Shown: positions 1 to 64,000 of the stretch, one piece after another
Layout: the number at the start of each line of letters is the position of its first letter
How positions within the stretch are numbered: the stretch's first letter is position 1
NCBI RefSeq assembly: GCF_009856865.1
Contig: NZ_WVUD01000004.1
Span: 62,001-126,000, forward strand
Length of the DNA stretch: 64,000 nt
Reading direction: 5' to 3'
Origin: Solidesulfovibrio aerotolerans
Lineage (GTDB): Bacteria; Desulfobacterota; Desulfovibrionia; Desulfovibrionales; Desulfovibrionaceae
Position numbers and translations under genes: made by a program
Notes under the pieces: model-generated
The model's database searches: none
The model's input: only the letters and a program-made list of their open reading frames with translations
What the model was told of the DNA's origin: nothing

Positions 1-272
1 CCCGCTGCAAGGCGGCCGACGGGTCCACGACCTTTTACTGGGTCTATCTGGAGTGGAGCAAAAAGCGCGGCCAGTGGCTGCGCAACTACAGCCTGGAACT
101 GGCCGCCCCGGACGATGAGATCTATTTTACCCGGCTGGTTCCCGGCCAGTTGGGCCGGGCCGGAATGGCTGCCGGCAAGCTGCTGGGGCAGTTGGGCTCA
201 CGCCTGCGCGAAGCGGCCGCCGGCCGCCCGGCGGGCCAGGACCGCCAAGGCTTGCAAAGCCCTGGTCTTTGA
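1..272 (+). CDS. C-terminal part of an unidentified protein (5' end outside window)
   Basis: An open frame (codons from base 3) runs in from the window edge and stops at TGA 270-272, giving about 89 residues. It begins with an aromatic stretch (FYWVYLEWSKKRGQW) and ends in an Ala/Gly/Arg-rich tail. The composition is protein-like and a terminator follows, so I take it as the real end of a gene. I do not recognise the family. Because the next genes concern lipid and exopolysaccharide synthesis, a membrane-associated role is possible but unproven. Confidence 0.5.
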   Translation, partial: RCKAADGSTTFYWVYLEWSKKRGQWLRNYSLELAAPDDEIYFTRLVPGQLGRAGMAAGKLLGQLGSRLREAAAGRPAGQDRQGLQSPGL

Positions 273-323
273 CGTATTGGCCGTTGTTCCCGGCCGATTA
301 ACGGGAATCGGCACGGCCACCCG

Positions 324-345
324 GCCGGCCAGACGGCCGGCTTTT
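324..345 (+). terminator. Rho-independent terminator after the first gene
   Basis: Perfect 7-bp arms GCCGGCC (324-330) and GGCCGGC (335-341) enclose the loop AGAC and are followed by TTTT. It lies about 50 bp past the stop of the partial gene and 54 bp before the next start, so it separates the oxoamine synthase operon from upstream transcription. Confidence 0.6.
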
Positions 346-398
346 CCTGCCTGACCGGGGCCGCCGTTTTCAAACTACGCGAGGAATCAACGAACGCC

Positions 399-1682
399 AT
401 GAGACTGCGCCAACGCTGCGATCAATTCAATGCCCTGCACTCCCAAATTTCGGCCCAGGGCATCAATCCCTATTTTCGCCCTATTGCCAAGTCCTGGGGC
501 GCCGAGGTCGAGATTGGCGGCAAGCGCCTGGTCATGATCGGCTCCAACGACTACCTGGGCTTTAGCCACGACCCCCGGGTCATGGACGCCTCGGCCAAGG
601 CCGTCTACCAGTGGGGCACCGGCCCTGGCGGCTCCCGCTTTTTAAGCGGCAATATGGTGCTGCACCATCTGCTGGAAGAGCGCCTGGCCGCTTTTGTGGG
701 CAAGCGCAGCGCCGTGGTCCACGTCACCGGGTTTAGCACCAACCTGGGCGCACTGGGCGTGTTGGTCATGCCCAGCGATACGGTGCTGTGCGACCGCGAA
801 AACCACGCCAGCATTTTCGAGGGTGTCAAAAACACCAAGGCCCGGCTGTCCACCTTCGCCCACAACGACGCCGCCCATGCCCTGGCCCGCGTGGAGGCCA
901 TCAAGGCCAACCGCCCGGACAACGACCTGTTCCTGGTCACCGAGGGCGTGTTCAGCATGTCCGGCGAGCTGGCCCCCCTGGACGAGATCGCGGCCGTCAA
1001 GGACGCCCATCCCGACGTGATCTTCTACCTCGACGACGCCCATGGCCTGGGCGTTTTTGGCCGGGGCGGACGCGGCAGCGCGGATCATTTCCGCATCACG
1101 GACAAAGTCGATTTCATCATGGGCACGTTTAGCAAGTCCATGGCCTCCATCGGCGGGTTTATCGCCTCCGACGACGAGGACATGCTGCGCTATCTGCGCT
1201 ACCAGTCGCGCACCCAGATTTTCTCGGCCGCCCTGCCGGCCGCCAATACCGTGGCCGTGCTCACCTGCATCGATATCCTGGAGCGCGAACCCGAGCGCGT
1301 GGACCGGCTCCACGAAGTCACCGGGCGCATGCGCCAGGCCTACAAGTCCATCGGACTTCGCATCGGGGCCTCGTCCTCGCCGATCATTCCCATCATCATC
1401 GGTTCCGACGAGAAGGCCTTCCAGTTCTCCCAGGCCCTGTTCGAGGCCGGGGTATTCGCCTTGCCGGCCGTCTACCCGGCCGTGCCGCGCGGGCAGGCGC
1501 TTATTCGTACCGCCTACATGAGCACCCACCAGGATCGCCAGCTCGATTTCGTGCTGGAGGTTCTCGACCGCCTGGCCAAGGAGTTCCGCATCCGTGAATG
1601 CGACATCGAGGACGAGCCGCAGCCAGCTGACGGCGACGATGAAGGCGAAGCCGCGGCCAAGTCCAAGCTGTCCTATCTGTAA
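399..1682 (+). CDS. Alpha-oxoamine synthase, serine palmitoyltransferase-like (PLP-dependent)
   Basis: 427 residues, fold type I PLP enzyme of the AONS/KBL/SPT family, which condenses an amino acid with an acyl thioester and releases CO2. Visible marks: SNDYLG near 49-54, the glycine-rich GTGPGGSRFLSG near 73-84, the ring-stacking His136 in DRENHAS, Asp212 and His215 in LDDAHG, and the Schiff-base lysine Lys246 in GTFSKSMASIGGF. The TFSKS/ASIGGFIA context and the downstream FSAALP...EPERV segment look more like serine palmitoyltransferase than like BioF or Kbl. An acidic tail of about 30 residues follows the domain. No biotin genes are nearby; instead a tripartite ABC exporter and a GNAT-like acyltransferase follow, so a long-chain base or aminoketone product is inferred. 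A CqsA-like signal synthase is the main alternative. Confidence 0.85.
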   Translation: MRLRQRCDQFNALHSQISAQGINPYFRPIAKSWGAEVEIGGKRLVMIGSNDYLGFSHDPRVMDASAKAVYQWGTGPGGSRFLSGNMVLHHLLEERLAAFVGKRSAVVHVTGFSTNLGALGVLVMPSDTVLCDRENHASIFEGVKNTKARLSTFAHNDAAHALARVEAIKANRPDNDLFLVTEGVFSMSGELAPLDEIAAVKDAHPDVIFYLDDAHGLGVFGRGGRGSADHFRITDKVDFIMGTFSKSMASIGGFIASDDEDMLRYLRYQSRTQIFSAALPAANTVAVLTCIDILEREPERVDRLHEVTGRMRQAYKSIGLRIGASSSPIIPIIIGSDEKAFQFSQALFEAGVFALPAVYPAVPRGQALIRTAYMSTHQDRQLDFVLEVLDRLAKEFRIRECDIEDEPQPADGDDEGEAAAKSKLSYL

Positions 1683-1747
1683 GCAGGACACCGAGTTGCG
1701 AGAACCGACAGACGCCCTGGTACGCCGAGGGGCTCTGGTGATCTGAT

Positions 1748-3001
1748 ATGGCCATAGGAAAACGGAAAAAAATTACAGTTGCCGAGCTGGACCGCATCCG
1801 TCGGCGGGGTGCGGGGCCGTTGCGGTACTACGATCTCGTGCTCGTCAGCATACGCGAGGTCTTGCGCAAGCGACGCCGCTATATCGGCGTCCTTGCCTCT
1901 ATTGCCCTGGGCATGGCGGGATTTATCGTCATTATCACCATGGGCAACGACCTGAAGAAAAATTTTAACAACGACCTCGATCTGCTGGGCGGCGCGACCA
2001 TCATGAACGCCATGTTCGAGCAGATCCAGCTCGAGCGCCAGGAGTGGTTTCGCGAACGCACACTGGCGGCCATCGGCCGCATCCCGGGCGTGCTCGACAC
2101 CACCAAGGTGGCGCTCAAAGCCAGTGCCGTGACCACGTGGCACGACCGGCTCTTCGGCTTTAATCTCGTGGGCTGCGAAGCCAACTACTGGAAGGTCTTT
2201 TCCTTTAATGCCACGGTCGGGCGGCTGTTTGACCAGCAAGACGTTGACGCCGGTGCCCGGGTCTGCGTCGTCGGTGCCGACCTGGCCCGCCAGATGTTTG
2301 GCCAGGAGGACAAGGGACTGGGGCAGATCTTGTCCATCGACGACAATCTCTATACTGTGGTCGGCATCCTCGGCGGCGTGCGCGCCGGAGACCGCAGCCA
2401 GTTTGTTTTTTTGCCCATCACCACGGCCCTGGCCAGGGTGGGCGGTGTCTCCCAGCCGTACAGTTGCTATATCCGTTGCGCCACCTGGGACGACGTGGCC
2501 ACGGTGGCGGCGGCGGTGCCCGGGGTGGTCAAGGCCAACCAGCCGGACCGGGGCCTGCGGGTCAATGTGGCCTGGGAGCCGCTGAAGCAGGTGCAGCGTA
2601 TTTTCTGGTGGGTGGAGCTTTTCATCTACAGTTCCATCGTGGCCACCATGATCCTTGGCGGCTTTGGCATCTGGAACATCATGATGGCCACCGTGACCAG
2701 CCGCACCCGGGAAATCGGGTTGAAAAAAGCCATGGGGGCGCTCGATTCCGACATCCTCTACCAATTTCTCTTCGAGGCCCTGTGCGTGACCCTGTCGTCG
2801 TCGGTCTTTGGCGTCATTCTGGGCCGTATCGGCATCGAATACATGAGCCGCATGCTGGGAACGCGCCCGCCCGAGGGCATGTTTGTGCTGTGCCTGCTCA
2901 TGGGCCTGGCCTTTGCCGCCATTCTCGGCGTTGGCGCGGGACTGTATCCCTCCATCCGGGCCAGCCGGATGCAGGTCGTGGACGCCATGCGTTATGAGTA
3001 A
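1748..3001 (+). CDS. ABC transporter permease, MacB/FtsX family
   Basis: 417 residues with the MacB layout: one N-terminal membrane helix (about residues 45-66), a long periplasmic domain (about 67-285) and three C-terminal helices. The cytoplasmic loop SRTREIGLKKAMGA between helices 2 and 3 is the family signature. The ATPase is a separate protein whose start overlaps this stop by 8 bp, so they are translated together. Proteins of this type do not form a transport channel; they couple ATP hydrolysis to periplasmic movements that drive export through TolC. The outer-membrane protein and adaptor follow, completing the complex. Confidence 0.88.
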   Translation: MAIGKRKKITVAELDRIRRRGAGPLRYYDLVLVSIREVLRKRRRYIGVLASIALGMAGFIVIITMGNDLKKNFNNDLDLLGGATIMNAMFEQIQLERQEWFRERTLAAIGRIPGVLDTTKVALKASAVTTWHDRLFGFNLVGCEANYWKVFSFNATVGRLFDQQDVDAGARVCVVGADLARQMFGQEDKGLGQILSIDDNLYTVVGILGGVRAGDRSQFVFLPITTALARVGGVSQPYSCYIRCATWDDVATVAAAVPGVVKANQPDRGLRVNVAWEPLKQVQRIFWWVELFIYSSIVATMILGGFGIWNIMMATVTSRTREIGLKKAMGALDSDILYQFLFEALCVTLSSSVFGVILGRIGIEYMSRMLGTRPPEGMFVLCLLMGLAFAAILGVGAGLYPSIRASRMQVVDAMRYE

Positions 3002-3698
3002 CCAATACGACATTGCCGATGACAACGCCCTTGTCATCGACATCAATAACCTGACCAAGACCTACCAGACCGGCGCAGGCGGCATTTCGGTGCTTAAGGA
3101 TGTCAATCTCCATGTGCGCCGGGGCGAGATGGTGGCGGTCATGGGGCCGTCGGGGTCGGGCAAATCCACCCTGCTGTTTATCCTGGGCCTTTTCCAGCCA
3201 CCCAGCACCGGCGGCTACAAAGTGGCCGGGGTTGACGTTTTGTCACTGTCCCGTGACCAGCAGGCGATATTTCGTCGGGAGATGCTGGGATTTGTTTTCC
3301 AATCCTGCGATCTGCTCGAAAACTCAACCGTCTATGAGAATCTTGAGTTGCCGTTGATCTATGCCGGTGTGCGCCGCAGGGAGCGGCCAGACAGGATACG
3401 TGAGGCGCTTGGCATGGTTAACCTTGAGCACCGGCTCCATCAGCCGTCCAACCGCCTGTCCGGCGGCGAGCGGCAGCGGGTATCCATTGCCCGGGCGCTG
3501 GTCAATGAACCGGAATTTATTTTGGCAGATGAGCCCACCGGACAACTTGACCGGGAAAACAGCCTCCGTGTATTAGAGTATTTTACAAAGATCACGGAAG
3601 AAGCGCGAACGGCCATGGTCGTGGTCACCCACGACAACATGACGGCCGAACACTGCACCAGAAAATGCGTCCTTACGGACGGGTATTTAAACGGGTAA
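2994..3698 (+). CDS. ABC transporter ATP-binding protein, MacB/LolD type
   Basis: 234 residues. Walker A GPSGSGKST at 51-59, signature LSGGERQRVS and Walker B with catalytic Glu (FILADEPTGQLD) are intact. The start ATG at 2994 lies inside the last codons of the permease gene (8-bp overlap); earlier in-frame codons would add a non-homologous leader, so this start is preferred. It is the motor for the adjacent permease in a MacB-type exporter. Confidence 0.92.
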   Translation: MSNQYDIADDNALVIDINNLTKTYQTGAGGISVLKDVNLHVRRGEMVAVMGPSGSGKSTLLFILGLFQPPSTGGYKVAGVDVLSLSRDQQAIFRREMLGFVFQSCDLLENSTVYENLELPLIYAGVRRRERPDRIREALGMVNLEHRLHQPSNRLSGGERQRVSIARALVNEPEFILADEPTGQLDRENSLRVLEYFTKITEEARTAMVVVTHDNMTAEHCTRKCVLTDGYLNG

Positions 3699-3718
3699 CG
3701 CTCAACGGGGAGGAGCGC

Positions 3719-5401
3719 ATGGCCAGGAAACTGAGCTATCGGCAGGGGATGCCGGCGTCCGGGGGGGACGTCTCGGGCCGCGCGTTTGCGGCTGTGTTGT
3801 TGCGTATTGGCGCTTTGGCGCTGGTTTGCACGGTGGTTTTGGGGGCCGCCCTGCCAGCCGTTGCCGCTCCCGGTGATCGCTACACCAAAGACAAGGTCAA
3901 GGGCGCTTCCACTGGGACCGCTGAAACGCCCAAGCCTTTTTCTGCCGCTGCTCCGGCCGCCGCACCTGCTGCGGCGGGCGACGACCCGGCACCGAGTTTT
4001 TCCAAGGCAGCCGGGGGGGTTGCCCTGGGGGCCACGGTGCTCAAAAACCCGGCCGATTTTAACGAGTGCGTGCGCGTGGCCCTGGCCCAGTCGCCCTTGC
4101 TCACGAAAAGTTCCATTGAGATTGAATCCAAGCGCCTGGATGTCGGGGATGCCTATTCCCAGTATATCCCCACCATCATCATGAGCACGACGTTTTATTT
4201 GCGTCTGCCGGAATACGAAAATACTGCGGCGGCATCCACCTGGTCCAATGTCCTTTCGAATGCCTCGTCCAACCCGGCCCAGAACCTGTCCAATTCCGTT
4301 TCTGCTGCCAACGCGATCTATGCGGGCAACTCCCTCAACCGGGATCGCAAAAAATACGACCTGAGCTTTTCCACCGGGGCCTGGAACCCGCTTCTGACCG
4401 CCTTTGACGTCCAAGCCAAAAAGGAAATGGTCAATATCGCCGTTCTGTCCCATTTGAAGGTTATCGACCAGGGGCTCAAACGCCTGGGGTTCACCTATCT
4501 CCAGATCGGCATGGTTGATTCCGTAATCCGCATGGCCAAGGAGAAGGAAGACCTGGCCCAGAAAAATCTTGAATACGTCAAGACCAGGGCTGGCCTTGGA
4601 CAAGGGGCCCAGTTGGACGTGCGCATCGCTGAAACCAAGATCAATCTGTCCCGGGCCGAAGCCGAGAAGATGCGCACCACCAAAAGCGTGCTCCTGGATG
4701 AACTGAAGTTTATCCTGGGTGTACCCTTTGTGCAAAAAGTCGAAGTGGCCACCAACGACGTTGCCCGTCAGGTGCTCGAAGACTTCAGCCCGGCCAGCGT
4801 CACCGACGAAAGACTGAAAAAACACTCTTTCCAACTGCGTATCCTTGAATACGAAAAAGCGTTGCAGAAAAAAAGCATCGCCCTGTCCTACATCCACTTT
4901 CTGCCGACGTTTTCGTTCGGTTTCACCTCGGTCTCGACGCTGAGCAACAACAACTACAAGGACGACACCTCCTCCCTGCCGTTCATGTATCCCAACCTGA
5001 CGCTGAACATGCCATTTGACTGGTGGACCAAAGGACGCGATGTCAGCCGCCAGTACAAAAAGATGGCCCAGCTCAACGTTGAAGGGCGCAATCTTGAATT
5101 CTCGCTGATGAGCCAGTTCCAGCAGTCCCTGGCCAAGCTGCGCGCCGCTGTCTCCGAGGTCAAATTCGCCGAATCCCAAGTGGAGCTGCAAAAGCTCACC
5201 GTGCAGCAGGCCCAGTTCCGTTTTGACGCCGGCCAGGTCGAATACGACTCCATTGTCGCAGCTATGACCGCGTATCTCGACAGTAAACAGGCATTGATCG
5301 GCAAGCAGTACGAGCGCGATTCCGCTATGCTCGAAGTTCGTTCCCTGTGCGGCGATTTCCAGGATCGCTACATCAACGCAACTGTTATGGAGAACATCTA
5401 A
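3719..5401 (+). CDS. TolC-family outer-membrane efflux protein
   Basis: 560 residues. A hydrophobic segment with an Ala-rich cleavage region (ending AALPAVAA, near residue 50) acts as signal peptide, followed by a Pro/Ala-rich linker and two outer-membrane efflux repeats rich in heptad-like coiled coil (around residues 260-330 and 450-530). The long N-terminal Pro/Ala linker is unusual for TolC. The start at 3719 has GGGGAGGAG just upstream; an earlier ATG at 3665 lies inside the ATPase gene. It provides the trans-periplasmic and outer-membrane duct for the MacB-like exporter. Confidence 0.85.
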   Translation: MARKLSYRQGMPASGGDVSGRAFAAVLLRIGALALVCTVVLGAALPAVAAPGDRYTKDKVKGASTGTAETPKPFSAAAPAAAPAAAGDDPAPSFSKAAGGVALGATVLKNPADFNECVRVALAQSPLLTKSSIEIESKRLDVGDAYSQYIPTIIMSTTFYLRLPEYENTAAASTWSNVLSNASSNPAQNLSNSVSAANAIYAGNSLNRDRKKYDLSFSTGAWNPLLTAFDVQAKKEMVNIAVLSHLKVIDQGLKRLGFTYLQIGMVDSVIRMAKEKEDLAQKNLEYVKTRAGLGQGAQLDVRIAETKINLSRAEAEKMRTTKSVLLDELKFILGVPFVQKVEVATNDVARQVLEDFSPASVTDERLKKHSFQLRILEYEKALQKKSIALSYIHFLPTFSFGFTSVSTLSNNNYKDDTSSLPFMYPNLTLNMPFDWWTKGRDVSRQYKKMAQLNVEGRNLEFSLMSQFQQSLAKLRAAVSEVKFAESQVELQKLTVQQAQFRFDAGQVEYDSIVAAMTAYLDSKQALIGKQYERDSAMLEVRSLCGDFQDRYINATVMENI

Positions 5402-5402
5402 C

Positions 5403-6350
5403 ATGATACTGCGCGTCGCGCTCCTGGCTGCCGGCATCGTGTTGTCCGGACCCTGCGCCGTCCTGGCCCAGGCCCCGGCTGCGCCGGCTGCCCAGCCTGA
5501 AAGCGCCGAGCGAGCTTCGTTTCGTCCGGCGGATATCAGCTTTTCCGGCAAGCTCTACAGCCCGGTCAAGCTCGCGATCTTTTTGCCCTACACCGCCAAG
5601 GTACTGACGGTGACCGGCCATATCGGGCAAAAGGTCAAACGCGGCGACATTCTGGCCACGTACGAGATCCCGCTGGAAACGCGCATGGACGAGAAGACCA
5701 AGCTCTCCCCGGCCACCATCAAGGATTTGGAACACAAGTTGGCTCTGGCCGACAAGGAAATTGACCGGCTGTCAGCCAAGAGCCGCGAGCTGGAAGCCAT
5801 GAGCCAGCGCAATATGACCTCGCAGCAGGCCATCTCGATGAACGCCAAGGAAATCGAGGTGTACCGCAAAGATAAGGCGGCTGTCAGTGAACAACTGGCC
5901 TTGACCCGCGACTTGCTCAATGACCGGGTGGAATTGGCCGAAGATCATTTCGGCAAAGGTGCCGGTATCGGCAAAGTACCCAAAGAAGGCATCATCAAGG
6001 CACCCAATGACGGTTTCGTCCTGTGGATGAACCCGGAGCTTCGGGCCGGGGTCAAGCTGGCTAAAGAAGCCGAGCTTTTTCAGGTCGGATCGCTCAATCC
6101 CATGATTATCCGGGCCCAGGTCCACGAGATCGAAGCGCAAAAGCTCAGAGAAGGGCAGTCAGCCACGGTCACGTTTGAATCCATTCCGGGCAAAAAATAT
6201 ACAGCCACCGTGTCGCGCATCCCCTGGGCTCCCATCCCGGCGGCGTTGCAACAGCCGTCCTATTACGAGATTGAGCTGACCATCCCCAACCCGGATGCCG
6301 AGCTTAAGGAAGGTCTCAAGGTCCAGATTACCATCCAGCCCGGCAAGTAG
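5403..6350 (+). CDS. Periplasmic adaptor (HlyD/MacA-type membrane-fusion protein)
   Basis: 315 residues, starting one base after the TolC-like stop. An N-terminal signal peptide (MILRVALLAAGIVLSGPCAV) is followed by a split lipoyl/biotinyl-like domain (residues about 45-85 and 190-220), a helical hairpin rich in Lys, Glu and Ala (about 95-165) and a beta-barrel domain. This is the adaptor layout linking an inner-membrane ABC unit to TolC. The hairpin is short, which fits a compact adaptor. Confidence 0.83.
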   Translation: MILRVALLAAGIVLSGPCAVLAQAPAAPAAQPESAERASFRPADISFSGKLYSPVKLAIFLPYTAKVLTVTGHIGQKVKRGDILATYEIPLETRMDEKTKLSPATIKDLEHKLALADKEIDRLSAKSRELEAMSQRNMTSQQAISMNAKEIEVYRKDKAAVSEQLALTRDLLNDRVELAEDHFGKGAGIGKVPKEGIIKAPNDGFVLWMNPELRAGVKLAKEAELFQVGSLNPMIIRAQVHEIEAQKLREGQSATVTFESIPGKKYTATVSRIPWAPIPAALQQPSYYEIELTIPNPDAELKEGLKVQITIQPGK

Positions 6351-6357
6351 CTCCGCC

Positions 6358-7497
6358 ATGACCAATTCTCCGCTCGTTGTTGCGGCTGTCGCCAGCCCGG
6401 CTGATCTGGATGCCTTTATCCGGTTTCCCTGGGAAATCTATAGGGACGATCCCTTGTGGGTGCCGCCGCTGATTCCCATGCAACGGGATTTTCTTGATCG
6501 GCGCAAAGGTCCGTTTTTCGAGTTCGGCCAAGCTGAATATTTTCTGGCTCGCCGGGATGGCCGGGTGGTCGGGCGCATTTCGGCCCACACAAGCGGCCTG
6601 TACGAACAGCACCACGATACGGAAACCGGCTTTTTCGGGTTTTTTGAAAGCGTTAACGAGCAGGCCGTGGCCGACGCCCTGCTTGAGGCCGCTGCCGCCT
6701 GGGCGCGGGAGCGCGGCAAGATCCGCATTCACGGACCGCTGTCCTTTGGCATCTACGACGAAGTGGGCCTTTTGGTTGACGGCTTTGATTCGCCGCCTTC
6801 CATGATGCAGACGCATAACCCGCCGCACTATGAGACCTTGCTGACCAACTGGGGGCTGACCAAAACCTACGACTGGTTCGCCTACCGCATCAGCCGCAAG
6901 CCCGGCATGGATGCGGCCAAGCTGGCCAGGCTTCGCGACTCCATCCTCACCCGCCAGAAGTGCTCCATCCAGCCCATTCCCCGCAAGGAATTCGCCAAGC
7001 GCGGTCCCCAGATCAAAGAACTTTTCAATGACATCTGGAGCAAGAACTGGGGGCATGTGCCCTTGACCGACAAGCAGTACGAAGACCTTTTTGTGACGCT
7101 CCAGCCGCTGGTGCGACCGGACCTGGAAAGCATGATCCTGGACGGTGACGAGATTGTGGCCTTTGCCGTGGTGTCGCCGGACATGAATCGGTCAGTCAAA
7201 AAGTTTAACGGCAAGTTTGGGTTGTGGCAAAAGCTGCAACTGCTCTGGGATTGCCGGGTCAAGCCGCTCACCCACTGCCGGGCCATAATCATGGGCGTTG
7301 CCCGTACCCATCAGTGGAAACGGCTGCACCATGCCATCATCATCAACATCATCGTCAATTTCCTGGTCAACCACCCGAAGATGGAATACTGCGACTGTTC
7401 GCTCATCCCGGAATCCCTGGAACAGTGGAACAAGACGCTGACGGATTTTGGCGGCGAGCGCTACAAGGTGTTCCGCCTCTATGATCGAGCCATCTGA
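6358..7497 (+). CDS. GNAT-like acyltransferase, candidate N-acyltransferase of the oxoamine pathway
   Basis: 379 residues. The N-terminal segment (WEIYRDDPLWVPPL, then YFLARRDGRVVGRISA and GFFGFFE) and GPLSFGIYDEVGLLVDGF match a large family of GNAT-fold proteins of uncertain function common in Deltaproteobacteria. ATG 6358 is chosen because an in-frame ATG at 6295 lies inside the adaptor gene and would add non-family residues. Genes for GNAT-type acyltransferases occur beside serine palmitoyltransferase in some bacteria, where one acts as bacterial ceramide synthase; that role here is inference from position. A simple acetyltransferase or a structural GNAT-like protein is also possible. Confidence 0.6.
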   Translation: MTNSPLVVAAVASPADLDAFIRFPWEIYRDDPLWVPPLIPMQRDFLDRRKGPFFEFGQAEYFLARRDGRVVGRISAHTSGLYEQHHDTETGFFGFFESVNEQAVADALLEAAAAWARERGKIRIHGPLSFGIYDEVGLLVDGFDSPPSMMQTHNPPHYETLLTNWGLTKTYDWFAYRISRKPGMDAAKLARLRDSILTRQKCSIQPIPRKEFAKRGPQIKELFNDIWSKNWGHVPLTDKQYEDLFVTLQPLVRPDLESMILDGDEIVAFAVVSPDMNRSVKKFNGKFGLWQKLQLLWDCRVKPLTHCRAIIMGVARTHQWKRLHHAIIINIIVNFLVNHPKMEYCDCSLIPESLEQWNKTLTDFGGERYKVFRLYDRAI

Positions 7498-9133
7498 TCG
7501 GGGGATCCGCCGCTTCGATTGGTGGCTGGTCGCCTGCATTTCCCTGGGCGTTTATGCCCTGGCCCACCGGCTGGGGCTGGCCTCGCCCTTTGTCATCAAC
7601 GACGACGCGCGCCAGCAACTCTTCTGGATGGCCCGCTGGCTCGATCCCGCCCTCTATCCGCCGGATTTGCTGTCCGACTACGCCGCTGCCTATGTGCCGG
7701 CCGGGGTCAAGGCCTTGTATTTCGTGGCGGTCAAAGGCTTTGGCCTGGAGCCGCTCTTTGTTTCCAAGCTCGTGGCCGGGGCGCTGTTTGTTCTCCTGGC
7801 TCTGGCCCTTTTCGGCCTTGGCGTGGCGCTTGAAGGGCCAACCCTTGGTTGGTTTGCCGCGGCCATGGCTTGGCTTATGCCGTATTTCCTCAAAAACATT
7901 TCCGGCGGTCTGTCCCGGGCCTTTGCCGGACCACTTTTGGCGCTGTTTGTGCTCGCCTGGATGCGCCGCTGCGGCCGTGGCATGGCCTGGGTCTTGCTCC
8001 TTGAGGCCGTAACCATCCCCTACATCGCCATCTTGTGCGCCGGGTGCGCCTGCCTGGACGCTGTGATGGCCCGCCTGACCGACCGGCCGGCCGCTCCCTT
8101 TCCCGCCCGTTCCAGCCACGGGCTGGCCCTGCTGGCTGCCGCGGCCATGGTCATCGGCCAAAACGTAACGCTGGCGGCCAAGGGTTTCGGGCCGCTGGTC
8201 GGCCGGGCTGCCCTGGCCGCCGGGCCGGAATTCAGCGCCGCCGGCCGCTTGGAACTCTATCCGCTGCCCAATCCGTTTTTTGATCTGTTCTACTGGCCCC
8301 TGGAGAGCATAGGGCTTTTTCTGGAATGGGGCCTTTTCCCGGGCATCGTGTCCCTGGCGGTCCTGGCTCCTGTCCTGTGGTACGGTGCCCGCAGCACTCC
8401 CTGGCCGCAACTGGCGGCCAAGGTCCGGCCCCTGGCCATGCTGTTGGCCGGTTCCCTGGCCCTCTATGTCCTGGCCCGGGCCATTGCCCTGGTCTTGTTC
8501 GTCCCGGACCGTTACATCTGCTATACCATCAATTTGTGCTATGCCCTGGTCTTGGCCGTGTGTCTGCGCCATGCCCTGGCCCCGCTGCTGACCCGGCGCT
8601 GGGCCGGTGCAGCCCTGGTCCTCCTGGCCGCCGGCCTTGGCGTGTGGCGTTTAACCAACGTCGGCCTCTACGATTACCGGGCCGATGCGCCGCTTTATGC
8701 CGCCGTGGCGGCGCTGCCGGCCGACGCCCTTGTGGCGGGCAATCCCAAGGATATGGACAATGTGCTGACCTTTGGCCGGCGCAATGTGCTCGCTTCCTAC
8801 GAGCTGGCCCATGCCTGGAGCGTGGGCTTGTGGAAGTCCATGCTGCCGCGTCTGGCCCATCAGGCCGAAGCCTATTATGCCAAGGACGCCACTGTGGTGC
8901 GGGAATTCGCCAAAGCCTACGGAGTGGGCTGGATTGTGGTTCGCGAGGCGGATTTTGAGCCGGCGGCCATTGCCAGGGGGCCGCTTTTTGCCCCCTTTGA
9001 CCGCCGCATCCAGGAACTGGCCGGGGCACCGGGCAATTTCGTCCTTCTTAACGAGGCGCAATTTCCCTATACCAGCCCGGAGCCGGGGGTGCGGCTGGTG
9101 GATGTGCGCCCTGCCGCGCAGCCCGCGCCCTGA
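7481..9133 (+). CDS. Polytopic membrane protein, GT-C glycosyltransferase-like
   Basis: 550 residues, start ATG 7481 overlapping the preceding stop by 17 bp. About 10-11 hydrophobic helices fill residues 15-415, followed by a soluble C-terminal part of about 120 residues. Immediately after the first helix comes an acidic motif (FVINDDARQQLFW), placed where GT-C enzymes keep catalytic aspartates in the first periplasmic loop. The next gene makes polyprenyl-phosphate-linked sugar, the usual donor for GT-C enzymes, so the pair is functionally sensible. No exact family is recognised. Confidence 0.6.
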   Translation: MIEPSDRGIRRFDWWLVACISLGVYALAHRLGLASPFVINDDARQQLFWMARWLDPALYPPDLLSDYAAAYVPAGVKALYFVAVKGFGLEPLFVSKLVAGALFVLLALALFGLGVALEGPTLGWFAAAMAWLMPYFLKNISGGLSRAFAGPLLALFVLAWMRRCGRGMAWVLLLEAVTIPYIAILCAGCACLDAVMARLTDRPAAPFPARSSHGLALLAAAAMVIGQNVTLAAKGFGPLVGRAALAAGPEFSAAGRLELYPLPNPFFDLFYWPLESIGLFLEWGLFPGIVSLAVLAPVLWYGARSTPWPQLAAKVRPLAMLLAGSLALYVLARAIALVLFVPDRYICYTINLCYALVLAVCLRHALAPLLTRRWAGAALVLLAAGLGVWRLTNVGLYDYRADAPLYAAVAALPADALVAGNPKDMDNVLTFGRRNVLASYELAHAWSVGLWKSMLPRLAHQAEAYYAKDATVVREFAKAYGVGWIVVREADFEPAAIARGPLFAPFDRRIQELAGAPGNFVLLNEAQFPYTSPEPGVRLVDVRPAAQPAP

Positions 9134-9183
9134 CCGGGGCTGCCGGGCCCCAAGCCTGTAACTCTGACGAATCGGCGGGAGCC

Positions 9184-10170
9184 ATGCCGGATATGCTTTC
9201 CATCATCATTCCACTGTACAATGAGCAGGACAACGTCGAGCCGCTCTATGCCAAGCTTGATGCCGTGCTGCGCGACATGGGCCATGTCTACGAGATCATT
9301 TGCATCAATGACGGTTCCAGCGACGACACCCGGGAGCGCATCGATGCTCTGGCCGAGCGCGACAAGCGGCTGCGCGTGGTCCATCTGCGCCGCAATTTCG
9401 GCCAGACTCCGGCCATGATGGCCGGCATCGACCTGGCCCGGGGCGATATTCTCATTCCCATGGACGGCGATCTGCAAAACGATCCGGCCGATATCCCCAA
9501 GCTGTTGGCCAAACTCGATGAAGGGTTTGATGTTGTCTCGGGCTGGCGCAAGGACCGCAAAGACAACCCCATAAAGCGCAATCTGCCCAGCCGCATGGCC
9601 AACCGTCTTATCTCGTTCATATCCGGGGTCCATCTGCACGACTACGGCTGTTCGCTCAAGGCCTACCGGCGCGATATCATAAAGGGTGTGAAGCTGTACG
9701 GCGAGATGCACCGGTTTATCCCCATCCATGCCGCCTGGCAGGGCGCGCGGGTCACGGAAGTGGGCGTTACCCACCATCCGCGCATCCACGGCGAATCCAA
9801 ATACGGCATGGAACGCACGATAAAGGTCATCCTCGACCTCATGACCGTCAAATTCCTCGACAAATATGCCTCCAAGCCCATGTATCTGTTCGGCGGCTTT
9901 GGTCTGGCCAGCCTTGCCGTGTCCGGGTTTTTTTTCCTGTTTATGCTCTATTGCAAATTTTTCCTGGATAAGAGCTTTATTGCAACGCCACTGCCACTGG
10001 GTGTGGTCATGTTCATGTTGATCGGCATTATGGCCATCTTCATGGGCCTTATCGCTGAAATTCTCATGCGCACCTACCACGAGTCCCAGGACAAGCCGAC
10101 CTACATTGTGGACTGTACCCGCAACTGCAAGGAAGAGGATCGGTCGTGTGCGGAATCTGCGGTTTCGTAG
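9184..10170 (+). CDS. GT2 polyprenyl-phosphate glycosyltransferase (DPM1/GtrB/ArnC-like)
   Basis: 328 residues. The GT2 domain starts at once (LSIIIPLYNEQDNVEPLY), with INDGSSDDT and the metal-binding MDGDLQNDP motif; two hydrophobic helices near residues 230-300 anchor it in the membrane. This is the DPM1/GtrB architecture, which moves a sugar from a nucleotide donor to undecaprenyl phosphate on the cytoplasmic face. The flipped product would feed a GT-C enzyme such as the upstream gene. Its end overlaps the next start by 25 bp. GGCGGGAG precedes the ATG. Confidence 0.87.
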   Translation: MPDMLSIIIPLYNEQDNVEPLYAKLDAVLRDMGHVYEIICINDGSSDDTRERIDALAERDKRLRVVHLRRNFGQTPAMMAGIDLARGDILIPMDGDLQNDPADIPKLLAKLDEGFDVVSGWRKDRKDNPIKRNLPSRMANRLISFISGVHLHDYGCSLKAYRRDIIKGVKLYGEMHRFIPIHAAWQGARVTEVGVTHHPRIHGESKYGMERTIKVILDLMTVKFLDKYASKPMYLFGGFGLASLAVSGFFFLFMLYCKFFLDKSFIATPLPLGVVMFMLIGIMAIFMGLIAEILMRTYHESQDKPTYIVDCTRNCKEEDRSCAESAVS

Positions 10171-12020
10171 GCACCGGCGGACCAGAAGCCCTTGCCGCCA
10201 TGAACGCCTCCCTGGCCCGACGCGGCCCGGACGGCGAAGGGTTTTTCCATGACGCCCCGGCCGGGGTGCATCTGGCCCACCGTCGGTTGGCGATTATCGA
10301 CCTTGCAGGCGGAGCCCAGCCCATGGCCACGGTCGATGGGCAACTCGTGGTCACCTACAACGGCGAGATTTATAACCACGGGCAACTGCGCCAGGAACTG
10401 ACGGCGCGCGGCCATCGGTTCGTTTCCGATCACAGCGATACGGAAATCCTGCTCCACGGCTGGCGGGAGTGGGGGCCGGAGCTGCCCGCCCGCTTAAACG
10501 GCATGTGGGCCTTTGCCCTCTACGACAAGGCGCGGGGCGAGCTGTTCTGTTCCCGGGACCGCTTTGGCAAAAAGCCCTTTTTCTATGCGGCCCGGCCGGG
10601 TTTTTTTGCCTTTGCCTCGGAGCTTTCCAGCCTCGTGGCCCATCCGTTGCTGGTGGCGCGCACCATTTCCCGAACCAGCCTGCGCAAATATTTCGCCTAC
10701 GGCTTTATCCCCGGCCCAAATGCCCTGTATGCCGGCACGCACAAGCTTGAGGGTGGTGCGAATCTGCTCCTGGACGTCCGCGATCCGGTCCCGCGTCTGC
10801 GCCGCTGGTGGACGTTTCGTCTGGAGCCGGACCACGCCCTGGCCTCGGCCCCGCCGGCGGGGGTGGCCGAGCGCGTCCTCACACTCCTGGATGCAGCCGT
10901 GGCCCGCCGGCTCATGGCCGATGTGCCACTCGGCATCTTTCTCTCCGGCGGTGTGGATTCCTCGGCCGTAACCGCCCTGGCCGCCCGACATGCTCCGGAC
11001 ATCCGGGCCTTTTCCATCGGTTTTGACGACCCGGCCTTTGATGAATCGGCCAAGAGCCGTCTGGCCGCCAAAGCTTTGGGTGTCGCCCGCCACGAAGCCC
11101 GGCTCTCCCTGCAGGCTGCCCTGGCCCTTATGCCCGAGATCGTCGGCCGGTTGGACGAACCCATGGGCGACGTGTCGCTCATTCCCACAGCACTTTTGTG
11201 TCGCGAAACCCGCCGCCACGTCACCGTGGCCCTTGGCGGCGACGGCGCGGACGAGCTTTTCGCCGGCTACGACCCCTTTAAGGCCGTGCGGGCCGCCGAG
11301 TGGTACAGCCGACTCATGCCCAAACCCCTGCACCGCGCCCTGGCTTTACTCGCAGCCCGGTTGCCGGTGGGGCATGGCTACATGGCCGCCAGCTTTAAAC
11401 TGAATCGCTTCCTGCGCGGCCTGTCCCAACCGCCAAAGCTCTGGAATCCGGTCTGGCTCGGCCCCCTGGCCCCGGGGGAGGTGGCTGATCTTTTTGCCGA
11501 GCCCATCGATCCTGAGGACCTCTACAGCGAGGCCATCGCCATTTTTGAGTCCGGCGAATCCCGGGACATGGTGGATCGCACCATGGAATTTTACACCCGG
11601 CTCTATCTGCAAGACGACATCCTGGTCAAAACCGACCGGGCCGGCATGATGCATTCCCTGGAAGTGCGCGCCCCGTTTTTGGATATCGAACTGGTCGATT
11701 ACGTGCGCACCATCCCGGCCGGGCTTAAATTCCACCGGGGAACGACCAAATATATTCTTAAAAAGGCCCTGGAGGCGGTCCTGCCGCACCAGATCATCTA
11801 TCAGAAAAAGCAGGGTTTCGGCGTGCCGGTCGGGCGCTGGCTGGCCGAAGGCATGCTGCCCATGGGCGCGCCTTCGCCGGTTGAGGCCGGGCTTGACGCC
11901 GCCGCCATCACGGCCAAAATCACCGGACACCGGGCCGGCCGGGCCGATCATCGCCTGTTTCTGTGGAACCTTTGGGTGCTGCGCCATATGGACCTGGGTG
12001 GAGGCCGTCTTGCCGTTTGA
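10146..12020 (+). CDS. asnB: Asparagine synthase-type glutamine amidotransferase (first of three)
   Basis: 624 residues. The start is GTG 10146, fixed because processing must expose Cys2 (CGICGF) as the glutaminase nucleophile. An N-terminal class II glutamine amidotransferase domain (about 2-215) is joined to an ATP-dependent synthetase domain with the PP-loop FLSGGVDSSAV. Such enzymes make asparagine or, in polysaccharide loci, amidate carboxylated sugars. Location among glycosyltransferases favours the second role, but the substrate cannot be read from sequence. Confidence 0.88.
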   Translation: MCGICGFVGTGGPEALAAMNASLARRGPDGEGFFHDAPAGVHLAHRRLAIIDLAGGAQPMATVDGQLVVTYNGEIYNHGQLRQELTARGHRFVSDHSDTEILLHGWREWGPELPARLNGMWAFALYDKARGELFCSRDRFGKKPFFYAARPGFFAFASELSSLVAHPLLVARTISRTSLRKYFAYGFIPGPNALYAGTHKLEGGANLLLDVRDPVPRLRRWWTFRLEPDHALASAPPAGVAERVLTLLDAAVARRLMADVPLGIFLSGGVDSSAVTALAARHAPDIRAFSIGFDDPAFDESAKSRLAAKALGVARHEARLSLQAALALMPEIVGRLDEPMGDVSLIPTALLCRETRRHVTVALGGDGADELFAGYDPFKAVRAAEWYSRLMPKPLHRALALLAARLPVGHGYMAASFKLNRFLRGLSQPPKLWNPVWLGPLAPGEVADLFAEPIDPEDLYSEAIAIFESGESRDMVDRTMEFYTRLYLQDDILVKTDRAGMMHSLEVRAPFLDIELVDYVRTIPAGLKFHRGTTKYILKKALEAVLPHQIIYQKKQGFGVPVGRWLAEGMLPMGAPSPVEAGLDAAAITAKITGHRAGRADHRLFLWNLWVLRHMDLGGGRLAV

Positions 12021-12945
12021 TTCCCTGGAATACACGACCCTTCGGGTGTTGCGCCGGTTCTTTTTTACCGAAAAGCGGCTGGCTGCCTGGGGCAGCCGGC
12101 TGCCGTACTACCGCGTCAACCAGGGGGTGGTCGATCCTGTGGCCATTGCCGACGCCTACGCCGCTGATCTCGGCCGCGCGGGTGTGGCAATCCCGGGCAA
12201 GCGCATCATCGAAATCGGCTGCGGGTCGGCCAACGGCGCGGGCTATGCTCTCATGGCCCGGGGGGCGGCCTCGGTTATTTGCCACGAACCCTACGCTCGC
12301 CACGACGTGGGCCTGGACGCCAAACATCTGGAAGCCATGGTCCTGGCCCATCCGGGCGTTCCATTTTCCAAGGTGCGCCGGGTGGCCACCCTGGCCGAAC
12401 TGCCCGACGCCGCAGCAGATATCATCGTGTCCAATTCCGTGCTGGAACACGTGGCCGACACCCGGGCGCTTTTTGCCGAGCTGGCCCGCCTGCTCGTCCC
12501 GGGCGGCGTCATGCTCCATCGGGTCGATTACCGCGACCATTTTTTCAAATATCCCTTCCATTTCCTGCTCTATCCTCGGTGGGTCTGGAACTGGTTTTTA
12601 AATCCCGGCGATCTGCCCCGCTGGCGCTACGACGACCATGCCGGCGGTCTGGCCCTGGCCGGCTTTGACGTGTCGGCGCTTTCCTTTGAGCGTGACGCGC
12701 AGGCCTTTGCCGCCGTGGCCGACCGGCTCCACGCCGATTTCAAGCACCGCGACCCTGATATTATGAATATTACCAAAGCGACGTTATTTTGCCTGCGGCG
12801 GCCGGGAGGGGCTTTGCCCCTCCTGGACCTCCCCACCGGGGGGCCGCAGGCCCCCCGGACCCCCCCGGCGGGGGGAGCCATTTGCGCTGCGCCTGATGCG
12901 GACACCGGGAAACAGACTCCTCCGACTGGTAGAGGCAACTCGTGA
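12010..12945 (+). CDS. SAM-dependent methyltransferase (class I) with repeat-encoded C-terminal tail
   Basis: 311 residues. TTG 12010 is preferred because GGAGG lies 5 bp upstream; GTG 11998 is an alternative. Motif I is IIEIGCGSANG, and the class I fold continues to SNSVLEHVADT and the post-motif helices. The core ends around residue 263. The remaining 48 residues (Pro/Gly-rich) are encoded by a GC-rich palindromic repeat and are unlikely to belong to the ancestral enzyme. The stop overlaps the next gene by 4 bp. Probably methylates a sugar or lipid-linked intermediate of the locus. Confidence 0.75.
   Translation: MPFDSLEYTTLRVLRRFFFTEKRLAAWGSRLPYYRVNQGVVDPVAIADAYAADLGRAGVAIPGKRIIEIGCGSANGAGYALMARGAASVICHEPYARHDVGLDAKHLEAMVLAHPGVPFSKVRRVATLAELPDAAADIIVSNSVLEHVADTRALFAELARLLVPGGVMLHRVDYRDHFFKYPFHFLLYPRWVWNWFLNPGDLPRWRYDDHAGGLALAGFDVSALSFERDAQAFAAVADRLHADFKHRDPDIMNITKATLFCLRRPGGALPLLDLPTGGPQAPRTPPAGGAICAAPDADTGKQTPPTGRGNS
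12805..12858. repeat. GC-rich palindromic repeat (two stacked hairpins)
   Basis: Two perfect inverted repeats in tandem: GGAGGGGC/GCCCCTCC (12805-12812, 12816-12823, loop TTT) and CCGGGGGGCC/GGCCCCCCGG (12836-12845, 12849-12858, loop GCA); a third C7/G7 pairing follows to about 12876. It lies inside the 3' coding end of the methyltransferase. The design resembles dispersed palindromes I associate with Desulfovibrio genomes (recollection, not searched). Confidence 0.8.
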
Positions 12946-14219
12946 GCGCTGCCGCCACCAACAACACCCCGGTAAAAAGTTTTGGGGAAGGGAGAGCGCG
13001 AGAGGAAAACCCTTTTTCCCAAAAAGGGTTTCCCTCTCGCAGTCTTCGCCCTCGCAACCTTCTCCTGCTCAATTACGAATATCCGCCCCTCGGCGGCGGG
13101 GCGGGCAATGCCACGGCCAATATGGCCCGGGAGTTGGCCCTGTTGGGCCATCGGGTGCGGGTGGTGACGGCGGCCTTTGCCGGGCAGCCCAGGCGGGACG
13201 TGGTGGATGGGTACGAGTTGTGGCGTATCCCGGCCGTGCGCCGTCAGGCCGATCACTGCTCACCCCTGGAAATGCTGACCTTTTTAGCCAGTGCGCTGGT
13301 TGCCTTGCCCTTTATGCAGGGCCGGTTTCGGGCCGACGCCTGCATCTGCTTTTTCGGCATCCCGTGCGGGCCGGCGGCCTGGCTGCTTAAGGTGCTCTGC
13401 GGCGTGCCCTATATCGTCTCCCTTCGCGGCGGCGATGTGCCGGGCTTTCAGCCCTACGATCTGGCCGGTTACCATCGGGCCACCGGGCCGCTGATCCGCT
13501 TTTTGTGGCGGGGGGCGGCCCATGTCGTGGCCAACAGCCAGGGGCTGGCCGCCCTGGCCCGCACCAGCGCCGGGGCGACACCCATCGCGATGATTCCCAA
13601 CGGCGTGGACACGGCGCGGTTTGCGCCTGCCCCTGGGCCGGTTGGCGCGCCACAGGACGGGCCGGCGGCGGGGTCCGGTCCGATGCAGTTGCTGTTCGTC
13701 GGGCGGGTGGTGCAGCAAAAAGGCCTGGATGTGCTCCTGAACGCCCTGGCCCTGCTGCCGCCCGGACTGGACTACCGCCTGACTCTCGTTGGCGACGGGC
13801 CGTTGCGTCCGGCCCTGGTCGAGCAGGCCGCCCGGCTGGGGCTGGCCGGACGGGTGCGCTTTGCCGGCTGGGCTTCGCGAGAGGACATGCCGGCTGTATT
13901 GCGCGCGGCCGACGTGTTTGTTTTCCCGTCCCGGGACGAGGGCATGCCCAATGCCGTGCTCGAAGCCATGGCCTCGGGACTGCCGGTGGCGGCCACGCGC
14001 ATTTCCGGCAACGAGGAACTGGTGCTTGACGGCCAGACCGGGTTTCTCGTGCCGCCAAACGACGCGAACGCCTTGGCCGTGGTCCTTGCCCGGTTGCTTG
14101 GCGACCGGGCGCTTGGCCGGCGTCTGGGCGCTGCCGGGCGGGAACGGGTGGTGGGGGAGTATTCCTGGCACAGCGTGGCGCAGCGGTATGCCGCACTGTG
14201 CGGCGGGGAAGGGGTCTAG
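12942..14219 (+). CDS. Glycosyltransferase family 4 with repeat-encoded N-terminal extension
   Basis: 425 residues, GTG start in a 4-bp GTGA overlap with the methyltransferase and TAGAGG upstream. The GT4 fold begins only at residue about 40 (RNLLLLNYEYPPLGGGAGNAT); residues before this come from the palindromic repeat at 12998-13040. The nucleotide-sugar half carries VGRVVQQKGLDVLLNAL and the family motif FPSRDEGMPNAVLEAMASG with EX7E spacing. Predicted cytoplasmic retaining transferase of the exopolysaccharide pathway; donor and acceptor unknown. An internal start near residue 36 (no good ribosome site) is less likely. Confidence 0.85.
   Translation: MSAAATNNTPVKSFGEGRAREENPFSQKGFPSRSLRPRNLLLLNYEYPPLGGGAGNATANMARELALLGHRVRVVTAAFAGQPRRDVVDGYELWRIPAVRRQADHCSPLEMLTFLASALVALPFMQGRFRADACICFFGIPCGPAAWLLKVLCGVPYIVSLRGGDVPGFQPYDLAGYHRATGPLIRFLWRGAAHVVANSQGLAALARTSAGATPIAMIPNGVDTARFAPAPGPVGAPQDGPAAGSGPMQLLFVGRVVQQKGLDVLLNALALLPPGLDYRLTLVGDGPLRPALVEQAARLGLAGRVRFAGWASREDMPAVLRAADVFVFPSRDEGMPNAVLEAMASGLPVAATRISGNEELVLDGQTGFLVPPNDANALAVVLARLLGDRALGRRLGAAGRERVVGEYSWHSVAQRYAALCGGEGV
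12998..13040. repeat. 20-bp inverted repeat (large hairpin) inside a gene start
   Basis: Arms 12998-13017 and 13021-13040 pair over 20 bp with one mismatch and a 3-base CCC loop; the core is CCCTTTTT/AAAAAGGG. It follows GGTAAAAAGTTTTGGGGAAGGG, a typical leader of such palindromes in my memory of Desulfovibrio sequences. It is translated as residues of the glycosyltransferase N-terminus. Confidence 0.82.
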
Positions 14220-14222
14220 AGC

Positions 14223-16127
14223 ATGTGCGGCATCTGCGGCTTTGTCACCGATCAGGGCAATCCCGAAACCATGGGCAACATTCTGGCTGCCATGAACGGG
14301 AGCCTGGCCCATCGCGGCCCGGACGGCGAGGGGGTCTACCTTGACTGCTTTGCCCAGGGCGGCGGCGTGGCCCTGGCCCATCGCCGGCTGGCCATTATCG
14401 ATCTGGTCACCGGCGATCAGCCGCTTTTTAATGAAACAGGCCGTCTCGTCATTGTTTTTAACGGCGAAATTTATAATTTCCAGGCGCTTCGCCAGGAGCT
14501 TGTGGCCAAGGGCCACGTCTTTGCCAGCCGCAGCGACACCGAGGTCATCGTTCACCTTTACGAGGAGCTGGGGCCGGCCTGTGTGACGCGCCTGCGCGGC
14601 ATGTTTGCCCTGGCCATCTGGGACAAGGAGCGCCGCGAACTGTTTCTGGCCCGCGATCCCTTTGGCAAAAAACCGCTGTTTTATGCCGCCATCCCGGGCG
14701 GGTTGGTCTTTGGTTCGGAAATAAAGGCCGTGCTGGCCCATCCGGCAGTCACGCCGCGACTCGATGCCGAGGCCGTGGCCCACTATCTGACCTTGCAGCA
14801 CGTGCCCGAACCGTCCACGGGCTTTCTCGGCATAGCCAGCCTGCCGGCCGGGCATACGCTGCTGCGCCGGGATGGCAGGACCCATATCGAGCGGTATTGG
14901 CAAATGGCCTACCAGCCCAAGCTGACCGGCTCGGTGGCGTCCTTGGCCAAGCAACTGCGGGAGCGCGTCACCGAGGCGGTGCGGCTGCGGCTGGTGGCCG
15001 ATGTGCCGCTGGGGGCGCATCTGTCGGGCGGGGTGGATTCGGCCATCGTCACGGCGGTCATGGCCGGACTGACGGATCAACCCGTGCGCACCTTTTCCAT
15101 TGGTTTTGCCGAGGAGGCCTTTAGCGAAACACCCAAGGCCCGGGCCGTGGCCGAGCGATTCGGCACGCGCCATACCGAATTCACCGTGGGGTTTGCCGAG
15201 GCGCGAAGCGTTATGGAAGCGGTGGTCGCGGCCACGGACATGCCCTTTGCCGATCCCTCGGCCCTGGCGGCCTGGCATCTGTGCCGACTGACACGCGAGC
15301 ACGTCACCGTGGCCTTAAACGGCGACGGCGGCGATGAAATGTTTGCCGGCTACCAGCGCTACTGGCTCGATCCCCTGGCCGACCTGTACGCCCGCCTGCC
15401 AAACGCCCTCACCCGCCGGCTGGTCCCCTGGCTGGCTGCCCGGATTCCCGCCCGGGGCGACGTGCCGGTGGAAGCCGACTGGCGGGCGGGCCTTAAGCGT
15501 CTGGCCCAGGCGGTCAGCCTGCCCCGGGCCGCCAGTCTGGTGCGCTGGGGCTCGTATTTCTCGCCCACCGACCGTCTGGCGCTGTTGCGCCCGGAATTTT
15601 TAAAGGCCGCCGGCCCGGCCGATTCCGTGGCCCTGTACGAATATACCGCTGCCGCCGCCAAGGCCGAAAGCCCCTTGGATGCGTCGCTTTTCGCCGACGC
15701 CGCCATTTATTTGCCCGGGGATCTGCTGGTCAAGGCCGACCGCATGGCCATGGCCCATGGCTTGGAAGGGCGCTCGCCGCTGCTCGATACCGAGCTGGCC
15801 CTTTTTGCCGCCCGGTTGCCCACGCGCCTCAAACTTCGGGGCCTTACCGGCAAATATCTGCTGCGCCGGGCCTTTGCCAATCTCCTGCCGCCGGGTATCG
15901 CCTGGCAGTCCAAACGCGGCTTCGGGCTGCCGGTCGCGGGTTGGTTTCGCGGCCCCTTGCGCGATTTTGCTTCCGATCTGCTGCTTGGCGGGCGCGTGGC
16001 CCGCGAGGTTGCCCGGCCCGAGGCCGTGGCCGCTCTGCTGGCCGCCCATGTCGCCGGCCGGGCCGACCACGGCAAGCGCATCTTTGCCCTGGTCATGCTG
16101 GAACTCTGGCTGCGCCGCTATTTCTAG
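14223..16127 (+). CDS. asnB: Asparagine synthase-type glutamine amidotransferase (second of three)
   Basis: 634 residues, starting 3 bp after the GT4 stop. Cys2 is present (CGICGF), the glutaminase domain spans about 2-215 and the synthetase PP-loop is HLSGGVDSAIV. The end (GKRIFALVMLELWLRRYF) is duplicated 5.6 kb downstream, after the ABC cassette. It shows a common layout with the first copy but is clearly diverged, so this is not a recent tandem duplication. Likely transfers amide nitrogen to a carboxylated sugar or linked amino acid in the polysaccharide. Confidence 0.88.
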   Translation: MCGICGFVTDQGNPETMGNILAAMNGSLAHRGPDGEGVYLDCFAQGGGVALAHRRLAIIDLVTGDQPLFNETGRLVIVFNGEIYNFQALRQELVAKGHVFASRSDTEVIVHLYEELGPACVTRLRGMFALAIWDKERRELFLARDPFGKKPLFYAAIPGGLVFGSEIKAVLAHPAVTPRLDAEAVAHYLTLQHVPEPSTGFLGIASLPAGHTLLRRDGRTHIERYWQMAYQPKLTGSVASLAKQLRERVTEAVRLRLVADVPLGAHLSGGVDSAIVTAVMAGLTDQPVRTFSIGFAEEAFSETPKARAVAERFGTRHTEFTVGFAEARSVMEAVVAATDMPFADPSALAAWHLCRLTREHVTVALNGDGGDEMFAGYQRYWLDPLADLYARLPNALTRRLVPWLAARIPARGDVPVEADWRAGLKRLAQAVSLPRAASLVRWGSYFSPTDRLALLRPEFLKAAGPADSVALYEYTAAAAKAESPLDASLFADAAIYLPGDLLVKADRMAMAHGLEGRSPLLDTELALFAARLPTRLKLRGLTGKYLLRRAFANLLPPGIAWQSKRGFGLPVAGWFRGPLRDFASDLLLGGRVAREVARPEAVAALLAAHVAGRADHGKRIFALVMLELWLRRYF

Positions 16128-16130
16128 CCT
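16053..16130 (+). repeat. 78-bp direct repeat, copy A (3' end of asnB-type gene)
   Basis: This segment matches 21666-21743 at 74 of 78 positions, including 37 identical bases from 16081. Copy A is the functional 3' end with TAG stop. The two copies flank the three-gene ABC cassette. Confidence 0.9.
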
Positions 16131-16612
16131 TCTGATGGAGTAGGGTAACTGACTGTTTTTGCAGACTGACAGCATCTCGTAGGGTGCTGCGTAGCGTTTC
16201 GACATCCAAGAGCACACAGGGCGGCTGCTCCTCGTGCTGTTTTCGACCAGGCCTCCCCTGGCCAGGCCAGACTTGGTCGCCCCCCTGGCCTGGGCCGTGC
16301 CGTTCGGCAAAATCCCGGGCCGGGTCTCCCTCGCCCCACAAAAGCATCGCACAGCGAATGTAATGCCCTCAAATAAGGATAGTGCTATCCGTGCCCTTTT
16401 TAATGGGGTATAGAAAGCGCGCCGTCTTTATACAGAAATGCCAGAATCATCAGACGCGCATTGCGCGCAACAAACGCCTGGGCAGGCCCGGCGGCGGCCT
16501 GTGGGAGCGCGCGCACGAGCCCGGTTTGGGGACAGTGTGTTCCCGTGAGGTGGTGTGGCAGTCTGTTGCGGGCATCAGGGCATTGCTCAAGGTTTTTGCA
16601 GGGGTGAAGGTC
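16128..16612 (+). other. Non-coding leader upstream of the ABC cassette
   Basis: No convincing gene. It holds a palindromic CCTGGCCAGG stretch near 16257-16266 and an AT-richer part (16365-16440) that could contain a promoter, though no well-spaced -35/-10 pair is clear. An in-frame extension of the adaptor gene back to 16382 would add unrelated residues and is not accepted. Confidence 0.5.
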
Positions 16613-17701
16613 ATGGCGTCCACATCGTTTACGCGTTGGGTGGTTGGTACGGGAATTCTGGTTTGCCTTGGTGGCGCGGCCCTGGCTTGGTATTATTATG
16701 CCAAACCACCGGCAACCGTTGACTTTGCCTCAGGAAACGGACGCATCGAGGCCACGGAGGTGCTCATCTCCACCAAACTGGCCGGGCGTTTGGACACGGT
16801 CTTGGCCAAGGAAGGGGACGACGTCTCCCTGGGACAGGTGTTGGCCCAAATGGACGTCACGGTCTTAAAGGCCAATCTGCGCGAGGCCCAGGCCGCCATC
16901 GGGCAGGCGACGTCCCGCAAAGCCGTGGCCCTGGCCGCCGTCGATCAGCGGCAAAGCGAAATCACAGCAGCTCAAGCTCTGGTGGCCCAGCGCATAAGCC
17001 AGTTGGAGCTTTCCGCCAAAGAGGAAAAACGCACCCGGCAACTCTACAAGGGCGATTTCATCACCGGCGAAAAAATGGATGTGGACCGAACCACCACGGC
17101 AACCAACAATGCCCAGGTGCTGGCGGCCAAAGCCCAGCTTGAGGGCACCCAGGCCGCCCTGGAGGCGGCCAAGGCCGGGGTGCTCGAAGCCCAGGCGGCC
17201 ATCGAGGCGGCCATGGCCCAGGCCGCGCGATACGAGGCGGACATTGAGGACTCCACCCTGACCGCGCCCATAAGTGGCCGCGTGCTCTATCGGCTGGCCG
17301 AGCCGGGCGAGGTGCTGGGCGTTGGCGGCCATGTGCTGACCCTGCTCGATTTAAGCGACGTTTACCTGACGCTTTTTTTGCCCACGTCCCAGGCCGGCCG
17401 GATCGCCCTTGGAGCCCAGGCGCGTATCGTTTTAGACGTTCGCCCGGATGTTTCCATTCCGGCCCAGGTCACCTTTGTCTCGCCCCAGGCCCAGTTTACG
17501 CCCAAGGCCGTGGAGACGCACTCCGAACGCGAGAAGCTCATGTTTCGGATCAAGGTCACGATCCCGCCGGACCTCCTGCTGGCCTATGCCAAGCAGGTGA
17601 AAACCGGCCTGCCCGGCGTGGCCACCGTGCGCCTTGCCCCTGAGGCACCCTGGCCGGCGGATATGCCGCCGCTGGTTGGCGAGAAGAAGAAGGGCCAATG
17701 A
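16613..17701 (+). CDS. HlyD-type membrane-fusion protein (YhiI-like)
   Basis: 362 residues, ATG 16613 preceded by GGGTGAAGG. A single N-terminal helix ([21 protein letters not shown]) anchors it to the inner membrane. A split biotinyl-lipoyl domain (residues about 45-85 and 215-250) encloses an Ala/Gln-rich coiled-coil hairpin (about 85-205); a beta-barrel follows. The stop overlaps the ATPase gene by 4 bp (ATGA). The order adaptor, double ATPase-permease, permease is that of E. coli yhiI-rbbA-yhhJ. No TolC gene is in this cassette, so it may share the one at 3.7 kb or use another. Confidence 0.87.
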
Positions 17702-20493
17702 CCTCCCCCGGCGTTGCCCGGCTGGCCGGCGTGTCCTTGCGCTACGGGAAAACCACAGCCCTGGAGGCCATCGACCTGGAGATCCCGGCCGGCTGCATGG
17801 CCGGCCTGATCGGACCCGACGGTGTGGGCAAATCCAGCCTCCTGGCCCTTATTTCCGGTGCCCGTCGCATCCAGACCGGCACGGTCGCCGTGCTGGACGG
17901 CGATATGGCTTCTGCGGGCCACCGCAAGGCGGTTTGTCCCCGCATCGCCTACATGCCCCAGGGTTTGGGCAAAAATCTCTATGCAGCCCTTTCCGTCACC
18001 GAAAATCTGACCTTTTTCGGCCGCCTCTTCGGCCAGGGGAAAAACGAGCGGGAAGGCCGTATTGCCGCGCTGTTGCAGGCAACCGGCCTGACCGCGTTTG
18101 CCGACCGCCCGGCCGGCAAGCTCTCAGGCGGCATGAAGCAAAAGCTTGGCCTGTGCTGCGCCCTGATCCACGATCCCGACCTGCTGATCCTCGATGAGCC
18201 CACCACCGGCGTGGACCCCCTGTCCCGGCGGCAGTTCTGGCGGCTTATCCAAACCATCCGGGCCGGGCGTGCGGGCATGAGCGTCCTGGTGGCCACGGCC
18301 TATATGGAAGAGGCCGAAAGCTTTGACTGGCTGGCGGCCATGGATGCCGGCCGCATCCTGGCCCAGGGAAGCCCAAAGGAACTGTTGGCGACAACCCAAA
18401 AGCCCGACCTGGAAGCGGCCTTTATCGAACTGTTGCCCCAGGCCAGACGCCGCGACCATAAGACCCTGGTCGTCCCGCCGTTTGTGGTCCGCGAGGGCGA
18501 ACCTCCGGCCATCGTGGCCAAGGGGCTGACCATCCGCTTTGGCACGTTTACGGCCGTGGATCATGTGGATTTCGAGATCCGGCGCGGCGAAATCTTTGGG
18601 TTTCTCGGCTCCAACGGCTGCGGCAAGACCACGACCATGAAAATGCTCACCGGCCTTTTGCCGCCAAGCCAAGGGGAGGCCCTGCTCTTTGGGCAAAAGG
18701 CCGATGCCCACAATCTGGAAACGCGCAAGCGCGTCGGCTTTATGACCCAGGCCTTTTCGCTGTACAGCGAGTTGACCGTGCGGCAAAACCTCACCCTGCA
18801 CGCCCAGCTTTTTCATGTGCCAACGGCGCAAATCGCCCCGCGCGTGGCCGAGATGCTGACGCGTTTTGATTTGAACGAGCAGGCCGACACGCTCCCGGAC
18901 CAATTGCCCCTGGGCCTGCGCCAGCGCCTGTCCCTGGCTGTGGCGGTCATCCACAAGCCCGAGATGCTGATCCTGGATGAGCCGACCTCCGGGGTGGACC
19001 CCGTGGCCCGGGACAGTTTCTGGGAACTGCTCATCGATTTGTCCCGCAACCAGGGCGTGACCATCTTTATTTCCACCCATTTTATGAACGAGGGCGAACG
19101 CTGCGACCGGATTTCCCTGATGCATGCCGGCAAGGTGCTGGCCAGCGACACGCCGGCCAAGTTGGTCGAGCAGCGCGGCAAGACCAGCTTGGAAGACGCC
19201 TTTATCGACTGCCTGGAGGAAGCCACCGGCCCGGACCAGCAGCCCGGCCCGGAACAGCAGTCTGGCAAGGAACAGCAGTCTGGCCCGGACCAGCAGCCCG
19301 GTACGGACCGCCCCACGCCACCCCCCTTGCCGCACCAAGCTCCTGCGCAGCCACAAGGTGCCCTTCGCCGCAGCCTGCTGCGCCTTTGGGCTTACGCCGA
19401 TCATGAGATGCGCGAGATGCTGCGCGACCCGGTGCGTCTGGTCGTTTCCCTGCTGGGCTCGGTGCTGCTGTTGTTTGTCCTGGGTTATGGCATCACGTTT
19501 GATGTGGAGCATCTCAAATTCGCGGTTCTGGATCGGGACCAGTCGCCGCAAAGCCGCGACTACATCCAAAATATGGCCGGCTCCCGCTATTTTATCGAGC
19601 AGCCGCCCCTGGCCGACGCCGCTGCCCTGGACCGGCGCATGGCCGGGGGCGAGCTGAGTCTGGCCCTTTCCATCCCGCCGGACTTTGGCAAGGATCTCCA
19701 GCGGGGAAGGGTGGTTACAATCGGCGTCTGGGTGGATGGGGCCATGCCTTTTCGCGGCGAAACCGTGCGAGGCTATATCGAGGGATTAAATACCTTGTAT
19801 CTGCAGCAATTAGCCCTTCGTACCCAGGGCGTCGTCACCGGGCTGCCGGCCGCCGGCACGCAGGTGCGCTACCGCTACAACCAGGATTTCCGCAGCCTCT
19901 ACGCCATGGTTCCCGGGGTCATCCCCTTGATGTTGATCTTTATTCCGTCGATCATGATGGCACTTGGGGTGGTGCGTGAAAAAGAGCTGGGTTCCATCAT
20001 CAATCTCTACGTCACGCCGGTGACCCGGCTGGAATTTCTGCTTGGCAAACAACTGCCCTATGTGGCCGTCAGCATGGTCAGCTATTTCGGTATGGTGGCC
20101 CTGTCCGTTTTTGTCTTCGAGGTGCCGCTCAAAGGCAGTTTCACGCTTCTGACCTGTGCCGCGCTGCTTTTTGTGATCGTTACGACTGACCTCGGCCTGC
20201 TCATCTCCTCGTTTGCCAAAACCCAGATTGCCGCCCTGGCCCTGACAGCCATTCTTACCCTTTTGGCCACAGTCACTTTTTCAGGCCTCACCACGCCGGT
20301 TTCGTCCCTGCAGGGACCGGGGGCGTTTATCGGTGCCGTGTTTCCGGCCACCTTTTTCCTCAATATCAGTCGGGGAATCTTTACCAAGGCCTTGGGCTTT
20401 GGGGAGCTTGTGCCCAATTTTGTGGCCCTGGCCGCGTACGCTCCGGTGCTAACCGGGCTGAGCGTTTTTTTGCTGCACAAGCAGGAGAAGTGA
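17698..20493 (+). CDS. rbbA: ABC transporter with two ATP-binding domains fused to an ABC-2 permease (RbbA-like)
   Basis: 931 residues. NBD1 (about 5-240): Walker [10 protein letters not shown] at 39-47, signature [10 protein letters not shown], Walker [17 protein letters not shown]2 (about 265-500): Walker [11 protein letters not shown], Walker [14 protein letters not shown], but a weak signature [10 protein letters not shown] lacking the usual SGG. A Gln/Pro-rich linker made of four 18-bp repeats joins it to an ABC-2 membrane domain (about 570-931) with a large extracytoplasmic loop and five C-terminal helices. In E. coli RbbA was described as ribosome-associated; the architecture itself indicates an exporter. 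The degenerate second signature suggests asymmetric ATP sites. Confidence 0.87.
19228..19299 (+). repeat. Four tandem 18-bp repeats coding a Gln/Pro linker
   Basis: Four 18-bp units start at 19228, 19246, 19264 and 19282, encoding [18 protein letters not shown] and GPDQQP. Units 1 and 4 are identical. Being a multiple of three, copy-number change would lengthen or shorten the linker without a frameshift. Confidence 0.9.
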
Positions 20494-20495
20494 GG

Positions 20496-21620
20496 ATGCG
20501 CCATCTGATCAATATCTACCGCCTGGGCACCAAGGAGTTTTACAGCCTGTGGCACGACAAGATCCTGCTGGTCGTTATCTGCTGGGTCTTTACCGGCGGC
20601 ATCTATGTGATCGGCACGGCCACGTCCCAGGAATTGCACCATGCCCCCATCGCCGTGGTGGACGAGGACGCCTCGGCCCTGTCGGTGCGCATCATCCAGG
20701 CCTTTTACGGTCCCTACTTCCAGCCGGCCCGGGTCATCCCCCTGGCGGCCGTGGACGGCGAGTTGGATGCCGGGCGCTCCATCTTTGTCCTTGATATCCC
20801 GCCGCATTTTGAACGGGACGTGCTGGCCGGAAAACAGCCCGACATCCAGGTCAATATCGACGCCACCTGCATGTCCCAGGCGTTTATTGGCGCGGTCTAC
20901 ATCCAAAACATCATTGCCAATGAAGTGGCGGCCTTTGTAGCCTGGGGCCAGCAAACGCCACAATTGCCCATCGCCCTGGCCACACGCGTCAAATTCAATC
21001 CCAATCTGACCAGTTCGTGGTTTGGCAGCGTGATGGAAATTATCAATAATATTACTTTGCTCTCTATTTTGCTCGTGGGTACGGCCCTGGTGCGCGAGCG
21101 TGAGCACGGAACACTCGAACATTTGATGGTCATGCCGCTTTCGGCCACAGAGATTTTGCTGGCCAAAATCTGGCCCACGAGCCTCGTCATCCTCTTCTCG
21201 GTCACGGTCTCCCTGTACGGCGTTGTGCGGGGAGCGCTTGGCGTACCCCTGGCCGGGTCTATTCCCTTGTTTCTTTTCGGGACATTGCTGCAGTTTTTCG
21301 CCACCGCCTGCATCGGCATCTTTCTGGGCACGATCTCGCGCAACATGCCGCAATTCGGACTGCTCATGATCCTGGTCATTTTGCCGCTGCAAATGCTGTC
21401 CGGCAGCATCAGCCCGCGTGAGAGCATGCCGGTTGTGGTGCAGGACATCATGCTGGCCGCTCCGACAACGCATTTTGTCTCTCTGGCCCAGGCGATTTTG
21501 TATCGTGGGGCGGATTTCAGTCTGGTGTGGCCGCGCTTTCTCGCCATCGCCGCCATCGGCGTGGTGTTTTTCGGGCTGGCCCTGGCGCTTTTTCGCCGCA
21601 GTCTGGCCCAATCCCGGTGA
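20496..21620 (+). CDS. yhhJ: ABC-2 type permease (YhhJ-like)
   Basis: 374 residues. ATG 20496 sits 8 bp after AGGAG; a GTG at 20490 overlapping the previous stop is possible but too close to that site. One N-terminal helix (about 25-45), a large periplasmic domain, then five helices from about residue 175 to the end, including MLSGSISPRESMP typical of ABC-2 permeases. It would pair with the membrane half of the RbbA-like protein to form the translocator. Confidence 0.88.
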   Translation: MRHLINIYRLGTKEFYSLWHDKILLVVICWVFTGGIYVIGTATSQELHHAPIAVVDEDASALSVRIIQAFYGPYFQPARVIPLAAVDGELDAGRSIFVLDIPPHFERDVLAGKQPDIQVNIDATCMSQAFIGAVYIQNIIANEVAAFVAWGQQTPQLPIALATRVKFNPNLTSSWFGSVMEIINNITLLSILLVGTALVREREHGTLEHLMVMPLSATEILLAKIWPTSLVILFSVTVSLYGVVRGALGVPLAGSIPLFLFGTLLQFFATACIGIFLGTISRNMPQFGLLMILVILPLQMLSGSISPRESMPVVVQDIMLAAPTTHFVSLAQAILYRGADFSLVWPRFLAIAAIGVVFFGLALALFRRSLAQSR

Positions 21621-21665
21621 CGGGGAGGCCGCAACAGCTCAAAAACGGACGCGAACGCCCGCATG

Positions 21666-21743
21666 GCCGGCCGGGCCTCCCACGGCAAGCGCATCTTTGC
21701 CCTGGTCATGCTGGAACTCTGGCTGCGCCGTTATTTCCAGCCT
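21666..21743 (+). pseudogene. 78-bp direct repeat, copy B: remnant of an asnB-type 3' end
   Basis: Matches 16053-16130 at 74 of 78 positions and still encodes GRASHGKRIFALVMLELWLRRYF in one frame, but the TAG stop is replaced by CAG and nothing of the rest of the gene remains. It lies directly after the permease. Either the ABC cassette was inserted beside the amidotransferase with duplication of its end, or a second paralogue was replaced or deleted. Confidence 0.85.
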
Positions 21744-21802
21744 CCCCCCTTTTCGCCGATCAGCCAATGAGGCAGAATGGACCCTTAACAAAGGAGCCCG
21801 CC

Positions 21803-22123
21803 ATGCCCTCTGCTCTGCGTATTCTGGTAAGCGTTGCCCTGCTGTGCGCCGTGTCCGGCGTCGCCCAGGCCAAGGGCGGTCCGCGCTGCTATTTCGTCGA
21901 CGGCTATGCCGCAGCGCAAACCCGCGAACTGCTGGCCCAGGCCCAAAGCAAGATTGATGTCAACGACGAGGCCGGTCTGACCGATCTGCGGGCTTCGGGC
22001 CAGGTGCTCATGCCCCAGGGCAAACCGGCCGAAAACGTCCAGTGCGGTGCTGATGGCCTGTGCCAGGTGACGGTCTTTGGCAAGCGTTTGTGGATTCTTA
22101 AAAACGGCTTGCAGTGCCAGTAG
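21803..22123 (+). CDS. Small secreted cysteine-containing protein of unknown function
   Basis: 106 residues, ATG 21803 with AAGGAG 6 bp upstream. A clear signal peptide (MPSALRILVSVALLCAVSGV, cleavage after AQA) is followed by an approximately 84-residue domain with four cysteines (PRCYF, QCGADGLC, LQCQ), likely two disulfides. I know no family. It stands alone between the ABC cassette remnant and the next glycosyltransferase. Confidence 0.75.
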   Translation: MPSALRILVSVALLCAVSGVAQAKGGPRCYFVDGYAAAQTRELLAQAQSKIDVNDEAGLTDLRASGQVLMPQGKPAENVQCGADGLCQVTVFGKRLWILKNGLQCQ

Positions 22124-22215
22124 GGTCAGGCGGTGTGAAAACGGGGCTGCTCCCGGCACTGTGGCTTTTCTTGTCTTTCGCAGTGAAATGCACCTGTTGC
22201 TTGATCCGGTTGGTC
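22119..22215 (+). promoter_or_regulatory. Possible degenerate cobalamin-riboswitch-like core
   Basis: The region just past the secreted-protein stop has TAGGG, then GGTGTGAAAACGG and GGCTGCTCCCGGCACTGT, in the order and spacing of the conserved cobalamin riboswitch core (TAGGGAA, GGTGnAA, GCTGnCCCGCnACTGT). A convincing B12 box and the GGGAAGG part are not seen, although a loose match lies near 22185-22200. The downstream gene is a glycosyltransferase, not a B12 gene. The remaining bases to 22480 show no gene. Confidence 0.2.
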
Positions 22216-22480
22216 TTGCGCGCCGGGTCGGCAGTGTTCCTGTCGCGGGCATGTCTTGCGTACGCAGAGCGCGGCCGGGCCGGAAAGGATGCCACAAGAA
22301 GCACTGAAAACGTTCGGTCGGGTGTTGACGCTCCACTGGTTGTGTGGTGTCTGTCTGCCAGGGAAGGCCGAAGCAGGGCGCTTTTTGCGTTCTGGAGTCC
22401 GGGGCGGCGTTTTACGGCTGCTTGCGGCAGGAAAGTGGCGTTGTTGGGAAATCCTCCAATCCGTGGCTGGTGTTTTGTCC

Positions 22481-23632
22481 GTGACGCAGGTTAAAACAGT
22501 TCTTTATATCGTGGATGCACTCAACGTGGGTGGTGCCCAGGAGTTGCTCGTCCAGTTGGCGCGCCATACCGCGCCGCAGTTCCGTACGGTGGTGTGTTCC
22601 CTGCAAGACGATCAGGCCATGGCCGCCCGGCTTGCCGCCGCCGGGGCCGAGGTTGTCGTGCTGGGGCTGACACGGCCCTCCATCCTGCGGCCGGGACAAT
22701 TCCTGGTCAGCGTCGTGGGCGCCATACGCGGCATCCTGCGACTGTGCGCCCGGGTGCAGCCCGATATCATCCACTGCCATCTGGCGGATGCCACGCTGCT
22801 TGGCGTTGCCGCCTCGCTGTTTCTGCCCGGTGCCAAGGTGTTTATCACCAAGCATACGCCGGTCCTGGCTCCCGGCCGCTCCTGGCTGGATTTTCGCCAA
22901 CCGCTGCGCAGAGCCGTCCTGTGGCTGGTCTACCGCCGGGCCAGGGCCATCATTGCGGTCTCGCAAGAGACGCGGGAGGCGCTGTTGGACTGCTACCGCC
23001 TGCCGCCCGACCGGGTGGTGACCATTGCCAACGGCGTGCCCATCCCAGCACCTGACCAGACGCGCGCCGCAGCCTGTCGGGCGGCCTTTGGCCTTGCCCC
23101 CCAGGATGTGCTGGTGCTCAACGTGGGGCGTCTGGTACCTGTTAAAGGGCAGATCCATCTGGTCACCGCCATGGCCGGCCTGTCGGGCGCGCCCCGGCGT
23201 TTCGTCCTGCTGCTGGCCGGCGAGGGACCGTGCCGGGAGGAACTGGCCCGAAGCATTGCGGCACAGGGCCTGGGGGAGAGGGTGCGCCTTTTGGGGGACC
23301 GCGACGATGTGCCGCAGCTGTACGCGGCAGCGGACATTGTGGCCTTTGCCTCGTTGTCCGAAGGCACCTCCCTGGCGGTCATCGAGGCCATGGCCGCCGC
23401 AAAACCCATCGTGGCCACGGCCGTTGGCGGCAACTGCGAGCTGCTGGAAAACGGAATATCGGCCCTGCTCGTGCCGCCTGCCGATCCGGCCGCCCTGGCC
23501 GAGGCCCTGGCGGTCCTGGCCCGGGACGCGCCATTGGCCAACCGGCTGGGGCAGGCCGCCCGGGCCAAAGCCGTGGCCGGGTATTCCATTGAACGGGTGG
23601 TGGAGTCTTATGCAGCAGTCTGGGCGCGCTAA
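22481..23632 (+). CDS. Glycosyltransferase family 4
   Basis: 383 residues from GTG 22481; the family N-terminus VKTVLYIVDALNVGGAQELL begins here. The open frame extends upstream to 22256, but that part is unlike any glycosyltransferase and no start has a strong ribosome site, so the exact start is uncertain. The C-terminal half has VGRLVPVKGQIHLV and FASLSEGTSLAVIEAMAAAKP with the EX7E motif. Predicted cytoplasmic sugar transferase of the exopolysaccharide pathway. Its last 23 bp overlap the deacetylase gene. Confidence 0.83.
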   Translation: MTQVKTVLYIVDALNVGGAQELLVQLARHTAPQFRTVVCSLQDDQAMAARLAAAGAEVVVLGLTRPSILRPGQFLVSVVGAIRGILRLCARVQPDIIHCHLADATLLGVAASLFLPGAKVFITKHTPVLAPGRSWLDFRQPLRRAVLWLVYRRARAIIAVSQETREALLDCYRLPPDRVVTIANGVPIPAPDQTRAAACRAAFGLAPQDVLVLNVGRLVPVKGQIHLVTAMAGLSGAPRRFVLLLAGEGPCREELARSIAAQGLGERVRLLGDRDDVPQLYAAADIVAFASLSEGTSLAVIEAMAAAKPIVATAVGGNCELLENGISALLVPPADPAALAEALAVLARDAPLANRLGQAARAKAVAGYSIERVVESYAAVWAR

Positions 23633-24449
23633 AGGGATACGCCGGTTTGTGGCCGGCTGGGGCAAAACCGTGCTTGGCCGGCTGGTGTTCGGGCTGGGGT
23701 TGGGCCGACGCCTGCTGGCCTCCCGGGCGGTGATCGTGGCCTTCCACCGGGTGCAGGGGCAGGGGCCAAACGACGCCATGACCATGCCCACGGCGCAATT
23801 TCGGGAGTGGTGCCGGTTTTTTCAAAAACATTTCCGGGTGGTGCCCCTGGAAGGCATCGTGGGCAAGCTTGAGCGGGGCGAAGCCTTTGCCGGCGAACTG
23901 GCCATCACCTTTGACGACGGCTACCTGGATTTTCAGACCGAGGCCGTGCCGGTGCTGGCCTCCCTGGGGCTGCCGGCAACGGTCTTCGCCGTTTCCGACT
24001 ATGTGGGCACGGACATCCGGCCCTGGTGGGACACAGCAAAAGCGTATCCGTTCATGGATTGGACCCAGCTGGGCGCCGTGGCGGCCCAGGGCTTTGCCGT
24101 GGGTTCCCATGGCAAGAGCCATGCCGCCATGGACGAGCTGACCCCGGCGGCCGCCCTTGAGGAGCTTGTCGTTTCCAAGGCGGTGCTGGAAGCGGGGCTG
24201 GGCCGGCCGGTGGTGTGGTACGCCTATCCATACGGCCATCCGGAGAAAATGCCCGAGGCTGCCCGGGAGTCCGTGCGCCAGGCCGGCTACCGGGCGTGTC
24301 TGGGCTACGGGGGCCTTATCGGGCCCCAGGCCAGCCCCTTTCACCTCGACCGAATTTGTGTAAACGACTGGTTTTCCACCCCCTCCCAGTTCGGGGGATA
24401 TCTTGTGGTTTTGTATCTGCGCCATCTGCTTGGAAGGATTCGTGAATAA
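23610..24449 (+). CDS. Polysaccharide deacetylase (NodB homology domain)
   Basis: 279 residues, ATG 23610 with GGAG 5 bp upstream, overlapping the preceding gene. NodB motifs: motif 1 ITFDDGY (catalytic base and metal Asp pair), motif 2 GSHGKSHA (an HxxxH-type metal site read as SHGKSH), motif 3 WYAYPYGHP. No signal peptide is evident; a basic N-terminal segment with a short hydrophobic stretch could associate with the membrane. Likely removes N-acetyl groups from the glycan or its lipid-linked unit. Confidence 0.82.
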   Translation: MQQSGRAKGIRRFVAGWGKTVLGRLVFGLGLGRRLLASRAVIVAFHRVQGQGPNDAMTMPTAQFREWCRFFQKHFRVVPLEGIVGKLERGEAFAGELAITFDDGYLDFQTEAVPVLASLGLPATVFAVSDYVGTDIRPWWDTAKAYPFMDWTQLGAVAAQGFAVGSHGKSHAAMDELTPAAALEELVVSKAVLEAGLGRPVVWYAYPYGHPEKMPEAARESVRQAGYRACLGYGGLIGPQASPFHLDRICVNDWFSTPSQFGGYLVVLYLRHLLGRIRE

Positions 24450-24450
24450 T

Positions 24451-25497
24451 ATGCTGCAACTTGGAGACGCGGTTCGGCAACGTCTGGAGCAGCGGCCCTG
24501 CCGCTGGCTGGTCACCGGGGCCGCCGGTTTCATCGGCTCGCATCTGGTCGAGGCATTGTTGGGCCTTGGGCAGACGGTGGTGGGTCTGGACAATTGCAGC
24601 GGTGCCGCGCTGGCCAAGCTGGACCGTATGCGGCACCGCGTGGGCGAGGACGCCTTTGGCCGGCTCACCATTGTGAACGGCGACATCCGCGATCTGCAGT
24701 GCTGCCGCCAGGCCATGGACGGTGTCAACCTGGTGCTCCACCAGGCCGCCCTTGTCAGTGTGCCGGCGTCGCTTGCCGATCCCGTGGCCTGCCATGCCAA
24801 CAACGTCACCGGCTTTTGCATGGTCCTTGAGGCGGCCAGACAGGCGGGCGTGCGCCGCGTGGTCTATGCCTCGTCAAGTGCGGTCTACGGCGACGATTCG
24901 GTTTTGGCCAAGGATGAAACCATGGCCGGTCAGCCGCGCACGCCCTATGCCCTCTCCAAGGTCGTCAACGAGCACTACGCCGCCACCTATGCCCGCTGCT
25001 ACAACCAGGACGTGGTCGGGCTGCGCTATTTCAATGTGTACGGCCCCCGCCAGACCGCAACAGGGGCCTATGCCGCCGTTATACCGCTGTGGTTTGCGGC
25101 GTTGTTCCAGGGGCAGGAGCCGGTCATCTATGGCGACGGCAGCGCCACCCGGGATTTCTGCTTTGTCCAGGATGTGGTCCGGGCCAATATCCTCGCCGCG
25201 CTGCTTGAAAACGTGGCCCTGGCCGGCGAGGTGGTAAACGTCGGTTCTGGCCGGTCCGTGAGCCTGCTTGAACTGTATGCCGCCCTGAGTGAGACGGTCT
25301 ATGCCCTGTATCCGGACCTTCCCCGGGTGTCGCCGCGCCATTTGCCGCCGCGCGCCGGCGATCTGCAACACTCCCTGGCGGATATGACAAAGACGCAACA
25401 GACGCTCGGTTTCATGCCGGAAGTCTCCTTGCGTCAGGGGCTGGCCGTCTCGGCCAGGGCGTATTTCGGCGAAGAGGGCACGACCGGAAATGTATAA
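24451..25497 (+). CDS. NAD-dependent UDP-sugar epimerase (GalE/WbpP-like)
   Basis: 348 residues, extended SDR. The NAD site is VTGAAGFIGSH, the active-site serine region is YASSSAVYGDD and the catalytic pair is in PYALSK. The C-terminal RAGDLQHSLADMTKT resembles the RxGDVRxSxAD motif of UDP-GlcNAc/GalNAc 4-epimerases. ATG 24451 directly follows the deacetylase stop; GTG 24442 is an alternative, closer to the GGAAGGA site. It supplies an activated sugar to the glycosyltransferases here. Confidence 0.85.
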   Translation: MLQLGDAVRQRLEQRPCRWLVTGAAGFIGSHLVEALLGLGQTVVGLDNCSGAALAKLDRMRHRVGEDAFGRLTIVNGDIRDLQCCRQAMDGVNLVLHQAALVSVPASLADPVACHANNVTGFCMVLEAARQAGVRRVVYASSSAVYGDDSVLAKDETMAGQPRTPYALSKVVNEHYAATYARCYNQDVVGLRYFNVYGPRQTATGAYAAVIPLWFAALFQGQEPVIYGDGSATRDFCFVQDVVRANILAALLENVALAGEVVNVGSGRSVSLLELYAALSETVYALYPDLPRVSPRHLPPRAGDLQHSLADMTKTQQTLGFMPEVSLRQGLAVSARAYFGEEGTTGNV

Positions 25498-25818
25498 TGC
25501 AGTTCTGCCCGTCAATAGGCAAAGACTCTGCGGCTTACGGCGTAAAAGGAAGGAACGCGGCCTGATGCGATCGTAAAGTGGAGTTATTTGGCCGAAAAAA
25601 GAGTCGATATAGGCTGTGGCCTGGTCGTTGGCGTGTCTTTGGGAAACAGGTGATGGCGTTAACGTTTTGGAGGGGGGGCTGTTTGGAAATTGCGACCAAA
25701 CCCGGAGTTGTCGGTTGCATGATTTCATGAATCGAGCTACATGGTAAGTGTGTCACACTAGGAAAAAATTATTCGCCTTGCCACTCCTTACGGTCTATTC
25801 CGATATGAAGGTTGTCCA
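25498..25818 (+). other. Intergenic region, probable promoter region
   Basis: About 320 bp without a gene, AT-richer than its surroundings near 25745-25780 (GTGTGTCACACTAGGAAAAA). It contains a short TGTGTCACA inverted repeat, possibly an operator, but no promoter pair that I trust. Confidence 0.4.
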
Positions 25819-26634
25819 GTGTCAAAAATAGACGGCCAGAAGGCAACAGAAAAACTCCTTGGCATGGTCCGTAACGCCGGTCCCGGAAAGGAGCAACGCC
25901 TTTTCCGAGTCGTGCCAAACGAGTTTATGGATGCGGCCTCCAACGAGCTGGGCCGAAGCAATGCGGGATTTTGCAGTATTGCACCCTCAGATCGCTCCCT
26001 TGCCCGACTCAAGTCCCAGCTGGACGCCATTTGGAGCAATCTTTTGCTGACGCAAGGGAAAACTCCCCGCAGCGTTTTGCTGACCTCCGCAGCAAAAGGC
26101 GAAGGTGTCACGTATGTGTCGGAGCGTCTGTGTATCTATCTGGCCCAGACCTATGGGCATAAGGTTTTGTATATCAACCTTGCCGATTCTTTGACATACG
26201 AGCAGGCTCCCGTCGAACTGCCGCCCGAGGAAATTCTGGACAGGCTGAGTTCCAGTCAAGGCATAAACAGCCTGACCATGGCCTCCAGTATTCCCGGCCT
26301 GTGTGTGTTAAGCCTCAATCTCTCCAGAAGCCAGCATGCCCTCCCCTGGCTGTTGCCGCAGCGCAACGTGATGGAGATGCTTTTGGACCACGCCCGGCAA
26401 CATTTCGACATTGTCGTTTTCGATGCGGAGTCCGTGTTGATGGCTCCCTGGACCGCCACCATCGCCAAACCCGTGGATGCCAATCTCCTGGTCTGCCGTT
26501 TCGCGGTCACCCGGCGCGAACTGCTCAATGCGCTGCTTGATGCCTTCAAGGCGGCTGGCGTGCGGCCCCACGGCATTATTTTAAATGCCAGGCGGTACAG
26601 CGTGCCGCAGTCGCTCTACAGACTCCTGAAATAA
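25819..26634 (+). CDS. Degenerate CpsD/Wzc-like BY-kinase family ATPase
   Basis: 271 residues with the fold outline of capsule tyrosine-kinase/ParA-like ATPases: SVLLTSAAKGEGVTYVSERL (86-105) sits where Walker A normally reads GEGKS/T, and VLYINLADS (116-124) sits at Walker A', normally VLLIDADLR. The P-loop lysine is Val97 and the Walker A' aspartate is Asn120, so ATP binding and kinase activity are probably lost. FDIVVFDAE replaces Walker B. Tyrosines near the end (RRYSVPQSLYRLL) are few. It may act as a non-catalytic partner of the Wzz-like protein encoded on the other strand at 38.8-40.2 kb. Confidence 0.75.
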   Translation: MSKIDGQKATEKLLGMVRNAGPGKEQRLFRVVPNEFMDAASNELGRSNAGFCSIAPSDRSLARLKSQLDAIWSNLLLTQGKTPRSVLLTSAAKGEGVTYVSERLCIYLAQTYGHKVLYINLADSLTYEQAPVELPPEEILDRLSSSQGINSLTMASSIPGLCVLSLNLSRSQHALPWLLPQRNVMEMLLDHARQHFDIVVFDAESVLMAPWTATIAKPVDANLLVCRFAVTRRELLNALLDAFKAAGVRPHGIILNARRYSVPQSLYRLLK

Positions 26635-26652
26635 GAAGGGGTGGGACGGACC

Positions 26653-26832
26653 ATGGTCGTGCGAGGGGTCTTGTGCGTCGTTGGCGTCCGCACCCTCGGC
26701 GGTGCCCAGGATCTGCTGCTGTTGACCCTGCAAGCCTCGCCCGAGAGATGGTCGCCCTGTGTGCCCGGCTCATGGGGATGCCGCGTCGTAACCGTGTGGG
26801 AGCCGCATGGGCCAGACAGACTGCAAGCATGA
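26653..26832 (+). pseudogene. Remnant of a GT4 N-terminus
   Basis: The short frame reads MVVRGVLCVVGVRTLGGAQD then LLLLTLQAS before losing similarity. It parallels the first strand and GGAQELL loop of the glycosyltransferase at 22.5 kb (VLYIVDALNVGGAQELLVQL) and that at 32.3 kb (VLGVLVSTLAIGGAEQLLLE). The frame ends within the next gene's start. A decayed glycosyltransferase left in place is the simplest reading; a chance frame is possible. Confidence 0.45.
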
Positions 26833-27994
26833 CCTGATCGCCGTGACCGGCACCCGTGGTTTCCCGGCAACCTGGGGCGGTGTCGAGCGCCAATGCGAAG
26901 AATTGTATGCGCGTCTGGCGGCGATGGGTTTCAATATCCTCGTGTATGCCCGCAGCGATTACGTCGGGCGCGACGTCACCAGCCATCGGGGGGTGCGCCT
27001 CAAGGTATTGCCAGCCCCGCGCTCCACGCATTTTGAGGCCCTCGTCCACACCTTGCTGTCGGTGCTGCATATGGCCTTTGTTTCCCGGCCGCGTGTGGTG
27101 CATTTTTACTCGCAAGGCCCGTGCCTGCTTCTTCCGCTGGTGCGGTTGCTGCTGCCCCGGGCCACGATCTTTTTCACGTGCGGCGGCCTGGATTGGCAGC
27201 GGCGCAAATGGTCCCGGCCGGCCTCCCTGGTGCTGCGGCTGGGGGAGTGGTTTTCGGCCCGCCTCACCGATGTCCGGATTATGGTGTCCCGGGAACTGGC
27301 CCGCTCCTATGGGGAGCGGTTTCATTGCCGCTGCGAAGTCATTCACAACGGCGTGGCCGTGCCGGTCCCCCCCACAACGGCCGCCCTGGCGGCCACCCTG
27401 GCGGGCCTGGGCTTAACCCCTGGCCGCTACATCCTTTCCGTGGGGCGGCTGACACCGGAAAAACGGGTGGAGGACATGGTGGCGGCGGTCCTGCAAATGC
27501 ACTCTCCGGCCCGGCTGGTCGTTGTGGGCGACGAGGCGTCGGGGGGCGGCTATCTGGAGCGCCTGCGGCAGGCGGCCGACGGCCGGCCCGAAGTGGCCTT
27601 TGTCGGCTATCGGTTCGCTGAGGAACTGGCCGCCCTTTTTGCCGGGGCGCTGGTTTTCGTCACGGCGTCGGAGCTTGAAGGGCTGCCCCTGACCCTGCTG
27701 GAGGCCATGGCCTCCCGGATTCCCTGTCTGGCCAGCGACATTGCGCCCCATCGCGAGGTGCTGGGCCAGGACTATCCCTGGTTTTTCCCTGTGGGCGATA
27801 CAACAGCCCTGGCGGCCCTGCTGGAAACGGCGCTGGCGTCCCCGCAGCAACGGGCGGGCCTGGGAGAGGCGTTGCAACAACGCGTGGCTGAGTCTTTTAG
27901 CTGGGACAAAACAGCGGCCGCTGTGGCCGCCCTGTACGCCCGCTCCTTGGGATGCACCGATTCGGGCCAAATACCACCGGTAGATTGCCCATGA
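26807..27994 (+). CDS. Glycosyltransferase family 4
   Basis: 395 residues from ATG 26807. The N-terminal domain begins VTGTRGFPATWGGVERQCEEL, typical of rhamnosyl/mannosyl GT4 enzymes; the donor half has VGRLTPEKRVEDMV and TASELEGLPLTLLEAMASRIP (EX7E). The GGXER loop contacts the donor phosphate in this fold. The stop overlaps the next small gene by 4 bp (ATGA). Exopolysaccharide repeat-unit assembly is the likely role. Confidence 0.86.
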   Translation: MGQTDCKHDLIAVTGTRGFPATWGGVERQCEELYARLAAMGFNILVYARSDYVGRDVTSHRGVRLKVLPAPRSTHFEALVHTLLSVLHMAFVSRPRVVHFYSQGPCLLLPLVRLLLPRATIFFTCGGLDWQRRKWSRPASLVLRLGEWFSARLTDVRIMVSRELARSYGERFHCRCEVIHNGVAVPVPPTTAALAATLAGLGLTPGRYILSVGRLTPEKRVEDMVAAVLQMHSPARLVVVGDEASGGGYLERLRQAADGRPEVAFVGYRFAEELAALFAGALVFVTASELEGLPLTLLEAMASRIPCLASDIAPHREVLGQDYPWFFPVGDTTALAALLETALASPQQRAGLGEALQQRVAESFSWDKTAAAVAALYARSLGCTDSGQIPPVDCP

Positions 27995-28107
27995 ATACAA
28001 ATCGGAATGTTGTCAAAATGTTCATTGCCCTGGCCGCTGTGGGCATCATTGTCATGAACGTTTTGTTGTTGTTTGACTGGCCTGATTTTATAAAGGGACT
28101 GATGTAA
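27991..28107 (+). CDS. Small single-helix membrane protein, 38 residues
   Basis: ATG 27991 overlaps the GT4 stop (ATGA) and the stop TAA at 28105-28107 is 2 bp before the next ATG. The sequence is almost one membrane helix (FIALAAVGIIVMNVLLLFDW) with short charged ends. Tight translational coupling on both sides argues it is expressed. Function unknown; a helper of the following glycosylphosphotransferase is possible. Confidence 0.6.
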   Translation: MNTNRNVVKMFIALAAVGIIVMNVLLLFDWPDFIKGLM

Positions 28108-28109
28108 GG

Positions 28110-29543
28110 ATGTCGCAATCCATTCTTGACGAGCGTCGCAGACTGATAGAGCGTTTACGGACGGCAGCAGAAATTCTCGGCATCGCTGCCGGGTATCTTC
28201 TGGCCTTGGCTGTATGTCTTCCAGAAGCGGCCCTGCGGCCCGAGGGAGGGGTGCTGTTCGTCTCCCTGGACATTCTCAGCATCAATGTGCTGGAGTTGCT
28301 GGCGCTTTTCGGGATTCACCTGAGCCAGCGCAATGGCCACCGGTCCGCCTCCGACACCGAGCGCCATGGCTTTCTTCGGGAACTCTACTGCCGGCACCGG
28401 GAGATCCTCCTGGCCGATGTGATCCTGATGGTGCTTTTTTGGCTTGTCTTCCGGGCGCAGGCCAGACTGTTGCTGTTTATCCTTGTGTACTTGGCCCTGT
28501 CGCCGCCGTTGGGAACCGCCTTTCGCTGGCTGCTGTCCCGCCTGCTCCGTTCGGGGCTCTGGCGCCACACCACGCTCAATCTGCTCATCGTCGGGGCCAA
28601 CGCCCGGGGAGAGGAGCTCTTTACGGAGAGCCGGAATTTTCCTTTTCTGGGATTTTCCGTGGTGGGGTTTGTGGATGACGCCGATCACACCGGCGGCAAT
28701 GTCACCCTGCTCGGCAGACTGGATGATCTTGATGCCATCCTGCGTGAGAACGTCGTGGATGTCCTGGTTGTCTGCCTGCCCATACGCAGCCACTACGATG
28801 CCACCATAGCCGCCATGCGCGCGGCGGAACGCCAGGGCATCTCGTGTGAATCCCTGGGGTCGTTTTTCCCGGTCAGTGCCTGCAAGATGGGTGAGGATGC
28901 CGTGGGTCGGGCGATTTTGACCACCTGTCCGCTGCCGCACGGCCATTCGGTGTTCAAGCGGCCGTTTGATCTGGCGGCGGCCAGCTTGCTCCTGCTCGTC
29001 TTTTTCCCGGTCATGCTGCTGGCGGCCCTGCGTATCAAGCTGGAAGACGGCGGCCCGGTGTTTTATACCCAGCCCCGGGTGGGCCTCAACAAGCGGATTT
29101 TCCAACTCTACAAGTTCCGCTCCATGGCCGTGGACGCCGAGCAGCGCCAGCCGCACCTGGAGCGGGCCAACGAAATGGATGGACCGGTCTTTAAGATTGC
29201 CCGCGATCCGCGTGTGACCAAAGTCGGGCGGTGGTTGCGCAAGTACAATATCGATGAGATGCCGCAACTGATAAACGTGTTGCGGGGCGAGATGAGCGTG
29301 GTCGGTCCCCGGCCGATGTCGCTGCGCGATTACGGCCGCCTGACCGAGGATTGGACCCGCCGCCGGTTTACCCTCAAACCCGGCCTCACCTGCTATTGGC
29401 AGACCAAGCCAAACAGAAATTCCATGACCTTTGCCGAATGGATGACGCTGGATATGCGGTATGTCGAGGACTACAGCCTGTGGGAAGACGTGGTGATATG
29501 CTTAAAGACCATTCCGGCCGTACTGCGCGGCTCCGGCGTCTGA
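28110..29543 (+). CDS. Polyprenyl-phosphate glycosylphosphotransferase (WcaJ/WbaP family)
   Basis: 477 residues. Four to five N-terminal helices (about 15-150), a Rossmann-like CoA-binding-3 domain (TLNLLIVGANARGEEL to about 280), one re-entrant helix (KRPFDLAAASLLLLVFFPVM) and the catalytic domain with EDGGPVFYTQPRVG, YKFRSM and PQLINVLRGEMSVVGPRP. It starts polymer synthesis by transferring a sugar phosphate to undecaprenyl phosphate at the inner membrane. TAAGG precedes the ATG. It is the first committed enzyme of this exopolysaccharide system. Confidence 0.92.
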   Translation: MSQSILDERRRLIERLRTAAEILGIAAGYLLALAVCLPEAALRPEGGVLFVSLDILSINVLELLALFGIHLSQRNGHRSASDTERHGFLRELYCRHREILLADVILMVLFWLVFRAQARLLLFILVYLALSPPLGTAFRWLLSRLLRSGLWRHTTLNLLIVGANARGEELFTESRNFPFLGFSVVGFVDDADHTGGNVTLLGRLDDLDAILRENVVDVLVVCLPIRSHYDATIAAMRAAERQGISCESLGSFFPVSACKMGEDAVGRAILTTCPLPHGHSVFKRPFDLAAASLLLLVFFPVMLLAALRIKLEDGGPVFYTQPRVGLNKRIFQLYKFRSMAVDAEQRQPHLERANEMDGPVFKIARDPRVTKVGRWLRKYNIDEMPQLINVLRGEMSVVGPRPMSLRDYGRLTEDWTRRRFTLKPGLTCYWQTKPNRNSMTFAEWMTLDMRYVEDYSLWEDVVICLKTIPAVLRGSGV

Positions 29544-30160
29544 TGGCGGCGGCTTTTGCCGTCCTCGCCCTGGGGCTTTCGGCCAACCAGGGCTTTGGCC
29601 AGACGGTGCTGGAAGATTTGAATGAAGATTCAAAATCGTATGTCCTCACCCTGGCCGGTCTTGTGGGCAAAAACACGTTTCAACAGGTGCACGGCGTGCT
29701 GACCCTGGCCTCTTCCCCGCCCGGCTCGCAGCATGCCTACGTCGTGACCATCACGGGCTGGCCAAAGACCAACGGAGAGAACACCTTTGTCTGGAACTCC
29801 GAAGACTCACTCATGGAGTCGCTGCTCGGACGGGTCAGCTGCCGCATCGTGCCGTCTGCCTCCAAACCGCCCAATATGCATTTTTTCTATCTCAGTCCGA
29901 TACTGTTTAAGGGAGAGGGCATGGTGACCCAGCACGAGGGCGAGCGCCTGCGGCAGGTGCGCAAAGAGGCCTTGCCCACCCAAATTACGGCCCAGGCTGG
30001 GGAACTGACGCTTAATTTTACCGGGGATCAGGTGACGGGCCGCGTCTGGATGAGCGGCTACGATTTTACGCAAAAGGCCCCGGTGCGCTATCAGGCGAAC
30101 TTGCAGGGAACGCTGTCCCGGGAACTCCAGCCCACCCCGCGTCGGGGGCGCAATGATTAG
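29498..30160 (+). CDS. Secreted protein of unknown function in EPS locus
   Basis: 220 residues. ATG 29498 lies within the end of the glycosylphosphotransferase (46-bp overlap) and gives a proper signal peptide with an Arg-rich n-region (TARLRRLMAAAFAVLALGL); an ATG at 29543 in a TGATG overlap would lack positive charges. The mature part is beta-rich with no cysteines in metal-like spacing. I do not recognise a family. Position suggests a periplasmic accessory factor for export or modification of the polymer. Confidence 0.72.
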   Translation: MLKDHSGRTARLRRLMAAAFAVLALGLSANQGFGQTVLEDLNEDSKSYVLTLAGLVGKNTFQQVHGVLTLASSPPGSQHAYVVTITGWPKTNGENTFVWNSEDSLMESLLGRVSCRIVPSASKPPNMHFFYLSPILFKGEGMVTQHEGERLRQVRKEALPTQITAQAGELTLNFTGDQVTGRVWMSGYDFTQKAPVRYQANLQGTLSRELQPTPRRGRND

Positions 30161-30237
30161 GTTTCCCCATGCTTAGGCTCCTTGCCGGGGGCGCGAGGGT
30201 TCGGTTTGCTTGGCAGCGGCTCCTTGTCGGAGGCGCA

Positions 30238-32304
30238 ATGCTGCGGCTTTCGCTGCTACGGTTCCTTTGTGCCCTCTCCCTGGTGCTGCTCCATGTCGTG
30301 CCGGTGCGGGCGCAAAGCCCGACCCTGGTGCCGGCCGGCTACGGCGGGGGCGGGCGGTTTACCGCCCTGGCCGTGGACCCCACCAACCCCGCGTTGGTGG
30401 CGGTCGGCTCGGACGTGGCCGGCTATTTCATCAGCCGGGACGGCGGCGACACCTTTGCCCCACGCGGGGCCGCCATCAAGGGGCTGGCCGTTGCCGGGCT
30501 GGTCTTTGACCCCAAGACCGCAGGCACGCTGGTCATTTTGACCGATGGGGGCCTGTATCGCAGCCGCGACAGCGGTGAGACCACCGTCCTTCTGGCCGAT
30601 CTCGCCTACGCTGACCGGTTTTTCGGCAGCCAGCTTCTGTTGCCCCTGGGCGAACAGCTGGCCGTGGCCACCCGGACCAAGGGCGTCTTTTTGGTTTCCT
30701 GGCGGCAGGATGCGCCCGTCGTGACGCCGCTGCCCGGTCTGGCCGGGCGAAAGGTCAACAGTCTGGCGGTGTTGGGAGACGAGCTGTTCGCCGCCACGAA
30801 CACCGGGGCCAGGGTCTGGCGCGGCGGGCAGTGGCTCCCGGTCAACCAGGGCCTGAGCAGCGGAAAAAATCTCACGGATATGGCCGCCACCCCGGACGCG
30901 GGTCTTTTTGCCGTGGAGGAGAAAAGCGGCCTGTGGCGCTACAGTCCCGAGAAAAAGGCCTGGGAGCGCCCCGGCCCGCTGCCGCAACTGCCGCCCGGCG
31001 CCAAAGGACCGCTGCGGTTTAAGGCCCTGGCCCTGGACCCGGCAACACCCGGCCGGCTTTTTCTGGCCACCCACCCCGAATACTGGCCCTATCTGCTCTT
31101 CGTTTCCGATAACGGGGGCCAGACGTTTTCCCCGGTGGAGGATTTCACCCTGGCACCGCAGGCCCCGCCCAATTATCCCAAGGGGTTGGAATCGGTAGAG
31201 GCGCTGGCCTTTGCCCCAAACGGCGCGACACTCTTTCTGGCCGACTGGTGGAATCTGTGGCGCAGCCAGGATGGCGGCAAACACTTTTCCCAACAGCACA
31301 AGGGGCTGCAAAATACCGTGGTCAATGCCATCGCCACCCTGCCCGGACCGGAGGAAGCGATTTTTGCGGCCACGGCGGATAACGGGCTCATGGCTTCGCC
31401 TGACGCGGGAAAAACCTGGGCCAGGACCATGAACGGCGTGGCCGACGGCCATGTCGCCGCTGTGGGTATCAGTTCCCGCAACCCGGCCAAACGTTATCTG
31501 CTGGCCGAGCCCTGGCAGGCCGAAACTGCGGGCGAAACGGTCAGGCTCAATCTCTACCGCAGCCTGGACAGCGGGGCGTCCTGGCAGGCGCTGCCGGTGA
31601 CGGTGGCGCGGCTGCCCCTGCCCGGCGATTACGCCAGCGGACGGCCCACGCTTTTGACCATTGATCCGGCCGACGATGACGTGGTGTATCTGGGCAGCAA
31701 CGGCCATGGCCTCCATAAAGTCCGCGTCCCGGCTCTGGCCGACGACCCCGCCGCCGCCGTGACGCAGCTGAGCCGCAGCCTGCCCCGGGCCACCTTTTTT
31801 GGCTCCCAGAGTCTGCTGCTTTTCCCGGAGAAGCCCGGTCTGCTCCTGGCCGCAACCGTAGGCGGCGGCATCCGGCGCAGCCAGGACGGGGGCGCGACCT
31901 GGGCGGCGGTCACCGACCCGGGCCTGTTTGTTTTTTGTCTGGCGGCCGACCCGTCCCAACCCGGCCATCTCCTGGCCGGACTGCCGGAGAAGCGACTCCT
32001 GGAAAGCCGGGATTTCGGCCAGACCTGGCAGGAGCGGAACCTGCCCGGGGACCGGCCCCCGGCGCTGGCCGTCCAGAGCATCGCCTTTGACCCGGCCCGG
32101 CCCGGCCTCGTGGCCGTGGGCACGGCGTCGTATGATCTGACGCCGGGTGAGGGCGTGTATCTGAGCCGCGACAGCGGGGCGACGTTTGCCCGGGTGGCGG
32201 CGGCCATGGCCCCGGTAGGTGTTACGGTCCTGGCTCCCGGCCCGGACGGACTGCTGGCCGGTTTTAACGGCCTGGGCTTATGGCGTCTGGACCTGGGGCG
32301 GTGA
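30238..32304 (+). CDS. Secreted Asp-box beta-propeller protein (BNR/sialidase-like fold)
   Basis: 688 residues. ATG 30238 has GGAGG 4 bp upstream and yields a clean signal peptide (LLRFLCALSLVLLHVVPV, cleavage after VRA); an ATG at 30169 is less good. At least eight Asp-box motifs of the S-x-D-x-G-x-T-F/W type recur (for example SRDGGDTF, SDNGGQTF, SPDAGKTW, SQDGGATW, SRDFGQTW), the mark of a multibladed propeller as in glycoside hydrolases, Ycf48 or sortilin-like proteins. Catalytic residues cannot be assigned. In this position a polymer-binding or trimming role is plausible. Confidence 0.83.
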   Translation: MLRLSLLRFLCALSLVLLHVVPVRAQSPTLVPAGYGGGGRFTALAVDPTNPALVAVGSDVAGYFISRDGGDTFAPRGAAIKGLAVAGLVFDPKTAGTLVILTDGGLYRSRDSGETTVLLADLAYADRFFGSQLLLPLGEQLAVATRTKGVFLVSWRQDAPVVTPLPGLAGRKVNSLAVLGDELFAATNTGARVWRGGQWLPVNQGLSSGKNLTDMAATPDAGLFAVEEKSGLWRYSPEKKAWERPGPLPQLPPGAKGPLRFKALALDPATPGRLFLATHPEYWPYLLFVSDNGGQTFSPVEDFTLAPQAPPNYPKGLESVEALAFAPNGATLFLADWWNLWRSQDGGKHFSQQHKGLQNTVVNAIATLPGPEEAIFAATADNGLMASPDAGKTWARTMNGVADGHVAAVGISSRNPAKRYLLAEPWQAETAGETVRLNLYRSLDSGASWQALPVTVARLPLPGDYASGRPTLLTIDPADDDVVYLGSNGHGLHKVRVPALADDPAAAVTQLSRSLPRATFFGSQSLLLFPEKPGLLLAATVGGGIRRSQDGGATWAAVTDPGLFVFCLAADPSQPGHLLAGLPEKRLLESRDFGQTWQERNLPGDRPPALAVQSIAFDPARPGLVAVGTASYDLTPGEGVYLSRDSGATFARVAAAMAPVGVTVLAPGPDGLLAGFNGLGLWRLDLGR

Positions 32305-32309
32305 CCGCC

Positions 32310-34496
32310 ATGGCTGCCGACAAACCACGCGTCCTTGGGGTGCTGGTCTCCACCCTGGCCATTGGCGGGGCGGAGCAGCTCCTTTTGGAACTGTGCCGCC
32401 GCCTGGACCAAAGCCGCTTTACGCCGCGCCTGTATTGCCTGGGGGCTCTCGGTCCCATCGGCCAGGAGTTGGCGGCGCTCGGTATCCCGGTGCGCGCCGG
32501 CCTGGGTGGCGGGGCGGGGAGCATCCTGCGTCTAACCCGGGTGTTTCGGCAAGACCGGCCCGAGGTGCTGCTCCTTATAAACCACCGCAATTGCCTCTTT
32601 TACGGCGTCCCGGCCGCCCGTCTGGCCGGTGTGCCGGTCGTGGTCAACTGGCAAAACGAAACGTATAAGCGCCATCCCTGCCACGAAGTGTACATGTTTT
32701 TGCGCCGGGCCATCGTATGGGGCCTGGATGCGCTGGTTGCGGCCTCCCGGGGCCACGCCGGCTATCTGGTCGGGGTGGAGGGTATCCCGGTCCGAAAGAT
32801 CGCGGCCATTCCCAACAGCGTCGATTGCCAGGCCTTTTGCCCGACCCTCGGCTCAGACGCGGCTAAAGAGCGCCTGGGCATCCCAACCGGGTGCCATACT
32901 GCGGGCATCCTGGCCGCCCTTCGCCCGGACAAGGCCCATGATGTCTTTCTCCAGGCTGCCGCCCTGGTGGTGGCCGCCGATCCGGCCACGCATTTCGTCA
33001 TCATCGGCGACGGGCCGCAGCGGCCTTTTCTGGAGGCCCTGGTCGCCCGGCTGGGGCTTGGCGGCCATGTGACGTTTTTGGGCTTTCGGCGCGATCTGGC
33101 CACCGTGCTGCCCGCCCTGGACGTGGCCGTCCTGTCGTCCCATCCCCAGCAGGAGACCCTGTCCGTGGCCGCCCTGGAAGCCATGGCCGCCGGCATCCCT
33201 GTCATCAGCACCCGGGTGGGCTTTATGGACGAGATTGTCCTGGAGGGTGAAACCGGCTGTCTGGTCCCGCCCGGCAACCCGCCGGCCCTGGCGGCGGCCA
33301 TGCTGGAGCTTTTAGGCGATGACGCCAAGCGTCTGGAGATGGGCCGCGCGGCCTGCCGGCTGGTCCGGGAGGGCCATTGCCTGGAAGGCATGGCCCGACG
33401 TTTCGAGGCGCTTTTTGACGAACTGCTGGCCGGGCGCAGTCCCCGGGAACGGTTGTGCCAGCTCGCCGAGCGCCGGATCGCCCTGGCGCTGACCTGGGCC
33501 GAGGAGGGCCGCTGGCAGATGATTGACACTTTGCGCCGGCATCTGGCTGCGGTGGAGATCATCCGCTTTGATGCGCGCGGGCAGCAACGCCTGTCGCGGC
33601 TGGGGCGCGCCAGCGCCTGGACCCGGGCCGTGCTGCTGGCCGGCCTGACCTTTTGGCGTTCCTGGCGCTTTGACGTGGTCCTGTCCTGGTCCATCACCCC
33701 GGGCGTGTGCCTGGGGCTGCTGCTGCGCCTGCTCCCGGCCAGGTGGCGGCCGGTGCATGTGATCCGCGATTTCCACCTGGATCTCTCGCGCCCGGGCCTG
33801 GGCTACCGTTTGCGACTGGCCTTGCTGCGGCTGGCCCTGCCCGGCATTGACGTCTTGTGGTGCACCTCCGAGCCGGAACGGGCCACCTATGCAGCCCTTT
33901 TGGGCCGCCCCCTTGAGGCCACGGCCTTTTACCCGGACGAGCCGCCAAGCCAGTTTCTGGACCGGCCGGACACGCCGCCCGGGGACTATGTCTTTGCCTA
34001 CGGCAACAGCGACCGGGATTTTGGCAGCCTGCTGGCGATTGCGGACAAGGTCGGCCGGGAGATCGTGATTTTGAGCCAGGCGTGCGCCTTTCCCGAACAG
34101 CTCCCGGACGGTGTGCGGCTGATCCGCAGCCGGGTCAGCGAGGAAGCGCTAATCGCGCTGATCGAGGGCGCGGCCGTGGTGGTGGTGCCGACCGGCAACC
34201 GCACCCTGGCCGCCGGGCAGAACGTGCTGCTCGAAGCCATGGCCCTGGGCCGGGCCGTGGTGGCGGCGGCCAATGTGGCGGTGTGCGCCTATTGCGAGCC
34301 GGGCGAGGGTGTCCTTTTTTATGAGCCCGGCGACCGGGCCGGCCTGTTGGCGCAGTTGCAAAGCCTGCTTAATAATCCGCAACAGGCCCGGGCCATGGGA
34401 CAACGGGGCCGGGAGCGGGCGCGGGAGCTTCTTGCGGCCCAGCCCGGCCTTTTCCTGGAGCTTGTGGCCCGGGCGCTCAAACAGGCCGGGAAATAG
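32310..34496 (+). CDS. Fusion of two GT4-type glycosyltransferase domains
   Basis: 728 residues, about twice a usual GT4. Domain 1 (about 1-375) starts KPRVLGVLVSTLAIGGAEQL and has LAALRPDKAHDVFL and SSHPQQETLSVAALEAMAAG. Domain 2 (about 410-728) has no similar Gly loop at its start but ends with VVVPTGNRTLAAGQNVLLEA, MALGRAVV, a GT4-like EX7E donor region. Such fusions usually add two sugars in succession. GTG 32301 (GTGA overlap with the previous stop) is an alternative start. Confidence 0.85.
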   Translation: MAADKPRVLGVLVSTLAIGGAEQLLLELCRRLDQSRFTPRLYCLGALGPIGQELAALGIPVRAGLGGGAGSILRLTRVFRQDRPEVLLLINHRNCLFYGVPAARLAGVPVVVNWQNETYKRHPCHEVYMFLRRAIVWGLDALVAASRGHAGYLVGVEGIPVRKIAAIPNSVDCQAFCPTLGSDAAKERLGIPTGCHTAGILAALRPDKAHDVFLQAAALVVAADPATHFVIIGDGPQRPFLEALVARLGLGGHVTFLGFRRDLATVLPALDVAVLSSHPQQETLSVAALEAMAAGIPVISTRVGFMDEIVLEGETGCLVPPGNPPALAAAMLELLGDDAKRLEMGRAACRLVREGHCLEGMARRFEALFDELLAGRSPRERLCQLAERRIALALTWAEEGRWQMIDTLRRHLAAVEIIRFDARGQQRLSRLGRASAWTRAVLLAGLTFWRSWRFDVVLSWSITPGVCLGLLLRLLPARWRPVHVIRDFHLDLSRPGLGYRLRLALLRLALPGIDVLWCTSEPERATYAALLGRPLEATAFYPDEPPSQFLDRPDTPPGDYVFAYGNSDRDFGSLLAIADKVGREIVILSQACAFPEQLPDGVRLIRSRVSEEALIALIEGAAVVVVPTGNRTLAAGQNVLLEAMALGRAVVAAANVAVCAYCEPGEGVLFYEPGDRAGLLAQLQSLLNNPQQARAMGQRGRERARELLAAQPGLFLELVARALKQAGK

Positions 34497-34579
34497 ACCC
34501 GACCCCCGGGTGCTGCCGACCGGTCTTTTCCTGACGGCGCAGGCACCAGTCCCGGCGGCCGGATTGGCCCGGCCTCAAA

Positions 34580-35698
34580 CTACCGCAGCCGCGCGAGCTT
34601 TTCCCCGGCCAGGGCCAGAAAATAGCGGCCCAGATGGCCGGCGTTTCGCACCGGGCTGCGCAGCACGCTGAACTTGTAGTTGATGCTCATCTGGCAGGAG
34701 CAGCGGTTGCAGACGGCCGGGAATTTTCCCTGGCGGATGGCGTCCCGGGTCGGCCGCATGGCTTCGATGACCGCAGCCAGGGGCTGCTCCAGGATGTTTC
34801 CGGCCGGGCCGAGCAGGGCGCAGGGCAAAACAGAACCATCGGCATCCACAAAGAGCTTGGTGGCGATTTCCAGACAGGAAAAATCATTGAGGCACTGGCG
34901 CATCCACAGGCCCGATTCGTCTTGGCAGTGTTGGAAATACTGCTGCATCCAGGGCGCGACATGGGGGATGTTGGTGCGGACCTTTTCCTGTCTGGCCAGG
35001 CCAACAAGCGCCTTGAAATAGTCCGGCAACTGCGCCACCTGCTCTTTGGTCAGAAGCATGTCGCTTTTGTCGGCGGCTTCCACGTTGTGGTAGTTGTTCC
35101 AGAGGTGGAGCGGCTGGAAGTTGATGTAGTCGACGTTATTTTCCTTGGCAAAGGCGATGACGCCGGGAAGGTCGTCGTAATTTTGCCGGCACAGCGTCGT
35201 GTTGATGTTGACCTTTATTCCCAATTGCTTGAGCAGGCGGATGCCGTTGGTCGTCCGCTTTAAAAAGCCCTTGCCGCCGCGCAGAAAGTCGTGGGTTTCT
35301 TCGCGATTGGACTCCACGGAAATGTCGATCCACTGGGCTTTTTGCAACAGGGCCAACTGGTTGGCCGTGCATTTTTCCAGGAGCAGGCCGTTGGAGACCA
35401 TGGAAAAGGTGAGGCCAATCTCCAGGATCTTTTCGATCAGTTCCCAGACATCCCGGCGAAACAGCGGCTCTCCCCCGGAAAGATAGATATGGGGGATGCC
35501 GACGGCTTTGGCTTCTTCAAATAAGGTGAACAGCCGCGTTTGGGCCAGTTCCCGGCTTGCGTCGAGATTGTAGGCTTCGCAGTAGCGACACCTGGAATTG
35601 CAGCGGCTGGTGATGTTGCAAAACAGGCAGTCATAGCCCAGCTCACCCCGTTCATACCGCCTAATCTGATCGACCGCATTGATGATCCTGCGCACCAT
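34580..35698 (-). CDS. Radical SAM protein with SPASM-like C-terminus
   Basis: 372 residues, ATG 35698 with AAAGGA upstream; earlier in-frame codons give non-family sequence. The [4Fe-4S] cysteines are CNSRCRYC (CX3CX2C) within about residues 37-45, followed by IYLSGGEPLF. C-terminal cysteines (CLNDFSC, VLPC, CNRCSC) fit a SPASM auxiliary cluster domain. Such enzymes modify peptides or small molecules; in polysaccharide loci their substrates are mostly unknown. It converges with the GT4 fusion gene with an 83-bp gap. Confidence 0.85.
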   Translation of the reverse strand: MVRRIINAVDQIRRYERGELGYDCLFCNITSRCNSRCRYCEAYNLDASRELAQTRLFTLFEEAKAVGIPHIYLSGGEPLFRRDVWELIEKILEIGLTFSMVSNGLLLEKCTANQLALLQKAQWIDISVESNREETHDFLRGGKGFLKRTTNGIRLLKQLGIKVNINTTLCRQNYDDLPGVIAFAKENNVDYINFQPLHLWNNYHNVEAADKSDMLLTKEQVAQLPDYFKALVGLARQEKVRTNIPHVAPWMQQYFQHCQDESGLWMRQCLNDFSCLEIATKLFVDADGSVLPCALLGPAGNILEQPLAAVIEAMRPTRDAIRQGKFPAVCNRCSCQMSINYKFSVLRSPVRNAGHLGRYFLALAGEKLARLR

Positions 35699-35750
35699 AC
35701 GCTGTGTTCCTTTCGGGTTTGCCGGGCCTGATTGGTGATTCGGGGCGGGC

Positions 35751-37298
35751 TCAGTTTCGGGCCGCCCGCCTGGGGATGACCAGATCCAGGCACCAGCGGA
35801 TCTCGCTATTGCGGGAGAGGAGCAGACTTCCCAGGAAGGCTGCTGCGAAAACCAGCGCCGCCAGCAGAAATATCCACAGTTCCCCAAGGGCAAGATACCC
35901 CAGCCCGGACTGGACGGCAAAGGCCAGTCCGGTGGCGAGCAGCGTGGCACCCGCCACTTGCAGATAGGGGGCCAGGGTGGGCAGCTCCCGGAAGACGCCC
36001 AGGGCGCGCTGGATGATGGCCATAAAGATGGTGCATGTCAGGGCCGTGGTCACGGTGGTGGAGATGGCAATGGCCTGGGGGCCGCCGACCAATCGGATAA
36101 AGAGCAGGTTGAAAAACACGTTGAGGCCCATGGTGACGATGCCGACGAGCATGAGGGTCTTATTTTTGCGCAGGGCCGTGAAAAAGACGCCGTTTAACAC
36201 GGCATACGAGGCGAAAATCATGCCCACCGCGTACCAGGCCAGGGTAAGCGCCGTGGCCTGGGCGGCTTCCCGACCGAAAGCTCCGCGCTGCAACAGCACC
36301 ATGACGATGTCTTGGGAAAACAGCAGCACAAAAGCGGTGGTCCCGGCCGAGACCAGACACAAAAACAGCACCCCGCGCCAGAACACCTGACGCAGGCCGG
36401 CCGTGTCCCGGGCTTCAGCCTGTTCGCTGATAAACGGGAAAATGGCCCGCGCCGCGGCAATGACGAACAGTTGCAGGGGCAGATCGTTTATGCGGTAGGC
36501 GTAGCGCAGGGCCGACACCGAACCGGGCGGCAGTTCGGTGCTCATGACCTGGTCAAAGAGGATATTGGAATTGACCACCAGCCCGCCGACCACCAGCGGC
36601 CAGACGAGCAGTCCGAATTCCCGCAGTCCGGGACCGGCCGGGGCGCGCGGCAGGGTCAGGGGAAACGCCGGGCCGCGAAGGGCCAGGGCCATGACCAACA
36701 ACTTGGCTGTGGTGCCCAGGAGAAAACCGATGGCCAGGGCCGTGACACCCCGTTCGCCGAAAACCGTCAGGACGGCGATGATGGCCAGATTGATGGCGAG
36801 CTGCGCCCCGTACAAGGCGGCAAAGCGTTTGTTGGCTTGCAGCACCCCGGCCAGAACGGCGGCCCCGCCTTCCAGGAAAATGAGCCAGACCAGCAGGCGC
36901 ACCAGGGAATTGCCAAGCTGCTGCTCGCCCACGGGAAACCCATAGCCGATAACGGCCATGATCGGTGCCGACCAGACATAACACCCGAAGCTCAAAGCCA
37001 GCATACAGAGCAAAACGGCCCAGCCCAGGTTGGCCAGATTGCGGCGCAACACCAGCGGGCCGCGTCCCTGCCAGGTCATATAAAGCGGCACCAGGGCCGA
37101 TACCACGGCCTGCCCGAGCAGCATGGCCAGGATGGCCGGGAAGGCATAAGCGACGTTAAAAACATCCAATTCGCTGGACACGCCGAAGCGGTAGGCAAAG
37201 AGCATTTCCTTGCCAAGGGCCAGGATTTTGTCCAGCAGCGTCAAGCCGACGATGATCAGGGTGGAACGGCGGATGCCGTCCATGACTTCCAGACTCAT
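35751..37298 (-). CDS. MurJ/Wzx-like lipid flippase (MOP superfamily)
   Basis: 515 residues, about 14 hydrophobic helices along the whole length, with the MurJ-type pattern (FRFGVSSELDVFNVAYAFP, and a basic/amphipathic loop ALRYAYRINDLPLQLFVIAAARAI around residue 270). ATG 37298 is selected; upstream frame is GC-rich non-family. In an exopolysaccharide cluster with a Wzz-like and Wza-like protein it is most likely the flippase that moves undecaprenyl-linked repeat units to the periplasm, rather than the essential peptidoglycan MurJ. Confidence 0.82.
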   Translation of the reverse strand: MSLEVMDGIRRSTLIIVGLTLLDKILALGKEMLFAYRFGVSSELDVFNVAYAFPAILAMLLGQAVVSALVPLYMTWQGRGPLVLRRNLANLGWAVLLCMLALSFGCYVWSAPIMAVIGYGFPVGEQQLGNSLVRLLVWLIFLEGGAAVLAGVLQANKRFAALYGAQLAINLAIIAVLTVFGERGVTALAIGFLLGTTAKLLVMALALRGPAFPLTLPRAPAGPGLREFGLLVWPLVVGGLVVNSNILFDQVMSTELPPGSVSALRYAYRINDLPLQLFVIAAARAIFPFISEQAEARDTAGLRQVFWRGVLFLCLVSAGTTAFVLLFSQDIVMVLLQRGAFGREAAQATALTLAWYAVGMIFASYAVLNGVFFTALRKNKTLMLVGIVTMGLNVFFNLLFIRLVGGPQAIAISTTVTTALTCTIFMAIIQRALGVFRELPTLAPYLQVAGATLLATGLAFAVQSGLGYLALGELWIFLLAALVFAAAFLGSLLLSRNSEIRWCLDLVIPRRAARN

Positions 37299-37419
37299 GG
37301 GCGGCGTGTCCCGGCCGGCCCGGGGCATCCGGCGCGCCTCGAAATTGGGCCAGAAGTGCGGGTGGCGGCGCTTGGTCCGGCCGGCGGCGTCGCCGGGGGC
37401 GTCAGGCGGGAAGACCGCA

Positions 37420-38736
37420 TTACAGGCTCGCGTCCAGGAGGTCGGGGCGGTCCAGCAGCAGCGCGGCCAGACCGGCGAAGGAATAGGTGGCCGTGTTGGT
37501 GAATGGACAAAGCGAGGCCTCGACAAAGATGTTGTTGACCAGGGTCACCGTGACCCCGAGCGTGAGGAGAATGACGGTGTTGGCCCAGGTATTGCGCGCA
37601 ATGCGGGGATCATCGGCCAGGGCATTGAGCCTTCGAAACACGGTGGCAAGCAGGCACAGGTAGACGACAAGTCCGATAAATCCCAGTTCGGCGGCCATGC
37701 CGATGAGATGGTTGTGTTGATTGTCCTGAAAGACTTCCGGTGCGTCGGATACGGAAAAGTGGGCCAGTCCCACCCCGAAAATGGGGTTTTCGCTGATCAG
37801 GCGCAGGGACTTGGCGACAAGTTGGAAGCGGATGTTGACTTCTTCAAGCTGGGCAATGCCCCCGGCCTCGCGATTTTGGGAAAACAGCCGCCCCGAGTTG
37901 GCGAGAACCCCGACCAGACAAAGGGTGATCAGCAGGGGTGTGAGCTTCCAGGTCGGCGTTTTGGAGCGATAGAAAAAGAGGAGGGTGCCCAGGGCGAGCA
38001 AAAAAACAAGATAGGCCGAACGGGTGGCCGTAAAAAAGATCCCCACCCCGGAGAGTGGCATGAGAACAAGCAGCAGAAAGCGCCGCAAAGGGCTGACCAG
38101 GGGCAGGAGGAGCAGGCCGGCAACAAAGCAGACGGTCATGGCCAGGCCGTTGAAGGCGGCATTGAGAAACGGCCCGCGCGACCGGTCAAGGTGCAACAAA
38201 ATGGTTTTGTCGGTGATATAGGCGGGGAATATCAAGAAATTGACATTGTAGCGCTCAAAAATTGCAGTGATGCAGAGGTAGACGCCGAGCCAAAAGAGGG
38301 TGGCCAGTAAAATTTTGATGCCTTGCGCATTTGTAAAAAAGTATCTGATAAAAATGAAGGCCATGAACGGTTCAAAATAGCCTGTAAAAAAAATGTACCA
38401 GGGCTTGGGCGTGTTGGGGTATTTTGAGGCAAAGCCGTTTATGGCCATGGATAGAATGCACAGCAACAGGAAAAGGACCATCAGCAATTCGATCTGACGC
38501 CCTTTGGGGAATTGTACGCGTCTGAAAAAGAGGAGATAGGCGGCGCTGGCACATAACAGCGCAAAGGTGAAACGCTCGATGGAAAGATCGAAGAGTCCTG
38601 GAATTTTGAGCGTATAAAAATACGTGTTGAACACAGCAACAGCAACAATCCAGAAACTGAACAGCACCGGAAACAAGTGACACTGCGTTGCCGACATGTT
38701 TTGGGTCGACTGCTTTTTCACGAGGAGCATCCCCAT
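37420..38736 (-). CDS. O-antigen ligase/polymerase-like membrane protein (Wzy_C)
   Basis: 438 residues from ATG 38736 (38730 and 38769 are alternatives; none has a strong ribosome site). About 11 helices with a long periplasmic loop containing RLISENPIFGVGLAHF and NQHNHLIGMAAELG, the Wzy_C/WaaL-type motif with the conserved His. Either polymerises repeat units (Wzy) or ligates the chain; absence of another polymerase nearby favours Wzy. Confidence 0.8.
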   Translation of the reverse strand: MGMLLVKKQSTQNMSATQCHLFPVLFSFWIVAVAVFNTYFYTLKIPGLFDLSIERFTFALLCASAAYLLFFRRVQFPKGRQIELLMVLFLLLCILSMAINGFASKYPNTPKPWYIFFTGYFEPFMAFIFIRYFFTNAQGIKILLATLFWLGVYLCITAIFERYNVNFLIFPAYITDKTILLHLDRSRGPFLNAAFNGLAMTVCFVAGLLLLPLVSPLRRFLLLVLMPLSGVGIFFTATRSAYLVFLLALGTLLFFYRSKTPTWKLTPLLITLCLVGVLANSGRLFSQNREAGGIAQLEEVNIRFQLVAKSLRLISENPIFGVGLAHFSVSDAPEVFQDNQHNHLIGMAAELGFIGLVVYLCLLATVFRRLNALADDPRIARNTWANTVILLTLGVTVTLVNNIFVEASLCPFTNTATYSFAGLAALLLDRPDLLDASL

Positions 38737-38783
38737 AAAGCCGCCAGGGCCAAGGCGGCCACTGTGCATACCAGGAGCATGGC

Positions 38784-40202
38784 CTAGGTTTCCGTATGGG
38801 GAAGGGAACCCAGGAGCGGCAGATCACACCAGCGGTCAATATCTTCGGGCGTTTTGATGCTGTGGTCGAAATAGTCCAGGGTGAACGCGGTGGACAGGCC
38901 CAGAAACAGGCCCAGGAACAATCCCAGGATGACCAGGCCGAACCGGTTGGGTTTATACGGCGTGCTGGGGATGGTGGCCGGATCGACCAGGGTAACGATC
39001 AGGTCGGGCCGGGACAGCGAATTGGCCTGGCGCGCCTGCTCCAGCTTGGCGCTGGCGTCGGCGTAGGCCCCGCGGGCCAGTTCGTAGTCGTTTTTCAAAA
39101 AAGCATAGGTGGAACGCAGTTGGGCCGTGGAGCGCAGGGAATCCTCTTGCAGGGCGATGGCCTGGTCCAATTCCTCCAGCATGCTGTTAAGGCCGGCGGC
39201 CTGGATGCGTTTGCCCGCGATATAGCGCTGTGTCTCGTTTTGCAACAAGGTGATGTCGGCCTGGAGTTCCTGCTTGAGGCGCAGGAGTGGTTCGTACTGC
39301 GGCGTGAACTGCGTCTCCATTTCCTGAATTTGCATCCGCAGTTGCGCCACTTTATAACTGTAAGCGGTGATGGCCTTGCCGCTGCCTTCCATCTCGGGAA
39401 GGATCGCCGGCCCATGGTTGGCGGACATGCTGGCCTCAAGATCGTCGATGGTCTTCACCAGGGCGACGTAGTCTTCGCGAAGGGATTGGCGCTTTGTCTG
39501 GGCCGCATTGAACAACGTCTTGGTGCCGTTCTCCGTGTTGCCTTTGTTGCTGTCGAGATTTAAAATATCGACCATCTCCAGAGCGTTGGCGCTTTCAAAA
39601 TCCTGAAGGAGTTTGGCTTTGGCGTGCATGGTCGCATAAAGACTATCGACCTGTGTTTTGAAAAATTCGTAGGAGTATTCAGTCCGGTTTTTAGTTATTT
39701 CGGTAAAGACTTCCTGATAGACTTTGGTGACGGTATTGACGGTATTAAAAGCCATCTGGGGACTGCTGTTGTCATAACTGATGATGAAATCGCTGGTGGC
39801 CTCGAAGCTTTCCCCTTTGGGGGGTGTCACTTCAATGTCCTTGCCGAGCTGGGCCACGATCTTCTGGTATTCGGCATCGCTTTTACCTGGAAATAATGCT
39901 TCGGCCACGCGGCTGAGCACCCGGTTGGACAGGATCATCTCCCGTTGGCCGGTGAGGATGCGCATGTATTGGTTTTTGGAATCCGTGTAGACGTCCTTTT
40001 GCAGGGGATCGATTTGCTGGCTCATGGTGACGGAGAACTTGGACCGGCACAAGTACTTCGACGGCAAGAGCACGGCCAGGGCGAAGAACAGGGCGAAGGT
40101 GGCACAGCCGACGGTCAGGATAAGCCTTTTGTGATAGAAAACGATGAAGATCACTTCACGCAGGATGTTTCCTGATTCTCTGTTGGCGTATTTGTCAGAC
40201 AT
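38784..40202 (-). CDS. Chain-length determinant (Wzz/GumC-type polysaccharide co-polymerase)
   Basis: 472 residues. N-terminal helix at about 30-50, a large periplasmic coiled-coil region (about 110-390) and a second helix near 430-450 preceded by the Pro-rich motif PSTPYKPNRFG. No kinase domain follows the second helix, unlike Wzc; the degenerate kinase-like protein at 25.8 kb could fill this place. Start ATG 40202 lies 17 bp after the Wza-like stop, so the two are one operon. Confidence 0.87.
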   Translation of the reverse strand: MSDKYANRESGNILREVIFIVFYHKRLILTVGCATFALFFALAVLLPSKYLCRSKFSVTMSQQIDPLQKDVYTDSKNQYMRILTGQREMILSNRVLSRVAEALFPGKSDAEYQKIVAQLGKDIEVTPPKGESFEATSDFIISYDNSSPQMAFNTVNTVTKVYQEVFTEITKNRTEYSYEFFKTQVDSLYATMHAKAKLLQDFESANALEMVDILNLDSNKGNTENGTKTLFNAAQTKRQSLREDYVALVKTIDDLEASMSANHGPAILPEMEGSGKAITAYSYKVAQLRMQIQEMETQFTPQYEPLLRLKQELQADITLLQNETQRYIAGKRIQAAGLNSMLEELDQAIALQEDSLRSTAQLRSTYAFLKNDYELARGAYADASAKLEQARQANSLSRPDLIVTLVDPATIPSTPYKPNRFGLVILGLFLGLFLGLSTAFTLDYFDHSIKTPEDIDRWCDLPLLGSLPHTET

Positions 40203-40219
40203 GGTACTGGCCCTTCCCA

Positions 40220-41416
40220 TTATTGGGTCGTTAATGTCGAACTGCTGCCGTTTCTGAGCGAGGGCGTTATGTCATAGTTGACAGTAAACGAACTGGTGAA
40301 AGGCACCACAGCGTAGAGTCCCTTGGTAAAGACCTTGGCGATCACATCGTTGACGTCGTCCAGAGAGCTTTTGGGGACATAGACAATATCGGACGGTTGC
40401 AGATACAGGTCGGCATACATCTTTCCGCTATCCAGCAGGCGTTGCAGATCCACCCGGTAGGCCAGGGGCTTGAGCAGGCCGTTATTGCGAATGACCAGGA
40501 CGTCATGGAGATTGGCGGAACTCTTGAACCCGCCGGCCTGGCCCAGGGCCTGGGCCAGATTGAGCCGGCCCTGCAACTCAAAGACGCCCGGGGCGTTGAC
40601 CTCGCCGTACACGTAGAGCTTGTTGTTGTGTATTTCGAGCAGGATCAGCGTCACTTTAAGATCGTTGACGTATTTGGCGTAGCGGTCATTGATGGTTTTT
40701 TCCAGTTGGGGCACGGTCAGACCGGCCGCGTCGATATTGCCGATGATGGGAAAGCCCACCCGGCCGTCCGGGGTGATGGGGGCGATTTTGCTTTGGCCGC
40801 GGGGTGCTGTGGTGATGGCCTTTTTGAGCTCATCAATGCGAATGTTGAATTCTTCCAGACTGACGGTGAGGGACGGCTTTTTGATAAAGGCCGCGTAGCG
40901 TTTATTGAGATCTTCAGTCACTTCCGAGATGGTTTTTTCCGCGATTTTCACTTCACCGACAAGCGGCAGGGAAATTTTTCCATCGGCCCGGACCAGCGTG
41001 CTGACGTTGAACTGGGGATGGTACGGGAAGGCGATGCTCAGGCGGTCCTGGATGTCGATGCGGTAATCATTGACCGTGATGGCGTGGCTGATGTGATAGA
41101 CCACTTCCAGCACATCCCCGGCCCCCATGCGATAGGTTGGAATGGCCGGTATGGCTTCCCCGTCGAGCACCTTGAATCCTGGATTGTCCGTCACGCTGGC
41201 CGGCGTCAGTTCCAAGGCCTTGGCCTGTTCCAGCACTTGTTGCACGCCGGCCTGATCCTGGACTGTGACAATGGATTCGGGCTGGTCCTTGCTTGATCGG
41301 ACGCATCCCCAGGAAAACAGAAGGCCAACGGTCAAGACGGCTGCAACAGTACCGGGGATCAGTCGGTTGAACGGCGTGGCTGCGCTGCATTTTCCTGGCG
41401 GTGTTGTGGCGTTCAT
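40220..41416 (-). CDS. Wza-type polysaccharide export outer-membrane lipoprotein
   Basis: 398 residues. A hydrophobic leader and lipobox (LLFSWGC) mark a lipoprotein; the Poly_export domain (GAGDVLEVVYH to about residue 190) and at least two SLBB beta-grasp domains follow (about 200-330). Forms the outer-membrane pore through which polymer leaves. The start ATG 41416 has an AGGAGCC-type site upstream. First gene of the minus-strand run reaching the radical SAM gene. Confidence 0.87.
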   Translation of the reverse strand: MNATTPPGKCSAATPFNRLIPGTVAAVLTVGLLFSWGCVRSSKDQPESIVTVQDQAGVQQVLEQAKALELTPASVTDNPGFKVLDGEAIPAIPTYRMGAGDVLEVVYHISHAITVNDYRIDIQDRLSIAFPYHPQFNVSTLVRADGKISLPLVGEVKIAEKTISEVTEDLNKRYAAFIKKPSLTVSLEEFNIRIDELKKAITTAPRGQSKIAPITPDGRVGFPIIGNIDAAGLTVPQLEKTINDRYAKYVNDLKVTLILLEIHNNKLYVYGEVNAPGVFELQGRLNLAQALGQAGGFKSSANLHDVLVIRNNGLLKPLAYRVDLQRLLDSGKMYADLYLQPSDIVYVPKSSLDDVNDVIAKVFTKGLYAVVPFTSSFTVNYDITPSLRNGSSSTLTTQ

Positions 41417-41925
41417 CAGAAGGGCTCCTGGGGCAGTGCTTGGGCGATAGGGCCGCACATTTTGTTTGGTCTCAGCGAAAAACCGTCAGTGTAACCTGGG
41501 CAATGCCCTGCCGGCAGTCCTGGTCAGCCCGCTGGGGTGACTTCGTCGGCTGCAGGCGCGACTCGTGGAGACGGAGTTGCGCGTTGTGCTGTTTGACTCG
41601 TTTACAATCTGATACTGCACTGTGGCCTCTCGGTTCTGATCCGTGCGGCCCCTCGGTTGTCTCGCGTCTGTAACACGCTTGATTGTTTCTGCCTTTCGTT
41701 GCGTCCGGGGCTAAGTCCCGACAGTGGCGACTGTGCCGCGCCTTGCGGCCCCAGGTCGTAAATGGCAACTTTCAAGAAGTGTGCCCAAAAAGGGCGCTTT
41801 AGGCCGTGGGCCAAAAAGACGGGTTGGGCGCAGGGACCGGGAGCGCTCGGGCAGGGAGATGCGTCGCACGCACCACACGGGTCTGGGTGGTGTGCTGCGA
41901 CAGCGCATTTAAGGCGGTTGATTCT
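41417..41925 (-). other. Intergenic region upstream of the export operon
   Basis: Over 500 bp without a supported gene; several short frames have no ribosome site or family likeness. It must hold the promoter of the wza-type operon. The TACACT near 41490 on the minus strand could be a -10, but I see no fitting -35. Confidence 0.4.
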
Positions 41926-41945
41926 AAAAAAACCTTACCAGAGGG
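41926..41945 (-). terminator. Weak Rho-independent terminator after the GT4 gene
   Basis: On the minus strand, a short imperfect hairpin (ACCCT..AGGT) just past the GT4 stop is followed by seven T (41926-41932 read as A on the plus strand). Short stem, so moderate support only. Confidence 0.35.
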
Positions 41946-41947
41946 TG

Positions 41948-43228
41948 TTATCGGCCAGACAGGCGGGGCTTGGCCCCAAGCGTGCCAAACAAGGCCAGCA
42001 GCTGGGTCAGGTGGGTGTCGAGGGAGCCGGTACGCAGGGCGCGTTCCCGGGCGGCCCGGCCCATGGCGGGCAGGGCTTCCCGCCGGGCCAGCAGCTCTGC
42101 CAGTTTGGCCGTCAGATCGGCCACGGAGTCCGGAGCAAAGAGCCGGCCGGTGATGCCGTCCTCGATCAGTTCCGGGATGCCGCCGATGTTGGCGGCCAGG
42201 ACCGGGGTGGCCTGGAGCGCACTTTCCAGCACGGCCAGCGGGGCGTTGTCATACCAGCGGCTCGGGGCCACGGTAAAAAGCGCCCTGGAGACCAGCCCGG
42301 ACAGGGCCGGTTCGGCCAGGAATCCGGCAAAGCGGACCCGCCCGGCAAAGGCCGGCCGCACCAGTCCCTTGAGAAAGGCCTCATAGTCGCCCAGCCCCCG
42401 GCCGGCCAGGACGAGGTCTACATCCGGGGCGAGATTCTGGAAGGCCTCAAGGAGCATATCCAGCCCTTTTTCCGGGCTTAATCGCCCAAAATAGAGGATG
42501 TAATCGCCCTTGTCGCCCGAAGGCGGCGGTCCGTCGGTCTCCACACCCTGGCGGATGACATGGATCTTTTCGGCTGCAAAGCCGCCGGCCACCAGCTTGT
42601 CGCGCATAAACGTACACGGCGCGACAAAGGCATCCACCTGATCGTAAACGCCCACCAACCGTTGGAAATACATGGCCGCCCCGCGCACCAGTGAGGCCGG
42701 CAGGCTGTTTTTGACGCAGCGATGGGCAATGCCATGCCAGTAGGCACCGGTTATGCACTGCTGGCAGGGGCTGTTGTCGCGCAGCAGTTGGTAATTAAGA
42801 CACAACAGATGATAGTCGCCCAGGCGCATGACGACCGGCAGGCCGCGTTCCTTGAATACTGTTATCACGCTTGGGGACATATAGTTATAGATGTTTAAGA
42901 TGTAGCCGAGGTCCACCTCGCCGAGGTCGTCCAGCAGGCGGTGCAGGGCGCGTTTGGCCTCAAGGGACCACACGGCCCGGCCCAGGAGCCGGGGGAGTGC
43001 CGTGAGCGCGTCCAGTCCCGATCCCAGGGTGTTGTAATGGGTCTGGCCGGGCCGGCCGGGCGGGGGCAGAAAATAGCCGGCGTAGGGCGACGGGGCGCTG
43101 CCGGCGTAGGCCACGCTAAAGGGGATGGCTTCACAGCCGAAGTGGGGCAGGCGCTCCAGCAGGCGAAAGAGGTACTTTTCCGTGCCGCCGTTGACGAAGA
43201 AATATTTATTGCAGCACACGATCTTCAT
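41948..43228 (-). CDS. Glycosyltransferase family 4
   Basis: 426 residues from ATG 43228, which overlaps the asnB-type stop by 4 bp. Begins MKIVCCNKYFFVNGGTEKYL. It carries the cysteine group NSPCQQCITGAYWHGIAHRC found in one GT4 branch, then FGRLSPEKGLDMLLEAF and PSRWYDNAPLAVLESALQATP. Cytoplasmic sugar transferase of the polysaccharide pathway; donor unknown. Confidence 0.86.
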   Translation of the reverse strand: MKIVCCNKYFFVNGGTEKYLFRLLERLPHFGCEAIPFSVAYAGSAPSPYAGYFLPPPGRPGQTHYNTLGSGLDALTALPRLLGRAVWSLEAKRALHRLLDDLGEVDLGYILNIYNYMSPSVITVFKERGLPVVMRLGDYHLLCLNYQLLRDNSPCQQCITGAYWHGIAHRCVKNSLPASLVRGAAMYFQRLVGVYDQVDAFVAPCTFMRDKLVAGGFAAEKIHVIRQGVETDGPPPSGDKGDYILYFGRLSPEKGLDMLLEAFQNLAPDVDLVLAGRGLGDYEAFLKGLVRPAFAGRVRFAGFLAEPALSGLVSRALFTVAPSRWYDNAPLAVLESALQATPVLAANIGGIPELIEDGITGRLFAPDSVADLTAKLAELLARREALPAMGRAARERALRTGSLDTHLTQLLALFGTLGAKPRLSGR

Positions 43229-45186
43229 GGGGCCTGCTCCCGGGAGCCAGCGGGTTTGGCGCACAGCCAGCGCCCGGCCCACATTTGAAAGTTGTAGAGC
43301 AGCCAGACCCGGTCGGTGTAGCGTCCTTCGCCGGCGAAAAAGCGGGCAACGGTCCGGCCAACCTCATCGGGGTCGAGGATGCCGACACGCGTCAGACTTT
43401 CCCGACTCAGCGCCTCCCGGACCCCCCGGGCGTGGGGGCCGCGCAGCCAGGCAGCCAGGGGGATGCTGAAACCCTGCTTGGGCTGGCCGGCCAGACTCCC
43501 GGGGACGCGGCGGCGCAGCATATCGCGCAGGATGCGTTTGGCCTCCCCGTCTTTGATCAAAAAATCCATGGGGAAGCTGAACGCCAGTTCGGCGATGCGG
43601 TGATCCAGCAGCGGGTCGCGGCATTCCAGGGAGGCGGCCATGGAGGCCCGGTCCACTTTGAGCAGGATGTCCTCGGGGAGCCAGAAGGCGAAGTCCCGGC
43701 GCATGAGCCAGTCGGACAGGCCGCCGGCCGTGGTCGGGTCGGGCAGATCAAGGGCCGGAAAGGGCGGGATTTCCGGGGCCGCGCGGCCAAGCAGACGGGC
43801 CACGGCAGATGCTGGAAAGCCCCGGGCGGCGTAGCATTCCACCACGTCCCGGGGACTATCCAGGGCCAGCAGGTCGAGGAATCGTCCCAGGCGGGCGGCG
43901 CGGTCGGCCGCGCGGGCGTTGCGGCTGGCCCCAAGCAGGCGGGCGTCGGCCAGACGCTCCCAGGGCAGGGCGCGCAGGCTGTGGGCCAAGGCCCGGCGCA
44001 CCAGCCCGGGGATGGGGCTTAAGGCTTTAAAATACCGGGGATAGCGCTCGTAGCCGGTATAGCCGCCAAACTGCTCGTCGCCGCCGTCGGCCGACAGGGC
44101 CACCTTGACGTGTTCCCGGGCAAACCGGGACAGGATGAACGTGGGAATGCCCGAGGTGTCGCCGAAAGGCTCGTCATATATTTCGCAAAAATCCCGCAGG
44201 GCCTCGGAGGCGATGTCCGGGGTCAGGCGCAAAACCTTGTGGGCCACGCCCAAGTGTCGGGCCAGGGCTTCGGCCTTGGTCGTCTCGTCGTGGTTGCGTT
44301 CGGCAAAACCGATGGTGAAGTGGGTGAGGTTGGCACCCAGCTCCTGTTGCAACACGGCCGCCACAAGGGAGGAATCCACGCCGCCGGAGAGAAACAGGCC
44401 CACCGGCACGTCAGACACCAGCCGCAGGGCAAAGGCCTCCTTGCAAAGGGCGTCGAGTTCCTCCCGGGCTTGCTCGTAGCTGCCCCGGTAGCTGCCCCGG
44501 ATGGTGGCGTCGAGGGTAAAATACCGCGTCTCCTGATACGATCCATCCGACCGGATGGCCAGCATGGTCCCCGGGGGCAGTTTCCTGACGTTTTGAAAAA
44601 CCGTGTCCGGCCCCTCAAAATAGCCGGTCTGGAAGTAGCGGAACAGGGCATCGCGGTTCAGCTCAGGCGCAAAGTCGTTGCGGGCCAGCAGCGCGCGCAT
44701 CTGCGAACCGAACTGGCAGGAGCGGGGGCCAAGGCTAAAGTAGAGCGGTTTGACCCCCACCCGGTCGCGGCATAAATACAGCGTTTTTTCCGTCACATCC
44801 CACAAAGCCAGGGCAAACATACCCAGGAAGCGGCGTACGGCCTCAAGCGGCCCGAAGACGGCGGCGGCATTGACAGCGACTTCGGTGTCGGATGTCCCCC
44901 GAAACGTGACTCCCCGGGCTTCCAGTTCGCGCCGTATCGCCTGGTGGTTGTAGATCTCGCCGTTAAAGACCACGACAAAGCGCCCGTCGGCGCTGCGCAT
45001 GGGTTGGGCCCCCAGGGGCGAAAGGTCGATGATGGACAGCCGTCGGTGGCCCAGGCCGATTGGGCCGTCAAGCACCAGGCCGGCATCGTCCGGGCCGCGC
45101 TGGCGCAGGGCGTCGCGCATGGCCAGGATGTCCCGGGCCGTGACGGCCTGCCCGTCAAAACGCAGTTCTCCGCAAATGCCGCACAT
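43225..45186 (-). CDS. asnB: Asparagine synthase-type glutamine amidotransferase (third of three)
   Basis: 653 residues, start ATG 45186 with GGAG 6 bp upstream. Cys2 (CGICGE) and the glutaminase domain are intact, and the PP-loop is FLSGGVDSSLV. It is translationally coupled with the GT4 that follows. A third divergent copy in the same 35-kb locus suggests each has its own acceptor, for example different uronic acids or an amino-acid-linked sugar. Confidence 0.88.
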   Translation of the reverse strand: MCGICGELRFDGQAVTARDILAMRDALRQRGPDDAGLVLDGPIGLGHRRLSIIDLSPLGAQPMRSADGRFVVVFNGEIYNHQAIRRELEARGVTFRGTSDTEVAVNAAAVFGPLEAVRRFLGMFALALWDVTEKTLYLCRDRVGVKPLYFSLGPRSCQFGSQMRALLARNDFAPELNRDALFRYFQTGYFEGPDTVFQNVRKLPPGTMLAIRSDGSYQETRYFTLDATIRGSYRGSYEQAREELDALCKEAFALRLVSDVPVGLFLSGGVDSSLVAAVLQQELGANLTHFTIGFAERNHDETTKAEALARHLGVAHKVLRLTPDIASEALRDFCEIYDEPFGDTSGIPTFILSRFAREHVKVALSADGGDEQFGGYTGYERYPRYFKALSPIPGLVRRALAHSLRALPWERLADARLLGASRNARAADRAARLGRFLDLLALDSPRDVVECYAARGFPASAVARLLGRAAPEIPPFPALDLPDPTTAGGLSDWLMRRDFAFWLPEDILLKVDRASMAASLECRDPLLDHRIAELAFSFPMDFLIKDGEAKRILRDMLRRRVPGSLAGQPKQGFSIPLAAWLRGPHARGVREALSRESLTRVGILDPDEVGRTVARFFAGEGRYTDRVWLLYNFQMWAGRWLCAKPAGSREQAP

Positions 45187-45246
45187 GGGTGTCTCCGGGA
45201 ACGGGTGGGGTTGGCTGCCGCTGTGGTCCTGGCGGCAGGCTGCGCT

Positions 45247-46395
45247 TTATATCTTTAAGAGATAATGAATCCGGGTCAAATCCATCAGCATGTTTGAGTT
45301 GGCGAGCAGGGCGCGGATGGCGTTAAAAGGGATGGCGGGGTGCAGCTGCCAGGCGATGGGTTCGATGAAAGGCTTGCTGGTCTGGTCGAAATATTTGGCA
45401 AACTGATTGGCGATATACAGGACGGACAGGTATTTGGCCAGGGTGCTGTCGCCGTGATGGGCCTGGGCAGAGGCGGCGGCAGGGAGGTGGTGCGAGCGCG
45501 TGAGCGTACACAGCAGGCTGTCAATGTCCCATCGGGCCAAGGTGCTTGCGCCGACGGCGGCGTGTTCGTAGTGCCACAGGAGCGTGTCGTTTCGCCGGCT
45601 GTCGGTTGCGACATACGGCCGCAGGCAGGCGGTCTGCTGTTCCTGTGCAGTCGTAAGGATGATGCATTTGCCGATGTCGTGGAAGAGCCCTGCGGTATAG
45701 AGGATGCTGGGGTCGAGTTCGGGTGATATGGCGGCGAAGTAGGAGGCACAGGAGGCGCAGTAGGCCGAGTGGCGGACAAGCTGGTGGAGCGTGTCCTGCG
45801 TGGCGTCTGTACCCTTCAGTTTTGCGGCCAGAAGCTCTTTGACGACGATGGCTTTGAGCGCTTCGACGCCCAGGCGCGATACGGCGTATTTGATGGAATT
45901 TGACTTGTTTGCTGCTGCGTAGAACGCTGTATTGGCAACGTTTATGACCCGCAGGCACAGTATCGGGTCCGAGCCTATGAGTTCGGCTATCCTGGTGATG
46001 CTGCCATGATTGTTGTTTATTTCAGTTATCAAGCTGGTGGCATCGGTAAATATGGAACGAAGCTCGACATTATCCAGTTTGTCAATCGGAAAAACGGAGA
46101 GATCGCCTGCTGCGGAACAGCTCTCGTCGTAGTCTGAATGCTTGTCGTTGCGCGTCAAGGTGGCAACAAATTGTTCAGAGAAAGCGTGTATCTCTCCGTT
46201 GGGGTGTGAAAGGATTTCTTGCGTGCAGATGCCTGTGTCCACAACCGATGCCTGGGATGACGCATGGACGAACAGTCTGTTGCGGTGAGTCAGTTTTTGC
46301 TTGTAGGCGTAGTGGATAAGAAAAGTACAGGGCAATAGAAGCATAAGGAGCACAGAAGCGGTGCTCAAAAAGTCTAATTCCAGAATGAAGTCCAT
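45247..46395 (-). CDS. HDOD domain protein with N-terminal membrane helix
   Basis: 382 residues. One helix at about 9-30 (LSTASVLLMLLLPCTFLIHY), a linker of about 80 residues, then an HDOD domain (SITRIAELIGSDPILCLRVI onward) with the degenerate HD site GLFHDIGKCI and a C-terminal YLSVLYIANQFAKYF. The gene is clearly less GC-rich than its neighbours. HDOD proteins act in signalling or as regulators without clear enzymatic action. Directly upstream of the amidotransferase (60 bp), whose expression or complex it might influence. A CTGCCGC/GCGGCAG inverted repeat lies in the 60-bp gap. Confidence 0.85.
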   Translation of the reverse strand: MDFILELDFLSTASVLLMLLLPCTFLIHYAYKQKLTHRNRLFVHASSQASVVDTGICTQEILSHPNGEIHAFSEQFVATLTRNDKHSDYDESCSAAGDLSVFPIDKLDNVELRSIFTDATSLITEINNNHGSITRIAELIGSDPILCLRVINVANTAFYAAANKSNSIKYAVSRLGVEALKAIVVKELLAAKLKGTDATQDTLHQLVRHSAYCASCASYFAAISPELDPSILYTAGLFHDIGKCIILTTAQEQQTACLRPYVATDSRRNDTLLWHYEHAAVGASTLARWDIDSLLCTLTRSHHLPAAASAQAHHGDSTLAKYLSVLYIANQFAKYFDQTSKPFIEPIAWQLHPAIPFNAIRALLANSNMLMDLTRIHYLLKI

Positions 46396-46557
46396 CTTTT
46401 CAAGCCGATGCTATTTAATAGCAATGCTTTTGCGGCTGATGTCCGCAAATTGGTGGAAAAATACAGACCGGCCGTGTCCCGACCCAGGCGTCGGCCGCGT
46501 CCTCCTGGTGAAAACCCCGGGGAAGGCAGGTGCCACGGCAGGGGCTTGGCCCGCTGC

Positions 46558-49221
46558 TCACGTTGCCCTGCCCTTGTGCGCCAGCAGCCGGTCGATGACA
46601 GCCGTCAACTCGGCCAAATCGACCGGTTTGGGCACATACCCGTCCATGCCGGCGTCCAGGAACGTTTCCCGGTCGCCGGCCATGGCATAGGCGGTCATGG
46701 CGACGATGGGGATGGCGGCGTTTTCCATACCGGCCTTGCCGGCGCGGATCGCCCTGGTGGCCGCCACGCCGTCCAGACGCGGCATTTGCACGTCCATGAG
46801 AATCAGGTCGAAGGGCTGCTGCGTCAGGCGCAGGAGGGCTTCCTGGCCATCGACAGCGGCTTCCACGGCGTACCCGGAGTTTTTAAGCAACCGCGTGCTG
46901 GCCATCAGGTTCACGGCATCGTCTTCGGCCACGAGAATGCGCCACGGCCGGTCCTGCCTGGGGGTCGCAACCGGTTGGGTCTTTTCCGGCTGCGGCGCAT
47001 TCGCCGGCGGCAGGGTGAAGGGCAAGGTGCAATACATCGTCGTTCCCACGCCCTCGGTGCTGTCAACGGCCATGGTGCCGCCCATCATGGCGACCAGTTT
47101 GCGAACGAGGGCCAGGCCCAGCCCGGCCCCTTGGAAGCGACGGGAATAGGAGGCTTCGGCCTGGGCGAAAGGCTCGAAGACGGTCTGGAGGAGCTCGTCG
47201 GCAATGCCGATGCCCGTGTCGCTTACGGTGAGCAGGATGTGCTGCACGCCGTTGTGCCGGCCAAGGGGGGTGATCTCCACCCGGATGCTGCCGGTCTCGG
47301 TGAATTTGATGGCGTTTCCGACTAAATTCAAGAGGATTTGCTGCAGGCGGGACTTGTCCCCGAAAAGTTGTGGCGGCAGGCGTTGGTCGATGTGAAAGTC
47401 CAGTTGCAGGCCCTTTTCTTTGGCCTCCCGGGCGAAAAGTTCCAGGATGGCTTCCTGCTGTTCGGCCAGCGCGAACACCGCTTCATGGATGGGCAGTCTG
47501 CCTGCCTCGATTCTGGACAAATCCAGGATGTCGGACAGCAGATGCGTCAGGCGCTGGGATGATTTGCGTGTTGCGAGGAGATATTCCTTTTGTTCGGCAT
47601 CCAGGCTGGTGTTGGCCAACAGCTCGAGCATACTGCGGATGCCGTTGAGCGGCGTGCGTATCTCGTGGCTCATGTTGGCCAGAAATTCAGTCTTGGCCTG
47701 ACTGGCCGTCTTGGCCCGTTCAAGGGCGGCACGCAGGTCTTCCTGGGCCCGCTTGCGGACAGTGATGTCGATGTCGGAGCCACGATAGCCGCGCAGATTT
47801 CCCTGCGCATCAAGCAGGGGCATGCCGCTGGTGGAAAACCAGACGAGGCTGCCGTCTTTGGCCTGGATGGTCTTTTCAAGCCACAGGAAGGCGTCTCTGC
47901 GCTCAAACAGGGAAAAGGACGCCTGGGTGAAGGCTTCGCGATCTTTTTCGGGGTGCCAATCAAAAAAATGCAGCCGGCCGACCACCTCTTGCGGGCTGTA
48001 TCCCAGAACAGAGGTGACGACAGGGCTTATATAGGTATAGAGTCCTTGGGCATCAATCTCCCAGATGATGGTGCGGTTTTGCACGGCGAGTTGCTCATAG
48101 CGCAGCTTGCTTTCCCGCAAGGCGGCGTCGGCCCGGTCGCGTTCCTGGGTGCGGGCCTGGATGACGGCGGCCATGGTGTCGAACGACTCGGCCAGTTCGC
48201 CAATGGTCCCGGAATACCCGGACAGGCCGGTGCGCACGTCAAGATCGCCGGCCCCAAAGCCCTTGGCCACGGCGCTTAAGCGGCTCAGCGGTGCAATAAA
48301 GCCCCAGGTGCCCACCAGCCAGGCCAGAAAAACGGAGAGCAGCAACGAGGCCGCCAGCCAGAAAACAGTGGTCAAGGTCACGGCGTCTGCCTGGGCGATG
48401 ACCCCGCTTTCCGGGATGCTGACGAAAATATTGAGGTAGGGTGGCGCGTTGCCAATAGCCACGCGCCGTACGGCGAAAACACGGCGAACGCCTTCCGTAC
48501 TCGTTTCGGTGAAAAGCGCCTCACGATGCGCGGCTTGTATATTGGCCCAAACCGCCGGCGCGATGGGCTGGCCGATGGCGGCCTTGTTCACGGGGGGGTA
48601 GCGGGAGAGCCGACGGCCGTCCCGGTCGGCCAGGCCGATAAACGAGTGTTGCGGCAACCGGGCCTGATTAAAAATCAACGTGAAATCCTGCAAGCGCAAG
48701 GTGGCGATTAAAATCCCGCAGATCTGGCCGGCCGCATCCCGCACCGGGTTGGCGAACGGCAGCACCGGCACGCCGCTGACTTTGCCCACGGCGTATTCGC
48801 CCACGGCAAAAGTGCCGGTGGACAGCGCCTCTTGAAATTCCTTGCGCTCGGAGAGGTTTTGCCGGGTAAAAGGAAGGGCCGAGGCCAGGGCCTCGCCTGT
48901 TTGCGACAGCAGGGCGAAATTGACGTAGTTGGGGTTCCCGAGCAGGACGTTGCGCAGAAGCTGGTTGCAAGCGGCGACATCCAGGGCACGCACGGCGTTG
49001 TCTTGGGATAATGCCTGCATGATGGTTTGCAGGCGGGCGATCTCGGTTTCCTGCTGATGGGCGTAGTATTCGGCCAGATGGAGTGTGGTCAGGCGGGCGT
49101 GTTCGATCTCGTGGTTTCTGCGCTCCCAGCCCGAGCCAAGGACTACGGCCAGCATAGGGAGCACCCCGGCCAGAACGACCAGTATCAAATTGCAGCGAAT
49201 CGAACTTGGGAGCCTGATCAT
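46558..49221 (-). CDS. Hybrid sensor histidine kinase (dCache-HAMP-PAS-HisKA-HATPase-REC)
   Basis: 887 residues from ATG 49221 (the frame extends further upstream but with non-family sequence). Helix at about 10-30, a periplasmic Cache-type sensor (about 35-275) and second helix near 285-305, HAMP, PAS (YEQLAVQNRTIIWEIDAQG), HisKA with phospho-His in ANMSHEIRTPLNGI, HATPase (NLVGNAIKFTETG, DTGIGIADE, GAGLGLALV) and a receiver with phospho-Asp in DLILMDVQMPRLDG. No separate regulator gene is adjacent. Possible controller of the exopolysaccharide genes, by location only. Confidence 0.9.
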   Translation of the reverse strand: MIRLPSSIRCNLILVVLAGVLPMLAVVLGSGWERRNHEIEHARLTTLHLAEYYAHQQETEIARLQTIMQALSQDNAVRALDVAACNQLLRNVLLGNPNYVNFALLSQTGEALASALPFTRQNLSERKEFQEALSTGTFAVGEYAVGKVSGVPVLPFANPVRDAAGQICGILIATLRLQDFTLIFNQARLPQHSFIGLADRDGRRLSRYPPVNKAAIGQPIAPAVWANIQAAHREALFTETSTEGVRRVFAVRRVAIGNAPPYLNIFVSIPESGVIAQADAVTLTTVFWLAASLLLSVFLAWLVGTWGFIAPLSRLSAVAKGFGAGDLDVRTGLSGYSGTIGELAESFDTMAAVIQARTQERDRADAALRESKLRYEQLAVQNRTIIWEIDAQGLYTYISPVVTSVLGYSPQEVVGRLHFFDWHPEKDREAFTQASFSLFERRDAFLWLEKTIQAKDGSLVWFSTSGMPLLDAQGNLRGYRGSDIDITVRKRAQEDLRAALERAKTASQAKTEFLANMSHEIRTPLNGIRSMLELLANTSLDAEQKEYLLATRKSSQRLTHLLSDILDLSRIEAGRLPIHEAVFALAEQQEAILELFAREAKEKGLQLDFHIDQRLPPQLFGDKSRLQQILLNLVGNAIKFTETGSIRVEITPLGRHNGVQHILLTVSDTGIGIADELLQTVFEPFAQAEASYSRRFQGAGLGLALVRKLVAMMGGTMAVDSTEGVGTTMYCTLPFTLPPANAPQPEKTQPVATPRQDRPWRILVAEDDAVNLMASTRLLKNSGYAVEAAVDGQEALLRLTQQPFDLILMDVQMPRLDGVAATRAIRAGKAGMENAAIPIVAMTAYAMAGDRETFLDAGMDGYVPKPVDLAELTAVIDRLLAHKGRAT

Positions 49222-49585
49222 GCGTCTGTCCTGCGGTGCGATACAGTCCTTTTGCGTGTATGGCAAGGGTTGCGCCGCGCTCCCCGGCCGTGGCTGCGAG
49301 GCCTGGGGATGGCGCGACGCAGCGCGTTGCGCAGCCCATTCATTTCCCTCCCTGTAAGCCATTTGGACCATGGAGTCGAGGTGGTGTTGCAACAAAGGCG
49401 AACAGGAAGCGACCAGGGCAAAGGAACAGGGGTATCCGGGAGCATTCGTTTGCTCCGGGCGTTTCTTGCCCGGCCCGGGTGTGCGGCGTCTCCCGCCTGT
49501 CTTGACGCCGGTTTTTGATGTGATAGGCAACGCCCTTTGGCGTCAAAGGCAACGTCGGCCAATACATAAAAGGAAGGTTGACAGG
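49222..49585. other. Divergent intergenic region
   Basis: 364 bp between divergently read genes (hybrid kinase on minus, small protein on plus). No gene is supported. It should contain both promoters; TTGACG near 49502 is a -35-like element without a clear -10 partner. Confidence 0.4.
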
Positions 49586-49840
49586 ATGAAGCGATTTAAT
49601 CCGCACGCGGATGCCGGTCTCGCTGGGGAGGCTGGTTCGATGGTCGAGGCCCCGGCCGGCGCCTGGGTGCGCTACGAGGACGCCATGGCGGAAATTGCCC
49701 GTCTCCACAAAGCCCTGGCCCCTATCCTGCGCCATGCTGCGGGTGATGACAAGCAGCCGCCGTTGCGGCTGAATATCGAAGAAACCCGAGTGATTAAAAA
49801 GGAAGTGCTGGAGCAGGGCGCGTGGCTGCCGCGCGGGTGA
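49586..49840 (+). CDS. Small soluble protein of unknown function
   Basis: 84 residues, ATG 49586 preceded by AAAGGAAGG. No signal peptide or helix that spans the membrane; acidic and Ala-rich, with a central helix (WVRYEDAMAEIARLHKALAP) and a basic C-terminus. The good ribosome site and isolated position support a real gene. Divergent to the hybrid kinase and converging on the lipoate ligase. No family recognised. Confidence 0.6.
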   Translation: MKRFNPHADAGLAGEAGSMVEAPAGAWVRYEDAMAEIARLHKALAPILRHAAGDDKQPPLRLNIEETRVIKKEVLEQGAWLPRG

Positions 49841-49926
49841 CGATTCCGCGCTGCACAAAATAGCTCCCGTCGGCTGTCCTTGCCGGGAACCTGGATCGAA
49901 GATGGTCCAGCCGGCCCAGGGAGCAT

Positions 49927-50904
49927 TTAAAACAGGCAATCGAGCAGCGTCGCCACGTCCACGTCGCGCAGGTATTCGCCCAGGGGCACGCCGGCCAAAC
50001 GGGCGGCCAGGGCATCGCGGTCGTGGGGGCAGCCGAGAAGCCGGTCTTCCAGTTCGGCCACGGACCGGCGGCCGAAATAGTCGCCGTACAGGCGTACCGC
50101 TGTGATGCGCCCCTGGACGCTGTCGAGATGGACTTCCACCACGCCGCCCTTTGTGCGGCTGGTTTTGGTGAAGGCGTAGTGCGGGGAAGCGCCGTAGTTC
50201 CAGTCGTAGGCCCGGTATTTGCGTTCGGCCAGCAGGGAAACGGCGCTTTGTTCTGCGGCGCACAGCCCCCTGGCTTGCCGGGCACCACCGCCGCAGACGT
50301 GGTTCATGACATGGGCCATAAACGCCTCCACGGCCATGGGTTCGGGCAGATGCGCGGCGATGTTGGTCACGCGTTTGGGGATGCTTTTGACGGCCTTGTC
50401 CCGGTATTTGACCGGGTCCACCCGCAGCGCGCCGGACAGATCGGCCATGGCTGCGGAAAAAAGCAGGGTGCCGTGGTGGAGCACCCGGTCTTTGAGCACG
50501 AACTGGGCGTTGCCGGAGATTTTTTTGCCGTCAATGGCCAGATCGTTGCGTCCCTCAAAGGTGCATGGCACGCCCAGGGCCGCCAGCGCCTCGATGATGG
50601 GCGCGGTGAAGCGGCGAAAGTCGATGTCGCGGTCAGACTCGCCAAGGCTTATGAAGGTGAAGTTGACGTTGCCAAGATCGTGAAAGACCGCCCCGCCGCC
50701 GGTCAGGCGGCGCACCACCGGGATGGCGCGCTGGCGCACAAAGGCTTCGTTGATCTGTCCCCGGGTGTTCTGGTTGCGCCCGACAATGACGGCCGGGGCG
50801 TTGCGCCACAGCATGAACACGTCCTCGGTGCTTTGGCGCAGGAGCCATTCCTCGGCGGCCAGATTGGCGGCCGGGTCCGTGTGGGCGAGTTCAATAAAGC
50901 GCAT
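49927..50904 (-). CDS. lplA: Lipoate-protein ligase A
   Basis: 325 residues, ATG 50904 with AAGGAG upstream. Lipoyl-AMP site RRLTGGGAVFHDLGNVNFTF, GRNQNTRGQIN and the catalytic Lys region GRNDLAIDGKKISGNAQ are intact; a C-terminal accessory domain (about 250-325) is present as in full-length LplA. Attaches lipoate to glycine-cleavage H protein or oxo-acid dehydrogenase E2. Stands alone; no lipoate-dependent enzyme is in the window. Confidence 0.93.
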   Translation of the reverse strand: MRFIELAHTDPAANLAAEEWLLRQSTEDVFMLWRNAPAVIVGRNQNTRGQINEAFVRQRAIPVVRRLTGGGAVFHDLGNVNFTFISLGESDRDIDFRRFTAPIIEALAALGVPCTFEGRNDLAIDGKKISGNAQFVLKDRVLHHGTLLFSAAMADLSGALRVDPVKYRDKAVKSIPKRVTNIAAHLPEPMAVEAFMAHVMNHVCGGGARQARGLCAAEQSAVSLLAERKYRAYDWNYGASPHYAFTKTSRTKGGVVEVHLDSVQGRITAVRLYGDYFGRRSVAELEDRLLGCPHDRDALAARLAGVPLGEYLRDVDVATLLDCLF

Positions 50905-51074
50905 GCAGTCTCCTTTGAGGCCTTCCCGCTGCCCCGACGGTAGCCGCCGGCCGCACCGCTGACAAGACCCGGCCGGCCTGGAGCAGCCCGGGGCCGCTTG
51001 AAAAAGGAAACAACGACGGCAAGGGACTGGTCCTGGGGGCAGGGGGTGGCCACCCATGGCCGCAGCGCCAATGG

Positions 51075-52625
51075 TCAGGGGTTTGTTGGCGGCTGCGGCG
51101 TTTGGCTCTCCTTGGCCGGGGCCGCCGGCAGGGTGAAGGCGAACAGGCTGCCCTGGCTTGGCGTGCTTTCGGCCCGAATGCGGCCGCCGTGGTGTTCCAC
51201 GATTTCCTTGCAGATGGCCAAGCCAAGGCCTGTGCCTTGGGGCTTTTCCGTCAGGGTGTCCCGGTTGCCCAGTTGCTGAAACCGCGAAAAGAGCTTGGGG
51301 ATGTCTCCGGCGGGTATCCCGACGCCGGTATCACTGACCTCAAAGAGCACCCAGCCCGGCTGGGGGGTGCTGGCGCGCAGGGTTACCGTGCCCCAGGGCG
51401 CGAATTTGGAGGCGTTGGCCAAAAGGTTGATGAGCACCTGATGGATGCGGTCCGGGTCAGCCCGCACCAGCGGCAGATCCGGGGCCACGGCCAGGACCAG
51501 CCGGGGATGGGGCGGCACGTTGAACAGGGCGGCAGCCACTGTGGCGGCGGCGGCGGCCAGTTCGGCCGGCGCGTGGGCACCGAAGTGCCACACCATATGG
51601 CCGGACTCGATCTTGTGCAGGTCCAGGACGTCGTTGATCATCCGTCCCAGGCGCTCCCCTTCCAATTGGATGATCTTTAAGTTCTGGCGAATGCGGCCGG
51701 CCTGGGCCGCAAGCTTGGCGTCGTCGGCGGCGGCGGGGAGGAAGTGCTTCTCGAAGTTTTTGGCGATAAGCTTGGCATAGCCCAGAATGGAGGTCAGGGG
51801 CGTGCGCAGTTCGTGGGAGACCGAGGACAGGAAGGCGGACTTCATGCCGTCGAGTTCCGTCAGCCGGCGGTTGGCCCCTTCGAGCTGGGTGATTTTTTCC
51901 CGGATGGCGTGGCGCATGGCGTCGAAGCTGCGGGCCAGCGTGCCGATTTCGTCGTCGCGGTGCAGCGGGATGGCGGTGTCGAGCTCTCCTTCGGCCAGCC
52001 GGTCGGCGCTGCCGGCCAGCCGGGCCAGGGGCCGGATGACGTAGCGGCGGGTGAAGACAATGAGCACCAGGGAGGAAAAGACCACGCACAACAGCGATCC
52101 GGCCACGAAGGTCTTGGCAATGTCGCGCTTTTTCGCCTCAACGGCATTGGTCTTGACCTTGACGTAGGCATAGAAAAACGGCTTGGCGTTTTCAAACGCC
52201 CTGATGGGCGTGACGCTGACCCGATAGTGGTTTCCGTCCGGCTGGGCCGCCAACGGCTCGAGCTGCGGGTTGTCAACGGTGAACAGGCGCGCATCGATGT
52301 CGTCGAGATCCCGGACGTTTCTGCCCACAACCAGCGGATCGCGGGCGTAATAGACGTTGCCGTCGGCTCCGACGACCATGCCATCGACGAATTCTCCCCC
52401 GGTCAGTTCTGTCATCATGTTCGCGTCGGCCACGGACTCGTAGCGCAAAAGCTGCCGGTTCATCAAAATGCCCGGCAACTGCACCTTGGTCCAGGCGGCG
52501 GCGTCGAGTTCGGCGGAAAACCGCTGGGTGTAGAAATAGCCCACGGCAAAAAAAGCAGCCGTCTCAATGAGGATGACCACCAAGCCGATGGTCAGCGTCA
52601 GGCTGTGCTTTATTGTTTTTTCCAT
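51075..52625 (-). CDS. Sensor histidine kinase coupled to a periplasmic binding protein
   Basis: 516 residues. Helices at about 9-33 and 175-197 enclose a periplasmic sensor (VADANMMTELTGG, MVVGADGNVYYARDPLV: single-Cache-like). HAMP (RRYVIRPLARLAGSADRLAE), HisKA with SSVSHELRTPLTSI, and HATPase boxes NLLANASKFAP, DTGVGIPAGD and GTGLGLAI follow. The start overlaps the upstream binding-protein gene by 16 bp. No receiver domain and no regulator gene adjoin, so its partner lies elsewhere. Confidence 0.9.
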   Translation of the reverse strand: MEKTIKHSLTLTIGLVVILIETAAFFAVGYFYTQRFSAELDAAAWTKVQLPGILMNRQLLRYESVADANMMTELTGGEFVDGMVVGADGNVYYARDPLVVGRNVRDLDDIDARLFTVDNPQLEPLAAQPDGNHYRVSVTPIRAFENAKPFFYAYVKVKTNAVEAKKRDIAKTFVAGSLLCVVFSSLVLIVFTRRYVIRPLARLAGSADRLAEGELDTAIPLHRDDEIGTLARSFDAMRHAIREKITQLEGANRRLTELDGMKSAFLSSVSHELRTPLTSILGYAKLIAKNFEKHFLPAAADDAKLAAQAGRIRQNLKIIQLEGERLGRMINDVLDLHKIESGHMVWHFGAHAPAELAAAAATVAAALFNVPPHPRLVLAVAPDLPLVRADPDRIHQVLINLLANASKFAPWGTVTLRASTPQPGWVLFEVSDTGVGIPAGDIPKLFSRFQQLGNRDTLTEKPQGTGLGLAICKEIVEHHGGRIRAESTPSQGSLFAFTLPAAPAKESQTPQPPTNP

Positions 52626-53941
52626 GCGGGCGCTTCCGTGCCGGAGTTGTTGCCGGTTTGGGTCTTGACTGCGGGCGGCCTGACTCGGGCGGCTTTGGCC
52701 TTGGCCTCGGTCTCGGCCAGGATGGCCGTCAGGGTGTGCGGCCGGGTTACGAAGGCAAGGAAGGCGTCAAGTCCCGCTTCGGCCACGGCCGGCGGCGTGG
52801 CCAGGTCGTAGTTAAAGGCCCAGTGCGGGGCGGCCCGGATGACTGCGGCAAGGCGGCGTTTCAGCGGACTGTAGAAGTCCGGCGCGACTTCCCGGCTGGG
52901 GGCCAAAGCCCCGGACCCGGCGCTCATTGTCTCCTGTAATCCGGTCGCGGCGAAATACGGCAGCACCTGCTCCGCTGCCCCGACATTGCCGGCCTTGGCC
53001 ACGGCCAGGACGTCGATGGGGCCAAGGGCCACGTCCGGGACGCCCGGGTCAACGGTCGGGAACACAAAGAAATCAAAGCCTTCTTCCTGGGGCCAGCCCA
53101 TTTGGCCGTCAAACAGGCCGATGATCCAGGTGCCCATCAGGATCATGGCCGCCTGGCCGTGGAAGACCTGTTTGGCGGCTTCGGACCAGTCGTAGGCCTT
53201 GGGCGCGGGGAAAAAATAGCCCGCATCCAACAGCGACTGCCACAGGGAAAAGGCCCGCAATACCTGGGGATCGGTATAAGAGGCCTCGCCGTCCATGAGC
53301 TTTTGCCGATACTCCGGGCCGGCCGTGCGCAGCAGCAGATAGTCGAACCAGAACTGGGCCGGCCAGCGTTCCCGGGCACCAAGGGCCAGGGGGGCGATGC
53401 CGGTGGCCTTTATCCGGGCGCAGACGGTGCGAAATTCCTCCCAGGTCGTCGGCGGGGAAAGACCCAGGCTGGCAAAGATTTTGCGGTTGTAGAAAAAGGC
53501 CACGAAATGCTGGGTGAGCGGCAGGCCGTATTTGCGGCCGTCATAGGTGCAGGCCGCAGCCAGCGGACCTGGAAAAACGTCGTCGAGCCGCGCCTCCTGC
53601 CAGACGGTGTCCAGCGGGGCGAGCTGGTCGGCTGCTGCCAGGGACTCCAGCCGGGCACCGGCCCAGTAGGAAAAGATGTCGGGTGGCTGGCCGCTGTCCA
53701 GCATGACCCGGATGCCGACCTTGAATGATTCGTGTTCAAAAGCGATGGGTTTGAGATTGTAATGCGGATGTTGCGCATTGAAAGCGGCCGCCATATCGTC
53801 GATGCCGCCGCGCAGGGCACCGCTCCAGTAATGCAGGAGGACGATTTTTTCGGAAGACTGGGCTGCCGTTGCAGCGCTTGCCAAGGCCATACAGATGATT
53901 ATGCAGGACGCAAGAAGCAGCCTATGCGCGCACAGCCACAC
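52610..53941 (-). CDS. Extracytoplasmic solute-binding protein (family 1, sugar-type)
   Basis: About 443 residues from GTG 53941 (WLCAHRLLLASCIIICMALASA then ATAAQ as signal peptide; AGGAGA is 13 bp upstream, so the start is tentative). The mature part begins KIVLLHYWSGALRGGIDDMAAAF, followed by TWEEFRTVCARIKATGIAPLAL and the SBP_bac_1 C-lobe. No ABC permease or ATPase is nearby; the stop overlaps the histidine kinase start. It therefore probably senses a sugar-like ligand for the kinase instead of importing it. Confidence 0.85.
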   Translation of the reverse strand: MWLCAHRLLLASCIIICMALASAATAAQSSEKIVLLHYWSGALRGGIDDMAAAFNAQHPHYNLKPIAFEHESFKVGIRVMLDSGQPPDIFSYWAGARLESLAAADQLAPLDTVWQEARLDDVFPGPLAAACTYDGRKYGLPLTQHFVAFFYNRKIFASLGLSPPTTWEEFRTVCARIKATGIAPLALGARERWPAQFWFDYLLLRTAGPEYRQKLMDGEASYTDPQVLRAFSLWQSLLDAGYFFPAPKAYDWSEAAKQVFHGQAAMILMGTWIIGLFDGQMGWPQEEGFDFFVFPTVDPGVPDVALGPIDVLAVAKAGNVGAAEQVLPYFAATGLQETMSAGSGALAPSREVAPDFYSPLKRRLAAVIRAAPHWAFNYDLATPPAVAEAGLDAFLAFVTRPHTLTAILAETEAKAKAARVRPPAVKTQTGNNSGTEAPAWKKQ

Positions 53942-54183
53942 AATATTTCTGGGATCTCCTGCCAATTCAGACCGCCTTGGAAGTTTCAAAGCACGCTGGA
54001 GGCCATCGGTCCTGCCGCAAAGTCTGCCGCTTGCCGTTATCCAGCGCGGGTACAGCCGCATTCCTGGGCGACAAGACCTGGCGACATCCTCTATTATTGC
54101 ATTCATTCCATGGATGCGGTGAAAAAGCAAATGCGCCACAGCGCGCAATCGGCCCTGGACGACGGCTGTTTCCCGGCCCTGTC

Positions 54184-54212
54184 TTGTGTTTACCCCGCGC
54201 CACTTTTATAAT
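54184..54212 (+). promoter_or_regulatory. Sigma-70 promoter for the GNAT-HisC-MFS operon
   Basis: TTGTGT (54184-54189) and TATAAT (54207-54212) are separated by exactly 17 bp. It lies 61 bp before the ATG at 54274, in the 330-bp gap divergent to the solute-binding protein. The transcript would begin near 54219 and include a GC hairpin (GCGC-CCCC...GGGG-GCGC, 54221-54250) before the AGGAG site. Confidence 0.65.
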
Positions 54213-54273
54213 GGCATTTTAGGGCGCATCCCCGCCTGTGGGGGCGCGCCGCCAGCCGACCCAGGAGTAACGC

Positions 54274-55587
54274 ATGTCTGCTGATTGCCGTCTTGCCATG
54301 GATGTCCCGTCAGACGTCGGTTTCGCCCGGGTGCTGACCGCTGCGGCCGAGGCCCTGGCTTTGCGCGGCGGGTTTGGCCGGCGGGAAAGCCTGCGCTTCC
54401 AACTGACGGTGGAGGAATTTTTCGGCTGCCTGACCGAGACGGTCGACGCCAGCCAGGCCATCCGGGTGGTCCTGACCGGCAAGAAGCATCTGCTGCGGGC
54501 GGCCTTTGACTTTGAGGCCGCGAGTCTGTCCCTGGGGGGGCTCAATGTCGTGGCGGCCGCCCCGGCCTGCGCCGCCAGCGAACCGGCCGGCGACCTGGGC
54601 CTGCTGCTGGCCGGCAAGGCAGCGGATCGGTTTCATATCGAGCACCGGGGCGAGCGGCGTTTTGGCCTGGAAGCCGAGGTGGACAAGGCCTATCCGCCGG
54701 GGGCTGCGGTGCAGGCACCGGCGGCCTATCCGGCTCCCTTTACGGCCCGGGCCGGCAGCGACGCGGGCCAGCTCGCCTATGCAGCCGCCCTGGCCGCCGC
54801 GGCCTATCCGGCCTGGCACTGTCCGGGGAGTTTTCAAACGCCCGGCAAATTTGCCGACATGATCGAAGACGGGCAGGTGCGCTGCGTGGTGGCGACCGAC
54901 GCCGCCGGCCAGCCGGCCGGGCTTCTCAGTTGGACCCCGTGCAGCGACCGGGGACTTTATTTTTCCGGTCCCTTTGTCTTTGCCCCGGGCCAGGACGGCG
55001 CGGCCGTGGCCCGGGTGTTGGTCGAGGCCTTTTTGTCCCTGGTCGGTCGGGAAAAATACGAGATCGTTTTGAGTCTGCGCGCCACCCCGGATGCGCCGGA
55101 CGGCTATTTCGAGTCGCTGGGGGAGTTGAAACTGTGCCGCGAGGACGCCTGCCGGCCGCAGCAGGTGCTTTTCCGCCATCTGCGCGAAGACGCCGGTCTG
55201 GCCGTGTGGCGGCATCCCGACCTGGAGGCCTTTTTGCTGGACGCCTACGACCGGCTGGCCATGTTTCGCAACTTTCTAAACGCCCCCTCGCCCACATCCC
55301 GGCCGCGCCGGGAGTCCCTGCTCGGGGCCAACCTGGATCGCAAGCGCGACCTGGGCGAACTGCGCACACTTCTGGACGGCGAGGATCTGGTTGACAACCT
55401 GCGCCGCCACGTCGCGGCCCTGCGCCAGCGCGGTCTGGGCAACATCTTTTATTACATGGACCTTTCCCAGGAATGGGAAGCGGCCCTGGCTGGGGATCTG
55501 ACGGCAGCCGGGTTTACGCCCAGCGTCGTATTGCCCCACGGCGGGCGGGGCGATCTGGTGGTGTGGCAGCATGTCCCGGCTGCTTGA
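54274..55587 (+). CDS. GNAT acetyltransferase fused to an anti-sigma-kinase-like N-domain
   Basis: 437 residues, ATG 54274 preceded by AGGAG. Residues 1-about 90 (DVPSDVGFARVLTAAAEALA, LRFQLTVEEFFGCLTETV) recall RsbW-type HATPase_c_2 domains, but the usual Asn and ATP-site glycines are absent, so it is degenerate. A GNAT-like region with a weak acetyl-CoA site follows in the middle and C-terminal parts (QPAGLLSWTPC, FFVFAP-like beta bulge). Coupled with the aminotransferase below by a 17-bp overlap. Substrate unknown. Confidence 0.6.
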   Translation: MSADCRLAMDVPSDVGFARVLTAAAEALALRGGFGRRESLRFQLTVEEFFGCLTETVDASQAIRVVLTGKKHLLRAAFDFEAASLSLGGLNVVAAAPACAASEPAGDLGLLLAGKAADRFHIEHRGERRFGLEAEVDKAYPPGAAVQAPAAYPAPFTARAGSDAGQLAYAAALAAAAYPAWHCPGSFQTPGKFADMIEDGQVRCVVATDAAGQPAGLLSWTPCSDRGLYFSGPFVFAPGQDGAAVARVLVEAFLSLVGREKYEIVLSLRATPDAPDGYFESLGELKLCREDACRPQQVLFRHLREDAGLAVWRHPDLEAFLLDAYDRLAMFRNFLNAPSPTSRPRRESLLGANLDRKRDLGELRTLLDGEDLVDNLRRHVAALRQRGLGNIFYYMDLSQEWEAALAGDLTAAGFTPSVVLPHGGRGDLVVWQHVPAA

Positions 55588-56680
55588 CCGCGTTCCCGCC
55601 TATGTGCGGGAATTTGAGAGCTATGTGCCCAGCCGCCCTGATCCGGTGCTCATGCGCCAGTATGGCGTGACCGGGCTGCATCGCCTCAATAACAACGAAA
55701 ACGCCCTGGGGCCGCCGCCGCTTGCCCAAGAGGCCATTGCCGCCTTTGACCCGCACCGGGCCGCGATCTATCCCCCGGGCGACGCCTACGATCTGCGCGC
55801 GGCCCTGGCCGCCAAGTTCGGCAAAAGCCCGGACCAGTTTTTGGTTGGCAACGGCTCCTGCGAGGTCATTTCCTCGGTGGTGCGGGCCTTTTGCCAGCCC
55901 GGCGACGCCGTGGTCACGGCGGATAAGACCTTTGCCGTCTATGAATGGGTGGCCCGGTTTTCCGGTGTCGAGCCCGTGCTCGTCCCCCTGCGCGACCAGG
56001 CCATTGACGCCGGGGGCATGCTGGCGGCCGTCACTGCCCGGACCAAGGTCGTTTTTATCTGCAATCCGAATAATCCCACCGGCACCTGGTGGAACCGGCA
56101 GACCCTGGAAACGTTTCTCGCCGGGCTGGCCGGCCGGGCCGTGGTGGTGCTCGATGAGGCCTACCGCGAATACGTAACCGACCCGGATTTCCCGGACGGT
56201 CTGGAAGTCCTCACGCGCCATCCCCATGTCCTGGTCTTTCGGACCTTTTCCAAGATGTACGGTCTGGCCGGGCTGCGGGTGGGCTATCTGTGCGGCTCCC
56301 AGGAAGCGGTGGACATCGTGCGACGCACCCACATCGCCTATTCGGTCAATGCCTTGGGCCAGATCGCGGCCACGGCCGCCCTGGCTGATGACGCCGGCCA
56401 TATTGCCGCCACCCGGGGCATGGTGGCCCAGGCTCGCAGCTTCCTGCGCGACCTCTTTGATGGGCTGGGGCTGGAATATGTGGCCGGGGAGGGCAATTTC
56501 CTCATGGCCCGCACGCCGGTTTCCGACACGCTGCTCTATCGCCGGCTCATGCGCGAAGGGGTGATGATCCGCACCATGACCGGCTTTCGGTTTCCCAACT
56601 GGATTCGCGTTTCCCTGGTCGAAGAACCGGCCATGGCCGCCTTTGCTGCGGCGCTTAAAAAGGTGTTGGACAAACCATGA
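55571..56680 (+). CDS. hisC: HisC-like PLP aminotransferase
   Basis: 369 residues, start inside the preceding gene. Fold type I aminotransferase: N-terminal LNNNENALGPPP, NPNNPTGTWW and the PLP lysine in FRTFSKMYGLAGLRVGY with VVLDEAYREY before it. Length and motifs fit histidinol-phosphate aminotransferase, but no histidine genes adjoin, so it may transaminate another amino or keto acid made by this operon. Confidence 0.85.
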   Translation: MSRLLDRVPAYVREFESYVPSRPDPVLMRQYGVTGLHRLNNNENALGPPPLAQEAIAAFDPHRAAIYPPGDAYDLRAALAAKFGKSPDQFLVGNGSCEVISSVVRAFCQPGDAVVTADKTFAVYEWVARFSGVEPVLVPLRDQAIDAGGMLAAVTARTKVVFICNPNNPTGTWWNRQTLETFLAGLAGRAVVVLDEAYREYVTDPDFPDGLEVLTRHPHVLVFRTFSKMYGLAGLRVGYLCGSQEAVDIVRRTHIAYSVNALGQIAATAALADDAGHIAATRGMVAQARSFLRDLFDGLGLEYVAGEGNFLMARTPVSDTLLYRRLMREGVMIRTMTGFRFPNWIRVSLVEEPAMAAFAAALKKVLDKP

Positions 56681-57891
56681 CCCTGAGCGAATCCCGGCCG
56701 CCTGAGCGGCTTTTTACCTACGAATTCACCGTACTGACCCTGGCCGCCGGATTTGGCTTTTGCAACATCGCCATTTTTTACGGCTTTGCCAGCTATTTGC
56801 AACGGCTTGGGGTCGAGGCCGGCTGGCAGGGGGTGCTCCTTGGGGCCGAACCTCTGGCCGCATTTTGCCTGCGCCCGTTTTTAAGCGTGTGGGTCACGCC
56901 GCGAAACGCCCTGTCTTTGGCGAAAGGCGCGCTGCTCGGCATGGGGCTGGCCCTGTGTTGCTACCAGTTTGCCCGGGAGATTCCCTGGATTTTGGCGGTG
57001 CGCCTTTTCCACGGCGTCTCTTTCGTTTGTCTGGTCAGCGCCGTCACCACCCTTTTGGCGCATACGATTCCCAGAACCCTGGCCGGCCGGGCCTTTGGTT
57101 ATTTCTCCCTGTCAGCGCTGGTGCCCTATGCCGTCATGCCGCCGCTTATGGAATGGCTCGTGCCGCGTCTGGGGGGCGAGGACGTGGCCTATGCCGTGTG
57201 TTCGGTGCTTATTGTGCCGGCCCTGGTCCTGCTGGTCCCCCTGGGGCCGCGTCTGGGCCGCCGGGCCATGGCCGGTGTGCCGGGCACCGAGCGCCCCAGG
57301 CTGGACGCCGTGCGCCGCAATCTGGCCCAGCCGGCCGTACGCTTGGTGCTGGGAGCCAGTCTGTGCCTTTTTTTGAGCACCACCCTGGTCTTTTTCTACA
57401 TGAAGCCCTTTGCCCTGGGCCTGGGGCTGACCGATCCGGGCCTTTTTTTCACTGTCTCCACAGTGGCCTCCATCCTGGTGCGGGTTACGGCCGGGCGGTT
57501 TTACGACCGGCTGCCCAAGGTCTGGCCGCTGCTGGCCGCCCTGATCGGGCTGGCCGGCTGCATGGCCGGCTTTGGCGCCACGGGTACGGTGGGGCGCTAT
57601 CTGGTCCTGGCCGGTGCCTACGGGGCCTGCCTTGGCGTGGCCATGCCGCTCTCCAACGCCGTCATGTTCGAGCGGTCCCAGCCGGCCATGCGCGGGGTCA
57701 ATATGAATCTGATGCTGTTTATGATGGACGCGGGCTATGTGGCCGGTCCCATGCTCGGCGGGGCCATGCTGGCGGCCGGGGCCGGCTACCCGGTGCTTTT
57801 TTGGACATGCTCCGGGTTTGCCGCGCTGTCCGGGCTGCTGGTGGTCGTGCTGGCTGTGGCCCGGCCGGCGAAGTCTAGGGCTGGGGCGTAA
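56677..57891 (+). CDS. Major facilitator superfamily transporter
   Basis: 404 residues with twelve hydrophobic helices and a central loop near residues 190-215 (RPRLDAVRRNLAQPAVRLVL). The start overlaps the aminotransferase stop by 4 bp (ATGA). No motif fixes the substrate; as the last gene of the operon it likely moves its product or precursor. Its last 17 bp overlap, in convergent orientation, the last codons of the minus-strand FAD subunit gene. Confidence 0.85.
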   Translation: MTLSESRPPERLFTYEFTVLTLAAGFGFCNIAIFYGFASYLQRLGVEAGWQGVLLGAEPLAAFCLRPFLSVWVTPRNALSLAKGALLGMGLALCCYQFAREIPWILAVRLFHGVSFVCLVSAVTTLLAHTIPRTLAGRAFGYFSLSALVPYAVMPPLMEWLVPRLGGEDVAYAVCSVLIVPALVLLVPLGPRLGRRAMAGVPGTERPRLDAVRRNLAQPAVRLVLGASLCLFLSTTLVFFYMKPFALGLGLTDPGLFFTVSTVASILVRVTAGRFYDRLPKVWPLLAALIGLAGCMAGFGATGTVGRYLVLAGAYGACLGVAMPLSNAVMFERSQPAMRGVNMNLMLFMMDAGYVAGPMLGGAMLAAGAGYPVLFWTCSGFAALSGLLVVVLAVARPAKSRAGA

Positions 57892-58705
57892 GGCGCAGGA
57901 GCAGATTGCCGGCCGCCTGCCGGCGATAGGCGGCTGAGGCCCGCACGTCGGTCATGGGCGAAACGGCCTCCCGGATGGCGGCGGCGGCCCGGGTCAGAGA
58001 CTCGCGATTGAGTCTCTGGCCGGTCAAGGCCGCTTCGGCGGCCGGGAGACGTCGGGCGGTGGGGGCGAGGCTTCCCACCGCGAGGCGGGCCTCGGTCACT
58101 GTGCCGGCGGCGTCGGTGGCGATGACGGCGGCCAGACTGGCCACGGCAATGGCCAGGGCGTCGCGCCGCCCGATTTTTTCAAAGTGCTGGAGCGCTGCCG
58201 GGGCCGGTGGCGCAACGACCACGGCCGCGATGATCTCCCCGGCCGCCAGGGCGGTGCGGCCCGGGCCAAGCAGGAAGTCGGCCAGGGGCACGACGCGCCG
58301 GCCCTTGGCCGAGGCCAGTTCCAGGCGGGCGTTAAGGGCCAAAAGGGCCGGCAGGGTGTCGCCGGCCGGAGAGGCCGTGGCGATGTTGCCGCCAAGCGTC
58401 CCCATGGCCCGGATGGGCGGCGAGCCCAGCGTCTCCAGGGCCAGGGCCAGCACGGCCAGATGCTGGCGCACCAGGGGATGGCGGGCCAGCGTCGCATGGC
58501 TGGCCATGGCTCCCAGGCGGATCAGGCCGTCACCTTCGGAAATTCCGGCCAGTTCGCCGATGCCTTCCAGCAGGGCCACAGCGCAGGACGCCGGCCCGCG
58601 TTTGGCCACCAGCAGATCCGTGCCCCCGGCCAGAACGTGCGCCCCGTCGGCCAGAAGCGGCCACAGCGCTTCCAGGCTGGTCGGGCAATAAACCGCGCCG
58701 ATCAC
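57875..58705 (-). CDS. Molybdenum hydroxylase FAD-binding subunit (XdhB/CoxM-like)
   Basis: 276 residues, GTG 58705 in a 4-bp GTGA overlap with the 2Fe-2S subunit. FAD contacts ADGAHVLAGGTDLLV and the TLGGNIATASPAGD region match the family (normally AGGTDL and TIGGN). A C-terminal CoxM-like domain completes it. Links the iron-sulfur subunit to the electron acceptor in a three-subunit xanthine dehydrogenase/CO dehydrogenase-type enzyme. Confidence 0.9.
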   Translation of the reverse strand: MIGAVYCPTSLEALWPLLADGAHVLAGGTDLLVAKRGPASCAVALLEGIGELAGISEGDGLIRLGAMASHATLARHPLVRQHLAVLALALETLGSPPIRAMGTLGGNIATASPAGDTLPALLALNARLELASAKGRRVVPLADFLLGPGRTALAAGEIIAAVVVAPPAPAALQHFEKIGRRDALAIAVASLAAVIATDAAGTVTEARLAVGSLAPTARRLPAAEAALTGQRLNRESLTRAAAAIREAVSPMTDVRASAAYRRQAAGNLLLRLTPQP

Positions 58706-59187
58706 GATTTTTCCTCGGCCATGGTCTTGGCCGCAGCCAGCACCGCATCCACGATTTTGCCATAGCCGGTGCAGCGGCACAGGTTGCCGGACAAGGCCCG
58801 GCGCACCTGCTCGCGATCCGGGTCGGGCTGGCGGGCCAGCAGATCGACGGCCGCCACGGTCATGCCCGGGGTGCAGTAGCCGCACTGGACCGCACCATGG
58901 GCGGCAAAGGCCGCCTGGACCGGATGGGGGGCGGCGGCCGTGCCCAGGCCCTCGGCCGTGACCACGTCTTTGCCGTCAAGTTGGGCCGCCAGCATGAGGC
59001 AGGACAGGCGCACCTCGCCGTTAACCAGGATGGAGCAGGCCCCGCATTCCCCGGAGCCGCAGCTTTCCTTGGCGGCGGTGAGGCCGAGATCGTCGCGCAA
59101 CACATCGATGGCCCGCCGGCCGGGCCGCACGTCAAGGCTCGTGGCCACGCCGTTCAGGGTCAATTGCAGCCGGATGGTCGCGCTCAT
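58702..59187 (-). CDS. Molybdenum hydroxylase 2Fe-2S subunit (XdhC/CoxS-like)
   Basis: 161 residues. Both [2Fe-2S] sites are complete: the plant-ferredoxin type [21 protein letters not shown] and the C-terminal type CGYCTPGM...[11 protein letters not shown]. Coupled to both neighbours by 4-bp overlaps. Passes electrons from the molybdenum site to FAD. Confidence 0.93.
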
Positions 59188-61463
59188 TCAGGCCCTCCCA
59201 GGGCGGAAAGAAGGTCTTCGGGGGTGACGGGAAGGCGTGTGACGTGCAGCCCGGCGGCATCGAAAAGGGCCTGGGCAATGGCTGGGCCTGGGCCGTGGAT
59301 GCCGACCTCGCCCATGCCGCGAAGCCCGAGTGGGCCGGTGGGTTCGTCGTCGGCAACAATCAGACAGTCGATGTCGGGCAGGTCCAGCGCCGTGGGAATG
59401 AGATAGCGGCTCAAGTCCCCGGCCCCCATGCAGCCGTTTTCCAGGGCCGGATCTTCAAAAAGGGCCAGCCCGATGCCCTGGGCCGCCGCACCCTGGACTT
59501 GCTGCGTCACACCCTCCAAAGAGAGCACCCGGCCGCAGGCCACGGACACCACGCACCGGCCAAGGCGCACCCGCCCGGTCAGTTCGTCCACTTCCACGGC
59601 GCACAGGCAGGCCCCGTGGGAATAAAAGCGATGAGGAAACCCGAGCTTGAACTGCCGGCCGGTGTCCGGCGGATTTTCCACCACGGCCATGACAAACTGG
59701 TCCACGCACAAGCGGTCGTCGCGGGGCAGGAGCGCCCCAAGGCGAGCCAGGGGCACGGCCGCGCCGGTGGCGGGATCGGTGACCAGCCCGGGCGAGAGGA
59801 TGAGCCGGGCCGGATCGTCGCACAAAAGGGCCAACGCTGCCCGGGCGCGCAGTTTGGCCTCCATGGCCCGGCAGGCCCCAAGCAGCGCATTGCCGAAGGT
59901 GAAGGTGGTGCGGCTGGCCGAGGATGAGCCGGCCGGCAGGCAGTGGCGGGTATCGGGCTGGATAAGGGCAAAGGCTTCGGGGGACTGATGCAGCGCCTGA
60001 GCCGCCATGGTCACAAAGGCCGAGGCGTTGCCCTGGCCCATGTCCGGCACGGAATTGTAGATGCGAAAGGTGCCCTGTTTGGTCAGTTCCAGCTTGGCGG
60101 CGGCGGCGTCGGGCAGGCCCCGGCCGTAGCCCATGGCGTTTTGCATGCAGGTCACGCCCACGCCCCGCCGGGTAAAAGGCGGTGCTTGGCGCTTCCAGGC
60201 CGCGCGTTCGGTCCAGGCGGGATGGGCCAGCACGGCGGTCAGGCACTCGGCGGCCCCGGCCCCGGGTTCGGGAGTCACGCCGATGGCGTTGGGCTCGCCC
60301 CGGCCCAGGGCATTTTGCAGCCGCAGCCCGGCCGGGTCGCGACCCAGGCGCGTGGCCAGAGCATCCATGAGCCGTTCGATGGCAAAGCTGGATTGCAGCA
60401 CGCCAAAGCCGCGAAACGCGCCGCCCACGGGATTGTTGGTGTAGGCGCAGGAGCCTTCCAGCCGGGTGTGCGGAATGCGGTACGGCCCGCCGGCATGTTC
60501 CAGGGCCAGGGCCATGATCTCGCCGCTTAAATGGGCATAGGGTCCGGCGTCGAACAGCAGCGAACCGGTCAGGGCGCGCAAGGTGCCGTCGGCATCGGCC
60601 CCGAGCGTAACGCGCATGACGGCGGCGTGGCGCTTGTAGCCGGCCAGAAAGGTCTCTTCGCGGTCCCAGACCATTTTGACCCAGCGTCCGCCGGCGTTGA
60701 GGGCAGCCAGGGCCAGCAGACACTGCACGGTGGCCCCGTCCTTGCCGCCAAAGCCGCCGCCCAGATACGGCGCGCGCACCCGGATGGTCCAGGGATTAAG
60801 CCCCAGGGCATGGGCGATCTCGAAGCGGTCGCGAAAGGGGGCCTGGGTGGAAACGACCATGTCCAAAACGCCGGCCGGGGTGAGCCGGGCCGTGCCGTTG
60901 GGCAGTTCCAGAAAGACGTGGTCCTGCATGGGGGTGTGGTATTCCCCGGAAACCGTCACGGCGCAATCGGCCAGGGCGGTTGGCGCATCGCCCTTTTCCA
61001 CCAGCCCGTAGGCCAGCAGATTGCCGTCCGGGTGTTCGGGATGCACATAAGGGGCGTCCCGGTCCAGGGCGGCTGCCGGCTCGAACACGCCGGGCAGGGG
61101 CGAAAAGGCCGCGTCGATGCGCGACAGGGCCAAGGCCAGGGCCTCGCGGCTTTCGGCCAGCACCAGGGCCACGGGATCGCCCCGATGGCGCACGCGCTCG
61201 CCGCAAAGGACGGGCTGGTCCTTGTGGACGATGCCCTGGCGGTTGGTTCCGGGCACGTCGCGCCGGGTGAGCACAGCCACGACCCCGGGTGTTGCCCGGG
61301 CAGCGGCGACGTCCAGGCCGGTTATCAGGGCATGGGCCACGCCCGCCCGGCGCACCCCGGCCCAGAGGCAGCCCGGGGGGGTGACATCGGCGCTGTAGCG
61401 CTCGGCCCCCACGGCCTTGGCCAGGGCGTCGGCCCGGGGGAACACGGCGTCAGGGCCGGTCAC
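59184..61463 (-). CDS. Molybdenum hydroxylase large subunit (XdhA/CoxL-like)
   Basis: 759 residues, GTG 61463 just inside the upstream gene's end (14-bp overlap). N-terminal aldehyde-oxidase a/b hammerhead (LAKAVGAERYSADV), molybdopterin-contact loops GGGFGGKDG and GGAFRGFG, and the catalytic Glu in GMGEVGIHGPGPAIA (usually GxGE). The CoxL-specific Cys-Ser-Arg loop is not evident, so a purine or aldehyde-type substrate is more likely than CO. Cofactor-insertion genes are not adjacent. Confidence 0.9.
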   Translation of the reverse strand: MTGPDAVFPRADALAKAVGAERYSADVTPPGCLWAGVRRAGVAHALITGLDVAAARATPGVVAVLTRRDVPGTNRQGIVHKDQPVLCGERVRHRGDPVALVLAESREALALALSRIDAAFSPLPGVFEPAAALDRDAPYVHPEHPDGNLLAYGLVEKGDAPTALADCAVTVSGEYHTPMQDHVFLELPNGTARLTPAGVLDMVVSTQAPFRDRFEIAHALGLNPWTIRVRAPYLGGGFGGKDGATVQCLLALAALNAGGRWVKMVWDREETFLAGYKRHAAVMRVTLGADADGTLRALTGSLLFDAGPYAHLSGEIMALALEHAGGPYRIPHTRLEGSCAYTNNPVGGAFRGFGVLQSSFAIERLMDALATRLGRDPAGLRLQNALGRGEPNAIGVTPEPGAGAAECLTAVLAHPAWTERAAWKRQAPPFTRRGVGVTCMQNAMGYGRGLPDAAAAKLELTKQGTFRIYNSVPDMGQGNASAFVTMAAQALHQSPEAFALIQPDTRHCLPAGSSSASRTTFTFGNALLGACRAMEAKLRARAALALLCDDPARLILSPGLVTDPATGAAVPLARLGALLPRDDRLCVDQFVMAVVENPPDTGRQFKLGFPHRFYSHGACLCAVEVDELTGRVRLGRCVVSVACGRVLSLEGVTQQVQGAAAQGIGLALFEDPALENGCMGAGDLSRYLIPTALDLPDIDCLIVADDEPTGPLGLRGMGEVGIHGPGPAIAQALFDAAGLHVTRLPVTPEDLLSALGGPE

Positions 61464-62745
61464 CGAGAGCCTCCCATTCCGCCCGGATATGGGCCAGCAG
61501 GGTCTTGGCCCGGTCGGTGTAGAGATTGACCGCAGCGAAATCCGGCGTCTGGGCAAGCTTTTGAAGCATAAGCCCGTCGGTGCCGAACCAGCGGGGGAGC
61601 AAGCCCCCCAGGATGTAGCCCCGGCGGCGCAGTTCGCCTACGGCAAAGGCCACGCCGGGCGCGCCGGTGGCGAGATAGACCTGGACCACGGCCAGCCCCT
61701 GCTCTTTGGCCTCGGCATCGAGGGCGTCGAGATGCTCGGGCAGATCCCGGCCGATGGTGGCCACCTGGACGCGCCTGACCTGGGCGAAATCGAAGGTGCG
61801 GCTGTCCACAACGCTCTGATCCGCCTCGGGAACATCGGGGCCGTCGAAGCGAACGTCGCGGTCAAGTGCTATGCCGGAGAGGATAAAGGTCAGGGTGTCC
61901 CGATAGCATTCGGGCAGATAGAGTGGCTGCGCCGTGTCGCGGTCCACCCGAAAAAACATCAGGCAGCTCACGCGGCCGGCCGCGCCTTCTTTTTCGTAGG
62001 CTCCAGACGGCATGAGCGACAGTTCCAGGGCGCACTCGACGTGGCCTTGCTTCGTGCCGGTTTTCTGGGTGACCAGATGGGTGCACACGGCCTCGCCGAA
62101 AAAGGCCTCGGCGTAATCCATGGCGTAGGAAAGTGCTTCCAGGCGTTTTAAAATGCGAAAGGCGATGGAGGTGTTGCGGTAGTGGTGGTCGACCAGCAAC
62201 TGCCCCTGCTCATAGACTGCGGCGTTGGGCGGCGAACTGCGGTAATAGGCACCCGTGCCGGCGATCTCCCCGGTCGGCAGCCGGGCCACCACGGTGAGCA
62301 CCTGGCGCTGGTGGTTGAGCGCCGTTAAGCGTTCGGGCACGTAATAGTCGATGACCGGATACTTGTCGCCGTAGATGGCGTGAAACAGGCGGGCCACGCC
62401 GGGTGCGTCTTCGCGCCGCAGCATATCAAGTTCGTAGGGCTCTCCGGCCGCAAGTTCCGTCTCGGCAGCCAGGATGCGGGCCACGGCCGCCTGTTTGACG
62501 GTTTCCTCGTCGAAATGCGCCTGGGCAAAGAGGCACCAGTCCTCCAGAGCGCCGGACCGCAGCAGTTCCGGCAACGCCTGGGGCGCGCCGAAACGTTCGG
62601 ACAGGAGCGCGGCCAGGGCGGTCGTGACGGTCGCGGCCACGCCCTGCTCGGCCAGGGGCGTGCCGGCGACCAGGGCAGCGGCTGCGCCAGCTTCAAGCCC
62701 GGCCGTAACGAGGAGTTCCCGCATGGTATCTGCGTCGAATTGCAT
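61450..62745 (-). CDS. GNAT-domain protein, first gene of the molybdenum hydroxylase operon
   Basis: 431 residues, ATG 62745 with AAAGGA upstream. A short helical N-terminal region is followed by a GNAT-like core (LTVVARLPTGEIAGTGAYYR and the acyl-CoA site region VDHHYRNTSIAFRILKRLEAL). The C-terminal third resembles the last part of the GNAT protein at 54.3 kb in general plan (a second beta-rich domain). Direct overlap with the large subunit gene suggests a substrate or maturation link. Function unproven. Confidence 0.62.
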   Translation of the reverse strand: MQFDADTMRELLVTAGLEAGAAAALVAGTPLAEQGVAATVTTALAALLSERFGAPQALPELLRSGALEDWCLFAQAHFDEETVKQAAVARILAAETELAAGEPYELDMLRREDAPGVARLFHAIYGDKYPVIDYYVPERLTALNHQRQVLTVVARLPTGEIAGTGAYYRSSPPNAAVYEQGQLLVDHHYRNTSIAFRILKRLEALSYAMDYAEAFFGEAVCTHLVTQKTGTKQGHVECALELSLMPSGAYEKEGAAGRVSCLMFFRVDRDTAQPLYLPECYRDTLTFILSGIALDRDVRFDGPDVPEADQSVVDSRTFDFAQVRRVQVATIGRDLPEHLDALDAEAKEQGLAVVQVYLATGAPGVAFAVGELRRRGYILGGLLPRWFGTDGLMLQKLAQTPDFAAVNLYTDRAKTLLAHIRAEWEALGDRP

Positions 62746-62913
62746 CGTAATCCTTTTGGGCGTCAGCGTCGGGGCCATCGATTTCGGGCCGGCAGCGGCC
62801 CGGTGGCCTCTCGTGTCGCGTGCGGCAATTGCCAGTATGGTTTGCCGAGCCTCAACACGCTGCATTTATTATTTTTATTAACAAAACATAAATACTTTTT
62901 TGTGAACGCCACA

Positions 62914-63660
62914 CTAACCGTAGGCAGCGTCGGCGGCCTGGGGATTGTCCTGGCGCACGGCATCGGCCAGGGCATTTAAGGCCTCGGCCACGTCGTCCAG
63001 AGGCGGGGGCGTGGGCAGACGGGGCACGTCAAAGGTAGTGGGATCGAGGGGGACAAAGGCCAGATCGTTGTTGAGCCGGCTGGTGTCGCTGACAGAGCCG
63101 CAGGTATATTCCTGTTCCAGGCGGTCGGGGTTCAGGGACTTGTTGAAACGGATCAGTTCCGAGGGACATTGGCTGGCGTTGACGGCCTCGATTTCGGCAT
63201 TGATCGTGTCCGCCACCCCGTGCAGATGGTCGTAGCCGGGGATGGGCATCATGCGTCCGGGTTGGCGCGGGTCCGGGGCGTAGCCGCCTTCATTATACTG
63301 GGCGATTTCCTGGCGCATGGCGGCATAGGCCCGGGCAACGACCTTGCGGTAGCGTCCGGCGGCGGTCAGGGCCAGGGGGCGGGTGAAGGTGCGGATGGAC
63401 CCGGCGTCGGCGGTCAACCGGGTGGGATCGAGGCCAAGGCCCGCCAGGAAGGCATCGGCTTTGGGGCTGTCCAGGAGCAGATGGCGCAGGGCAAAAATGT
63501 GTTCGAGGGCAGGTCCAGCCCGTTTGCGGACGCGTCCGAGCAGTGCCTCGAAATTTTCCAGGCGTTCGTCCAGGCGGCAGCGGCGCGAGAAGAAGTTGTC
63601 CGCCATCTCGCACAGGACTTCGTTTTTGAGATCGTCAGCGAAATCGGACCCGCTGGTCAT
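62914..63660 (-). CDS. Cytoplasmic protein of unknown function
   Basis: 248 residues, ATG 63660. Mostly helical, no signal peptide, with clusters RRCRLDERLENFEALLGRVR and EALNALADAVR near the end. No family recognised. Separated from the next minus gene by a 168-bp gap whose bases 62866-62910 are markedly AT-rich, a likely promoter region for the GNAT gene. Confidence 0.7.
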   Translation of the reverse strand: MTSGSDFADDLKNEVLCEMADNFFSRRCRLDERLENFEALLGRVRKRAGPALEHIFALRHLLLDSPKADAFLAGLGLDPTRLTADAGSIRTFTRPLALTAAGRYRKVVARAYAAMRQEIAQYNEGGYAPDPRQPGRMMPIPGYDHLHGVADTINAEIEAVNASQCPSELIRFNKSLNPDRLEQEYTCGSVSDTSRLNNDLAFVPLDPTTFDVPRLPTPPPLDDVAEALNALADAVRQDNPQAADAAYG

Positions 63661-63790
63661 GGGTGCGCTCCGGGGATGCGGTTTGCCATGGCTTGCTGGT
63701 ATCCTGTGGCCCGACCCTTGGCAAGGGACGGGCCATGACAAACCGCGACGCTTTGGCTAGATTGGCATAGGTCTGAGAGGAGGTGTGCCC

Positions 63791-64000
63791 ATGGAGGCTG
63801 ATTCCCGCACGCGGGCGGAACTGCTCGCCGAAATCGCGGTGTTACAGCGGCGTCTGGCCGGCCTTGAGGTCGAGCGGGAGCGTTTTATGGCCGAGGAGCG
63901 GGTGTTGCGCCAGGGCGAGGACCGCTACCGTCGGCTGCTCGAATCGGTGACCGACTACGTCTACACGGTGACGGTCAGGGGCGGCCGGGCCGTGGGCACG
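63791..64000 (+). CDS. Start of a PAS-containing sensor protein (3' end outside window)
   Basis: 70 residues to the window edge, ATG 63791 with GGAGG 7 bp upstream. A charged helix (RTRAELLAEIAVLQRRLAGL), probably coiled coil, leads to RYRRLLESVTDYVYTVTVRG, the opening of a PAS domain. Likely a histidine kinase or diguanylate-cyclase-type sensor without a membrane segment at its N-terminus. Confidence 0.75.
   Translation, partial: MEADSRTRAELLAEIAVLQRRLAGLEVERERFMAEERVLRQGEDRYRRLLESVTDYVYTVTVRGGRAVGT

Follow-up and report, generated by a model that had tools for sequence, protein, structure and literature searches.

Organization of the locus

The window analysed here is a stretch of 64,000 nucleotides of Solidesulfovibrio aerotolerans DNA. 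Seven consecutive open reading frames (ORFs) lie on the same strand at positions 399–9133, and their ORF and Pfam identities bear out the seven-gene run reported at these positions in a preliminary description. The first gene (399–1682, + strand) encodes a 427-residue serine-palmitoyltransferase (SPT)-like α-oxoamine synthase (AOS; PF00155, 152.7 bits). Behind it, all on the + strand, stand genes for a 417-residue MacB-type ABC permease (1748–3001; MacB_PCD and FtsX), an ABC ATPase of the LolD/MacB type (2994–3698), a TolC/OEP-type outer-membrane factor (3719–5401), a periplasmic adaptor (membrane fusion protein) of the MacA/HlyD type with an N-terminal hydrophobic segment (5403–6350), a GNAT-type N-acyltransferase of the YghO/bacterial ceramide synthase (bCerS) family (6358–7497), and a probable glycosyltransferase predicted to have a GT-C fold of the STT3/ArnT kind (7481–9133). 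For four of these genes the listed ORF opens further upstream (ATPase, 2883; TolC, 3665; GNAT, 6295; GT-C, 7448), and the likelier starts given above (ATG 2994 for the ATPase, 3719 for TolC) were inferred from the reading frame and from where relatives align. With these starts, the genes are separated by 65, 20, 1 and 7 bp or overlap by 8 and 17 bp.

A family-2 glycosyltransferase gene (GT2, ArnC/PgfS type; 9184–10170, + strand) begins 50 bp past the GT-C gene and occupies this next place in the row both within the window genus and in two genera close to it. At the other end, positions 1–272 (+ strand) encode the C-terminal part of up179, a conserved small protein of 179 residues whose start lies upstream of the window; its gene is found upstream of the AOS gene in 15 of 19 relatives' loci. 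Farther 5', beyond the window, are genes for a small conserved protein of 147 residues and for a 552-residue PMT_2-like membrane protein (25.9 bits, slightly below the Pfam cut-off of 26.1).

The synthase belongs to the SPT side of its family

The best solved-structure match of the AOS is the Sphingobacterium SPT (3a2b; 313 bits over query residues 3–397), compared with 198 bits for cysteate acyltransferase (28eh) and 105 bits for CqsA (2wk8). NCBIfam models rank in the same way, with 399 bits for an SPT model and 195 bits for the autoinducer synthase model, and the AOS stays below the curated cut-offs of the SPT models (NF047600, 399.4 against 640 bits; NF047599, 331.9 against 500; NF047603, 228.5 against 670). 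Lys246, His136 and Asp212, on which the initial call of an SPT-like synthase was based, are present and align with 3a2b; together with H215 and R370, which also align, they are invariant in all 24 sequences of the clade described below. Equivalents of these catalytic residues also occur in the BioF, Kbl and ALAS references (Lys246, His136 and Asp212 in all eight), and they are therefore no proof of SPT activity.

We built a quick tree of 96 AOS proteins, which does not include CqsA and in which the program flagged long branches, three BioF-side sequences among them. An SPT side of 52 sequences (SH-aLRT 96) contains a clade of 24 (SH-aLRT 99) to which the window protein belongs, hereafter the exporter clade. 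The SPT side also holds E. coli Spt, its sole annotated SPT, the synthases of synthase-GNAT-reductase loci and a Parabacteroides synthase, which we take to be an SPT from its gene neighbourhood. The database record of the Parabacteroides protein names it as an aminotransferase-fold enzyme only. BioF, Kbl and ALAS references lie on the opposite side of the tree from the exporter clade. The genome encodes a BioF of its own (434.7 bits against the curated TIGR00858 cut-off of 426.45), and the AOS scores below that cut-off (326 bits). Clustering with BioF or Kbl, raised in the preliminary description as an argument against its reading, is thus not what the tree gives, and on the tree and the separate BioF we reject a BioF or Kbl identity for the AOS.

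Fifteen SPT-diagnostic positions were defined from 21 comparison proteins of the SPT side that we chose ourselves. Nine are common to most of the exporter clade, one is mixed, and five differ in all or most of its sequences (N83→S/C, S247→A, A290→C, N355→L and S372→A). The S247→A change is found in 19 of the 24 sequences; the window protein keeps S247. The AOS is by its placement an SPT-side synthase, and serine or a near analogue is its predicted substrate.

Acyltransferase and glycosyltransferase genes

The GNAT protein has a weak Pfam match (28 bits), and a PDB sequence search with it returned nothing significant (one match, E 0.91). It is homologous over its full length to YghO of E. coli BL21 (32% identity over 374 residues, E 3e-63), so that what had been described as a GNAT-like acyltransferase accompanying an SPT-like synthase is a member of the YghO/bCerS family. 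N-acylation of a long-chain base is predicted for it on this homology. Passages in one study name yghO as one of the genes needed for dihydroceramide synthesis (PMC9386255). A polyketide synthase (PKS) gene adjoins the GNAT gene at two loci related to that of the window (G033 and G334).

The GT-C protein has no Pfam match. Its structural model, computed from a 13-row alignment (pLDDT 82.9, against 44 for a single-sequence model), superimposes on STT3 (Z 21.8, 458 residues, 5.0 Å) and on ArnT (Z 19.9, 434 residues, 4.8 Å) at about 10% identity and matches OST in Foldseek (E 1.2e-8), and an NDDxRQQ motif is invariant in 13 of 13 aligned proteins. The predicted structure has an STT3/ArnT/PMT-type fold, as the earlier GT-C-like assignment anticipated, and suggests that the protein is probably a glycosyltransferase. 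The GT2 protein, which has two C-terminal hydrophobic segments, is possibly a polyprenyl-phosphate-sugar synthase.

A MacB-type tripartite exporter with separate permease and ATPase

The four genes between the AOS and GNAT genes make up a complete MacB-type tripartite set: a MacB_PCD and FtsX permease, an ABC ATPase, an HlyD-type adaptor and a TolC-type channel. The "full MacB-type exporter" first proposed is accordingly present, with the permease and ATPase as separate genes. Hydrophobic segments of the permease, at about residues 46–64, 285–315, 340–358 and 377–395, flank the large MacB_PCD domain. The set is not MacAB-TolC proper, since the genes are separate and the permease and ATPase reach 103.8 and 206 bits against a MacB cut-off of 966. 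It also scores below the NCBIfam models for DevBCA (DevA, 167.2 against 295.8; DevB, 36.8 against 129) and LolCDE (LolCE, 30.7 against 362.45; LolD, 216.1 against 307.75).

Conservation of the synthase-exporter pair

The recurrence of this gene order elsewhere, which the preliminary description proposed as a check, is seen across genera in both the family and the phylum. The AOS gene and all four exporter genes stand in the same order at 18 of 19 relatives' loci, the contig of the 19th stopping inside the AOS gene, and because the order is kept in these 18 the arrangement is more than a chance neighbourhood. Among 297 sampled genomes of the phylum, in each of which at most six first-look candidates were scored, so that an unmatched genome may still hold a match, 12 have an AOS of 667–797 bits (the next, 484) and the identical 12 have a permease of 496–646 bits. 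High scores of the exporter clade are expected because the search profiles were built from that clade; the two separately built profiles select the same 12 genomes at neighbouring places, with AOS and permease genes on the same strand and 78–352 bp apart in every one. Among named genomes (best 80 of 552 relatives), the exporter is complete, with its four genes, at 18 of 20 exporter-clade loci, and the remaining two are cut off by contig edges. Outside the exporter clade, the same best 80 of 552 relatives give 60 named loci, and a permease match on the AOS strand is absent from all of them. Besides Desulfobacterota, the exporter-linked clade includes at least one Kiritimatiellae MAG.

The acyltransferase gene is less constant in its position. 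In 7 of the 12 phylum genomes it comes directly after the exporter set and in the other 5 it is not beside the exporter, it lies away from the exporter in 6 of 18 complete named loci (best 80 of 552 relatives), and at exporter-clade loci both it and the GT-C gene are sometimes elsewhere or not found, while the pump stands directly behind the AOS. Elsewhere in the phylum set, GNAT is directly beside the synthase in 29 of 50 other synthase matches. The two genes co-occur in the 297 genomes (AOS and GNAT, 48; AOS only, 12; GNAT only, 38; neither, 199; Fisher 1e-20, uncorrected for kinship), and GNAT is carried by all 12 exporter-clade genomes. Three of six GNAT-only genomes inspected have a lower-scoring AOS 4–17 kb away. 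For 59 relatives the counts are 19 with both, one each with AOS or GNAT alone and 38 with neither (genus-level Fisher 3.5e-5).

Distances between AOS proteins correlate with those between permeases, ATPases and adaptors (r 0.81–0.88; 25 taxa; 0 of 500 permutations), a correlation that common descent explains as well. A related permease without an exporter-clade AOS occurs in seven genomes of one genus (g36); in both of those inspected the permease-ATPase pair lies near glycosyltransferase-like genes. The pump lineage can therefore serve something else.

Reductase and accessory genes

CerR, the ceramide reductase, is the third core gene of ceramide synthesis. A profile of seven CerR-like proteins found no clear CerR ortholog in the window genus. 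The profile exceeds 140 bits in 2 of 14 genus genomes, genomes without an exporter-clade AOS reach 224 bits, and the two strongest matches (433 and 455 bits) are rows of the profile itself. Matches in the genus are at superfamily level, the best being 154 bits in G000, and because such SDR-superfamily matches exist a diverged or unrelated reductase is possible. A 341-residue SDR (CerR profile, 76.7–79.3 bits) is encoded 3.9–10.5 kb upstream of the AOS gene in 5 of the 14 genus genomes (G001, G003, G004, G009 and G011). Among eight loci in which GNAT is distant from the synthase (L070, L071 and L180–L186 minus L183), a good CerR-like partner was found in L180 and L181 alone, and these two are without an SPT-clade synthase. 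E. coli AcpR and AasR queries gave no match of at least 45 bits in 20 exporter-clade loci (best 80 of 552 relatives), a threshold that a weaker small ACP could escape.

Interpretation of the locus

The locus probably encodes a sphingolipid-type biosynthesis-and-export system with its own tripartite exporter. In the cytoplasm, the AOS would condense serine, or an amino acid much like it, with a fatty acyl thioester to give a 3-oxo long-chain base, which the YghO/bCerS-family GNAT would N-acylate to an (oxo)ceramide; keto-reduction would fall to an unlinked enzyme. Glycosylation by the GT-C enzyme would come after passage of the lipid to the outer leaflet, with the adjoining GT2 probably supplying the sugar in polyprenyl-phosphate-linked form. 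From the inner membrane, the lipid may then be carried by the split MacB-type pump, the adaptor and the TolC channel to the cell surface or outer membrane, much as DevBCA-HgdD exports heterocyst glycolipids. The product is perhaps a glycosylated (oxo)ceramide.

The evidence leans, if by a little, toward a wider proposal, in which the MacB-type tripartite ABC system would be a sphingolipid exporter dedicated to crossing the envelope, having evolved as the constant partner of a single SPT clade found in Desulfobacterota and in at least one Kiritimatiellae MAG. One gene row would then join the making of the long-chain base to its N-acylation, to glycosylation by the GT-C enzyme and to export as far as the outer membrane or surface. 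Such an exporter would be an alternative to the Lpt-like route proposed for Caulobacter and possibly serve a new class of glycosylated (oxo- or 1-deoxy-)ceramides.

The five altered positions among the 15 SPT-diagnostic ones across the exporter clade would also suit an AOS that takes alanine, glycine or cysteate and not serine, giving a 1-deoxy-(oxo)ceramide or sulfonolipid-like product with the rest of the locus working as proposed. Passages in a Black Sea study point the same way, tying 1-deoxyceramides and sulfono-1-deoxyceramides by co-abundance to Desulfobacterota and/or Bacteroidota (PMC11334938), but the top solved-structure match is a serine palmitoyltransferase (313 bits, against 198 for 28eh), and we regard a variant substrate as rather unlikely. 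We are equally doubtful about a hitch-hiking or protective role of the exporter (in drug, glycan or lipoprotein handling), with co-transcription arising by chance while the sphingolipid travels to the outer membrane otherwise, for example by an Lpt-like route. MacB-type cargo includes drugs, glycolipids, lipopeptides and peptides, according to passages in PMC8277102, a permease-ATPase relative occurs without an exporter-clade AOS in the two g36 genomes inspected, and sphingolipid transport in Caulobacter has been proposed to proceed via LptC2/F2/G2 (PMC11324152). Against such a role stand the pump's place directly behind the AOS, seen in all 12 phylum genomes and every named locus of sufficient length (best 80 of 552 relatives), and the 0 of 60 named loci outside the clade that have a same-strand permease match (best 80 of 552 relatives).

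CqsA and LqsA are α-oxoamine synthases as well, and a pump would fit a secreted α-aminoketone signal of their kind whose amine the GNAT modifies. The scores favour SPT over CqsA (313 against 105 bits; NCBIfam, 399 against 195) and the GNAT partner is in the ceramide-synthase family, so that such an exported signal is very improbable. A CqsA-type signal synthase is likewise unlikely by score. A housekeeping BioF- or Kbl-type enzyme beside an unrelated pump shares the superfamily and the 326-bit match to TIGR00858, but that match is under the cut-off, the AOS is apart from BioF and Kbl in the tree, a separate BioF above the cut-off is present and the AOS occurs with a ceramide-synthase relative; the chance of this reading is negligible.

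Desulfobacterota have previously been predicted to be sphingolipid producers, and some sulfate reducers with such loci can be cultivated. For the sphingolipid-type system favoured here, the gene row points to production of a sphingolipid-like molecule by these bacteria and to an outward pump of their own for it, and the locus would supply genes for sphingolipids attributed to anaerobic Desulfobacterota. For the inner-to-outer-membrane route of bacterial sphingolipids, a second Lpt-like set has been proposed in Caulobacter, as a suggestion that the study itself did not go on to investigate (PMC11324152). No SPT locus with a linked tripartite exporter is described among the matches listed in the open-licence PMC literature. 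Because every examined locus of sufficient length ties this complete candidate pump to the synthase, and the hosts are partly cultivable, the transport question is testable. An SPT-like gene with a MacB-type permease gene directly after it would be a genomic marker for more producers.

Comparison with known systems

The Bacteroidetes/delta-proteobacterial SPT subgroup (3a2b, NF047600) is the best sequence match of the window AOS, with PLP and substrate residues kept and a place on the same side of the tree; unlike it, the window AOS is below the curated cut-offs, falls in its own 24-sequence clade with five diagnostic changes, and is tied to an exporter. The bCerS/YghO proteins (Caulobacter CC_1154, E. 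coli yghO) share full-length YghO homology and a genomic link to SPT-type synthases, but the window GNAT gene stands behind the exporter genes and does not adjoin the synthase gene. The spt-acpR-cerR-aasR-bcerS loci of Caulobacter and E. coli likewise combine an SPT and a bCerS family member with envelope-transport genes nearby, for which outer-membrane export is proposed. Those genes are Lpt-type (LptC2/F2/G2), whereas here there is a MacB-type tripartite pump, and the exporter-clade loci searched (best 80 of 552 relatives) yielded no AcpR, AasR or clear CerR. Pseudomonas fluorescens MYb115 has the PfSgaAB PKS-SPT cluster, to which the PKS beside GNAT in relatives G033 and G334 is a parallel, but PfSgaAB is a two-gene cluster and the window row is without a PKS.

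On the transport side, MacAB-TolC has the same permease core (MacB_PCD and FtsX), adaptor and TolC families, but in the window the permease and ATPase are separate genes and the permease scores 103.8 bits against 966. DevBCA-HgdD of Anabaena, which exports heterocyst glycolipid, resembles the window set in having a separate MacB-type permease and ATPase, an adaptor and a TolC-like channel; the window set differs in scoring below the DevA and DevB cut-offs, in having the TolC gene in the row, and in being joined to an SPT-like gene.

An SPT-like synthase in a seven-gene row

The ORF listing and family profiles bear out the seven-gene run of the preliminary description, with seven ORFs on one strand at window positions 399–9133 in the families it had named: an alpha-oxoamine synthase (AOS, P0001) like serine palmitoyltransferase (SPT), the permease, ATPase, TolC-type channel and adaptor of a split MacB-type exporter, a GNAT protein (P0006) and a GT-C protein (P0007). 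Reading frames and alignment of relatives suggest starts at 2994 (ATPase), 3719 (TolC), 6358 (GNAT) and 7481 (GT-C); with these starts, neighbouring genes lie 65, 20, 1 or 7 bp apart, or overlap by 8 or 17 bp.

Among the best 80 of 552 relatives, close matches to P0001 include the synthases of Desulfovibrio sp. DV (91%, L074) and Solidesulfovibrio magneticus (88%, L075). Its top match among solved structures is the Sphingobacterium SPT (3a2b, 313 bits), followed by a BioF/Kbl-type enzyme (8s1y, 254), cysteate acyltransferase (28eh, 198), BioF (1bs0, 192) and CqsA (105). The top NCBIfam model is the Bacteroidetes SPT (399 bits, below the cut-off of 640), which matches all six family members. 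On the BioF model P0001 scores 326 bits against a cut-off of 426.45; a separate BioF in the same genome (contig C87, 36850–37920) exceeds that cut-off with 434.7.

We built a quick tree of 96 AOS rows, from which CqsA was absent and for which the program warned of long branches (78 of the 80 named loci, two under 300 residues being dropped, with the window, five family members and 12 references). One side of the tree takes in the BioF, Kbl and ALAS references. The SPT side comprises 52 rows (SH-aLRT 96), and within it the exporter clade, 24 rows including the window protein, has an SH-aLRT of 99. The preliminary description had named clustering with BioF or Kbl as evidence against its reading; in this tree P0001 lies on the SPT side, together with E. 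coli Spt, the synthases of loci with GNAT and reductase genes, and a Parabacteroides synthase (L156) that we take to be an SPT. The L156 gene adjoins a diacylglycerol-kinase-family gene, and its record is annotated only as an aminotransferase-fold enzyme. Two SPT-side synthases (L103, 10001–11194; L104, 671–1867) are on contigs labelled Thermoplasmatota and Lokiarchaeota, labels that could reflect mis-binning; the Black Sea study reported no archaeal MAG with such a synthase (PMC11334938).

Lys246, His136 and Asp212, cited earlier for P0001, are present and, like H215 and R370, invariant across the exporter clade; the BioF, Kbl and ALAS references share all five. A further comparison covered 15 SPT-diagnostic positions, conserved in 21 SPT-side proteins picked by context and nearly absent from eight BioF/Kbl/ALAS references. 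The clade keeps nine of these in the majority (F244, S245, A277, P298 and F353 in 24/24), is mixed at one and is changed at five. Changes include N83 to S or C, A290 to C, N355 to L and S372 to A; S247 is A in 19/24 rows and is retained in the window protein. This combination of kept and changed positions suggests an SPT-like enzyme that departs consistently from other SPT-side proteins, in a way that might affect which amino acid it takes. We regard it as very likely that the AOS forms a long-chain base from some amino acid.

The exporter is the constant partner of the synthase

The permease has MacB_PCD and FtsX domains, hydrophobic segments in the pattern of a four-helix MacB permease, and MacB (5nik, 104 bits) as its top PDB match; the adaptor matches MacA weakly in the PDB. 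Permease and ATPase are split, as in DevCA and LolCD, and the scores for MacB, DevA, DevB, LolCE and LolD stay under their NCBIfam cut-offs.

The order AOS-permease-ATPase-TolC-adaptor, whose recurrence the preliminary description had left to be checked, is kept in 18 of 19 relatives' loci, the remaining contig stopping inside the AOS gene. The named-genome loci, the best 80 of 552 relatives and overlapping with those 19, include 20 of the exporter clade (49–91% identical), and the set of four exporter genes is complete in 18 of these; L080 has permease and ATPase before its 3.2-kb contig ends, and L090 ends inside the AOS gene. None of the other 60 among these best 80 has a permease match on the AOS strand; L123, with a BioF-side AOS, has a distant permease/ATPase pair on the opposite strand, and L104, L130, L136 and L149 have single ATPase matches on the AOS strand 7–10 kb off. 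Across 297 phylum genomes, with at most six candidates scored per genome, AOS scores were bimodal (12 at 667–797 bits, the next at 484). The same 12 genomes have a permease of 496–646 bits beside the AOS gene, on the same strand and 78–352 bp apart; the profiles derive from the exporter clade, and of the 12 only the window genome was a profile row. An SPT-exporter row also occurs outside Desulfobacterota, in a Kiritimatiellae MAG (L088, 10001–15420), possibly through horizontal transfer or mis-binning.

A ceramide-synthase relative beyond the pump

The N-ACYLTRANSFERASE P0006 matches Pfam GNAT weakly and aligns with YghO of E. coli BL21 (32% over 374 residues, E 3e-63), in agreement with the N-acyltransferase suspected earlier; the other ten proteins of the yghO locus gave no match to it. 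YghO and Caulobacter CC_1154 are presented as the acyl-CoA N-acyltransferase that dihydroceramide synthesis requires (PMC9386255).

Among 59 relatives, AOS and GNAT occur together in 19, AOS alone in 1, GNAT alone in 1 and neither in 38; by genus the counts are 6, 1, 1 and 26 (Fisher 3.5e-5). The corresponding counts for the 297 phylum genomes, at most six candidates being scored in each, are 48, 12, 38 and 199 (Fisher 1e-20, uncorrected for relatedness). Six GNAT-only genomes were checked: G114, G219 and G354 have a lower-scoring AOS 4–17 kb from the GNAT gene, and no such neighbour was found in the other three, all of genus g36. Of the 60 named loci that lie outside the clade, 15 combine synthase, GNAT and a gene like ceramide reductase (CerR), and three more combine synthase and GNAT (best 80 of 552 relatives). 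N-acylation of the AOS product by the GNAT is, in our judgement, highly probable. Pairs of a YghO-family GNAT and a CerR-like epimerase lie at L180 9798–12025, L181 about 9274–11600 and L072 6614–8994; the first two have no adjoining synthase, and the L072 contig stops directly after the pair.

GNAT lies within 500 bp of the AOS gene on the same strand for 29 of 62 AOS hits in the phylum set, all 29 among the 50 non-clade hits. In seven of the 12 exporter-clade genomes it lies 4.35–4.72 kb downstream, past the exporter genes, and in one of these seven, G249, the contig end truncates it; it is on another contig in four and 56 kb away in G334. The 20 named clade loci have GNAT downstream in 12 and GT-C in 14 (best 80 of 552 relatives). 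The pump is therefore the most faithful partner of the AOS, and GNAT and GT-C are sometimes elsewhere. Pairwise AOS distances correlate with those of permease, ATPase, adaptor (25 taxa each), GNAT (17) and GT-C (19), with r of 0.81–0.94 and 0/500 permutations, as would equally be expected from common descent alone.

We consider it probable that the pump carries the product of the synthesis genes. A strict lipid-cargo reading is challenged chiefly by g36, whose seven genomes have a permease relative (377–399 bits) without an exporter-clade AOS. In the two loci fetched, an ATPase gene adjoins it (L173 about 9598–11500; L174 about 9398–11300), no synthase, TolC or adaptor match lies near the pair, and GNAT adjoins an epimerase elsewhere in the same genomes; parts of the module therefore occur separately. 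The neighbourhood of these two loci includes genes resembling glycosyltransferases and one for a protein with the motif DVEEEGLF, which is likewise found near SPT-exporter loci L081, L082, L086, L089 and L053.

Variant loci and reductase genes

The order in G033 is PKS, PPTase, GNAT, epimerase, radical SAM (opposite strand), AOS, exporter, GT-C. Its 2431-aa PKS (L073, 569–10707) has the domains NMO-KS-AT-ACP-KR-DH, and the PPTase belongs to PF01648. G334 has a GNAT-PKS-PPTase cluster (L183, 9769–19900) 56 kb from its AOS, in which the PKS is a 48% relative over 1073 aa and the PPTase a 36% relative. A PKS-fed sphingolipid is possible in these two genomes, where PKS and PPTase adjoin GNAT and an SPT-exporter row exists; Pseudomonas makes sphingolipids by a PKS (PMC12134224).

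A profile of seven CerR-like proteins gave just two strong matches, of 455 bits in G033 and 433 in G016; each is itself a profile row and lies beside GNAT. The best match in the window genome was 154 bits. Two of the 14 genomes of the genus reach that level, and scores of up to 224 occur in genomes that lack an exporter-clade AOS. Among the 20 clade loci (best 80 of 552 relatives), CerR-like matches were confined to L085 (28%, 3' of GT-C) and L076 (28%, 8 kb upstream, opposite strand), and AcpR and AasR gave no match of at least 45 bits. An unrelated enzyme might reduce the product, or it could remain in its oxidised form. In Caulobacter, CerR is periplasmic and SPT and the bacterial ceramide synthase (bCerS) are cytoplasmic (PMC11087976).

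Possible glycosylation genes and surroundings

P0007 has no Pfam hit. Its structure, predicted from 13 sequences (pLDDT 82.9, pTM 0.86), has a GT-C fold resembling STT3 (Z 21.8 over 458 residues) and ArnT (Z 19.9 over 434), and all 13 sequences share an NDDxRQQ motif close to the first loop. The GT2 gene 50 bp 3' of the row is of the ArnC/PgfS type, below NCBIfam cut-offs. Given the fold and this neighbour, P0007 could plausibly transfer a sugar from polyprenyl phosphate to lipid in the periplasm; we give glycosylation by P0007 an even chance.

Beyond the window, 5' of the row, is a 552-aa PMT_2-like membrane protein just below the Pfam cut-off. Between it and the synthase (L009 15293–16272, reaching window position 272) are two small conserved proteins of 147 and 179 aa, retained in the genus and two more genera, for which the Pfam search gave no clear family. 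Directly 3', window 10146–16127 encodes two asparagine-synthase-type proteins, a methyltransferase and a family-1 glycosyltransferase, and the row looks to continue into a surface-polysaccharide gene cluster. A divergent family-2 glycosyltransferase with a start resembling VVMPAYNA is encoded at L009 10540–11610 (minus strand); similar-looking genes occur close to many SPT-exporter loci (L046, L048, L079, L081–L084, L089). In L081, the one locus on which Pfam was run for this gene, a B12-binding radical SAM protein with DUF4070, possibly a lipid-modifying enzyme, lies 3' of GT-C (18539–20098); similar-looking ORFs start at L082 18829, L083 18539 and L088 15680, near three other exporter-clade loci.

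Comparison with known systems

Sphingolipid production by Desulfobacterota had been predicted before, and co-abundance linked 1-deoxyceramides and sulfono-1-deoxyceramides to Desulfobacterota and/or Bacteroidota (PMC11334938); in the main text of that paper 'operon' is absent and 'transporter' appears once, in a general sense. The synthesis families, SPT-like and bCerS, are of a known kind. In line with the novelty claimed for coupling a synthase to its own exporter, the matches listed in literature searches include no published description of a MacB-type exporter at an SPT locus; as far as searched, a tripartite exporter constantly linked to the synthase, in many cases alongside a GT-C protein, is undescribed. 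In Caulobacter the proposed route of sphingolipid transport is LptC2/F2/G2 (PMC11324152). For a MacB-type exporter of a glycolipid there is a precedent in DevBCA-HgdD (PMC8277102).
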